Made by a program: the position numbers and the translations under genes. Under the pieces are notes generated by a model, which was not told the DNA's origin, searched no databases, and saw only the letters and a list, made by a program, of their open reading frames with translations. DNA of 38,947 nucleotides from an uncultured Lachnospiraceae bacterium. GTDB lineage: Bacteria; Bacillota; Clostridia; Lachnospirales; Lachnospiraceae. Where the stretch lies: NCBI GenBank assembly GCA_902779395.1, contig CACZBK010000028.1, forward strand, positions 1 through 38,947. The letters are read 5' to 3'. Positions 1-38,947 of the stretch are shown piece by piece. How positions within the stretch are numbered: position 1 is the stretch's first letter; the number at the start of each line of letters is the position of its first letter.

Positions 1-34
1 AATTAGATCAGGTAGAGGTATCAGGCTAATGCCA

Positions 35-625
35 TTAAAAGACCGGGGCAAAAAGCTTCGGGAATTTATAAATATCAACCACAAGTTGGTAAATAGCCAT
101 GTCGTATAAATAGAATGAATTTTCTCCATACCGTTTGTGGAACTCCCTGCGGCGCGCAAGCTCAGCTTCGATCCGGTACATTTCCTCTTCGGATATGAGT
201 TTTTCATCATAATCCAGACAGGAGCGGAGTGACTGTTCGCACATCGAGTAGCATGTCTTGTTGTTCATACCCTTGGCGGGATTCTGGCAGATTATCATGT
301 CTTCGATCGCTGCCTGAAAGATGTTGTTCAGCAGGGATTTGTAATTTTTGAATGCAGATACCTTCAGAGAGAGGCGTGTGACCAGATTGATGGAATATTT
401 CTCCAGATATTTCGGAGTGATATCCCTTACATCCATATTTGCCAGTTCTTCGTCAATATAACGGGCATATTCAGCCTTGGTATTTGATATGGTCTTTTCG
501 TTAGCCGGATGGCATTCAATGTAATCCCTTATATAGCAGTCAAAATAATAGGCCACTGTATGTGGATTTTTCAGGGCATCACCACCGTAATGGCAGTACA
601 GCTTATCGATAAGACCTTCGTAAGT
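35..625 (-). pseudogene. Site-specific integrase (tyrosine recombinase) remnant, N-terminal part only
   Basis: The minus-strand frame from about 625 down to the stop at 35-37 reads like the N-terminal and core-binding part of a Lachnospiraceae/Tn916-type tyrosine integrase: YEGLIDKLYCHYGG, then a YFDCYIRDYIE segment, then LKVSAFKNYKSLLNNIFQAA and CQNPAKGM. No good ATG is present; a GTG lies at 554-556, but integrase-like sequence extends upstream of it. After YDMAIY the sequence stops resembling an integrase. The catalytic half with the R, HxxR and Y residues is absent, replaced by about 17 unrelated residues and a stop. I therefore read it as a dead integrase cut at both ends, the left-hand scar of a lost integrative element. 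Confidence is good for the family and lower for the exact limits. Confidence 0.65.
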
Positions 626-805
626 CTGGCAACAGATAAGCTTGGGATCGATAAATCGACTTACGGAAGGATGGAGAGCGGTGCGACCAAAACTGTCAGC
701 AGTGACATCCTGATAAAGCTTTCAGAATTATATAACGTCACTACGGATTATATCCTGGGGATATCGGATGTACCGGAAAGCCGCAGTGCTAAGTTCAAAC
801 AATAA
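626..805 (+). pseudogene. XRE-family helix-turn-helix regulator, N-terminally truncated fragment
   Basis: The plus-strand frame from 626 to the stop at 803-805 encodes a clear XRE helix-turn-helix half. It has LATDKLGIDKSTYGRMESG (recognition helix and following turn), then DILIKLSELYNVTTDYILGI, the usual end of the domain. The first helices are missing. The open frame extends left to an ATG at 509, but that part (MAFNVIPYIAVK...) is antisense to the integrase stump and resembles nothing. The fragment begins where the integrase on the other strand ends, so a deletion probably joined the two. XRE regulators of this sort control excision genes in integrative elements. Confidence 0.6.
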
Positions 806-1238
806 TATGTATGACTTCTGCCATGATCTGTTAACGGATTGTACCAATGCCGGCAGACTGCCTAAGGATAAAGAAATTAACAATCTCAAAAAGCGGCTTA
901 GGGCAAGCAAGGTGCAGTCGGAACCTTATCAGATCAACAAGATCCAGGTCCATATCATGGCTGCTGTAAGGGAGATAAAGAAAAAAGTGACCGACGAGAT
1001 GAGCACGGATTTTAACAAGGTATACTCAGCAGAGGTCCTTGAAGCTGTAAAAGCTGATTTCTTAGCTCATGGTGACTTGAACGATATAAGCTATGAGGAG
1101 AAAAAGGGATATGTTATCTCTGCGGTTAAGGCGGGGATAAGGTGTAATACGGAACTTACAGAAGAGGATCTGGAGCAGCATGATAAGGCTATTGATATCA
1201 TAATGCCAACATTGATGGATCTATTTAAAACAAAATGA
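768..1238 (+). CDS. Probable C-terminal half of the same XRE regulator, now a separate frame (156 aa)
   Basis: This is an open frame with no named domain. It overlaps the end of the XRE fragment by 38 bp in another frame, and a second in-frame ATG lies at 807. The helical, charged sequence (KIQVHIMAAVREIKKKV, then an acidic helical tail ending in DIIMPTLMDLF) is of the kind that follows the XRE domain in roughly 250-residue regulators placed before sigma factors in Lachnospiraceae elements. I infer that 626-1238 was one regulator, now broken by a frameshift and an internal deletion. Its stop overlaps the next start (ATGA at 1235-1238), so translation is coupled to the sigma factor. It could also be an independent small protein. 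Confidence 0.5.
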   Translation: MYRKAAVLSSNNNMYDFCHDLLTDCTNAGRLPKDKEINNLKKRLRASKVQSEPYQINKIQVHIMAAVREIKKKVTDEMSTDFNKVYSAEVLEAVKADFLAHGDLNDISYEEKKGYVISAVKAGIRCNTELTEEDLEQHDKAIDIIMPTLMDLFKTK

Positions 1239-1897
1239 CGGGAATCAACAGAAACAAAAGAAATATAGAACTGTGCCGCCGGATCAGGGAGAGGGACACA
1301 GAAGCTGAAACAAAGATGTTGCTGGAGAATGACGGGCTGATCATACAGATGGCCATGGATATAAAAGCCAGGCGCGGGATAGCTTCATCAGACGGGATAG
1401 ACGAAGAGGACCTTATGCAGGTTGGAAGGATAGCCATGCTGAACGCTGCCAGAGCATTTGATGAGTCCAGGAATGTAAAGTTCTCGACTTTTGCATGCGA
1501 GACGATAAGGAATGCCCTGACCGATCTGTGCGACAGCTGTCAGGCTTCTTACGAAAGGCACATGACAGAAATGGGGCAAAAACATCTGTTCATCGATGCA
1601 GGGAAGGAGACTGAGGATGCCATCAACGGGCAGGGCTGTGACGTTAATCATCGTGATCCTGCCGGTAATACAGCCGTGCTTCATGTAATGCTTGAGAAGC
1701 TGGGTAACCGCCTTATGTGCCTTTCAGAGCGCGAACGGAAGCTGCTGGCATATCATTACGGGCTGGGTAATAATGAGATAAGGAGCCTGCCGGAAGTGGC
1801 TGCATACTTTACTCTTACGGAAAAATATATAAGGACCATGGAGAAGAAAGCCCTGGCTAAGCTGAGGGATATGATGAATGATGGGAAGATCGTTTAG
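1235..1897 (+). CDS. Sigma-70 family RNA polymerase sigma factor, mobile-element type (220 aa)
   Basis: Region 2 is at about residues 28-100: LLENDGLIIQMAMDIKARRG, EEDLMQVGRIAMLNAARAFDESRNVKFSTFACETIRNAL, the canonical core-binding and -10 recognition helices. Region 4 is at about 160-215: LSERERKLLAYHYGLG, then a helix-turn-helix ending KYIRTMEKKALAKLRDMM. The linker between is short and lacks a typical region 3, as in the small sigma factors carried by integrative elements. The ATG overlaps the upstream stop (ATGA), so it was co-translated with the XRE regulator. It looks intact although its neighbours are broken, so it may still direct transcription of unknown targets. Confidence 0.85.
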   Translation: MTGINRNKRNIELCRRIRERDTEAETKMLLENDGLIIQMAMDIKARRGIASSDGIDEEDLMQVGRIAMLNAARAFDESRNVKFSTFACETIRNALTDLCDSCQASYERHMTEMGQKHLFIDAGKETEDAINGQGCDVNHRDPAGNTAVLHVMLEKLGNRLMCLSERERKLLAYHYGLGNNEIRSLPEVAAYFTLTEKYIRTMEKKALAKLRDMMNDGKIV

Positions 1898-1906
1898 GAA
1901 GACCGT

Positions 1907-1925
1907 GGGGGCGGCTGCCCCTTTC
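1907..1925 (+). terminator. Rho-independent terminator after the sigma factor gene
   Basis: GGGGC (1908-1912) pairs with GCCCC (1917-1921) around a GGCT loop and is followed by TTTC. It lies 10 bases after the sigma factor stop codon. The stem is short but GC-only and the U-tract is weak, so termination may be partial. Confidence 0.5.
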
Positions 1926-1978
1926 ATTGAAAGCAGTGTCTATTTATGATAGGATAGAAAGTAGTGGAGGGTATGTTT

Positions 1979-3328
1979 ATGGCTGAAAGTCAGAACATTG
2001 AATATAAAGAATCCTGGCGGGACGAATATCTGAAGTGGGCCTGTGGGTTTGCAAATGCTCAGGGTGGCACTATTTATATTGGAATCAATGACGATGGCAA
2101 GATTGTTGGTGTGCAGAATGTTAAGAAGTTGCTGGAGGATATTCCCAATAAAATTCAGTCGCATTTGGGAATTGTTGCGGATGTAAACAAGCACACCAAA
2201 GACGGGAAGGATTATCTGGAGATTAAGGTCGAGCCGAGTACGTTTCCAATCAGCTATCACGGTGAGTATCATTATCGGAGTGGGGCAACAAAACAGCAGC
2301 TGACAGGAATTGCTTTATCCGAATTTATCATGAAAAAGACCGGTGTTCGTTGGGAGGATGTTACCGTAGATGATATTTCTGTAGCTGATCTGGATGATGA
2401 GAGCTTTAAGATATTTCGGCGGGAGGCATTACGTAAAAAGAGAATGACCGAATCGGAGCTTAATGTATCCAACGAAGAGCTTCTTCAAAAGTTGCATTTA
2501 CTGTCGGATGGTAAGCTGAAGCGTTCTGCGGTGCTTTTGTTCTATCATGATCCCGGAGTCGTACAGAACGGAAGTTTTATTAAGGTCGGGAAGTTCGATG
2601 AAAGAGGCAGGGTGGTTTATCACAATGATCTCGAGGAATCTCTGATCGTAAATGCACATAAGGTTATTGACCTGATATATCAGATGTATTTAAAGGCGAA
2701 AATAGGATACGAGCATGATATTCGCGTGGAGGAATATCCATTTGCCAGAGAGGCGATCCGTGAGGCAGTCTATAATGCCATTGCACATAACTGCTACATG
2801 TATGGTATTCCGATACAGATCAAGATCAGTGATGATGCTATTACGATAAGTAACAGTTGCATTTTGCCGGAGGGCTGGACGGTAGATACTTTAATGGAAC
2901 CGCATGAGTCTGAACCGTATAATCCTGATATTGCCAATGTTTTTTATCGGGCAGGTTTTATCGAAACTTGGGGACAGGGCATCCAAAAGATATGCGATGA
3001 ATGTCGCGGACTCGGAGCAGACATCCCGTCCTATGAACTGATAGGAAAAACATTGCGGATAAATTTCCGTGCGCTTGAAAGTGCTCTTATAGATCAGCCC
3101 AAAGCACCAAAGCACCAAAGCACGGATAAAAATGGTGCTTTGGAAGATGCAATGGTGCTTAAGGTCATAGAAGCGTTAAAGGAGCAACCTGATATATCGC
3201 AAGAGATATTGGGAGAACGTCTGGGAATATCCCGCCGTATAGTACAGAGATATATCAATGTTCTGAAAGACGCAGGGAAAATAGAACGTGTTAATGGAAA
3301 ACGCTATGGTCATTGGAAAGTCAATTGA
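1979..3328 (+). CDS. ATP-binding AlbA_2/Schlafen-type putative transcriptional regulator (449 aa)
   Basis: The N-terminal 130 residues form an AlbA_2 (divergent AAA_4, Schlafen-like) domain: NIEYKESW at the start, WACGFANAQGGTIYIGINDDGKIVG, and YHYRSGATKQQLTG. A middle region contains a GHKL-like ATP-binding stretch (REAIREAVYNAIAHNCY, WGQGIQKICDECRGLG). The C-terminus is a winged helix (DISQEILGERLGISRRIVQRYINVLKDAG). This is the COG2865 layout, associated with transcriptional regulators and some defence or stress loci. I chose ATG 1979 because GGAGGG at 1966-1971 sits 7 nt upstream; the frame also opens at GTG 1964. The linker before the winged helix (about 3101-3160) carries short direct and inverted repeats. 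It appears intact and monocistronic. Confidence 0.85.
   Translation: MAESQNIEYKESWRDEYLKWACGFANAQGGTIYIGINDDGKIVGVQNVKKLLEDIPNKIQSHLGIVADVNKHTKDGKDYLEIKVEPSTFPISYHGEYHYRSGATKQQLTGIALSEFIMKKTGVRWEDVTVDDISVADLDDESFKIFRREALRKKRMTESELNVSNEELLQKLHLLSDGKLKRSAVLLFYHDPGVVQNGSFIKVGKFDERGRVVYHNDLEESLIVNAHKVIDLIYQMYLKAKIGYEHDIRVEEYPFAREAIREAVYNAIAHNCYMYGIPIQIKISDDAITISNSCILPEGWTVDTLMEPHESEPYNPDIANVFYRAGFIETWGQGIQKICDECRGLGADIPSYELIGKTLRINFRALESALIDQPKAPKHQSTDKNGALEDAMVLKVIEALKEQPDISQEILGERLGISRRIVQRYINVLKDAGKIERVNGKRYGHWKVN
3101..3160. repeat. Direct 8-bp repeats with inverted copies inside a coding linker
   Basis: AAAGCACC occurs twice in tandem (3101-3108, 3109-3116), followed by a near copy (3117-3124). 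Inverted copies GGTGCTTT (3134-3141) and GGTGCTT (3154-3160) follow. CCAAAGCAC (3115-3123) can pair with GTGCTTTGG (3135-3143), giving a 9-bp hairpin with an 11-nt loop. The repeats code for the PKAPKHQS linker between the ATP-binding part and the winged helix of the COG2865 protein. Confidence 0.6.
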
Positions 3329-3377
3329 AGGTACCCTAGCAAGTGCAAATCGGGAACTGCGAACGGAGGTATCTGAA

Positions 3378-3458
3378 ATGCCTGGAATGAGTCAAGTTAT
3401 TTATGAAAAGGGGTGGAAAGCCGGTGAGGAAAATGGAAAGAGTATAGGAAGTCTTTAA
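3378..3458 (+). CDS. Very small ORF (26 aa) with a strong ribosome binding site
   Basis: The ATG at 3378 follows a GGAGGT (3365-3370) by 7 nt, and 26 codons run to TAA at 3456-3458, encoding a peptide beginning MPGMSQVIYEKGWKAGEE. It is hydrophilic, without a membrane segment. The VIYEKGWKAGEENGKSIG stretch looks like the charged G-E-K repeats often found near the C-terminus of Rpn-family transposases and similar coiled tails, so it may be a leftover of such a gene whose ribosome binding site survived. No function is assigned. Confidence 0.3.
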   Translation: MPGMSQVIYEKGWKAGEENGKSIGSL

Positions 3459-3539
3459 TGATAAAGATTCGCTAAATCAGTAGAAAATTAGGCAGTTTTC
3501 GAAGAAATGATTATGGGAAACGAGAAAGGAATTGTGAAT

Positions 3540-4199
3540 ATGAAAAATCATTACAAAGATATGCCTGAAAGTCTGAAAGGAACATACGGAGATTTTTCCA
3601 GGAATTTCGGATTTTCCTGGAAGGAATTTGTGGCCACGGTTCCGGCACCGCTGTTTCTTGTTACCACATACAAATCCAACGGTATGCCAAATGCCTGCAT
3701 GCAGTCATGGGCAACTTTTACGAGTGCCGGCCACGGTAATGGTTTTTATGCTATCCTTGCCAGCGTGAATAAAAACGGACACCTGTACAAAAGCGTGAAC
3801 GAGACAAAAGAAGCCGTTATCAATTTTATGTCTGAAGAGTACCATGCTGCGTGCATGGCAACGATTAAGAACAATCAGTTTGAAGCAGATGAGATCACGG
3901 CTTCCGGCCTGACTATCGAAAAGGCGTCATGGATTAATGCCCCTATGGTTTCAGAATGCTTTATGAACCTTGAATGCAAGTACGTCTGGGAAAAGGAGAT
4001 CGTACCGGGCGATGATCACGTTATGCTCTGCCTTGAGGTGATAGGCATTCATATTGATGAAGACCATATGCCTGACAGAACGGGAGAGAATGGAATCCTT
4101 TACAACATCCACTATCAGATGAATCCGGAAAAAGTAACAAAGACAGGTCATGATTACGCAGCAGTTCTTAAGAAAAAAATAGATGTTATGGAGTATTAA
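3540..4199 (+). CDS. Flavin reductase-like (FMN-binding split barrel) protein (219 aa)
   Basis: The sequence fits the flavin_reduct/DIM6-NTAB family: FVATVPAPLFLVTTYKSNGMPNACMQSWATFTS at the N-terminus (FMN-binding barrel strands), YAILASVNKNGHLYKSVNETKEAVINF, and a late HVMLCLEVIGIHID strand. Family members bind FMN and either reduce flavins with NAD(P)H or act on small redox substrates; the substrate here is not predictable. I chose ATG 3540 because AAAGGA lies about 9 nt upstream. The frame opens at ATG 3507 with a poorer site. Length is normal and no defect is seen. It stands among remnants of mobile genes. Confidence 0.8.
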   Translation: MKNHYKDMPESLKGTYGDFSRNFGFSWKEFVATVPAPLFLVTTYKSNGMPNACMQSWATFTSAGHGNGFYAILASVNKNGHLYKSVNETKEAVINFMSEEYHAACMATIKNNQFEADEITASGLTIEKASWINAPMVSECFMNLECKYVWEKEIVPGDDHVMLCLEVIGIHIDEDHMPDRTGENGILYNIHYQMNPEKVTKTGHDYAAVLKKKIDVMEY

Positions 4200-4206
4200 T
4201 TTGGCT

Positions 4207-4347
4207 ATGGAAATAAGACACGTGGAACTTCAGGATAAGAAGAGCATATCCGTAATCCAGCTGATGTCAATAGAACCTAATGAGACTTTTTACAGTAAAT
4301 GCGGATTAGGGAAAGATGATGTTTCTGTCTTGTTTAAGCGTTTTTAG
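4207..4347 (+). pseudogene. GNAT N-acetyltransferase remnant with internal deletion (46 codons)
   Basis: ATG 4207 to TAG 4345 encodes MEIRHVELQDKKSI, typical of the first strand of GNAT proteins. After about 12 residues of transition it jumps to PNETFYSKCGLGKDD, which matches the final strands of GNAT proteins (FYxKxGF motif). About 100 residues of the acetyl-CoA binding core are missing. There is no clear ribosome binding site. I read it as an in-frame internal deletion product, probably non-functional. Confidence 0.5.
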
Positions 4348-4358
4348 CAGAGGTGACT

Positions 4359-4757
4359 ATGACATTTTATGTAATAACGGAAGAAGATAAAGAACTGATA
4401 AAGGAAGCGCTATCAAAGTTGGAAAGCAACTATGACGGTGAAAAGTACAATCATACGGTAGGGGCCGCAATCAAGTGTAAAAACGGAAACATATATACAG
4501 GTGTGAATTGCGACGGAATACATGGATCTTGCGCAGAGTACATTACTATGGGCATTGCGATATCTGCCGGTGAGCGTAATTTTGACACTATCGTGGCGGT
4601 TCACAAAGGTTTTCCTAATAAGGTCATCGCACCGTGCGGGAATTGCAGACAAATGCTGATCGAGTATTGCCCGGATATAAAGGTCATCCTTAATGATTAC
4701 GAGGATAATCTGGTAAAAGTGGGAATAAAAGATCTGCTGCCGTTTGCGTGCTTGTAG
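4359..4757 (+). CDS. Cytidine/blasticidin deaminase-like protein (132 aa)
   Basis: It belongs to the zinc-dependent cytidine deaminase fold. The catalytic CAE motif is at C58-A59-E60 and the second zinc motif PCGNCRQ has C93 and C96, giving the three-cysteine ligand set of tetrameric free-nucleoside deaminases. The NHTVGAAIKCKNGNIYTGVNCDG strand pair is typical. Expected reaction: hydrolytic deamination of cytidine or deoxycytidine, or a related base such as blasticidin S. I chose ATG 4359, with GAGG at 4350-4353; a GTG at 4353 is an alternative. Length is normal for the family. The next frame is a damaged adenosine deaminase, so a nucleoside salvage pair may once have existed. Confidence 0.85.
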   Translation: MTFYVITEEDKELIKEALSKLESNYDGEKYNHTVGAAIKCKNGNIYTGVNCDGIHGSCAEYITMGIAISAGERNFDTIVAVHKGFPNKVIAPCGNCRQMLIEYCPDIKVILNDYEDNLVKVGIKDLLPFACL

Positions 4758-4779
4758 TGCCGATCAATATAGAGTTTAA

Positions 4780-5393
4780 GATTGGAAAATCTATGCCGTT
4801 CCTAGAGAAATTGTCGAGGGCTTTCACAAAACATATTGTGCGGAAACGGTTTTTGAACCGGAACTGACATATGCATCGTCATGTGATGTTGCGGAGGAAG
4901 CGGGACGAATCGATCAATATCTTTCCGGTGGCTATTTCAAATCTATTGATGTATGCGGTGGAGAGAATATACAACCGTTTGAAGTATTTCAGCCATTATA
5001 TCGAAAAGCTGAAAAGTATCATTTGATCAAGCGCATGCATGTTGGAGAGACCGGTCCTGCGGAAGATGTTATGCGGGCGGTTGAAATGCTCGGGCTGGAA
5101 GAAATACATCATGGCATACGGGCAGCGGAATCTGAGGAGGTGATGCGCTTCCTGGCTGATCAAAAGATACAGTTGAATGTTTGTCCAAGCAGCAATGTGA
5201 TGCTTGGATATGCAAGAAACTATAAGGAACATCCGATAAAGCTACTATACGAATATGGAGTCAGAGTGACCATTAATACTGATGATCTGCTCATCTTTGA
5301 TAGTTCGATAGAGAACGAATATCGCTTGCTCTATCAAGCCGGAGCTTTAAGCGTAAATCAGCTGGATGAGATACGCAGGATCGGGTTGCTGAT
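4780..5393 (+). pseudogene. Adenosine deaminase remnant, N-terminally truncated and fused to an Rpn fragment
   Basis: After a stop at 4777-4779 the frame reads continuously into an adenosine deaminase-like sequence. Visible are the YFKSIDVCGGE strand, the catalytic HVGET (H at 5038; HAGE in typical enzymes), EEIHHGIRA, LNVCPSSNVMLG and TINTDDLLIF, which carries the zinc-binding aspartate pair. The N-terminal barrel strand with the HxH zinc ligands is missing and no standard start exists; TTG 5023 and ATG 5035 are the first candidates. At about 5393, after DEIRRIGL, the frame passes without interruption into an Rpn-family sequence. The enzyme cannot be active as it stands. Confidence 0.75.
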
Positions 5394-6069
5394 GAACAAT
5401 GAGTATAATGATCTGGGCCTTTTGGCCGGAGACCATTTTCTTATACTGGCAGAGGCGCAATCTACATGGAGTGTAAATATACTGATACGTTTTCTTCTGT
5501 ATCTGGCGTCAACTTACAAGGATTATATAGAGAGCAAGGGGATAAGCCTTTACGGAACGAAAAAGGCTACGATACCGAAGCCGGAATTATACCTGATATA
5601 TTCCGGAAATAAGGGCAAGAAACCGGAGGTCCTTTCGTTCACGAAGGAGTTTTTCGGAGGAAATGAGAGTGCTATAGAGATTAAAGCAAGGGTTATTTAC
5701 GGTAACAACAAGAAACATGATGTAATCAGCCAGTACATTGCATATTGTAAGGTACTGGATATGCAGGTCAAAAAGTACGGAAGAACAAAGAAAACGATAG
5801 AGGAAACTATCAGGATATGCTCTGCTAAAGACATACTGAAGGAGTACTTGAAGACACACAGGAAGGAGGTAGTAGACATTATGACACAGTTATATGACAG
5901 AGAAAGAGAAATGAAGCTGTATGTTGAAGAGGAGCGAAAAGAGGAAAGAATTGAAGCCATAAAGAAGCTTATGAAAAAGCTGAAAATGAGTGCAAAGGAA
6001 GCTATGGATGTATTAGACATAGCCCCGAAGGATCAGAAAACCTACCTTCCGATGCTGAAAAAAGGGTAG
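5394..6069 (+). pseudogene. Rpn-family recombination-promoting nuclease/putative transposase, N-terminal truncated
   Basis: From MNNEYNDLGLLAGDHFLILAEAQSTWS onward the frame is the PD-(D/E)XK nuclease family transposase (Rpn) common in Lachnospiraceae. It keeps the EAQ catalytic motif, LLYLASTYKDYI, PKPELYLIYSGN, TKEFFGGNES and a charged C-terminal tail ending PKDQKTYLPMLKKG. The first roughly 80 residues are replaced by adenosine deaminase sequence. The result is a 348-codon open chimera if TTG 5023 is used. A strong internal ribosome binding site precedes ATG 5881 (listed separately). The C-terminal part is duplicated at 13701-13963. Confidence 0.75.
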
Positions 6070-6096
6070 TTTGAGGCGATTTATGCATAATTGAAG
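5860..6096 (+). repeat. Long imperfect direct repeat, copy 1 (Rpn 3' unit)
   Basis: It begins at the sequence CAGGAAGGAGGTAGTAGACA and runs through the Rpn stop codon into about 27 bases of 3' flank. The second copy is at 13701-13963 in the same orientation, 7.8 kb away. The ribosome binding site and the 3' end (CCGATGCTGAAAAAAGGGTA) are near-identical; the middle has diverged. Confidence 0.75.
5881..6069 (+). CDS. Putative internally initiated C-terminal Rpn small protein (62 aa)
   Basis: Inside the Rpn frame, GGAAGGAGG (5861-5869) stands 11 nt before ATG 5881, which starts MTQLYDREREMKLYVEEE. The product is a charged helical segment followed by a small helix bundle (MSAKEAMDVLDIAPKDQKTYL). 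In E. coli, Rpn genes are known to encode a C-terminal small protein from an internal start that inhibits the full-length nuclease. The same arrangement is inferred here from position and ribosome binding site. The spacing of 11 nt is long for a ribosome binding site. Confidence 0.45.
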   Translation: MTQLYDREREMKLYVEEERKEERIEAIKKLMKKLKMSAKEAMDVLDIAPKDQKTYLPMLKKG

Positions 6097-6107
6097 ATAA
6101 AACAGCA

Positions 6108-6142
6108 AAACCACGGGAATAGATAATACTCGTGGTTTTTAA
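6108..6142. terminator. Terminator hairpin between the Rpn remnant and the convergent unknown gene
   Basis: AAACCACG (6108-6115) pairs with CGTGGTTT (6131-6138), followed by a T run on the plus strand and an A/T-rich flank on the minus strand. It sits between convergent genes (stops at 6069 on plus and 6165 on minus) and can serve either direction, better on plus. Confidence 0.7.
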
Positions 6143-6164
6143 ATTATATACTATGGTATTAGCT

Positions 6165-7016
6165 TTATGATCTGCTATCAAATATGCTAATGTATACGTC
6201 TGAGGCATTAAGATCGGTAAGGAATCTTTCTTGAAGCTCATCTGCTTTTGTCTTATCTTCGAGCCATTGTTTATACTCCATTTGTAATTTGAGTTTATGC
6301 TCTTTGCGGTATTGGGCTGCACGTTCTTTAGCGGATGATGTATCAGATAAGGTTCTTCCGCTATGTTTGGCAGCAAGGCATTTGCCGGGATGCAGGATCT
6401 GGTCAATATAGGCCTGACTGCGAACTTGTGCACGACCGTCTGTAGAGCATGACATGTTTGAGACGGCACTCCCGCGATAGGGGATCTCTTCGGACCCCGG
6501 CATCTGTCCCACACCTTCGATCGAACGATTGGCTTCTGCTAAAGAGAATATGCTGCCGGCTATGTAGTTAGTCACGTTTTTACCGCTTGTGTATTTCAGT
6601 GTATAGCCATTTTTGCCTTGCAATTCACTATCCATGAGTCCGAATACTCTGGCGCGATAAGCAGGATCCGAAGCCATTTTGTTTAGCTGTTTGTCATCAA
6701 TATACAGATAGTATTTCCCTTTAACCGGATCCTTTGGTTCACGGTTTGTAAAAGTGTACTCAGGCATATACTTTTTGATTTCATCTTTCAGCTCATCTAC
6801 GCTGATCAGACCGTCTGTACCGTTCTTTGTAAATTCGGAGCGGTAGTAGTTAACAGCCTTACGCTTATAATCTATAAAGCCTTCTCCCATATCTTCAAGA
6901 TAGTTATATACTTTCTTTGGATTCCATACGGGGCGGGGGACATCTGCTGTTTTAGGGTTTTGTGTATAAGATGCGCTGATCTGAATGCTGTATTCGCTTT
7001 GGATCATTGTACTCAT
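6165..7016 (-). CDS. Conserved Lachnospiraceae protein of unknown function (283 aa), LytTR-regulon member
   Basis: The ATG at 7014-7016 follows AAAGGAAGG on the minus strand. There is no signal peptide or membrane segment. The N-terminus MSTMIQSEYSIQISASYTQ is Ser/Ile/Tyr-rich. The body includes FIDYKRKAVNYYRSEF, DGLISVDELKDEIKKYMPEYTF, KYYLYIDDKQLNKMASDPAYRARVFGLMD, and a basic C-terminal helix rich in K/E/R. I recognise the general type as a Lachnospiraceae hypothetical protein (perhaps the DUF6033 group; not verifiable here) but no function. Upstream lies a tandem repeat pair shared with the regulator and the 10494 operon, which places it in the same regulon. It ends at a hairpin shared with the Rpn remnant. 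Confidence 0.8.
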   Translation of the reverse strand: MSTMIQSEYSIQISASYTQNPKTADVPRPVWNPKKVYNYLEDMGEGFIDYKRKAVNYYRSEFTKNGTDGLISVDELKDEIKKYMPEYTFTNREPKDPVKGKYYLYIDDKQLNKMASDPAYRARVFGLMDSELQGKNGYTLKYTSGKNVTNYIAGSIFSLAEANRSIEGVGQMPGSEEIPYRGSAVSNMSCSTDGRAQVRSQAYIDQILHPGKCLAAKHSGRTLSDTSSAKERAAQYRKEHKLKLQMEYKQWLEDKTKADELQERFLTDLNASDVYISIFDSRS

Positions 7017-7063
7017 AGAACGACCTTCCTTTCTGGCATATGAATATCTACTGATAAGGTATT

Positions 7064-7123
7064 CGGAAGATTATTTCTGATCATAAGGGATATGTAGTGA
7101 AAGACCATTCAAATGTTGCGAAT
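7064..7123 (-). promoter_or_regulatory. Tandem operator pair and promoter of the 6165-7016 gene
   Basis: Read on the minus strand: ATTCGCAACATTT (7123-7111), spacer GAATGGTC (7110-7103), TTTCACTACATAT (7102-7090), then CCC and a TTATGA -35-like hexamer (7086-7081). The two copies are 21 bp apart start to start. The same layout precedes the genes at 8239 and 10494. A CCG occurs 15-17 nt after the hexamer and the -10 is not well defined (AATACC or TTATCA). Direct repeats one helical double-turn apart just upstream of -35 are how AgrA/LytTR regulators bind. Confidence 0.7.
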
Positions 7124-7146
7124 TGTGATCACAGCGGGGGAATAGT

Positions 7147-7959
7147 TTATACATTTATATCAACGGAAAAACCGGAAAAGCATTCTGCCGATACCTGTTC
7201 GGAAGCAAGGGCAGAATATGCCATATCAGCCATATCGGTAGATGATCCCAGCTTTGATATTCCGGAACCTCCCTTTTCACGTTCATATCGTTCAAACATA
7301 GCTTTAAGATATTTCATATCAGCTTTAGTGATCTCCATCATTTCGCGGGCACGATGTTTTTTCTTTAATTCTTCGATATCATCCTCGGACATATCGGGAC
7401 TGATCATTTCACAGAGATCGTTCATCTCGGCTTCAAAATTCATTTCTTCCTCAATATCCTTAAGCATATCTTCAAATTCTTCCCGGGAAAACTCGGCCAT
7501 TTCTTCTGCAAGAGCAGAAATATCATCTTCTGAAAGAGAGGGAGTTTCAGCTGGATCAGAGGCGGTATCTGTAGTTGAGTATTCAGTATCATCACACTGT
7601 TCTTCAGCACGTTCTTCTTCTTTAAGATGATCTTTCTTTTTGCGGGCAACAAGAAGAATGGCTTCGGCGTGACTTAATGCTATCATAGCTTCCGAAGCAT
7701 CATAATCATTATGCATACATTTTTTCCGGAGTTCAACTACCTTGTAAAGGGTGCTGATATATGCAAGATAAGCGTCGGAAGCAGTTTTGGCCTGCATAAC
7801 ACGCGTAGAAATCTGCTTGAAACTGTAGTTCAGCTTTTTCTTCTTTTTTGTTGATGGATTAGATTTTCTTATACTTGAAATAAGCTGCTTATTAGAAGTG
7901 GGATCATATACAGTATAGGCAGCGGTTAAGGAATTGTTTATAGCGGATACAGAATTCAT
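7147..7959 (-). CDS. Acidic coiled-coil protein of unknown function (270 aa)
   Basis: Start ATG 7957-7959 has AAAGGAGG just upstream on the minus strand. The N-terminus MNSVSAINNSLTAAYTVYDP is polar, without charge or a hydrophobic core, unlike a Sec signal. A basic patch STKKKKKLNYSFKQI follows, then helical sequence ending in LLVARKKKDHLKEEE, then a strongly acidic Ser/Asp/Glu segment (about residues 115-180), then a further helical region. The C-terminus is Ser/Gly-rich (SGISKLGSSTDMADMAYSAL). No family is recognised. It is divergent from the response regulator gene and may be controlled by it. The N-terminus resembles those of the three genes at 10494-13182. Confidence 0.8.
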   Translation of the reverse strand: MNSVSAINNSLTAAYTVYDPTSNKQLISSIRKSNPSTKKKKKLNYSFKQISTRVMQAKTASDAYLAYISTLYKVVELRKKCMHNDYDASEAMIALSHAEAILLVARKKKDHLKEEERAEEQCDDTEYSTTDTASDPAETPSLSEDDISALAEEMAEFSREEFEDMLKDIEEEMNFEAEMNDLCEMISPDMSEDDIEELKKKHRAREMMEITKADMKYLKAMFERYEREKGGSGISKLGSSTDMADMAYSALASEQVSAECFSGFSVDINV

Positions 7960-8014
7960 GGCAGCCTCCTTTCTGCGGGATATAACGTTACTACGGGATC
8001 CGTCCCTTATTTTA

Positions 8015-8042
8015 ATTATATGATCCCAATACCGGTAAACAA
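8015..8042 (-). promoter_or_regulatory. Sigma-A type promoter of the 7147-7959 gene
   Basis: Minus-strand TTGTTT (8042-8037) and TATAAT (8020-8015) are 16 bp apart. The leftmost operator repeat (8048-8060) starts 6 bp beyond the -35, in the opposite orientation. The resulting leader of about 45 nt carries a small GGGA/TCCC inverted repeat near 7994-8006. Confidence 0.6.
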
Positions 8043-8047
8043 GGATT

Positions 8048-8163
8048 ATTCGCTACATTTCAAGGGCTATTCAATACATGGAATGCCATGGCTGATATTT
8101 CAATACATTTAAAGGTCGGTTCATTACATTTATCTTGAAATGCTATGAAGATTTGCCGAAATA
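8048..8163 (+). promoter_or_regulatory. Two tandem operator pairs and promoter of the lytTR-kinase operon
   Basis: Pair A: ATTCGCTACATTT (8048-8060), spacer CAAGGGCT, ATTCAATACATGG (8069-8081). Pair B: TTTCAATACATTT (8098-8110), spacer AAAGGTCG, GTTCATTACATTT (8119-8131). Both pairs have copies 21 bp apart start to start. Pair B ends 3 nt before TTGAAA (8135-8140). A -10 is less clear: GAAATA at 17 bp or ATTAGAT farther on. The consensus is nTTCnnTACATTT with spacer core AAGGKC. This is probably the binding site of the response regulator encoded immediately downstream, giving autoregulation. Confidence 0.75.
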
Positions 8164-8238
8164 CATTAGATATAGATTGATATGTCACCGACCAAAGCGA
8201 GGGGTGTGACATTATTGGACAGGAGGGGAGGCGGTGAT

Positions 8239-8961
8239 ATGAGGATAGCTGTCTGTGATGATGATAGAAGGATAAGAGAGATACTTTTAAGGGAAATCAG
8301 CGACTATGTTCCCGGTGCGGAAGTGATATGTTATAAGAACGGAGAGGATCTTCTGCATGCAGAGTTGATCCCAGATATCCTCTTTCTGGATATTGAAATG
8401 CCGGGAATAAACGGGCTTAAGCTTGCTGAAAGACTACGCGGGAATGGCATGGATATTGTGATCATTTTCATATCCGGGGAAGATAAGTATGTATGGCAGG
8501 CATTTGATGTTGAGGCATTTCAATACCTGAGAAAGCCAATATCTAAGACAGATCTTACGAATACGCTGGAGCGTGCGTTGCTGAAGCTTCAAAACAGCCG
8601 GGGTGAGAATGATGAGGATAAGCCCAGTATGATGATCAGATATAAAGGAGTTTCGGAAAAGGTTTTTCTTTCTGATATCATATATGCCGAAGCTTGCGGA
8701 AGAAAAGTTGTTCTGCACAGGATGAATGATCAGGTGGAGTATTATGGAAAGATATCCGATCTTGAGATGATGCTTGGAGGAGATTTTTTCCGGGTTCACA
8801 GAGCTTTTCTTATAAATCTGAAATATGTCGTTAGATATGGGGCTGACGGTATCACGCTGAAAAAGGGAAATGTCAGTATATCAAAAGCAAATTACCCTCT
8901 TTTTGTGAAACGCTTTTTACAGTACAGCGCCGAAAAAGCTGTGGGAGAGAATGATAAATGA
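8239..8961 (+). CDS. LytTR-family response regulator (240 aa)
   Basis: The receiver domain is at residues 1-120: MRIAVCDDDRRI with the acidic pocket, phospho-acceptor D51 in LFLDIEMPG, and KPIS at the conserved lysine. The LytTR DNA-binding domain is at about 135-232: IRYKGVSEKVFLSDIIYAEA, KISDLEMML, FFRVHRAFLINLKYV. I chose ATG 8239, after AGGAGG/GGAGGCGG; the frame is open from ATG 8182. It overlaps the kinase gene by ATGA. Two tandem repeat pairs of AgrA-type geometry lie upstream. It probably activates or represses its own operon, the leftward gene at 7016 and the operon at 10494. Confidence 0.93.
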   Translation: MRIAVCDDDRRIREILLREISDYVPGAEVICYKNGEDLLHAELIPDILFLDIEMPGINGLKLAERLRGNGMDIVIIFISGEDKYVWQAFDVEAFQYLRKPISKTDLTNTLERALLKLQNSRGENDEDKPSMMIRYKGVSEKVFLSDIIYAEACGRKVVLHRMNDQVEYYGKISDLEMMLGGDFFRVHRAFLINLKYVVRYGADGITLKKGNVSISKANYPLFVKRFLQYSAEKAVGENDK

Positions 8962-10349
8962 AGCACGATCCTGACTGGTATCAAAATGTATTTGAGGTAA
9001 TGAACACAGCGGAGCTGCTGCTGGTATTTTTGCTGTTCGGATTCTGTTTTGCCGTTATGATCAGACCTTATATGAGAAAGAAGATTACGGTTATTGTTTC
9101 AGGGATACTGACTGCTGCAGGAGGAACGATCATCTGGATCCTCAGTGGCAATGGTGGGACATTTGGCTATTCATTCGTGGTGCTTTCGGCGTTTATTCTG
9201 ATGTACCTGATGGAAAAAGAGAAGCCGCTGCAGAAGATATTTCTTTGCGTGATGTTTCTGACGCTGCGTTTTATATGCAGTGCAGTTCTGGTGGAATGGG
9301 GGCTGTTTTCTATATGGTTTGACGTTAATGTGGGTGATATCAGTACCGGAATGGATCCTGATCAGATAGTGGTCTATTATGCATTTTCGCGCCTGATATC
9401 GGTGATAGCCAGAACGCTGTTACTATATCTGATGATACGGCTTATTCAAAAGGCATATCATAGAAATGATGAATTGAGCATTCAGGAGTTGTTTCTGCTG
9501 TTGATACCTACTATAACCCCTCTGCTGGAAGGAACGGTATTTCGTGAATACATGAACATATATAATCAGGGAGTCGAGAACGGGTATATCAAAGAGAATA
9601 TACCACCGGATATTATGCGGTTTCTACTTTATCTTTTCAGCTATTTTGCGGTGCTTATGGTAGTAGTTTTGTATGAACGTGTTCGGAGGCAGCAGGAAGA
9701 AAATGCCCAGATGCAGGCCCTTGAAAAAGAGATCGCCCAGATACAGAGAAGCATAGAGCAGACAGAGATCCTGCATGAACAGATCAGGACGCTCAGACAT
9801 GATATCTCAAATCATCTTATGACAATGGAACGCCTTACCGAAACTGATAATAATGACGAAGCCAGGCATTATCTGAAACGCCTGAAGGAGGAGTTTTCGG
9901 CAAGCCTGGAAGGGATACGATGCGGTAATCCGGTGATAGATGCCGTGCTTGATGCCAAACGGGATATGGCTGTAAAGAATGGTATAGCGTTTCAATGCGA
10001 TTTTCTTTATCCGGGGCAGCCGGATATAGATGTATTTGATCTGAGCGTATTACTTAATAATGCGCTTGATAATGCGTTGAGAGGGGCAAACGGCAGGGAA
10101 CCGTGGATAAGGATAAATGCTAAAGGTCATGAACGTTTCCTTACGATCCTTGTTACTAATAGCTATACCGGTGAGAAACTTCACCTTGATGCAGACGGAT
10201 TTCCGGTCAGTACAAAGGAGGGGGAGGGGCACGGCCTGGGACTAAAGCTGATACGCCGCATATCGCATCGTTACAATGGTGAGACAGAGTTTATTCAGCG
10301 TGAAGGAGAGATAGAGCTGCGCATTCTCCTTCATGAGAAGAATACATAA
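8958..10349 (+). CDS. AgrC-like GHKL sensor histidine kinase (463 aa)
   Basis: The N-terminal 240 residues hold about six hydrophobic segments (for example LLLVFLLFGFCFAVMI and FLLYLFSYFAVLMVVVLY), a membrane sensor without a large external domain. A coiled coil (residues about 240-275) leads to the phospho-acceptor H281 in LRHDISNHLMTMERL. The GHKL ATPase follows: N-box LLNNALDNAL (about 365-374) and G-box GEGHGLGLKLI (about 421-431). The start ATG overlaps the regulator stop (ATGA). Kinases of this type detect peptides or membrane signals and phosphorylate LytTR regulators. No AgrB/AgrD peptide genes are seen nearby, so the signal is unknown. Confidence 0.92.
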   Translation: MKHDPDWYQNVFEVMNTAELLLVFLLFGFCFAVMIRPYMRKKITVIVSGILTAAGGTIIWILSGNGGTFGYSFVVLSAFILMYLMEKEKPLQKIFLCVMFLTLRFICSAVLVEWGLFSIWFDVNVGDISTGMDPDQIVVYYAFSRLISVIARTLLLYLMIRLIQKAYHRNDELSIQELFLLLIPTITPLLEGTVFREYMNIYNQGVENGYIKENIPPDIMRFLLYLFSYFAVLMVVVLYERVRRQQEENAQMQALEKEIAQIQRSIEQTEILHEQIRTLRHDISNHLMTMERLTETDNNDEARHYLKRLKEEFSASLEGIRCGNPVIDAVLDAKRDMAVKNGIAFQCDFLYPGQPDIDVFDLSVLLNNALDNALRGANGREPWIRINAKGHERFLTILVTNSYTGEKLHLDADGFPVSTKEGEGHGLGLKLIRRISHRYNGETEFIQREGEIELRILLHEKNT

Positions 10350-10362
10350 ACTTTTCGTAACT

Positions 10363-10428
10363 ATCGGATACATTAGAAGGTCTGTTCATTACAAGTCTAT
10401 TGTTTTTCTTTAAAATAATCCGTAGTAT
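10363..10428 (+). promoter_or_regulatory. Tandem operator pair and promoter of the 10494-13182 operon
   Basis: ATCGGATACATTA (10363-10375), spacer GAAGGTCT, GTTCATTACAAGT (10384-10396): copies 21 bp apart start to start. The second copy ends 3 nt before TTGTTT (10400-10405), with TAGTAT (10423-10428) at 17 bp. The stretch AAGGTCTGTTCATTACA matches the regulator's own site at 8112-8128 in 16 of 17 positions. This links the operon to the LytTR regulator. Confidence 0.8.
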
Positions 10429-10493
10429 TTATTATACGGGATAAGGATATCCCGGGCACTATAGGCTATGCATGATTTCAAGGAGGAAACGAT

Positions 10494-11417
10494 ATGGCAG
10501 GTATAAACGGTATCAATTCGGGAATTGACTATTCCGTATTCTTTGGCGGTTCGTCCACATCTTCAGCAGACGGCGTAGATCTGACATCATATATGTCGAT
10601 CAAGAATGGCAGTTATCGCAGACTTTTGAAGAATTATTACAGCAGCCAGAAGGCTGAGGCAAAATCAGCAGTTGGAGATACGGGGGCAACGCTGACAAAG
10701 ATCCGTTCTGCTGCAGACAATCTTCAGAAAAAGTCTGATGCATTGTCCTCTGACAAACTCTGGGCTACGACAGAAAGCGTGGATGAAGGAACCGGAAAGG
10801 TCACGGAAACCTTGACCAACCCGGAGGCTCTGGTAAAAGCGGTAAAGGAGTTTGCAGACGCATATAATAAGACAATAGATGCAGCTGCGGGGTCAGAAAC
10901 CAAGGCTGTTCTGCGTTCCGGTGGGTGGATGGATAACATGTCACGTAAAAACGGGCGTCTGCTGAATGAAGTTGGAATAACGATAGGCTCTGACGGCAAG
11001 CTTTCGGTTGATGAAGATGAATTGAAGAAAGCGAATGTCACCACATTAAAGAGCCTGTTCAAGGGAGTGGATTCATATGCGTCAAAGGTCTCGGCAAAGG
11101 CTGCGGCTATAAGCAATTCGGCGGCACGGACAGAGAGTACCTATGATTCCGGTGGGAATTGGAACAATAATATGAGTACAATCGCTAGGTCACAGATCGA
11201 TTCGGTTATAGGAGGAGATAGTGATAAGGAGACTTCGGTAAGCAAAACCCGGACCGAAACGGAGAATAATATAAAGAGCTTAAAGGAAAAGCGGGAAAAA
11301 CTGCAAAAAGAAATGAATAAAGCGGTAGGATATGATGCTACCCGTGATTATGAAACTCAGATAAAGAAGCTTGATAAAGAGATAAAAGAGGCTGAAAACA
11401 GGTTAAAATACCTTTGA
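10494..11417 (+). CDS. FliD-like C-terminal domain protein of unknown function (307 aa)
   Basis: ATG 10494 follows AAGGAGG at 10481-10487. The N-terminus MAGINGINSGIDYSVFFGGS is polar, without a Sec signal. The middle and end recall the C-terminal half of flagellar cap protein FliD: VKEFADAYNKTIDAAAG, LLNEVGITIGSDGKLSVDE, LKSLFKGVDSYASKVSAKAAAI, and a final charged coiled coil (KSLKEKREKLQKEMNKA...). It is shorter than FliD and lacks the outer D2/D3 domains, so it is not a normal cap. It may be a small filament-end or exported helical protein. First gene of three; 19 bp separate it from the next ATG. Control by the LytTR sites upstream is likely. Confidence 0.75.
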   Translation: MAGINGINSGIDYSVFFGGSSTSSADGVDLTSYMSIKNGSYRRLLKNYYSSQKAEAKSAVGDTGATLTKIRSAADNLQKKSDALSSDKLWATTESVDEGTGKVTETLTNPEALVKAVKEFADAYNKTIDAAAGSETKAVLRSGGWMDNMSRKNGRLLNEVGITIGSDGKLSVDEDELKKANVTTLKSLFKGVDSYASKVSAKAAAISNSAARTESTYDSGGNWNNNMSTIARSQIDSVIGGDSDKETSVSKTRTETENNIKSLKEKREKLQKEMNKAVGYDATRDYETQIKKLDKEIKEAENRLKYL

Positions 11418-11436
11418 AGAAGGGGAGGTGGATGTT

Positions 11437-12069
11437 ATGGCTATAGATGCGATAAATGGAAATTCAGGTGTTTATACAGGATATTATAATTCCGCAGTTT
11501 CCGCTAAAGAGAGCAAGGCTGATAGCAAGTCTGATGCAAAAGAAAAGAATGATGCAGCGGCAGTATATGAGAAGAGTGACAGCAAGGTGGAGGCATCAGA
11601 TCAGAAGAAGCTATATAAGCCGGATCAGGCGATGATAAGCAAGCTTAAGGCGGATGCTGACTCTCATAAAAAACAGCTGCAGGATATTGTTGATAAGCTT
11701 ATCACAAAGCAGGGTAAGGCTTTTGATATCGCAAATGGAAAGAATCTCAAGAATCTGTATGCCGGTCTTAATGTGGACGCGAAGACAAGGGCACAGGCCC
11801 AGGCTGATATCTCAGAAGATGGGTATTACGGTGTAAAGCAGACCTCCCAGCGTATATTTGACTTTGCCATGGCATTAAGCGGCGGGGATCCGGATAAGAT
11901 GGAGAAGATGAGGTCAGCCTTTGAGAAAGGGTTTAAGAAGGCGACAAAATCCTGGGGAGATAAACTGCCGGATATCTGTCAGCAGACTTATGATGCAGTG
12001 CAGTCCATGTTTGATGACTATAAGGAGCAGCAGAAAAAAGCGGCTGATGGTACTTCCGAAATTGAATAA
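11437..12069 (+). CDS. Conserved Lachnospiraceae protein of unknown function (210 aa), DUF5610-like pattern
   Basis: I chose ATG 11437 (GGGGAGG 9 nt upstream) over the GTG at 11428. The N-terminus MAIDAINGNSGVYTGYYNS has the same polar Ile-Asn style as its neighbours. A lysine/aspartate/serine-rich low-complexity linker spans about residues 25-60. The C-terminal two thirds hold a compact domain: ISEDGYYGVKQTSQRIFDF, ALSGGDPDKMEKMRSAFEKGFKKATKSWGDKLPDI and QQTYDAVQSMFDDY. That pattern recalls DUF5610-type proteins; function is unknown. Second gene of the operon. A possible extra promoter at its 3' end could serve the third gene. Confidence 0.8.
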   Translation: MAIDAINGNSGVYTGYYNSAVSAKESKADSKSDAKEKNDAAAVYEKSDSKVEASDQKKLYKPDQAMISKLKADADSHKKQLQDIVDKLITKQGKAFDIANGKNLKNLYAGLNVDAKTRAQAQADISEDGYYGVKQTSQRIFDFAMALSGGDPDKMEKMRSAFEKGFKKATKSWGDKLPDICQQTYDAVQSMFDDYKEQQKKAADGTSEIE

Positions 12070-12089
12070 ATCGGAAAATATGGTATCAT
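12062..12089 (+). promoter_or_regulatory. Possible internal promoter before the third gene
   Basis: TTGAAT (12062-12067) and TATCAT (12084-12089) lie 16 bp apart, with TG one base before the -10 (extended -10). They overlap the stop of the second gene. GCCGG (12106-12110) can pair with CCGGC at 12117-12121 or with a second CCGGC nearer the ribosome binding site, which might tune translation. Confidence 0.35.
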
Positions 12090-12147
12090 AGAGTTGTATG
12101 TATGCGCCGGAAGGAACCGGCATCAGTTACCGGCAAGGAGGCAGAAT

Positions 12148-13182
12148 ATGAGTCTTTCTATCAATCTTAATGACGCAAATAAGATAAATATGCCCGGCAT
12201 AGCAGTTGCTTCATCTGTTTCTCAGAAAGAAGGCGAAAAGAAGACTTCTGTGTTCATGGGGGATCTGAATATAGGAAAAGATCCTGTAAAAGAAAAGCTT
12301 GAAAGTGCCAGAAAACAGGCTTTTAAGCTTGTATCTGATGCTTATGGTGCTGACAGGGATTTCGATAAGCAGCTGGGAAAGATAAAAGACCTGGCGAAAG
12401 AGATGAAAATTGAAAAAGCTGCGGCACAGGAGGATAAAAAGGCCGCCGAAGAGGCTATCGAAGGCATAAAGAAGGAGTATTCCGTTGGTCCGGATTCCAA
12501 GGAACAACAGGATCTGGAATGGCTCATGGATTACCGAAAGGCAAGTCCTGATGAGTGTTTCTGTGATCCGGAGCAGATGAAGAAAGATCGTGCACGGGCA
12601 GATGAAATAGAGGCAAATCTTACAGAATATCAATCACGTATGCTGGAAGCAGGTGAACAGCTGGATACGGCACAGAAACGCATTGATGAAGCTGATGCTG
12701 CGCTTGTTGCTACAAGACAGAGTCTTACAGATGCAGCGCAGGAGAAGAATAAGAATCATGCCATGGTGGATGCCCAGAATGAGGCAGAAGCCATCATGGA
12801 TGCTGCAGAGAAGTCAGTTGTTGGCATGATCATGAATGATGCCAAGGACAAAATTGACGAAAAGGCACGTGAGGAGCAGGAAAAAGCCGAAGAAAAGAAA
12901 GAAGAGGAAGAAAAACAGGAGAAGATCGAGGCGGAACGTGCCGAGAAGAAGGCTATCCAGGAAGCTCTGGCGGAAGGATCTAAAGAGGCGGTGCAGGAGG
13001 CCAGGGATCAGAGCAGGCAACGTGAAAATGATGATCTTGAACTGACGGATGTATTGGGAAGTGATCCTACGCAAAGGATTGAGAATGCCGGTAATGTAAA
13101 TGCTGCGCTCGATGAGCTTAAGAATAAGATGGCACTGATAGATGCGGATCTTAAGGGTATAAAGATCGATGAGTCGGTATAA
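12148..13182 (+). CDS. Long coiled-coil protein of unknown function (344 aa)
   Basis: ATG 12148 follows AAGGAGG by 6 nt; an upstream in-frame ATG at 12094 lacks a site. The N-terminus MSLSINLNDANKINMPGIAV is polar. GDLNIGKDPVKEKLESARKQAFKLVSDAY then opens a nearly continuous helical, charged region with acidic and Ala-rich heptads (about residues 70-240), followed by a lysine/glutamate run at about 235-275 and a final helical part with the motif LTDVLGSDPTQRIENAGN. I know similar Lachnospiraceae hypothetical proteins but no function. A terminator follows at 13205. Third gene of the operator-linked operon. Confidence 0.8.
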   Translation: MSLSINLNDANKINMPGIAVASSVSQKEGEKKTSVFMGDLNIGKDPVKEKLESARKQAFKLVSDAYGADRDFDKQLGKIKDLAKEMKIEKAAAQEDKKAAEEAIEGIKKEYSVGPDSKEQQDLEWLMDYRKASPDECFCDPEQMKKDRARADEIEANLTEYQSRMLEAGEQLDTAQKRIDEADAALVATRQSLTDAAQEKNKNHAMVDAQNEAEAIMDAAEKSVVGMIMNDAKDKIDEKAREEQEKAEEKKEEEEKQEKIEAERAEKKAIQEALAEGSKEAVQEARDQSRQRENDDLELTDVLGSDPTQRIENAGNVNAALDELKNKMALIDADLKGIKIDESV

Positions 13183-13204
13183 TAGATAAATTTATAACGT
13201 TTTT

Positions 13205-13241
13205 GGGGAGTATCGTGAGTGGCCATGGTACTCCTTTTTTT
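13205..13241 (+). terminator. Rho-independent terminator of the 10494-13182 operon
   Basis: GGAGTA (13207-13212) pairs with TACTCC (13229-13234), followed by seven T residues (13235-13241). It lies 23 bases after the stop codon of the coiled-coil gene. Confidence 0.85.
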
Positions 13242-13248
13242 GGTAGAC

Positions 13249-13388
13249 CTGCGGCAAGGAAAGAAAAGTCGGTGCTCCTTTCCTCCTTATTTTACTTGAT
13301 TTTTACGATTTTTTTCGGCCTTCAAGTCCGGCCACCCGCAGTTATATGAAGAGTGTTAAAACCCTTGGATCATGGATCCGAGGGTTTT
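13249..13388 (+). ncRNA. Possible structured small RNA ending in a strong terminator
   Basis: This gene-free stretch folds on paper into an outer stem CTGCGG (13249-13254) with CCGCAG (13336-13341). Inside it are a hairpin AGGAAAG/CTTTCCT (13257-13263 with 13278-13284) and a weaker GGCC/GGCC hairpin (13317-13320 with 13330-13333). A 14-bp terminator hairpin follows: AAAACCCT... at 13358-13371 pairs with 13375-13388, with loop ATG and a T-rich end. No promoter is obvious and no known RNA class is recognised. The terminator has no gene in front of it, which is why I suggest an RNA. It may also be debris. Confidence 0.3.
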
Positions 13389-13452
13389 TATAATCACAAG
13401 GTATTGTTTATTGGTAGGCCTATTGTATAACGATATCTATGTTAATCTCATC

Positions 13453-13481
13453 TTGACAAAAACAGGTTATGGCTATAGACT
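13453..13481 (+). promoter_or_regulatory. Sigma-A type promoter of the DUF3800-linked RNA
   Basis: A perfect -35 TTGACA (13453-13458) with TAGACT (13476-13481) at 17 bp, or TATAGA (13474-13479) at 15 bp. Transcription would start near 13487, at the edge of the structured RNA. Confidence 0.6.
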
Positions 13482-13486
13482 TGTAT

Positions 13487-13568
13487 CAATATCGGGAAAC
13501 CGATAGGGGCTGACCGTAAGGTCCTGGTCCACCGAAACGGCGTGGGGATCCCGCGCCACTTTTTTATA
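13487..13568 (+). ncRNA. Compact structured RNA upstream of a DUF3800 gene (DUF3800-motif-like)
   Basis: Three consecutive hairpins are visible. ATCGG-GAAA-CCGAT (13491-13504) and GACC-GTAA-GGTC (13512-13523) both have stable GNRA tetraloops; a third is a CCACCG-AAA-CGG..GTGG stem (about 13530-13546). The last overlaps and competes with a terminator stem GGCGTGGG-GAT-CCCGCGCC (13539-13557) followed by ACTTTTTT. A good promoter lies just upstream and a DUF3800 fragment starts 24 nt after the terminator stem. Several conserved RNA motifs named for DUF3800 genes have been published from comparative genomics; matching this element to one of them is inference. It could act as an attenuator or as a free RNA. 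Confidence 0.55.
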
Positions 13569-13580
13569 TGAGGATAAATT

Positions 13581-13715
13581 ATGGCAGAAAAGATATTAAG
13601 TTGCTTTATAGACGAGGCTGGCGACTTTGGAGAATATGATCATCATTCACCTTATTATATTGTTTCGGTAAGGATATCTAAAGGGAGTATCTGGAGGCCC
13701 ATAGGAAGGAGGTAG
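13581..13715 (+). pseudogene. DUF3800 protein, N-terminal stump (44 codons)
   Basis: ATG 13581, with GAGGA at 13570-13574, begins MAEKILSCFIDEAGDFGEYD followed by HHSPYYIVSV. This is the family's first strand with the FIDEAGDFG motif, thought to hold catalytic acidic residues in an RNase H-like fold. Homology is lost after about 28 residues. The frame runs through a short unrelated piece into the Rpn repeat, where it stops at TAG 13713-13715. The complete family is about 200-300 residues long. It is a remnant left by recombination with the Rpn unit. Confidence 0.65.
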
Positions 13716-13963
13716 TAGACATTATGACACAGTTATATGACAGGGAAAGAGAAATGAAGTTGTATGTTCAGGAAAGAGAACAGGCAGCGGCAAAAGATGC
13801 TGAAAGAAAGAGCACTCTTGAGAATATTAAGAGCTTGATGAGAACTATGAAACTGAGTGCTAAGGAAGCTATGAATGCTTTACAGATTGCACCCAAGGAC
13901 CAGAAAACTTACCTTCCGATGCTGAAAAAAGGGTAGTTTGAGGAGATTTAAACATAATTAAGG
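13701..13963 (+). repeat. Long imperfect direct repeat, copy 2 (Rpn 3' unit)
   Basis: Matches 5860-6096. Homology starts a few bases before the internal ribosome binding site and extends past the stop codon to about 13963. The first copy is embedded in a longer Rpn frame; this one is joined to a DUF3800 stump. Confidence 0.75.
13724..13936 (+). CDS. Orphan Rpn C-terminal small protein (70 aa)
   Basis: ATG 13724 follows AGGAAGGAGG (13703-13712) by 11 nt, exactly as at 5881. The product starts MTQLYDREREMKLYVQERE and ends PKDQKTYLPMLKKG. It has a helical, charged N-terminus with an insertion (AAAKDAERKS) relative to copy 1 and the same KLSAKEAMNALQIAP core. There is no nuclease domain. It is open and well spaced from its site, so it may still be translated. 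It is either a decayed tail or a retained Rpn inhibitor. Confidence 0.6.
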   Translation: MTQLYDREREMKLYVQEREQAAAKDAERKSTLENIKSLMRTMKLSAKEAMNALQIAPKDQKTYLPMLKKG

Positions 13964-13968
13964 AGAAC

Positions 13969-13990
13969 TTACTAAAATATATTTTAGTAA
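13969..13990. repeat. 22-bp perfect palindrome
   Basis: TTACTAAAATA (13969-13979) is followed directly by its reverse complement (13980-13990). It has the form of an AT-rich operator or the end of a mobile element. It lies just after the Rpn repeat and before a short unassigned frame that ends near 14093. Confidence 0.6.
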
Positions 13991-14112
13991 AAACACGATT
14001 TGGTGAAGGCACGGGCATGATCATATACCTACGGAAGAAAACGCCCGCACGGACAAGGATAGAGCAGATCATAAATGTAAGTATGAAAACCTGAGAGAAA
14101 GAGGTATACGAT

Positions 14113-14559
14113 ATGCAGATAACAGATATTATTAAATTATACTGTCTTCCGGCGCTGCTGATAGTGATCGGTATTTTGTTTATCGTACGCTGGCATTTCT
14201 ATGCGCGGGGATATAAGAAAAAATACACCCTTGCGGTAACCGCAAGGGCCGCTGAGCCGGAACGCACGGTATTCTTTGTGCCGCTGATGGTATATGAAGC
14301 CGAAATAGATGGTGTGATCGAGACACTGTATGAGGTTCCGCCCATCGGAGCGCCTGCATTGCAGCTTCCTCCGGGGGAAGAGGTAAAACTCTGTATCCAT
14401 CCTGATCCCGAAAAACGTAAAACGGTGCTGTTCACCGAAGAAAGCAGACCCTTTGTCAATGAACTCGCAGCTCCTTTCAACAGCTTATTCTGCAAGCTGA
14501 TGGGACTGGGCTTCATACTGACAGCGATAGTGATAATAGTGCTTCCTTCTATAATGTGA
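14113..14559 (+). CDS. Small membrane protein, DUF3592-like (148 aa)
   Basis: ATG 14113 is preceded by an AGAGG-containing site. One membrane segment is near the N-terminus (LPALLIVIGILFIV) and one at the C-terminus (LGFILTAIVIIVLPSIM). Between them lies a strand-rich soluble part including ARAAEPERTVFFVPLMVYEAEIDG, PALQLPPGEEVKLCIHPDPEKRKTVLF. The arrangement of strand-rich domain with paired helices and a 'P-V-Y-E-hydrophobic-D-G' strand recalls DUF3592-type membrane proteins. Function is unknown. A hairpin follows at 14572. Confidence 0.65.
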   Translation: MQITDIIKLYCLPALLIVIGILFIVRWHFYARGYKKKYTLAVTARAAEPERTVFFVPLMVYEAEIDGVIETLYEVPPIGAPALQLPPGEEVKLCIHPDPEKRKTVLFTEESRPFVNELAAPFNSLFCKLMGLGFILTAIVIIVLPSIM

Positions 14560-14571
14560 GTTTAAATCAAC

Positions 14572-14611
14572 AGGGGCGGATAACCAAATACTGATATGGT
14601 TTCCCGCCCTT
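14572..14611. terminator. Bidirectional hairpin after the small membrane protein gene
   Basis: GGGCGG (14574-14579) pairs with CCGCCC (14604-14609) and AACCA (14582-14586) with TGGTT (14597-14601). It lies between two convergent genes. The T-tract is poor on both sides. Confidence 0.55.
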
Positions 14612-14626
14612 GATGTTTATAAAGCA

Positions 14627-14659
14627 TTCCGCTCCGGCTGCTGATGAGTCGGAGCGGAA
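14627..14659. terminator. Second hairpin, at the 3' end of the minus-strand lipoprotein gene
   Basis: TTCCGCTCCG (14627-14636) pairs perfectly with CGGAGCGGAA (14650-14659). It lies 12 bases beyond the lipoprotein stop codon. No long T-run follows on either strand, so it may be a processing or stability hairpin. Confidence 0.5.
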
Positions 14660-14671
14660 ACTTAAGCCGTA

Positions 14672-15694
14672 TTAATTCCGGCCGATCGCCTGATCTACTT
14701 CCGCCTCCGTAGCATAAGCACCCACAAAACGCGGGTCAGTCTTTTCCGTATAGATGTAAAACATCCCGTCGATATAGAAGATCAGATACTGGCATACATT
14801 ATATTCGTATACCGCACCGTTTACCCGGGTGCCATCCTCTGCCCAGTGGCTGGAAAAGAATTCGTCATAGGGAGCTTCCTGATACTCATCGATGCTGCGG
14901 ATCATAAAGGAATTGTGATAATTACCGTTTCCGCCGTTTACAGTATATTCATCGCCTTTTTTGATCTCGATCATGTGTCCGTCATCAAGCGTGCAGCCGG
15001 TCAGCTTATTCTGAAAATTCTCATCCAGGATAGGCTGCCAGGAGTTTAGGCCTATCTGGCCTGCATAGCCCAGATAGGTATCTCCCATACGGAATACAAA
15101 CACATGGTGCCCGCTGTGCTTTTCCATAACAGCTGTTGTATCCGCGAGCACCGCCATTCCCATAGCGCTTTCCGCCTCAAGAGAAGTATTAAACTGATCG
15201 ACAAGGATCCCGCTGTCATATACACGGTATCCCTCATAAGTACGCAGCACTACGTACTGCCCATAGTATTTAGGGCCTACGGGATATTGTTCATCCGGAT
15301 CATAAGCATCCACCATCCCGTTACTTACCGCATCATCGCAGGAATACAACTGATAGCTGCGGACCTTGCTGATCGCAGGATTCCCGCAAAAGCCTGCAAC
15401 GCCGCCGTAGTTTAACACTACATCCGCGGTGACAGTGGCAAAGTCACCATCGGTCATGGCCAGCTTTGCGGGGGGAGTACCCACAACTTCCGACCAGCCT
15501 GCACCATTTGCGCCCTTCGCTATATATTTATCTCCGTATCTGAAAACGATCAAAGATACGTTTTTCTGCTCGTCCAGCGTTATTTCATCGGGATAATGAG
15601 CTCCGCCGGATGTTCCCCCTGTACTTGTGATACCGGCACAGCCGCTGCACAGTATAACAATGACAGCGGTCAGTATAACATATTTTTTAAACAT
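14672..15694 (-). CDS. Putative lipoprotein of unknown function (340 aa)
   Basis: I chose ATG 15692-15694 because AGGAG stands just upstream; an earlier ATG at 15715 has no site. The N-terminus MFKKYVILTAVIVILCSGC is a lipoprotein signal with C19 as the likely lipidated residue. The mature protein has Gly/Ser linker residues and then strand-rich repeats of a 'YGDKYIAKG / MGDTYLGYAG' type (about residues 55-75 and 195-215) with WSEVVG and WQPIL. No catalytic motif is seen. It is probably an extracytoplasmic protein anchored to the membrane. It is transcribed against its neighbours. Confidence 0.75.
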   Translation of the reverse strand: MFKKYVILTAVIVILCSGCAGITSTGGTSGGAHYPDEITLDEQKNVSLIVFRYGDKYIAKGANGAGWSEVVGTPPAKLAMTDGDFATVTADVVLNYGGVAGFCGNPAISKVRSYQLYSCDDAVSNGMVDAYDPDEQYPVGPKYYGQYVVLRTYEGYRVYDSGILVDQFNTSLEAESAMGMAVLADTTAVMEKHSGHHVFVFRMGDTYLGYAGQIGLNSWQPILDENFQNKLTGCTLDDGHMIEIKKGDEYTVNGGNGNYHNSFMIRSIDEYQEAPYDEFFSSHWAEDGTRVNGAVYEYNVCQYLIFYIDGMFYIYTEKTDPRFVGAYATEAEVDQAIGRN

Positions 15695-16103
15695 AAGGAT
15701 CTCCTGTATGATCATATTTTATGATAGGGATACGGAAAACCGCACGCGCATTTATGGTATTATCGCATTTTTAAACGTAAAATACCACCCTCCGGTACCT
15801 ATGGCCTGAAGATAGACGGAAATAAGCACTTTACAACATGAAATAAGAAAGGTATTGAATAAATGCCGTATATTTTCCCCATAACATCGGACAGGGGGCG
15901 GCTCTTCCGAGGAAGAACTGGAAGAAGAGGAAAATTTTTTCACAAAAACTATGATAGCATTACGCTTTATCTGATGCAAGTATGAGTATATTACATCATA
16001 AAAAATACAGCGCAAAACCGCTTTGCCGTGAAGACAGATCGGGCACGGTATGGTAATATTATGAATGATCGCAAACATCAATATGGATGAAGGAGCGTGC
16101 TAT
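15695..16103. other. Gene-free interval between the lipoprotein and the phosphodiesterase
   Basis: It holds the leader regions of the two divergent genes. An extended -10 (TG-G-TAATAT, TAATAT at 16054-16059) probably starts the phosphodiesterase transcript, without a clear -35. A purine-rich stretch with a TCTTCC-GA-GGAAGA palindrome lies near 15902-15916. I see no recognisable riboswitch, in particular no c-di-GMP aptamer pattern, and no convincing small ORF. Confidence 0.5.
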
Positions 16104-17903
16104 ATGTTCATAAACAGATTGAATCAGCTGTATAAACCGAATCGTATCCTGTATTATACGGATGCACCGGAGCAGGATATAGAGGCTGCATATCACGGGA
16201 TCCTCCCCGAAGATATCAGCAGGTATTGCGGTGATTTCGGGACTTATGACTATCCCGGTGTATTCTTTTGCAAAACCCTGGGTAAGGCAGTGATCGGGAT
16301 AGAATACAGAGCGGATGATGAACGGGTAAGATATCCGCAGGATCTTAAAAGCATAGTCCTGGAGGAAGCATTTTTTTATTCCATAGAGATCGACAGCGAT
16401 ATCATGATCAGCAGGGATTCTGTCTGGGAGCTTTTTGAGAAGATCGCTGCGGATGATGATGCACACAGAAATTACAGCGACTTATCCATCATGGAGGATC
16501 CGGGGATCATAGCCATCTTTTCGGAAGAGGATGGAAATAAGCTACGCCTTCTCTATGAGTGGAAGGTGGATGTGGATCGTGCGAAGCTCATCATGGAGGA
16601 CAGAGCCGATCTTCTTGATAAAGAATTACTGTATAAAAAGGCTTTTTTTGACCCGATCACCGGACATCATAACTGGAATCATCTGGTTCCTTATCTGGAA
16701 ATGTCCCGGGATTGCGGTATCAGCGATTATGCTTTTGCTCATTTTGATATCAAGCAGTTCCGCGTTATTAATGAAGTATATGGGCATATTGCCGCGAACA
16801 AGGTGCTGTCGAATGTTGTAAAGGCTATGAACAGCGCAGATTTTGTATATGCCAGTGCGAGATGTCATAATGACAATTTTGCGATGATGATAAAGGACAT
16901 GCCGCTGGATGAAACCATAAAAAGGCTGGAAGATTTTTTTGAAGAGCTTTCCGTTTTGGAGGAGGATCCTAACTACCGTATCTATTACAGATGCGGAGTG
17001 GTTCCCATGCAGCGGTCTATGCTTTCCGGAAACCGTGTGGCCGATGCCGGTAAAATGGCTCAGTCTCTCGGGACAAATGCGAACAGGACTGATATCATCA
17101 TGTACAGTGATAAGATCCATGATGACATCATGTGGAGCTGCTATATTAAGGCATATCTGGATTCGGCCATTGAAAATGACGAATTCTTTATATGTCTTCA
17201 GCCCAAATTTGATATCAAAAATGAGAAGATAAAAGGAGCCGAAGCACTGATCCGGTGGAAATACAGGGGTAGGGAAGTATTGTCACCAGGCAGATTTGTG
17301 CCTTATTTTGAAAAAGATGGTTCGATCGGAAAGATAGATGATATAGTCCTGGCGAATGTCTGTCGTGTTTTATCTGAATGGGAAAAGGATAAGAAAGCTC
17401 TTTATCCTGTCTCCGTTAATCTGTCTCGCAGCAGGCTTTATGACAGGAATCTGATATCCCATCTGGTAGGGATCGTTGATTCCTTTGGGATCGATCACAG
17501 GCTGATCGACTTTGAACTCACGGAGAGTGCTACCTATGATGATACGGAGCATATGATAAATCTGCTGATCGCCTTGCGTGAGCAGGGCTTTCAGATTTCA
17601 ATGGATGATTTTGGAACAGGTTATTCCTCGTTTTCGCTTTTGACACAAATGCCGATCGATACATTGAAGATAGACAAAAGCTTTGTTGACAAGATCGGCA
17701 CGGGAAATGACAGTGAAAAGGACATCGCAGTTATAAGACATATCATTTCTCTGGCGGGAGAACTCGGGTTCAGCTGTCTGGCGGAAGGTGCCGAATCACG
17801 ACAGCAGGTTGAAAAGCTGAAAGAATTGGGATGCAGTGCCATTCAGGGATATTATTACAGCAGACCCATTCCGATAGATGAATACAACCGATTATACCTT
17901 TGA
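16104..17903 (+). CDS. c-di-GMP phosphodiesterase with degenerate GGDEF and intact EAL domain (599 aa)
   Basis: ATG 16104 follows AAGGAG by 8 nt. Residues 1-180 are an N-terminal region with no named domain. Residues about 185-310 are a GGDEF-fold domain (FDPITGHHNW, FAHFDIKQFRVINEVYG) whose signature is ruined to C254-H-N-D-N-F259, so it should not make c-di-GMP. Residues about 345-595 are an EAL domain with all expected residues: GAEALIRW (E380), SVNLSRS, FELTES, MDDFGTGYSS (D501, D502), LKIDKSF and AEGAES. It should cleave c-di-GMP. It is soluble, with no membrane segment. It sits directly before the polysaccharide operon, whose output c-di-GMP often controls. Confidence 0.92.
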   Translation: MFINRLNQLYKPNRILYYTDAPEQDIEAAYHGILPEDISRYCGDFGTYDYPGVFFCKTLGKAVIGIEYRADDERVRYPQDLKSIVLEEAFFYSIEIDSDIMISRDSVWELFEKIAADDDAHRNYSDLSIMEDPGIIAIFSEEDGNKLRLLYEWKVDVDRAKLIMEDRADLLDKELLYKKAFFDPITGHHNWNHLVPYLEMSRDCGISDYAFAHFDIKQFRVINEVYGHIAANKVLSNVVKAMNSADFVYASARCHNDNFAMMIKDMPLDETIKRLEDFFEELSVLEEDPNYRIYYRCGVVPMQRSMLSGNRVADAGKMAQSLGTNANRTDIIMYSDKIHDDIMWSCYIKAYLDSAIENDEFFICLQPKFDIKNEKIKGAEALIRWKYRGREVLSPGRFVPYFEKDGSIGKIDDIVLANVCRVLSEWEKDKKALYPVSVNLSRSRLYDRNLISHLVGIVDSFGIDHRLIDFELTESATYDDTEHMINLLIALREQGFQISMDDFGTGYSSFSLLTQMPIDTLKIDKSFVDKIGTGNDSEKDIAVIRHIISLAGELGFSCLAEGAESRQQVEKLKELGCSAIQGYYYSRPIPIDEYNRLYL

Positions 17904-17950
17904 GGACAGTTTGAAGACTTATATGATATGTTTGTATGCATTAGCGGATC

Positions 17951-17972
17951 CGGCTATGAGGCCGTTTCTTGT
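17951..17972 (+). terminator. Weak terminator after the phosphodiesterase gene
   Basis: CGGCT (17951-17955) and AGGCCG (17959-17964) form a short stem with a one-base bulge, followed by TTTCTTGTT. It overlaps the promoter of the next operon. Confidence 0.35.
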
Positions 17973-17997
17973 TCATGTTATCCCAAAGTGATATAAT
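17969..17997 (+). promoter_or_regulatory. Promoter of the polysaccharide operon
   Basis: TTGTTC (17969-17974) and TATAAT (17992-17997) are 17 bp apart, with TG one base before the -10 (extended -10). Transcription would start near 18004, inside the apparent ATG at 18001, which supports ATG 18043 as the first real start. Confidence 0.7.
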
Positions 17998-18042
17998 AAT
18001 ATGTGTAAATCCAATACTGTATTCATTTATGGAAGAGTTTGT

Positions 18043-18492
18043 ATGAAGATATGCTTAGCCGGTTCATCAGGAGGACATCTGGCACATTTATATATGTTAA
18101 AGCCTTTCTGGGCAAAACATGACAGATTCTGGGTGACTTTTGACAAGAAAGACGCAAGGTCGCTTCTTAAAGATGAGAGGATGATCCCCTGTTATCATCC
18201 TACCAACCGCAGCTTTAAGGGGCTTATGTTCAATACCATAATAGCATGGAGAGTGCTTCGTAAGGAACGCCCGGACCTGATAATCTCAACGGGGGCTGCG
18301 GCAGCTGTACCGTTTTTCTATGTTGGTAAGCTACTGGGAGCAAAGACCGTCTATATAGAGATCTTTGACCGAATCAATTTCTCTACACTTTCAGGGCGGC
18401 TGGCATATCTGGTTGCGGATAAGTTTATCGTTCAGTGGGAGGATATGAAGAAGATCTATCCTAAGGCTGTCAACCTTGGAAGGATTTTCTGA
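18043..18492 (+). CDS. PssD/Alg14-like glycosyltransferase membrane-anchor subunit (149 aa)
   Basis: It starts MKICLAGSSGGHLAHL, the glycine-rich N-terminal motif of the Alg14/PssD/CpsF family, and continues with IISTGAAAAVPFFYVGKLLGAKTVYIE and a final hydrophobic strand. In the two-subunit enzyme this part holds the acceptor (lipid-linked sugar) site and recruits the catalytic partner to the membrane. The partner follows after 23 bp. Such pairs usually add the second sugar of a lipid-linked repeat unit. I chose ATG 18043 with GGAAGAG before it. Confidence 0.85.
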   Translation: MKICLAGSSGGHLAHLYMLKPFWAKHDRFWVTFDKKDARSLLKDERMIPCYHPTNRSFKGLMFNTIIAWRVLRKERPDLIISTGAAAAVPFFYVGKLLGAKTVYIEIFDRINFSTLSGRLAYLVADKFIVQWEDMKKIYPKAVNLGRIF

Positions 18493-18515
18493 TTTTTCAT
18501 TATGAGGAATTGCAC

Positions 18516-19025
18516 ATGATATTTGTGACTGTGGGGACTCATGAGCAGCAGTTTGACAGGCTGGTAAGATATATGGATGAATGGGCCGGGCGGAACGATG
18601 AGGAAGTGATCATTCAGGCCGGATATTCGCGATATAAACCCTTAAACTGCAGATATCACAGTATGATTTCTTATGATAAAATGACCGAACTGGCAGCTAA
18701 AGCCAGGATCGTTATCTCGCATGGAGGACCGGCAAGCTTTATCATACCGCTTAAGGCAGGCAAGGTTCCCGTAATAGTCCCCAGAAGATCTGAATATAAT
18801 GAGCATATAAACGATCATCAGCTTCTTTTTTGCCGGGAACTTAGTAAGAGGTGGAAAGATATTATCGTTGTTGAAGATACGGATGAACTGGGAGATGTGA
18901 TCGGGAGATATGAAGAGATAACAAAGGATATCACGGTAGATTATAAAAGTAATAACGAAAGATTCTGTAGGAGATTTGAGAGAATAGTAGAGTCAATGAA
19001 TTTTGGACCGGGAAAGAAAAAATGA
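18516..19025 (+). CDS. PssE/Alg13-like glycosyltransferase catalytic subunit (169 aa)
   Basis: It starts MIFVTVGTHEQQFDRLVRY, the GT28 C-terminal type motif of Alg13/PssE/CpsG, with ISHGGPASFIIPLKAGKVPVIVPR holding the nucleotide-sugar binding loop and an NDHQLLFCREL helix. It uses a UDP-sugar donor together with the PssD-like subunit upstream. ATG 18516 follows GAGGA; the frame opens 6 nt earlier at TTG. The stop overlaps the next start by 4 nt (ATGA). Confidence 0.88.
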   Translation: MIFVTVGTHEQQFDRLVRYMDEWAGRNDEEVIIQAGYSRYKPLNCRYHSMISYDKMTELAAKARIVISHGGPASFIIPLKAGKVPVIVPRRSEYNEHINDHQLLFCRELSKRWKDIIVVEDTDELGDVIGRYEEITKDITVDYKSNNERFCRRFERIVESMNFGPGKKK

Positions 19026-20995
19026 CCGGAAAGATACTGGACAAAGCTGTGCTTATAGCACTTATAGCCCAGATAGGCTTTATACTGTACATGAACCTGT
19101 TTCATGCAGATACCATCATAGATTATGATTCATCGAGTGCATATATGCATGAGATTGAGATGGGGAGCCAGGGGAAGATATTTCCCGCGGAATATTCTTA
19201 TCAGGGTTCTTTGGATCTTGACAGCGGAGCACTGATATCGGCTGCTATTTACCGTGTTACAGGAAATATCTTTTTATCCCGTGGGATCACCAATATCCTG
19301 ATGGTATTTCTTTATATCTATGTCGTGGGCTGTGTTCTTGGCAATAGCGGGATTTCCCTGAGATGGAAGAGGTTCGGGATACTTTTGTTTCTTATTCCGT
19401 ACAGTATGATCATGCTGGGCTACTGGCGGATGCTTTTTACCGGTGGTGGCTTTTTTGCCGTCAGAGCGTTGATACCGATACTCATCATAAGCCTTCTGCA
19501 GGATTTCGATAAAGGAAAAGAGTTTAAGAGATACGCCTTCAGGGCAGCACTTTTATTGCTTATGGTTTTTCTTTGCGGTCTGAGCAGCGGGGCGTACGTC
19601 CTGCTTTGCGCGGTTTGCCCTCTGATCCTGTGGGAGTCAGTAAAGTTTTTTTTAAAGGCAGATCATTCAAAGCTTAAGTCAAAAAGGATGGTGCTTGCAG
19701 CTACGGCATCCGCCTCTGCTATCGCGGGCATAGCTGTTCAAAAGGGCCTGGGCTTTTCAACTATCGCCGATCAGAAACATCTTATAACCTCGGACAAATT
19801 CATCAGCAACCTATTTGATTGTTTTGCCGGCATATTTGAACTGTTCGGGGGCCTTACGATCCATGAAAATGTAAGCCTCTTTTCTGCGGAAGGTATCGGT
19901 ACGGCAGTGAATTTCTTCGTGACCTGTATATTGTTAGCGGCGGTGATCTACAGCATCGTTAAATGCATAAAGAAAAAAGAAATACCGGAAATGTACGGAT
20001 ATATCTTTTCGGTTATGCTGGTAAACGTTCTTATGTTTGCCTTTGCCGATCTTAAATACGGAGAGACGGTCTATGAGAGCAGATACCATCTGCTGCCTAT
20101 GCTGCCTGCATTTTTTTTGCTGGCAGGGATGCTGGAGGATCAGACGCAGAGCAGGCGGTTAAAATCTGTACAGATAAATGCCCTTCAGCTGCTGATCGCA
20201 CTGCTGTTTGCAGCTTCTCTGCTATACGGCGATGCGCAGTGGGTGTATGCGAAGACAGCGCTGGGCACGGAAAAGCTGAAAGAACTAAACGGAATCATGG
20301 AGGATGAAGCTGTTAAAACAGCTTTTATTGTCGGTGACGATAACAAAGTACTTGGAAGAAAGCTCAGGGTATACAGCAGAGATGTTCATTATATAGTTTT
20401 AAGTGACGGAGCGGAGAGTGCATGGCAGACTGCTTTTGGCGGGACCACACGCTATCTGGATAATTCCATGCAGCAGGGAAAGACGGCTGTCATAGCTTCT
20501 GCTGAAGCGTATAAGACGCTTCAGGCATATCTTGTTAAGGATATGAGCTATCTGACCGCTTATGACGGTTTGGATATATATGTTTCCGATACCGGTCACT
20601 TTGACTGCGAAGGCGGTATTTCAGCCGGAAAAGACAGGATCGTGGACTTTCCGTATTCACCGGGATATGTGTTTGACGGTGCAGATCTTTGTGATGACGG
20701 AACACTAAAAATGTCAGCCGGTGGAGGGCATCTTTGCAGTAAATATGGCTCTTCTGACGGTACATGGATATATACCGTTTATTATGATCTGCCGGAGCCT
20801 CCTGTGGATCAGGAGGGCGGCTCGTTTGAGATAAAGGTCGGAGATGATGATCCGGCTGTTGTGCGGCTTGATCCGGATGCCGCTTTCGTAAACAGCGGTG
20901 AGATAAGCATGACGGCAGGGAAAACTGTCAGTTTTTCATTAACCGCGCCGGAGGATACGGTGATCGAACGCATAGAGATAAGCCGGAAGAAATGA
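19022..20995 (+). CDS. GT-C-like multi-spanning membrane protein with extracytoplasmic C-terminal domain (657 aa)
   Basis: A first hydrophobic segment is followed by the loop DTIIDYDSSSAYMHEIEMGS, which places acidic residues where GT-C glycosyltransferases keep their catalytic motif, and by YQGSLDLDSGALISA. About ten further membrane segments run to residue 410. The last 230 residues are soluble and strand-rich (VYYDLPEPPVDQEG, ISMTAGKTVSFSLTAPED). GT-C enzymes transfer sugars from polyprenyl-phosphate donors outside the membrane. The role here, side-branch addition to the polysaccharide, is inferred. It could instead be a non-catalytic export protein. Confidence 0.65.
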   Translation: MTGKILDKAVLIALIAQIGFILYMNLFHADTIIDYDSSSAYMHEIEMGSQGKIFPAEYSYQGSLDLDSGALISAAIYRVTGNIFLSRGITNILMVFLYIYVVGCVLGNSGISLRWKRFGILLFLIPYSMIMLGYWRMLFTGGGFFAVRALIPILIISLLQDFDKGKEFKRYAFRAALLLLMVFLCGLSSGAYVLLCAVCPLILWESVKFFLKADHSKLKSKRMVLAATASASAIAGIAVQKGLGFSTIADQKHLITSDKFISNLFDCFAGIFELFGGLTIHENVSLFSAEGIGTAVNFFVTCILLAAVIYSIVKCIKKKEIPEMYGYIFSVMLVNVLMFAFADLKYGETVYESRYHLLPMLPAFFLLAGMLEDQTQSRRLKSVQINALQLLIALLFAASLLYGDAQWVYAKTALGTEKLKELNGIMEDEAVKTAFIVGDDNKVLGRKLRVYSRDVHYIVLSDGAESAWQTAFGGTTRYLDNSMQQGKTAVIASAEAYKTLQAYLVKDMSYLTAYDGLDIYVSDTGHFDCEGGISAGKDRIVDFPYSPGYVFDGADLCDDGTLKMSAGGGHLCSKYGSSDGTWIYTVYYDLPEPPVDQEGGSFEIKVGDDDPAVVRLDPDAAFVNSGEISMTAGKTVSFSLTAPEDTVIERIEISRKK

Positions 20996-21024
20996 TCCAA
21001 AGCCGGATACAAAGGAGAGGATAA

Positions 21025-22200
21025 GTGAAGATACTTATATTTGCCGAAGTATATTATCCGGACGTGATGGGCGGCGGCGAATTCTCAACAAAACAGATGG
21101 CGGAAGGCCTTGCCGAAAAAGGGCATGAGGTTGTTGTACGCTGTCTTGGAAAAAACAGGCGCAGAGAAATAATAAACGGAGTCTGCGTCAAAAGAATGTA
21201 TATAAAGGGCTTAAGCGAACATTTTCTGAGCAACACAAAGAATGAGCGTATCACTGATCCTTTTACGCAGTTTGACAAGATCATAAGAAAATGGGGCGAC
21301 ATATACCCGAGCAGAAAAATATATGAGATATACAGATCTGTGATAATAAAGGAAGCTCCGGATATAGTACATACGGTGTCACCGATGTCATATCTTGGCC
21401 GTTTTAATCTGTGGAAAGCGGCTTATGATCTGAAGATCCCGGTATCTCATGTATGCAGGGGGCCTAATCTGCTGGAGCTTAAGTTTATGGACGGGAGGCT
21501 GGATAGCTATAATAAATACAGGAATGCTAAGGCGTCCATGTACTTAAGTGCTCTGGTTGCGCCCTCCCGCTATATGTTAATGCGGCATAATGCCGCCGGG
21601 ATCATAGGGCATGACATTAATGAAGTAATATATAATGCGGTCGATTTTGAGGCTGAGCCTCTATACATAGATCGTATAGAACAAAAAGAGAACTTGATCC
21701 TTTATGCGGGAGAGATAAAAAAGGAAAAGGGCATAGGTACACTTCTCAGGGCAACGGAAGGATTAATAGGTGTTAAGCTCTTACTTATAGGAAGAGGAAA
21801 TATGACAGGCCTGTCAGATAACGGGATCGGGGCAGAAGTCATAGACTGGATGGAACGAGATGAGCTGTTTGAGTATATGAAAAGAGCAAAGGCTGTGATA
21901 CTTCCTTCGGAATGGGAAGAACCCTTCGGCCGTATACTTATCGAAGCAGTATTTAACGGGACGATAGCAATAGGCAGTGATAAAGGCGGCATACCGGAAG
22001 TTCTCGATCATAATGATAAATATATTTTTAAAAGCGGTAGTGCGGCCGCGTTACGAAGGCGGATCGAAAGAGTGATAAAAATGAGTCCTGCCGAATATCT
22101 TGAAGAAATAAAAAGTTTGCAGACAGCTTTATCGGGGTTTTCGAACGATAAATATATCGATAAGTGGGAAAGTTTCTTTTTAAAACAAAGGGAATTATGA
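21025..22200 (+). CDS. GT4-family glycosyltransferase (391 aa)
   Basis: It starts at GTG 21025 behind GGAGAGG: MKILIFAEVYYPDVMGGGEF, with the Gly-rich GT-B acceptor-side loop. The C-terminal donor domain has the family signature LILYAGEIKKEKGIGTLLRA, LLIGRGN, and the E-x7-E motif region LPSEWEEPFGRILIEAVFNG followed by IAIGSDKGGIPEVL. It is a retaining transferase using an NDP-sugar in the cytoplasm; donor unknown. Its stop overlaps the next start (ATGA). Confidence 0.9.
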   Translation: MKILIFAEVYYPDVMGGGEFSTKQMAEGLAEKGHEVVVRCLGKNRRREIINGVCVKRMYIKGLSEHFLSNTKNERITDPFTQFDKIIRKWGDIYPSRKIYEIYRSVIIKEAPDIVHTVSPMSYLGRFNLWKAAYDLKIPVSHVCRGPNLLELKFMDGRLDSYNKYRNAKASMYLSALVAPSRYMLMRHNAAGIIGHDINEVIYNAVDFEAEPLYIDRIEQKENLILYAGEIKKEKGIGTLLRATEGLIGVKLLLIGRGNMTGLSDNGIGAEVIDWMERDELFEYMKRAKAVILPSEWEEPFGRILIEAVFNGTIAIGSDKGGIPEVLDHNDKYIFKSGSAAALRRRIERVIKMSPAEYLEEIKSLQTALSGFSNDKYIDKWESFFLKQREL

Positions 22201-23153
22201 AAAGCATTGATGAAAAGATCGCAGATTCTGAGACCGAATGGCGCAGATACAGATATGATTATATCGGAGTCCGTGAAAGCGGAAAGGCTTTTTGTGCCGC
22301 TTTAAAAAGAAGCGCCGGAAAGAACTTAAGAAGAATATTCTGCACTGCATATGCAGGTGCTGTCAAAAAGACATTCAGGACTTCGTACGACAAAAACAGG
22401 ATAAATATCGTTGTCTCGCTTACAAGTACCGGAAGCAGGATCAGTAATATCATGCCGGCGCTGAATTCGCTTATATCCCAGAGCCGTAAGCCGGACCTGA
22501 TAATACTGTGGCTCGGAAAGGATGAGTCTTATCCCGCACAGATGATCAAAAAGATCAGAAAGAAGGGGATAACGATCAGATTCCGTGAGGATCTGGGCCC
22601 ACATACGAAATACTATCATGCATTCCGTGAATATAAAAATGATCTGATCATAACTGTTGATGATGACATCATATATCATAAAAAAATGGTAGAGGAATTG
22701 TACAGTACATATCTAAGGCATAAAGGCTGTGTGATCGCCAGGCGTGTGAACAGAATGAGGTTTGATCACAGCAGAAAACTCTTAAGGTATACAGACTGGA
22801 TCTGGGAGTACCGGGATGCAAAGGCTCCGGTTTACGATCTGCTAGCTACCGGTGTAGGGGGAATACTGTATCCGCCTAAGATCCTGAAGCTAAAGTGCTG
22901 GGAGAATAAAGATTTTTTGAACGTGTGCCCTTGGGCTGATGATATCTGGCTTAAATTCTGCGAGCTTTCCGCAGATATAAAGATAAAAGCCGTCCATAAC
23001 TCCGGATATGCTCTTGATGTTATAAATAAAGCATGTCAAAAGTCTTCTTTATCGGCAGAAAATGTAGATAAGGGAAAGAATGATGAACAGATCGATAGCT
23101 GTATAGGATATTTCGACATGGGAACAGATCTGTGCGAAAGAGTGCTGTCATGA
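22197..23153 (+). CDS. GT2-like glycosyltransferase (318 aa)
   Basis: ATG 22197 overlaps the previous stop. After about 65 residues of helical basic sequence it shows a GT-A fold: INIVVSLTSTGSRISNIMPA, LNSLISQSRKPDLIILWLG, GPHTKYYHAFREYKNDLIITVDDDI with an acidic DDD metal-binding motif, then an acceptor-side part GVGGILYPPKIL and CPWADDIWLKF. The ADD/W pair recalls transferases acting on surface glycans. Donor and linkage are unknown. The stop overlaps the next start. Confidence 0.75.
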   Translation: MKSIDEKIADSETEWRRYRYDYIGVRESGKAFCAALKRSAGKNLRRIFCTAYAGAVKKTFRTSYDKNRINIVVSLTSTGSRISNIMPALNSLISQSRKPDLIILWLGKDESYPAQMIKKIRKKGITIRFREDLGPHTKYYHAFREYKNDLIITVDDDIIYHKKMVEELYSTYLRHKGCVIARRVNRMRFDHSRKLLRYTDWIWEYRDAKAPVYDLLATGVGGILYPPKILKLKCWENKDFLNVCPWADDIWLKFCELSADIKIKAVHNSGYALDVINKACQKSSLSAENVDKGKNDEQIDSCIGYFDMGTDLCERVLS

Positions 23154-23929
23154 GTATACCCCGTATCATACATTATTGCTGGCTGAGCAATGATCCTGTT
23201 CCGAAAAAGATGAAACAGTATATCGCAGGCTGGAAAAAAATCCTTCCGGAGTATGAATTCGTTAAATGGGATCTAAACAGATTTGATAAGGATTCTTCAG
23301 CCTGGGTCAGCGAAGCGGTATATGCAAAAAAATATGCATTTGCATCAGATTATATAAGACTCTATGCTATATATCATTATGGCGGCATATATCTGGATAT
23401 GGATGTGGAGGTAATAAAGCCCTTCAATGATCTGCTTGATAAACCGTATATGCTGGCCTATGAAAGTCCTGATAATAAATTGATAGAGGCAGGCTGCTTC
23501 GGCGCCGAAAATAATGCCCCGTTCATTGAGGCCTGTCTGGCGCATTATAAGGACAGACATTTTATAAGAGCTGACGGGACCCTGGATACATGCCCGCTTT
23601 CAAAGATAATGAGCAGTATCATCAGAAAGAGGCCATCAAAGCTTGATATTTATCCCTGGGAATACTTTACTGCAAAATCTTTTAAAACAGGGATCGAAAC
23701 ACCCGGAGATAATACTTATGCGATCCATCATTTTGCGGGATCATGGAAGAGCAGAGAAGAACGCAGGATCATCAAAGCAGCCCGCAGGATAAGAAAAGCG
23801 CATCCCGTAGCCGGCAAATGTGCAGCGTTTTTATACGAGAAGACTTATAAAGCCGTATCAGTGCTAAAAAACGGCGGGATAAAAGAATTGTGTTACCGGA
23901 TCATGGAGTATTTCAGTGGACGTTCTTAA
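23150..23929 (+). CDS. GT32-type capsular polysaccharide glycosyltransferase (259 aa)
   Basis: It starts MSIPRIIHYCWLSNDPVPKK and carries WDLNRFDKDS, YAKKYAFASDYIRLYAIYHYGG and the DXD motif in IYLDMDVEVIKPF. These are the marks of the Gly_transf_sug (GT32) family, with the C-terminal AIHHFAGSW motif. Retaining transferase with UDP- or GDP-sugar donors. ATG 23150 overlaps the upstream stop (ATGA); the frame opens earlier at 23132 inside the neighbour. Confidence 0.9.
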   Translation: MSIPRIIHYCWLSNDPVPKKMKQYIAGWKKILPEYEFVKWDLNRFDKDSSAWVSEAVYAKKYAFASDYIRLYAIYHYGGIYLDMDVEVIKPFNDLLDKPYMLAYESPDNKLIEAGCFGAENNAPFIEACLAHYKDRHFIRADGTLDTCPLSKIMSSIIRKRPSKLDIYPWEYFTAKSFKTGIETPGDNTYAIHHFAGSWKSREERRIIKAARRIRKAHPVAGKCAAFLYEKTYKAVSVLKNGGIKELCYRIMEYFSGRS

Positions 23930-23964
23930 AAAGCCGGTATGCAAAGGAGCGTCAGGAAAAATAA

Positions 23965-25488
23965 ATGGAAAGCAGAACCCGTAATTCAAAACGCAATATA
24001 ATAGTAGGGATATTAAGTAACTGTCTTATCCCTGTTTTTGCATTTGTTATCAAATCTGCCACGGTAAGATGTTTCGGCAATGAATATAACGGACTGGTGG
24101 GTTTTTATTCTTCTGTTTTACAGATCCTCAATATTGCGGAACTGGGATTTTCGACTGCTATCATCGTCAACCTCTATAAACCGTTAAAAGAAAATGATGC
24201 TGCCGCGATATGCGGCATACTTGCATATTTCAGACGTATATACAGGATAATAGGCCTGGTGATACTTGCCGGCGGGCTCATCGTCAGCCCTTTCCTTAAG
24301 AAGCTTATCGGCGATACGGGGATGATCGGAGAGAATATATATTTCCTATACTTTATTTACCTGGCAGAGAAGGTATGCGGCTATCTGCTTTTTGCGTATA
24401 AAGAGGCTTTGTTTAATGCAGCCCAGCGCTTTGACATAACAAAGACCGTATACGTGATCTTATATTTTTTTAGAGGCTGTCTTCAGCTGTTGGCGCTGAT
24501 CGTCTTTAAGAACTTTTATCTCTTTGCTACAGTTTATCTGCTGGCGACGGTCTTTTATAACCTGGCACTTAACATACTTTCAAAAAAGAAGTTCGCACAG
24601 TATTATCCCGAAGGGAATATAGATGAAGCCACTAAAAAAGAGGTCATAAAACAGGTTGCGGGACTATCGGTATCCAATGTACTGGGTGTGAGTAGGGATT
24701 CGCTTAATTCGATCCTGGTCACTTCCTATCTGGGATTGTATGTGGGCGGACAGTATTCAAATTACTGTGCTGTCTATGATGCACTCATAGGCTTTTTCCT
24801 TGTGATCACTAAAGCTGTGCAGGCCAGCATCGGAAACAGCATCGTGTCCGAAACTGTTGAAAAGAATTATGCGGATCTTACTAAAATGGAGTTTTTGCAT
24901 AATCTTTTGATCACTGCATGTACAGCCTATATGATCGCGCTTTATCAGCCTTTTATGAAGCTCTGGATGGGGGAAAATCTTATGTTCCCGGATCCTGTCA
25001 TGATGCTCTTTGTTGTGTATTTTTATATCAGGGCGATGATCGAGGTAAGGAATGCTTATTTTTTTGCCTTGGGATACTGGTGGAAAGCAAAGTGGATATT
25101 TGTAGCCGAAACAGTGATCAATATTTCGCTGATGACATGTCTGGGAAAGCTCTGGGGAGTGGCCGGGATCATCATTGCGCCTGCACTTAGTCTTTTGCTG
25201 GTCAATTATATCGGATGTACGGAACTTATGTTTAAGGAGTATTTCAAAACAGGCAGAAAAGAGTTTTATATAAACCGGATCATATATACGCTCATAATGG
25301 TACTAACGTGCGGTATATCCTGGTATTGCTGCAAGCTTATTGCGTATGAAGGCATTAAGGGGCTTATTGTCAGGATAGCGGTATGCACTCTTGTATTGGT
25401 GCTGATAGTCCCGGCGGTGATGTTTGTGATAAAAAGAGAGCACATGAAAGAGTCGGTCGCCTTTGTCAGACAGATATTAAAGGCATGA
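23965..25488 (+). CDS. Wzx-type polysaccharide flippase (507 aa)
   Basis: About 12-14 hydrophobic segments over the whole length, with the MATE/MVF pattern of polysaccharide flippases: LSNCLIPVFAFVIKSATVRCFGNEYNGLVGFYSSVLQILNIAELGF, SVSNVLGVSRDSLNSILVTSYLG, and a C-terminal VAGIIIAPALSLLLVNYIG. It would move undecaprenyl-linked repeat units across the membrane for polymerisation by the Wzy-like protein. A weak AGGA site precedes ATG 23965. Length is normal. Confidence 0.88.
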   Translation: MESRTRNSKRNIIVGILSNCLIPVFAFVIKSATVRCFGNEYNGLVGFYSSVLQILNIAELGFSTAIIVNLYKPLKENDAAAICGILAYFRRIYRIIGLVILAGGLIVSPFLKKLIGDTGMIGENIYFLYFIYLAEKVCGYLLFAYKEALFNAAQRFDITKTVYVILYFFRGCLQLLALIVFKNFYLFATVYLLATVFYNLALNILSKKKFAQYYPEGNIDEATKKEVIKQVAGLSVSNVLGVSRDSLNSILVTSYLGLYVGGQYSNYCAVYDALIGFFLVITKAVQASIGNSIVSETVEKNYADLTKMEFLHNLLITACTAYMIALYQPFMKLWMGENLMFPDPVMMLFVVYFYIRAMIEVRNAYFFALGYWWKAKWIFVAETVINISLMTCLGKLWGVAGIIIAPALSLLLVNYIGCTELMFKEYFKTGRKEFYINRIIYTLIMVLTCGISWYCCKLIAYEGIKGLIVRIAVCTLVLVLIVPAVMFVIKREHMKESVAFVRQILKA

Positions 25489-25504
25489 GGTATTTGTTTT
25501 AGGA

Positions 25505-26635
25505 ATGAATAAAATATACAGCGGCCTGAAAAGGGATGTAAAAAAATACATACAGAGGATCATCGGAAAAGCTATAATGATTATCCGTTTTCCGTTTATG
25601 TTTATCATGCGCAGTAAATATCATGTATGGAGGATGGAGGATTACTATCACATGCGTGAAAAGATGGACAGACTTGAAGATATGCTGTCTCAGAAAGCGG
25701 ATGATAAAAAAGTAAAAAAACTGCGTTACGCCATCTTAAAAAGAATGCAGCTGACAGCAGCTCTTGTGCCTGCAGGGGATTGGAAGAAAGATAAACAAAA
25801 AGCAGTGATGAAGATCCGGGATGCGATCATTGGTGAGACTGAAAGCTTTGCAGATGAATTTGCAAAAGAGCTGTCCTATATCAGGAGCTGCGGGGAACTT
25901 AAAGTTTTTCCTTATGACATAAATGAAAAATATGATAAGCTGAAAAAACACATACGCATTTATGATGACGGAAAATTAAAATATGTAATGCATAAGGGAA
26001 AGAAACTCTATTTTCCTTATGATGATCCCGAAAGAGTGGAGATATGTTATATCCGGCTCCTTATGGAACAGGATGAAAGATCGCCGCATAAATATTTCAG
26101 TGATGCTGTATGCTTTACTGATGGCATATTTATTGATGTGGGTGCTGCGGAAGGGATCATCTCGCTGGAGTTGATCGATAAGGCGGATGAAGTATTCTTG
26201 ATAGAACGATCTCCCGAATGGATAAAAGCCTTAAAAAAGACCTTTCAGCCCTATGGCAGTAAGGTGCATATAGTGCCCTGCATGCTGGGAGATATTGATA
26301 AAGATGATATGATGACATTAAACAGGCTGCTTAAGAAGTATTCCGGCTGGAATATTTTTGTAAAGACGGATGTTGAAGGAATGGAGATGGAGGTATTAAG
26401 AGGTGCCGGGAAAGTGATGGAAAACAATCACTGTTCATTTTCCTGCGCAGCTTACCATACCGCCTCGATGGAAAGAAAAATGACTGCTTTTTTTGAGACG
26501 ATGGGTTATAAAACGGAAGCAGGCAGCGGCTATATGCTCTTTACTGACGGTGATATGACTTTTGAGCTGGGAAAGCATGAGAGGATGAAGTATCCATATT
26601 TCAGAAGAGGGATCGTAAGAGCTTATAAGGGATAG
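25505..26635 (+). CDS. FkbM-family methyltransferase (376 aa)
   Basis: The N-terminal 160 residues are helical and basic (MDRLEDMLSQKADDKKVKKL), a possible interaction region. The Rossmann methyltransferase follows: GIFIDVGAAEGIISLELI (SAM-binding motif I), VFLIERSPEWIKAL, VHIVPCMLGD and NIFVKTDVEGMEMEVLRGAG, the DVEG motif of FkbM enzymes. It probably O-methylates a sugar in the polysaccharide, which is inference from context. It starts 16 bp after the flippase gene. Confidence 0.85.
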   Translation: MNKIYSGLKRDVKKYIQRIIGKAIMIIRFPFMFIMRSKYHVWRMEDYYHMREKMDRLEDMLSQKADDKKVKKLRYAILKRMQLTAALVPAGDWKKDKQKAVMKIRDAIIGETESFADEFAKELSYIRSCGELKVFPYDINEKYDKLKKHIRIYDDGKLKYVMHKGKKLYFPYDDPERVEICYIRLLMEQDERSPHKYFSDAVCFTDGIFIDVGAAEGIISLELIDKADEVFLIERSPEWIKALKKTFQPYGSKVHIVPCMLGDIDKDDMMTLNRLLKKYSGWNIFVKTDVEGMEMEVLRGAGKVMENNHCSFSCAAYHTASMERKMTAFFETMGYKTEAGSGYMLFTDGDMTFELGKHERMKYPYFRRGIVRAYKG

Positions 26636-26639
26636 TGGT

Positions 26640-27515
26640 ATGATGGATAAAGTCGCTGTGATCATACTGAATTATAATTCGTATGAAGATACACTGAATC
26701 TGATAAACAGTATTGATGAATATGACCCGGGATCATGTGTCATAGTAGTTGATAACGCCTCCGGTGAAAAAGAAAGGCAAAAGCTGGAAGGCATCCGTGA
26801 GCGCTGCATACTCCTGCTCCTTGATGAAAATGGCGGTTATGCCGCAGGTAATAATGCTGGTATAAGGAAGGCCATTGAGCTTGGCTATGATGCATTCCTT
26901 CTGGCAAACAGTGATACATACCTTATGAGCAGACATGCAATAAATAAGTGCTATGCATTCATGAAGAAGAATGGTATAGGGATACTGGGGCCGCGGATGA
27001 TAAATGAGGCCGGAGAGGATACGTCCGGATATATATGTGTTGACAGATACGGCAGGACAAAACATAGATTTACGGATGATACAACGGCATGCAGCTGCCT
27101 GGGTGGGGCATTTATACTGATAGACAGGCAGGTTATAGATAAAATAGGTTTTATAAAGGAATTCTATTTTTTATACCGTGAGGAGACGGATTATTGTATC
27201 AGGGCATATAAAGCAGGCGTGAAGATAGTGTATTATCCTCGGGTGACGATCGTACATAAAGCTGCGGCTACTACGAAAAACATAGCGGTTTATTACTATC
27301 ACAGAAACATGTTTATTTTTTCGAGGGAGTTATATAAGACAGGGACCTTTCATCTTGCGGCACATTACTTTCCGAGATTTATCGTGTATTCTCTGCGCGT
27401 GATCAAAAGAAGCGGTTCCTGCAAAGAAATGAGAAAGAAGCTTAAGCAGCTCTGGCATGCTTATACAGACGGAGTAAGCGATGTACGCGGCAGGATCGAT
27501 CCTGAACGTTTATGA
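26640..27515 (+). CDS. GT2-family glycosyltransferase, rhamnosyltransferase-like (291 aa)
   Basis: VAVIILNYNSYEDTLNLINS at the N-terminus, VIVVDNASGEKERQKLEG, LDENGGYAAGNNAGIRKAIE and a DXD-like ANSDTYLM define a WbbL-type GT2 enzyme. ACSCLGGAFILIDRQVIDKIGF and the ETDYCIRAYKAG motif follow. Such enzymes often transfer rhamnose, but the donor is not shown by the sequence. Start ATG 26640 (or ATG 26643) lies 4 nt after the methyltransferase stop. Confidence 0.9.
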   Translation: MMDKVAVIILNYNSYEDTLNLINSIDEYDPGSCVIVVDNASGEKERQKLEGIRERCILLLLDENGGYAAGNNAGIRKAIELGYDAFLLANSDTYLMSRHAINKCYAFMKKNGIGILGPRMINEAGEDTSGYICVDRYGRTKHRFTDDTTACSCLGGAFILIDRQVIDKIGFIKEFYFLYREETDYCIRAYKAGVKIVYYPRVTIVHKAAATTKNIAVYYYHRNMFIFSRELYKTGTFHLAAHYFPRFIVYSLRVIKRSGSCKEMRKKLKQLWHAYTDGVSDVRGRIDPERL

Positions 27516-27539
27516 ATTGAAAGGACCTGAATCTTTAGT

Positions 27540-29141
27540 ATGGCAAAAAAGAAAAAGAATGTATCTTCCGAAACAGGAAGCATAGCAAAAACCATAATGA
27601 CATGGCTGGTAAAGGCCTATGTGTTTTTAATGCTGGCCGTTTATCCGCTGTATTTCCAGGATAAATACTACGACATGAGCGATGCCAAATGGTTATTCTA
27701 TAAGAATGTAAGCGCGTTTTTTATCCTGGCGTCCGTCATAGTATTGATCTGGTATACAGGATGCTTTATTGCGGGCAAGAAAACAAAAGAGTTTTTTAAG
27801 AATGCGTACAAAAATATTACGGTAACAGATTGGTTTGTCTTTGCATATCTGATAGTATGCTGCATCTCAACGCTCATTACTCCTTACAGGCTCTTTGTGA
27901 TATGGGGGTATGACGGCTGGTATATGGGATTTATAGCCCAGGTGAGTTTTGTGCTGGTGTATTTCCTTGTATCAAGATTCTGGAGATGGGATAAGTTTCA
28001 GCTGCTGATATTTCTGGCGGCGGCCTTTCTGGTGTTTTTCCTTGGGGTGATCATGAGATTCAGGATCGATCCCATGGGGATGTATGAGGGACTGAATGAG
28101 TACAATATCCAGCATTTTCTTTCAACATTAGGGCAGACCACCTGGTATTCCAGCTATATGTGTATTATCTGTCCGCTGGGGCTTATAGCATACTGGTGTG
28201 CCCAAAAGCTGTGGCAGCGGATAGCATTTGGTATATTCAGCGTAGTCAGCTTTATGACCTTTGTCACGCAGAATTCGGACAGCGCATATATGGCGATATT
28301 CGGAATATTCTTTATGCTGTTCTGGATATCTTTTGATTCTGATGATAAATTCCTGCGTTTACTGGAATGTGCGATCATGGCGCTGGGGGCGTTTAAATTT
28401 ATAGGGCTTATGCAGCTGGTATTTGCAGACAGGATGGTGGACCTGGACAGCCTTTCGATTTTTATGAGCCGGTCAAACTTAACGCTTATCATGCTCGTGA
28501 TAGTGGTTTTTATATATCTGTTGATGAAATTCTATGTTTTTAAAAAGACAGAATTTCATATAGTAAAGGTTAAAAAACTAAGATATGTGATGCTTATACT
28601 GCTTGCGGTAGGAATTATCGTCATAGCTGCGTATATCGGCTTAAATACAGCCGGGAAGCTGCCGGAGGGATTATCTTCAGACAGCAATTATCTTGTTTTT
28701 AATGATGCCTGGGGAAATAACCGCGGTGTTTCCTGGAGATGTACTGTGGACGGATATTTTAAGGCGGATCCCCTGCGCAAGCTCTTTGGCGTGGGACCGG
28801 ACAGTTTTGGAGAATATATCTATACTTATTATCAGGCTGATATGGACAGGGTATTCGGTAAGGAGATTGCCCAGATATGTGCCCATAATGAATGGCTTAA
28901 TATTCTTTTGAATTTAGGGATCTTAGGGCTTATAACATATCTTGGGACTTTTATCTCATCATTTAAGGACTGCATGAAAGGGGCAAAAAACAGCCCGTAT
29001 CTTTACGGAGTGGCTATAGCGATAGCAGCTTATATACTTCATAACTTTTTCTGCTATCAGCAGATAATCTGCACGCCGACCATCTTTATACTTATGGGCA
29101 TGGCGCAGGCCGTGATAAGATACGGGGATGCGGAAGAATGA
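27540..29141 (+). CDS. O-antigen ligase/polymerase family membrane protein, Wzy/WaaL-like (533 aa)
   Basis: About twelve hydrophobic segments with a large loop after the middle. The Wzy_C-type features are RGVSWRCTVDGYFKADPLRKLFGVGPDSF and the later AHNEWLNILLNLGILGLITYLG, an H-N-E/N-L pattern typical of this family. The N-terminal KWLFYKNVSAFFILASV is also usual. It is the most likely polymerase of the repeat unit, or a ligase to a surface acceptor. The operon continues from upstream with 24 bp between genes. Confidence 0.85.
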   Translation: MAKKKKNVSSETGSIAKTIMTWLVKAYVFLMLAVYPLYFQDKYYDMSDAKWLFYKNVSAFFILASVIVLIWYTGCFIAGKKTKEFFKNAYKNITVTDWFVFAYLIVCCISTLITPYRLFVIWGYDGWYMGFIAQVSFVLVYFLVSRFWRWDKFQLLIFLAAAFLVFFLGVIMRFRIDPMGMYEGLNEYNIQHFLSTLGQTTWYSSYMCIICPLGLIAYWCAQKLWQRIAFGIFSVVSFMTFVTQNSDSAYMAIFGIFFMLFWISFDSDDKFLRLLECAIMALGAFKFIGLMQLVFADRMVDLDSLSIFMSRSNLTLIMLVIVVFIYLLMKFYVFKKTEFHIVKVKKLRYVMLILLAVGIIVIAAYIGLNTAGKLPEGLSSDSNYLVFNDAWGNNRGVSWRCTVDGYFKADPLRKLFGVGPDSFGEYIYTYYQADMDRVFGKEIAQICAHNEWLNILLNLGILGLITYLGTFISSFKDCMKGAKNSPYLYGVAIAIAAYILHNFFCYQQIICTPTIFILMGMAQAVIRYGDAEE

Positions 29142-29221
29142 TCAACGTATAATAAGTGATAACTGTTATATTTAAGGCGTCATATTTGGAACTGCATAAA
29201 TTTTGGAAGGGGTAATGATAA

Positions 29222-30154
29222 ATGGCAGACAATATTGGGATTTCAGGAAGGATAGTCGGTGGATTATGCTGGAACAGGCTTACAAAGAAACGAATGAAGG
29301 ACCCGCAGGCTATTGAAAACTTTGGATATAAGGTCTATTCACAGAATGACGAGGATGGGATAATACAGGAGATCTTCAAAAGAATAGGCACGGAAACGAA
29401 AGAGTTTATTGAATTCGGTGTTCAGAACGGAATAGAGTGCAATACGCATTTCCTGCTTCATCATGGCTGGCATGGTTTATGGCTGGAGGGGAATGCGGAT
29501 TCCTGCAAACAGATCGGGAATAAGTTTAGGCCAGTGATAAAGAACGGGCGTCTTAAAGTAGTCAAAGCATTTATCACCCGTGAGAACATTGAAGAGCTTA
29601 TCGTCGGGAACAGGAATGCTCATGATAAAAGCAGCATGCCGGATCTTTTGAGCATCGATATAGACGGAAATGACTGGTATGTATGGAAGGCTATATGCTC
29701 AATAAAGCCCAGACTGGTCTGCATAGAGTATAATGGCAAATTCCCGCCGGATCTTAACTGGAAACAGGCTTATAACGCTAAGCATATCTGGGACAAAACG
29801 GATTGGCAGGGAGCATCCCTGAAAGCTATGGAGCAGCTGGGCAGGGAAAAGGGCTATGTTCTGGTCGGGACCAATCTTACAGGAGCAAATGCTTTCTTTG
29901 TAAGAAAAGACCTGGTTTCGAAGAAACTGTTTACCTGCGGGGATATGGCAGAGGAGCTGTATAATCCATACAGGAGTCATCTTAAGTTTGAAGCGCCCGG
30001 ACATGCAGCCCGTTACTGCCTTGTGGGACAGGAAGATAATAAGGGGATCCTGAATTACTTTGATAACACTAGAGAGTATAGAGCTGCCCACAAAAAAGAG
30101 AAGCTGGATATGATAAGAAAGATGATTAAAAAAAGAATGACGCGGGGCTGCTGA
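29222..30154 (+). CDS. FkbM-like/SAM-dependent methyltransferase-fold protein (310 aa)
   Basis: ATG 29222 with GGAAGGGG upstream. FGYKVYSQNDEDGIIQEIF, then FIEFGVQNGIECNTHFLL (motif I-like), HGLWLEGNADSCKQI, DLLSIDIDGNDWYVWKAI and LVCIEYNGKFPPDL make a Rossmann methyltransferase of the type found in glycan loci. Late GANAFFVRKDL is typical. The target sugar is unknown. It is separated from the polymerase gene by 80 bp without a clear terminator or promoter. It is the last gene before the giant surface protein. Confidence 0.7.
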   Translation: MADNIGISGRIVGGLCWNRLTKKRMKDPQAIENFGYKVYSQNDEDGIIQEIFKRIGTETKEFIEFGVQNGIECNTHFLLHHGWHGLWLEGNADSCKQIGNKFRPVIKNGRLKVVKAFITRENIEELIVGNRNAHDKSSMPDLLSIDIDGNDWYVWKAICSIKPRLVCIEYNGKFPPDLNWKQAYNAKHIWDKTDWQGASLKAMEQLGREKGYVLVGTNLTGANAFFVRKDLVSKKLFTCGDMAEELYNPYRSHLKFEAPGHAARYCLVGQEDNKGILNYFDNTREYRAAHKKEKLDMIRKMIKKRMTRGC

Positions 30155-30204
30155 TCAGTGCGTATAAAGTGCGATTAGAAATATAGCGGAATAATACAAT
30201 ATAT

Positions 30205-30212
30205 GGTATAAT
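30205..30212 (+). promoter_or_regulatory. Extended -10 promoter of the giant surface protein gene
   Basis: TATAAT (30207-30212) with upstream ATGG in the extended -10 position, but only TAGCGG at the -35 position (17 bp). This gives a leader of about 70 nt with a TTTTTTTAAGT run. The gene therefore probably has its own promoter. Confidence 0.55.
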
Positions 30213-30289
30213 ACCGTCGGTTCTTTGGGGGAATCATCAATTTTTTTAAGTATATTTAAAGTGCAGAGATGCACGGAAAGGATAATTCT

Positions 30290-33200
30290 ATGTTTAAAAA
30301 AGGTATGATCAGGTTCAGGAGGAAAATGGCAGCTGTCCTGGCGGCAGCTATGCTCTTTTCAAGCTACCCGCTCCCGGCCTATGCGGCAGGAGACCCGGAG
30401 GGGGATTTAGAGTACACTGTCGTGGAAGAAGGGCAGGATGATGGACTTGTCTCCGGGGATGAAGCGGATGCAGTTTCTGAAGATGAAGCTGTAAGCGTGT
30501 CAGGCGGGGATGCAGATGCGGCTTCGGAGAATGAAACTGAAGCAGCGGAAGAGGATGTGGCATCAGAAAATGAAACGGCATCCGGATCAAAAAAGGATGA
30601 TACGTTTGTTGAATCTGAAATCCCGACTGTGGTGACTGATAATTTTGAGCTTGTTGGCAATGCTCAGGATGGTAGCGGTCTGGAAGCTACGGAGCTGTAT
30701 TTTAGTGATTTTTCATCAACCACAGATGATAGAATTGTTCCCCCAGAATATGTTTTGTTTCAACCCGGTGGAGATTTTGATGGTAAAGACAGTTACTTTT
30801 TTAATGGAGTGTGGAACGGTTATTATTTAGATTGTTCAAGTGAAGTTGTTTTTAATGGGTTTACCATATATGATGATTATCCTGTATATCGTGGCGCTGA
30901 CAGTGCAAACAAAATAATAGTCAAAAAAAACATTTCTGAAACTATCAACATTTCATCAGCAAGTAAAAATGAAGTGACTGCATATGCCCAGTTTAGAGAC
31001 GAAGGTACGCGTTTTGAGCATACCGGTATCAAATTTAATACTGTAGAGGATTCTGAAGTGGCTGTGGTTGCAAAAGGCGGCAGCGGCAGCAAGGTGTATC
31101 TGAAAGTTGAGGATCCGGATACGCAGAAAGCAGTTACGCTGAGTGAGAATATCCCTACTGCAGGAACGGATAAAAAAAGTTCAGTGGTTCTTTTTAAAGC
31201 TGCTGCGAATAAGACATGTTACATCAGCGCCGACCCCGGCGTCTGCCTTTATTTTGTTAAGGTCATGCCCAGGTCGACCAATAAGAGCTGGGATTTCACA
31301 AAAAGTGGTATCTTCGGCAGTATTACGGATGGTAAGATAGAGGGTACGACAGCCTATATCGACGGTATGATCGTGGATGCCAGGGAAGGCGGTCTATGGT
31401 ATGATTCTGAGGCACGGTTCAATACCGGAGCAAAACTGCACCTTCCGGTATATGACAATTCCGTGGTGCGTATAAGCTTAGAATATGATCCTAATTATTT
31501 TACGAAGATCAAGGTAAACGGTAAAAAAGCTGAAATAGTAGAAGAAGCGACATTTGAGTGCGTCGAGGGAAGCGAAAGAGCCGGATATATAACCATTGAA
31601 TCAGATGAAAATGTTAAAAATCATATAAATCGCTTTTTAAAGATCGAGATCATGGATGCTCATTCGGTGACGTTCAAGGCCTCAGGCGAAACTGTTGGGG
31701 AAGCTGTTTTTGGCGATCGCCTCTGGCTTGATGAGAGAGCTGTGGCTTTGGCGGTAGAAGCTGCTGTAGCTGCTGCTCCTGAGGGCAAGGTTTTTGCGGG
31801 CTGGTCAGAGACGGAAAACGGCGAAGCCTTTGATTTCAGTGCTGCCATTACGGAAAATAAGACGTTTCACGCGATATACGAAGATGCCTCCCGAGGAACG
31901 GGAGAATTGTATTTCAGTGATATCAATAATCTGACGGATGAAGGTAAATTGAAATACCGTTTTGCTTCTGTTAATGGATTTACCATATATGACAGATCTG
32001 ATAGTCAAAACTGCATCGGGATCGGGGATAGAGGCATTGCGAGCATCCCTGTTTCATCGGCGAGAGAGGAAACAGCCGCTACTGCTTTCGGCTATTTTGC
32101 GGATAACTTCGATAGCAAAAAAGCCTATATAACGTTTAAGCCTGAGTATGATTCGGATATCGTTATCGTTGCCCAAAAGGATCGGTATTATGGATACGGC
32201 TATATATATATGGAGACGGATGGGTATAAACAGGAAACGACTCCTGCGGTCAGCGATAAAGCTTCGGTGTTGGTATTTGAAGCAAAGGCCGGTAGCTTAT
32301 GCAAAATATGGGTTGATTACGGAGTTGATCTTTATTATATCAAGGTCGTTCCCAGATCTACTTCCTGGGACCTCACAACGGGAGAGCCTTTTGGGGATCT
32401 GGGCGATGAGATATCCGGCAAAACGGCCTATGCCAACGGAATGTATATCGATACCACGGCGGAAGGCGCAAGAATATCGAAGAACAGCAATACGGATAAT
32501 GGGATCCATCTTGGGAAGGGAAGCGTTATCTACGTTCAGAGTCCGGACGGAGCTAAATTGAAGCTGCTTTCACCTAACGGCCATGAGAATATCCTGGTAA
32601 ACGGCACAGCTCTGACGTCGGCTGAAGAATGTGTGACGGTCGCGGCCGGCGGATCGGACAGGCCCGGTTATTCTAGGATTTCGGTAAAGGCTGATGCGGA
32701 AGCCGGAGCCGATCTTAAGAAGCTTGAGTTCATAGATCCCATAAGCGCAAAAGTAACGTTCAAAGTCGTGAACGGCTCCTGGAATGAGGGAGAGGGCACG
32801 GAGGCTGCTGCCGATAAGAACGTTGCCCTGGAGGGATTTGAGGGTGATATCCTGAAGCTGTCGGCAGAGCAGATCCCCGCAGCGGGCAATAAGCCGGACA
32901 GGGCTTATAAGGCCGGAAGCTGGGATGTGACGCCGGATACAGCTACTTCTATTTCGGAGGATACGGTCTATACCTATACCTATGCAGCGCTGAGTGCAGC
33001 GGAAGCTGTGACCGCACCGAAGGCTAAAACGATCAGCTATAACGGTTCTGCACAGGAGCTGGTGGAGGCCGGCTCCATCGACAGCTATGTCGGCACGCTG
33101 AAGTACGCCGTGACTGCCGGAACAGTGACCACGGCGCCGGCAAGCGGCTGGACTGAGTCTGTGCCTGAGGCTAAGTATGCGGGCAGCTACAGCGTGTTCT

Positions 33201-36200
33201 ATAAGGTAGAGCCAAAGTCCGGTCATGAAGGACTTGATCCCGTACGTATACCGGTCACGATAGGGCCAAAGACCGTAGCCGTTAGCGGCATAAAGGTAGA
33301 CGACAAGTACTATGATGGTAATGTAGGGGCGACATTCGATTATAGAAATCTGGTGATAAGCGGCAAGGTAAACGGTGATGATCTGGGTGTCATCGCGGAA
33401 GGAGTTTTCCCCGATTATAACTCAGGAACGGAAAAAACTGTAGAATTCAGTTTAAGCCTTAACGGAGCAGCGAAAGATAACTATATACTGGAAAACAGTC
33501 AACAGAGTGATACGGCAGATATCCTTAGGGCGAAGGTTTCAATCAACGGCATCATAGCAAAGGATAAAGAATACGACGGGACTAAGAATGCATCGCTTGA
33601 TATAAGCCACGCGACATACACAGGTCTTGTCGCCGGGGAAAGCGTAAGTTTTAAAGTAAAAGGCGAGTTTGCCAGCGCCGGTATAGGAAATAATAAAACA
33701 GTAAACCTGTCCGGTTGGGAGCTGATAAGCGGAGCCGGTAACTATGAGATTGATGAGGAAAACAGCCAGCAGACCGCCACTGCGGATATTACCGATGTAC
33801 AGGTTTATATATCCGGCATTACAGCACAAAACAAGGTATATGATGGGAACAGTTCAGCATCAGTAAACGGATCAGCCGTTTTAAAGAGGGTGAGTGATAA
33901 CACGGCTGTTTCAGGTCTGACTGTTGAAAACATCACTGCAGTTTTTTCGGACGAAAATGCAGCGAATAATAAGTCTGTTACGATCACCGGCGGAACACTT
34001 AGTGATGCCGATAATTATACGTTGAATATTGATAAAACTAATGAGGTGCTTGCGCTAACAGCAAACATCACCAAGGCAGATGCACTGAACGCTTCAATAG
34101 AGTTGGAAAAGGAGTACCTTTATTCAAGGGATAATGCTGATAGCATTACACTGACAGGGCTTCCGGAGGATTTCGGGACAGTAAGCTGGAATGTGCCGAC
34201 AACGATCGGTCTGACATTTGATCCTGCCCCTACGGTCTCCGATAATGGAGTTCTGTCTTATACTGTGAAGGCAGGAGAAGAAAATTCAAGCGGATCGATA
34301 ACGGTTGTTGCTGAAACACAGAATTACAATGATGTGACCTTTACCGTAAGCATCACATTGATCGATCAGATCCCCGTGAAGCTGAAAAATGGTTCTTCTG
34401 TAACTTTGAAAAACAATACACTGACTTATGGGCAGAAGCTTTCTGTATTGCAGTTCAATTCGGTGCAATTTGTTTCGGATGATGTGACCGCAAATGCGAT
34501 AGCGGGAACGATCGCTTGGAAAGAGCCGGATTCAGTGCCGAACGCGGGAACCACCTCTGCCGCGTGGGTATTTACCCCGACGGATTCACAATATGCAGCC
34601 TGTGAGGGTACCGTGGCTATCACTGTGAATAAGGCCACTCCGGTTGTTTCAACCGTACCGACAGCCTCAGCGATCACCTATGGCCAGGCACTTAGCGCCA
34701 GCACCTTAAACGGTGGCAGTGCTACAGCGAATGGAGAAGCTGTGACCGGAACATTCACGTGGAAAACCGGGGTAATCAAGCCCTCAGTTGCTGACAGCAA
34801 TAAGACGGCATATGATGTTGTCTTTACTCCGACAGATTCAACAAATTATGAAAATGCAGAGTGCAAGGTAAAGCTTGTAGTAAATAAGGCAGATATCCCG
34901 AACGGATATATTACTGCTCCGACTGCTAAAACATTGATATACAACGGAACTGCACAGGAACTGGTGAATGCGGGAAGTGCTAAAGAGAATGGAGTTACTA
35001 TAGGTACGTTCTATTACGCGGTGACTGCATCGAACACTGCTCCTGCAGAAACGGCTTATACCACATCGATCCCTAAAGCTACAAACGCAGATACCTACTA
35101 TGTATGGTACAGGATCGAAGGAAACAGCAACTGGAATAGTGTGGCAGCAAAGTCGGTGCAGGTGACCATTGTACCCAAGGCAGTAGTCGTTAGCGGTATA
35201 ACTGCAGGTAACAAAACATATGACGGTACAACTGCAGCAACACTTAATTATTCAAATGTCAAGTTTGATAATGCTAAGGTATCAGGTCTTACCGTTACAG
35301 CAACAGGCGTCTTTGAGGATGCGGATGCCGGCACAGGCAAGACGGTTAAGATAAGCGGTATAACCCTTACGGGAACGGTAGCTTCAAATTATACGCTTGC
35401 ATCGAACGAACAGCAGAGCACCACAACAGCAAACATTACAAAAGCGTCTCATGATAATAAGACCGCAACAGCTTCGGCGAAGTACGGCAACAGTGGTACT
35501 GTTGACCTGAAAGACCTTATGGAAGCAGAAGGTACATTGAGCTATTACAGTAAGAGTGATTCTTACAGCATAATAAGCGACACACCTGCAGTTAACGGAT
35601 CCGTTCTTACATTCAGCATAGCCAATAAAGCTTCTGCTACAGGAAAGACAGCAACTATTACTGTTAAAGCAGGCAGTAAGAATTATCAGGATTATTACAT
35701 TGTAGTCACTGTTAGTGTTCAGGATAAGGATGAGCAGACAGTTACATTTGCCGGAGTTACTGATGGAGCGGTATCAGCCGTATATGGTGATGTTTCCGAT
35801 ACAAAGACTGCATCCACTACAGGCGATGGTGCAATAAGCTACAGCAGCAGTAATACAAACGTTGCAGCTGTTGACAGCGCAAGCGGTAAAGTAACTATCA
35901 AGGGTGCAGGCAGTGCAACTATTACAGCTACGGCTGCAGAGACGGATGAGTATAAAGCAGGTACTGCAAGCTATACTCTGACAGTTGCTAAGAAGCCTGT
36001 TACGGTTTCGAGTATAAGCGCTAATAATAAGGTTTATGACGGAAGCACTTCTGCAACACTTAATACAACGAACGCTGCATTTGGAGGTATTCTTACCGGC
36101 GATACGCTTACCGTTACGGCAACAGGTACCTTTGCTGATGCAAATGTAGGAACTGATAAAGCAGTAACCATCAGCGGCTGGACACTGGGCGGGGCATCAA

Positions 36201-38566
36201 AGGATAACTATAAGGTAGCTGAGTCCGGTAACCAGACCAATGCAAAGGCTGATATAACTGCACGCGCGATAACTATCAAGGCTGACGATCAGAGAGTAGA
36301 GATAGGAAAGAGTATTGCTGAGGGCGTAGATAATGTCAGTGTAACGGTCGGCAGTCTTGCTGACGGACAGAGGATATCATCCGTAAAGCTTACTTCTACA
36401 TCCACTAATGCCCTTACCGAGTCAGGTAAGATATCAGTGAGCGAAGCTGTGATAGTAAGCGGCAGTACTGAAACGACTGCTAATTATGACATCACATATG
36501 AAGAAGGTGTGATGACCGTTACAAATCTTAAGGCGCTGATCACCGAGGAGCCTGTGAAGGCTGAGAACCTGGTATATACCGGAGTTTCACAGAACCTTAT
36601 TACATCACGCGGTACAGCAGAGACTTCAGTCGAGTTCAGTTTGAACGGAACTGATTATTACGATGCTATACCCACGGGAACAGATGCGAAGACCTATACG
36701 GTATATTACCGTGCGAAGGGTGGGGAGCATAACGAGCCCAGTGATCCGAATGAAATAAGCGTTACTATTGAAAAAGCTCCACTGACTGTAACCGCCAGTG
36801 CAAACACCATCACATACGGGGATGCTCCTGCAGGCAACGGAGTAACTTATGCGGGCTTTGTAAATAACGAGACTGAAACCGTACTTAAGGGAACTTTAGC
36901 TTATGACTATACCTATCAGCAGTACGGAAATGTCGGAACATATGACATCATTCCTAAAGGACTGACTGCCGATAACTATGAACTGACCTTTGTTAAGGGA
37001 ACACTTATCGTTGCTAAGAAAGCCGTAACTGTAAGTGCAAATGCCCAGACTATAGCTAAGGATGGAAAGATAAGCACCAGCCTTAACCAGGCTGCAGCTA
37101 TAACACCTGTAGGCGAGGATAAGCTGAGTGCAGTAACACTTACTGCAAGCATCAATGCAGCAGCTACGGAAGGTGTGATCATCCCTTCGGCAGCTAAGTT
37201 CAGCCGCGGTACGGATGATGTTACCGCTAATTATGAGATAAGCTATGCGAACGGTAAACTTACCATCAAGCCTGCAGCCGTTGTGACTGTAGCTCCTGCA
37301 GCTAAGACACTCAGCTATAACGGCACCGATCAGGAGCTTGTAACAGCAGGCACTGTCAGCGGCGGTAGCATAGTATACAGCTTAAGCGAGAACGGAACTT
37401 ACAGTGAGAGTATTCCTACCGGAAAGGATGCCGGAACTTATACCGTATACTATAAGCCTGTACCGGATGACGATCACAGCGAAGGCGAGACAGGAAGTGT
37501 AGAAGTTACCATAGCTAAAGCATCTGCTAATGTTAAAGCTGATGATAAGATCAAGACCGTAGGAAAGGCTGATCCCGAGCTTACTGCAACGGTGAATGGA
37601 ACTTACGGAAGTGACAGCATCAACTATACATTAAGCCGTGAGAGCGGTGAGGCGGCAGGTACCTATGTGATCACTGCTTCCGGTAATGCTGTTCAGGGTA
37701 ACTACGATGTTTCTTATACAAACGGCGTGTTCACCATAAGCGCAAACAGCATAACACCTTCCGTTAGCCTGTCACAGGTTATTTATACTTATGACGGAAC
37801 TGAGAAGAAGCCTGCTGTAACCGTAAAGGCAGGAGAGACTATACTTGCAGAGACAGACTATACAGTTACTTACGCAAACAACATCAATGCAGGTACAGCT
37901 GATGTGACCGTAAGTGAAGCAGAAGGCGGAAGCTACAGCTTTGATCCCGTAACCGTACACTTCACTATCGAAAAGGCAGCAATCACTCCTTCCGTATCCA
38001 TCAACAGCTGGGTATACGGTGAGGAAGCTTCCAAACCTGCCGTGAATGGAAATGCAGGAAACGGTGCGGTAACATTTACCTACAAGGTAAAAGACGCTGA
38101 AGACAGCACCTACAGCACAGAGATCCCTGCAAACATGGGCAGCTATACCGTAAAGGCTGACATAGCAGAGACTGAAAACTATCTCTCCGGATCAGCAACG
38201 GCAGACTTTGAGATAACGATGGCAGAGCAGGGTTCAAGTGAGCTTAAGTTCATCTTCGAAGAAGGAGAACCCAAACCCGAATATACCGGTAGTGCCGTTA
38301 CACCTAAGGTGCTCGGATACTGCGGTAATGAACTCCTTACCGAAGGCGTTGATTACAGCGTTAAGTACAGCAAGAACGTAAATGCCGGTACTGCTGAGGC
38401 AAAGATCAGCGGTAAAGGCGATTATAACGGTGAAGAGACTCTTAACTTTACGATAGTACCTAAGAACCTCTCTGATGAGAGCGGTGCTCCTGCAGAGGGC
38501 ATAGTAGTCACAGGCCTTGTGGTACAACCATTACAGCAAAGGATATCAACTTCACCGGAAGCATAG
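30290..38566 (+). CDS. Giant secreted repeat protein (surface adhesin), YDG/MBG/BIG2-like repeats; frame broken near 38520
   Basis: I chose ATG 30290 (AAAGGA 8 nt upstream) over ATG 30269. Signal peptide: MFKKGMIRFRRKMAAVLAAA..., cleavage about AYA-A at residue 33. An acidic, Ser/Ala-rich linker follows to about 120. Two related modules (LYFSDFSS... from about 30700 and LYFSDINN... from about 31900) are separated by an InlB/Flg_new-type repeat (VFAGWSETENGEAF, 31660-31890). A second such repeat is at about 32750-32990. From 33000 on there are YDG repeats (YYDGN, EYDGT, VYDGN, TYDGT, VYDGS), four YNGxxQELVxAG units, a BIG2-like domain (about 35730-36000) and an MBG domain (about 36780-37010). 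It is probably exported by Sec and displayed at the surface; no anchor is seen within the window. Confidence 0.9.
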   Translation: MFKKGMIRFRRKMAAVLAAAMLFSSYPLPAYAAGDPEGDLEYTVVEEGQDDGLVSGDEADAVSEDEAVSVSGGDADAASENETEAAEEDVASENETASGSKKDDTFVESEIPTVVTDNFELVGNAQDGSGLEATELYFSDFSSTTDDRIVPPEYVLFQPGGDFDGKDSYFFNGVWNGYYLDCSSEVVFNGFTIYDDYPVYRGADSANKIIVKKNISETINISSASKNEVTAYAQFRDEGTRFEHTGIKFNTVEDSEVAVVAKGGSGSKVYLKVEDPDTQKAVTLSENIPTAGTDKKSSVVLFKAAANKTCYISADPGVCLYFVKVMPRSTNKSWDFTKSGIFGSITDGKIEGTTAYIDGMIVDAREGGLWYDSEARFNTGAKLHLPVYDNSVVRISLEYDPNYFTKIKVNGKKAEIVEEATFECVEGSERAGYITIESDENVKNHINRFLKIEIMDAHSVTFKASGETVGEAVFGDRLWLDERAVALAVEAAVAAAPEGKVFAGWSETENGEAFDFSAAITENKTFHAIYEDASRGTGELYFSDINNLTDEGKLKYRFASVNGFTIYDRSDSQNCIGIGDRGIASIPVSSAREETAATAFGYFADNFDSKKAYITFKPEYDSDIVIVAQKDRYYGYGYIYMETDGYKQETTPAVSDKASVLVFEAKAGSLCKIWVDYGVDLYYIKVVPRSTSWDLTTGEPFGDLGDEISGKTAYANGMYIDTTAEGARISKNSNTDNGIHLGKGSVIYVQSPDGAKLKLLSPNGHENILVNGTALTSAEECVTVAAGGSDRPGYSRISVKADAEAGADLKKLEFIDPISAKVTFKVVNGSWNEGEGTEAAADKNVALEGFEGDILKLSAEQIPAAGNKPDRAYKAGSWDVTPDTATSISEDTVYTYTYAALSAAEAVTAPKAKTISYNGSAQELVEAGSIDSYVGTLKYAVTAGTVTTAPASGWTESVPEAKYAGSYSVFYKVEPKSGHEGLDPVRIPVTIGPKTVAVSGIKVDDKYYDGNVGATFDYRNLVISGKVNGDDLGVIAEGVFPDYNSGTEKTVEFSLSLNGAAKDNYILENSQQSDTADILRAKVSINGIIAKDKEYDGTKNASLDISHATYTGLVAGESVSFKVKGEFASAGIGNNKTVNLSGWELISGAGNYEIDEENSQQTATADITDVQVYISGITAQNKVYDGNSSASVNGSAVLKRVSDNTAVSGLTVENITAVFSDENAANNKSVTITGGTLSDADNYTLNIDKTNEVLALTANITKADALNASIELEKEYLYSRDNADSITLTGLPEDFGTVSWNVPTTIGLTFDPAPTVSDNGVLSYTVKAGEENSSGSITVVAETQNYNDVTFTVSITLIDQIPVKLKNGSSVTLKNNTLTYGQKLSVLQFNSVQFVSDDVTANAIAGTIAWKEPDSVPNAGTTSAAWVFTPTDSQYAACEGTVAITVNKATPVVSTVPTASAITYGQALSASTLNGGSATANGEAVTGTFTWKTGVIKPSVADSNKTAYDVVFTPTDSTNYENAECKVKLVVNKADIPNGYITAPTAKTLIYNGTAQELVNAGSAKENGVTIGTFYYAVTASNTAPAETAYTTSIPKATNADTYYVWYRIEGNSNWNSVAAKSVQVTIVPKAVVVSGITAGNKTYDGTTAATLNYSNVKFDNAKVSGLTVTATGVFEDADAGTGKTVKISGITLTGTVASNYTLASNEQQSTTTANITKASHDNKTATASAKYGNSGTVDLKDLMEAEGTLSYYSKSDSYSIISDTPAVNGSVLTFSIANKASATGKTATITVKAGSKNYQDYYIVVTVSVQDKDEQTVTFAGVTDGAVSAVYGDVSDTKTASTTGDGAISYSSSNTNVAAVDSASGKVTIKGAGSATITATAAETDEYKAGTASYTLTVAKKPVTVSSISANNKVYDGSTSATLNTTNAAFGGILTGDTLTVTATGTFADANVGTDKAVTISGWTLGGASKDNYKVAESGNQTNAKADITARAITIKADDQRVEIGKSIAEGVDNVSVTVGSLADGQRISSVKLTSTSTNALTESGKISVSEAVIVSGSTETTANYDITYEEGVMTVTNLKALITEEPVKAENLVYTGVSQNLITSRGTAETSVEFSLNGTDYYDAIPTGTDAKTYTVYYRAKGGEHNEPSDPNEISVTIEKAPLTVTASANTITYGDAPAGNGVTYAGFVNNETETVLKGTLAYDYTYQQYGNVGTYDIIPKGLTADNYELTFVKGTLIVAKKAVTVSANAQTIAKDGKISTSLNQAAAITPVGEDKLSAVTLTASINAAATEGVIIPSAAKFSRGTDDVTANYEISYANGKLTIKPAAVVTVAPAAKTLSYNGTDQELVTAGTVSGGSIVYSLSENGTYSESIPTGKDAGTYTVYYKPVPDDDHSEGETGSVEVTIAKASANVKADDKIKTVGKADPELTATVNGTYGSDSINYTLSRESGEAAGTYVITASGNAVQGNYDVSYTNGVFTISANSITPSVSLSQVIYTYDGTEKKPAVTVKAGETILAETDYTVTYANNINAGTADVTVSEAEGGSYSFDPVTVHFTIEKAAITPSVSINSWVYGEEASKPAVNGNAGNGAVTFTYKVKDAEDSTYSTEIPANMGSYTVKADIAETENYLSGSATADFEITMAEQGSSELKFIFEEGEPKPEYTGSAVTPKVLGYCGNELLTEGVDYSVKYSKNVNAGTAEAKISGKGDYNGEETLNFTIVPKNLSDESGAPAEGIVVTGLVVQPLQQRISTSPEA

Positions 38567-38947
38567 AGAACCTTGAAGTGACACGCATCACTGATAAGAA
38601 CGAGTTCAAGAAGGCAGAGATAAAGGTTAAGCTTAATAAAGTGAACCGTACCTATGACGGAACGCCTCAGCTGCTTTCAGATGAGCTAATCGTTACCAAT
38701 AAGGAGGGTATAGCGCTTGTTGAGGATACCGACTATATCGTAAGCTATCCTTCAGATGTAATAAATGCAGGAACAGTAAAGGTTAACATCGTGGGTATAG
38801 GATCACATACCGGCAGCGTATCAAAGAGCTATAAGATAGCATCTGCAAAGGATGCCGCTATAAGCGTAAGCCTTGTTCAGGAAGAAGGCATGGCTGCAGA
38901 TACATACAGCTTCGTAAAGACCGGTGTTACACCTGAAGTGACTGCAA
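38521..38947 (+). CDS. Continuation of the giant surface protein in another frame, cut by the window end
   Basis: From 38521 a frame shifted by -1 relative to the main one reads TTITAKDINFTGSIENLEV, then KVNRTYDGTPQLL and GTVKVNIVGIGSHTGSVSKSYKI, the same repeat style, without a stop to 38947. The main frame leaves repeat-like sequence at about 38520 (LVVQPLQQRIS) and stops at 38564-38566. The break lies in CTTGTGGTACAA. It reflects either a real one-base deletion or a sequencing/assembly error; no slippery sequence is present. Confidence 0.75.

Follow-up and report, generated by a model that had tools for sequence, protein, structure and literature searches.

The promoters of three transcription units at this locus carry paired repeats that are real and conserved, and these are probably the operators of a local, self-regulating LytTR system that activates sigma-28-type promoters of a cassette encoding FliD-like and related proteins. 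The window (the whole stretch of 38,947 nucleotides that was analysed, contig C28) originates from a bacterium of a rumen-dwelling lineage. The genes concerned are the following:

6165 to 7016, minus strand: gene A, 283 aa, resembling DUF6033 weakly at best (PF19498 0.0011, below cut-off)
7147 to 7959, minus strand: gene B, 270 aa, transcribed divergently from RR, found in four of the ten close stretches
8239 to 8961, plus strand: RR, response regulator with receiver and LytTR DNA-binding domain (Pfam Response_reg 1.5e-17, LytTR 1.5e-13)
8958 to 10349, plus strand: HK, sensor histidine kinase of the GHKL type, about six hydrophobic segments (HATPase_c_5 9.8e-17)
10494 to 11417, plus strand: gene C, 307 aa, FliD C-terminal-domain-like (PF07195 4.5e-7, above cut-off)
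11428 to 12069, plus strand: gene D, 213 aa, not convincingly assigned to a family, starting 10 nt after C
12094 to 13182, plus strand: gene E, 362 aa (344 if started at 12148), without a recognised family, ending in IDESV

Both domains of RR (PF00072 and PF04397) scored above cut-off in the Pfam search, and the best solved-structure match of its C-terminal domain was the LytTR domain of AgrA (6.3e-5). HK adjoins RR, with which it forms one operon, and hydropathy analysis gave six HK segments with KD19 > 1.6. Gene C belongs to the operon C-D-E (10494-13182); its family profile matched two entries only in the PDB at E 0.1, both FliD proteins. An ortholog of gene A was found in all nine genomes compared, and its product lacked a hydrophobic N-terminal signal by hydropathy. 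Gene A was rejected as a DUF6033 homologue, the Pfam match being weak and having no backing from profile search, and a profile of A matched no protein of the distant loci at E 0.05. Gene B was without an operator on its own strand, and a candidate promoter for it (TAAA-N14-CCGTAG, minus strand) was discarded as it was not kept in L075 or L079.

Four repeat pairs were present in the window, all at the 21-bp spacing reported in an earlier, sequence-only reading of this DNA:

7093 to 7122, minus strand: predicted operator of A, half-sites 7114-7122 (TTCGCAACA) and 7093-7101 (TTCACTACA)
8049 to 8078, plus strand: distal predicted pair upstream of RR, without a -10 of its own, half-sites 8049-8057 and 8070-8078
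8099 to 8128, plus strand: proximal predicted operator of RR, half-sites 8099-8107 (TTCAATACA) and 8120-8128 (TTCATTACA)
10364 to 10393, plus strand: predicted operator of C-D-E, an imperfect pair, half-sites 10364-10372 (TCGGATACA) and 10385-10393 (TTCATTACA)

A search of the window with TTCnnTACAT-N11-TTCnnTACAT, allowing up to three mismatches, returned seven matches against 0.60 expected, a number reached in 0 of 100 shuffles. At up to one mismatch the same pattern occurred at four places in the source genome, three of them at this locus; with three mismatches allowed background prevailed, at 111 places versus 67 for the reversed control. The layout is 9-12-9, with the second half-site ending ∼6 bp before a TT at -35, and follows the LytTR-family rule of two ∼9-bp direct repeats separated by an 11-13 bp spacer upstream of -35 (PMC6193735). 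The 13-bp unit proposed earlier (nTTCnnTACATTT) was too long: its trailing TTT is kept in the upstream half-site only (1.0-1.5 bits, versus 0.3-0.4 in the downstream one) and was not found in more distant relatives. The AAGGTC core proposed between the half-sites was confirmed and is found again in distant relatives, although promoter A has it displaced by one base. The -35-like hexamers that had been read at the three promoters (TTATGA, TTGAAA and TTGTTT) were conserved no further than about TT, and ordinary -35 boxes are unsupported, since what the promoters conserve is a sigma-28-type -10. The textbook LytTR half-site consensus is WMMGTTNRK. As sites of this kind the operators were not convincing; the best register averaged 6.4/9 over 47 operators and no register stood out.

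The central claim of the sequence-only reading, that tandem operators of matching build mark three promoters as a LytTR regulon, was supported by comparison with close relatives. Predicted operators precede RR, A and C in 10/10 close loci, window included (30/30 promoters, which as orthologous promoters are not independent of each other, and one of which, with a degenerate operator before A in L082, was counted by eye only). Conservation in relatives that keep the genes had been set beforehand as a test; gene order is reshuffled among the close loci, yet the repeats are kept and stay with RR, A and C. The fourth pair, described as lying farther upstream of the regulator, was kept in four of the ten (the window, L075, L079 and L152). 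The genome search that had been suggested was also favourable, as all 22 operator places found in nine genomes at up to one mismatch were at this locus, where a control with 20-bp spacing gave zero matches. A genome-wide regulon was rejected, the close-group operator (up to one mismatch) being confined to the module. A broader pattern gave 34 places in 60 genomes, versus 9 in the control; by contig and position, 24 of these coincide with a module or cassette gene and the other 10, about the control level, do not.

At 25-27 nt past the second repeat sits a sigma-28-like -10 element, GCCGAWA. This element was overlooked in the sequence-only reading. In the window its representatives are:

7061 to 7067, minus strand: sigma-28-like -10 of A, TCCGAAT, two mismatches to GCCGAWA
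8155 to 8161, plus strand: sigma-28-like -10 of RR, GCCGAAA, exact
10419 to 10425, plus strand: weak sigma-28-like -10 of C, TCCGTAG, three mismatches, failing the two-mismatch test

Scored at up to two mismatches and offset 24-28 against 300 shuffles, GCCGAWA was found in 26/30 close promoters (shuffle mean 3.0, largest 8) and in 11/11 distant promoters, which were mostly picked out visually while the -10 was in view (shuffle mean 0.9, largest 4). The four failures were the C promoter of the window and three other C promoters. The sigma-28 -35 element, TAAA at 15-17 nt upstream, was not kept, TT alone being conserved there. The source genome encodes FliA (G000:C14:59320-59982, 8.9e-77, over cut-off) and flagellin, and a basal-body rod gene in it is preceded at 102 nt by TAAAG...GCCGATA in intergenic DNA; TAAA-N14-16-GCCGATA was not enriched across this genome (15 versus 12). 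FliA was over cut-off in 54/60 genomes, including 34/35 of the same genus, and its co-presence with the module was therefore set aside as uninformative.

The operators could be correct and the promoters nevertheless ordinary sigma-A promoters, with CCGAWA arising incidentally from a TATAAT-type -10 that is extended or overlaps it. Exact TATAAT is present at offset 30-31 in the RR promoters of L076-L078 and L087, at 34 in the A promoter of L079 and at 20 in the RR promoter of L085; the RR promoters of L076-L078, L085 and L087 read CGATATAAT, and a sigma-A -10 therefore overlaps in these. The C promoter of the window combines TTGTTT with a TATAAT-like word at one mismatch and has no better than a weak CCGTAG, and in L252 and L253 comparable pairs precede M13-peptidase lipoprotein genes with TATAAT-like -10s. 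However, at the place where GCCGAWA recurs at its fixed offset TATAAT was below the shuffle mean (7 versus 14.8 in close and 2 versus 6.0 in distant promoters), on which ground TATAAT promoters were rejected as a general rule. A scan of the stretch found TATAAT in the RR and A promoters of the window only at two mismatches, and FliD-like and FlxA-like families are among the predicted targets. We regard ordinary sigma-A promoters as unlikely, and prefer sigma-28-type promoters.

The TTYRnnRCA-N12-TTYRnnRCA layout also accompanies regulators of ∼40% identity and turns up in further genera, and a 'new specificity' peculiar to this regulator, as had been suggested, is for this reason unsupported as stated; overall, the sequence-only interpretation was partly supported. 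Among seven distant loci (L083-L089) an operator was seen before RR itself in three only (L084, L085 and L087), and autoregulation is therefore not general among them. Searching with protein C retrieved loci L299-L304, in which eight module sites were selected by their operator without regard to the -10; the -10 was present in six at up to one mismatch and in seven at up to two, and the RR site of L303 was without it. The composite of operator and -10 gave 12 sites in 150 family genomes, versus 3 in the control. Eight of the 12 were at LytTR genes, two of which encode stand-alone LytTR proteins (G002 and G192). One good composite site in the source genome (C13:2402) is followed by no gene of the module; on another contig of G019, a gene of the 206-aa family carries operator and -10 (L260). 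Of 150 family genomes sampled, 57 have a member of the gene C family, which, where inspected, mostly lies apart from this regulator.

These surveys bear on whether the sites are used by another LytTR protein, or by a different regulator, with the adjacent RR incidental. The source genome has 14 LytTR genes in all, one adjoining an AgrB gene on contig C9, and the composite sites before stand-alone LytTR genes are related to those described here. Operators and this RR nevertheless occur together in the 10/10 close loci and in 6/6 further loci with RR, FlxA and C, no composite was found in 13/13 loci with C but without such an RR, and close-group sites are not scattered over the genome. In L164, with a 30% RR and an FlxA gene, the operator was absent. 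Use of the sites by a regulator other than RR appears very improbable.

With RR as the regulator, the GHKL kinase would phosphorylate it, and it would bind as a tandem pair to the two 9-bp half-sites (TTYRnnRCA, with a 12-bp spacer containing AAGGTC and a 21-bp period). The bound pair would end ∼6 bp upstream of the degenerate -35 and may help sigma-28/FliA RNA polymerase to open promoters that have a GCCGAWA-type -10 and are without a TAAA -35. RR would act on the promoter of its own operon, as positive feedback, and on those of gene A and C-D-E, which encode a FliD-like protein and signal-less companions that the flagellar export apparatus may handle. For these genes to be expressed, flagellar assembly would have to be past the sigma-28 checkpoint and the signal of the kinase would be needed as well. 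Were RR to repress these flagella-type promoters, the proximal half-site, which by inference ends near -41, would make steric effects conceivable; however, the position of the site is like that of activator sites of AgrA (PMC4227749) and HdrR-type regulators (PMC6193735), and a degenerate -35 is as expected for activator-dependent promoters. Repression is improbable, and activation is the preferred reading.

The AgrA activator site is centred near -60 (PMC4227749) and LytTR repeats are of 9 bp with a 12-bp spacer just upstream of -35 (PMC6193735). With AgrA/ComE-type (AgrC-AgrA style) systems the locus has in common the receiver and LytTR domains, a neighbouring GHKL kinase, direct repeats of 9 bp that are spaced by 12 bp and immediately precede the promoter and, likely, positive autoregulation. 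It differs in that agrB is absent from the locus, the sole AgrB match of the genome being on another contig (C9:55040-55561), in the half-site TTYRnnRCA with AAGGTC centre, which is off the textbook consensus, and in the sigma-28-like -10. The LytTR Regulatory Systems HdrRM/BrsRM of S. mutans share 9-12-9 divergent direct repeats before the regulator's own promoter, but consist of receiver-less LytTR proteins and membrane inhibitors, whereas here there are a full response regulator and a kinase (PMC6193735); the stand-alone LytTR genes in G002 and G192 do have the composite promoter. The LytTR regulator of C. difficile agr likewise affects flagellar gene expression, but there most flagellar genes are affected and here a local cassette with operators on sigma-28-type promoters; the terms 'binding site' and 'direct repeat' are absent from the text (PMC3754575). 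The -10 of sigma-28 flagellin promoters in Eubacterium, Roseburia and Butyrivibrio (CCGATAT or MCGATAa; B. fibrisolvens consensus TAAA N16-17 MCGATAa) resembles the element here, but those promoters have TAAA at -35 and these do not; LytTR is absent from the text of that paper (PMC3720852). Among the literature matches listed, titles and abstract openings did not describe LytTR action on sigma-28 promoters, which does not establish its absence from print, and searches for DUF6033 and 'FlxA-like' returned no paper.

By most accounts, LytTR regulators act at housekeeping-sigma promoters that drive genes for quorum sensing and virulence. We lean, with some reserve, towards a wider proposal, that the LytTR class, response regulators and stand-alone proteins alike, may directly activate sigma-28 promoters and so form a two-key gate of sigma-28 and a sensed signal for widespread, undescribed flagellum-associated, possibly flagellum-exported, Lachnospiraceae proteins. 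The fixed composite provides a sequence tag by which such regulons may be found elsewhere, and attention is drawn to the little-studied FliD-like, FlxA-like and DUF6033 proteins. If true, the presence of a LytTR operator and a sigma-28-type -10 in one promoter would link the final stage of flagellar gene expression to an external signal.

The genome to which the window belongs (contig C28) is 3.58 Mb in size and carries 14 LytTR genes, one flagellin and a FliA sigma factor. The module in the window comprises the following genes.

6165-7016, minus strand: A, at most weakly DUF6033-like, below the cut-off
7147-7959, minus strand: B, no family found
8239-8961, plus strand: RR, a receiver-LytTR response regulator
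8958-10349, plus strand: HK, a GHKL kinase with six hydrophobic segments
10494-11417, plus strand: C, matching the FliD C-terminal family at 4.5e-7, over the cut-off
10494-13182, plus strand: the C-D-E operon; D has only a weak family match, below the cut-off, and no family was found for E

A profile of the C family gave two matches only among solved proteins, both FliD, and a profile of A gave no distant matches. A hydrophobic N-terminal signal was absent from all of A-E.

The sequence-only reading had described four repeat pairs at 21-bp spacing, and these are present in the window as described. With up to three mismatches the operator (two 9-bp half-sites with a 21-bp period) matched the window at seven places against 0.60 expected, and none of 100 shuffles reached seven; chance was therefore ruled out in the window. 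Over the whole genome a search at three mismatches was noisy (111 places versus 67 in the control); at most one mismatch left four places, three of them at the module locus.

Eight orthologous loci were fetched as stretches of 14-20 kb, with regulator identities of 66-100%. RR, HK, A, C, D and E were found in all nine genomes, E being truncated where the contig stops in L075 and L082, and gene order and orientation varied (in L079 and L081 A follows the kinase, and C-D-E is divergent from RR in L081). The operator was detected, at three mismatches, at 26 of the 27 RR, A and C promoters, and at the 27th, that of A in L082, a degenerate copy was seen by eye. In a tenth locus, L152 (88% regulator identity), the operator stands at all three promoters and the distal pair is present too. 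The repeats are conserved in the relatives that keep the genes. All 22 places with at most one mismatch in the nine genomes fell inside the module, and a control spacing of 20 bp gave no place there. Among named relatives the module is carried by Lachnospiraceae records L151-L157 (for example AB2028, UBA4364, RUG811 and a water-deer rumen bin), several of which are titled as rumen MAGs. A LytTR regulon, in which binding and activity are predicted, is well supported by this conservation.

The promoter class, previously read from -35-like hexamers, required correction. Alignment of 26 promoters showed two conserved blocks, the operator and a YCG-type element ∼26 nt downstream, separated by a poorly conserved stretch. 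In the close promoters this element is similar to the -10 known from flagellar sigma-28 promoters, for which the Butyrivibrio fibrisolvens consensus is, in the excerpted text of PMC3720852, TAAA N16-17 MCGATAa. GCCGAWA at an offset of 24-28 was compared with 300 shuffles and was present in 26 of 30 close promoters with up to two mismatches (shuffle mean 3.0, largest 8) and in 17 with up to one (mean 0.4, largest 3), while TATAAT at the same offset was below the shuffle mean. All four failures were C promoters (window, L075, L152 and L082). The TAAA that this consensus has at -35 is not conserved in the aligned close promoters. Elsewhere in the genome of the window, TAAAG...GCCGATA is found in an intergenic stretch, 102 nt ahead of a gene for the flagellar basal-body rod, and TAAAG...GCCGAAA falls within a mechanically long ORF ∼3 kb upstream of flagellin; the plain sigma-28 pattern was not enriched genome-wide (15 versus 12). 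The module promoters are predicted to be of a sigma-28-like class.

A composite pattern (fixed-length operator plus -10, one mismatch) was searched over 150 genomes and yielded 12 sites in 10 genomes; the reversed pattern, used as control, yielded three. Eight of the 12 were at LytTR genes. Of these eight, six were at RR modules (the window, G151, G065 twice, G086 and G169), and two lay 128 nt upstream of stand-alone LytTR-domain genes, whose products have 111 and 124 aa (G002/L322 and G192/L325). Of the other four sites, three were inside ORFs. At C13:2402-2464 in the genome of the window (L298, L329), the operator plus TCCGATA matches the RR promoter of another genus (G169, L326) almost exactly, and the next gene, 286 nt away, encodes a family-2 glycosyl hydrolase. 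This site may be a promoter remnant, and looks like what is left of a second module.

The C-profile family search matched 57 of the 150 genomes. Twenty regions were fetched by this profile, one being the second C copy of the window's own genome (L298); this second C-family gene lies 6 kb from the C13:2402 site. RR, FlxA and C occur together in six regions (L299-L304), with HK within the stretch in all but L302, and the operator precedes RR in all six, degenerate in L300 and L301. The thirteen regions with a C homolog and no such RR (L305-L317) showed no composite. Eight module sites were selected on the operator only, at three or fewer mismatches; the -10 was present in six of them with at most one mismatch and in seven with at most two, failing at the RR site of L303. 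Three more sites at this threshold were set aside (L305 and L311, inside ORFs and without the -10, and the C13:2402 site of L298). The composite was present in the Acetatifactor contig L161 (41% RR) and absent from L164 (30% RR, FlxA gene present). C, FlxA or A genes were found in nine of 80 named loci, six of which (L151, L153-L157) were genomes already counted.

In seven distant loci (L083-L089, regulator identity ∼37-42%) the plan is kept and the half-site differs, for example TTCACAACA-GAAAAAGGTCGG-TTCACAACA, followed by TCCGAAA, TCCGATA or ACGATA. All 11 distant promoters collected, most of them picked by eye, passed the -10 test. Distant operators lie mainly before the gene following the kinase, and the genes behind them include FlxA-like (PF14282), DUF6033 and FliD_C families. 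An operator precedes RR itself in three of the seven (L084, L085 and L087, the last in so degenerate a form that the scan did not rank it first); none was seen there in L083, L086, L088 or L089. In two draft assemblies, a 206-aa-family gene with operator and -10 is on a contig other than the regulator's (G019, L260), and its homolog adjoins the regulator (G016, L088/L257).

Several non-homologous cassette proteins share a similar C-terminal tail, roughly [VI][DN][IVE]x[ILV] (VDINV, IDESV, VDVRV, VDIRL, VDIRI, IDLLI), found at 7147-7959 and 12094-13182 in the window and in L083, L084, L085, L086, L088 and L299-L304, and absent from the window's A, C and D; it is possibly a targeting or export signal. 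In the window, 5023-6069 encodes an adenosine deaminase domain (residues 5-120) in frame with a long unrelated tail, the end of which reappears at 13724-13936 as an ORF of its own, 70 aa long (68% over 71 aa). This looks like a mobile-element insertion, possibly of an Rpn-like family. A very long ORF (30269-38566, 2765 aa) lies downstream of what appears by eye to be a glycan/polysaccharide gene cluster (18001-30154). The single AgrB match in this genome is on a contig other than the window's; the gene adjoins one of the 14 LytTR genes, and the pair (G000 C9:54272-55561) is a separate agr-like system.

The consensus core derived from 47 operators is TTYRnnRCA, in which only the C is invariant. 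Against these operators the textbook LytTR consensus scored no more than 6.4 of 9, and none of the registers was outstanding. TACATTT is characteristic of the close group. Pairs of TTCACCACA/TTCACAACA at 21 bp with TATAAT-like -10s precede M13-peptidase lipoprotein genes in L252 (G028) and L253 (G031), and may form a further regulon of LytTR type in the genus. The half-site centre of the module operators falls ∼55 nt upstream of the inferred start, near the -60 given for AgrA sites in the excerpted text of PMC4227749, and their 9-12-9 geometry is shared by other LytTR sites, as excerpted from PMC6193735. Because of this position and geometry, the analysis favours activation, which in this lineage would include positive feedback on the RR operon.
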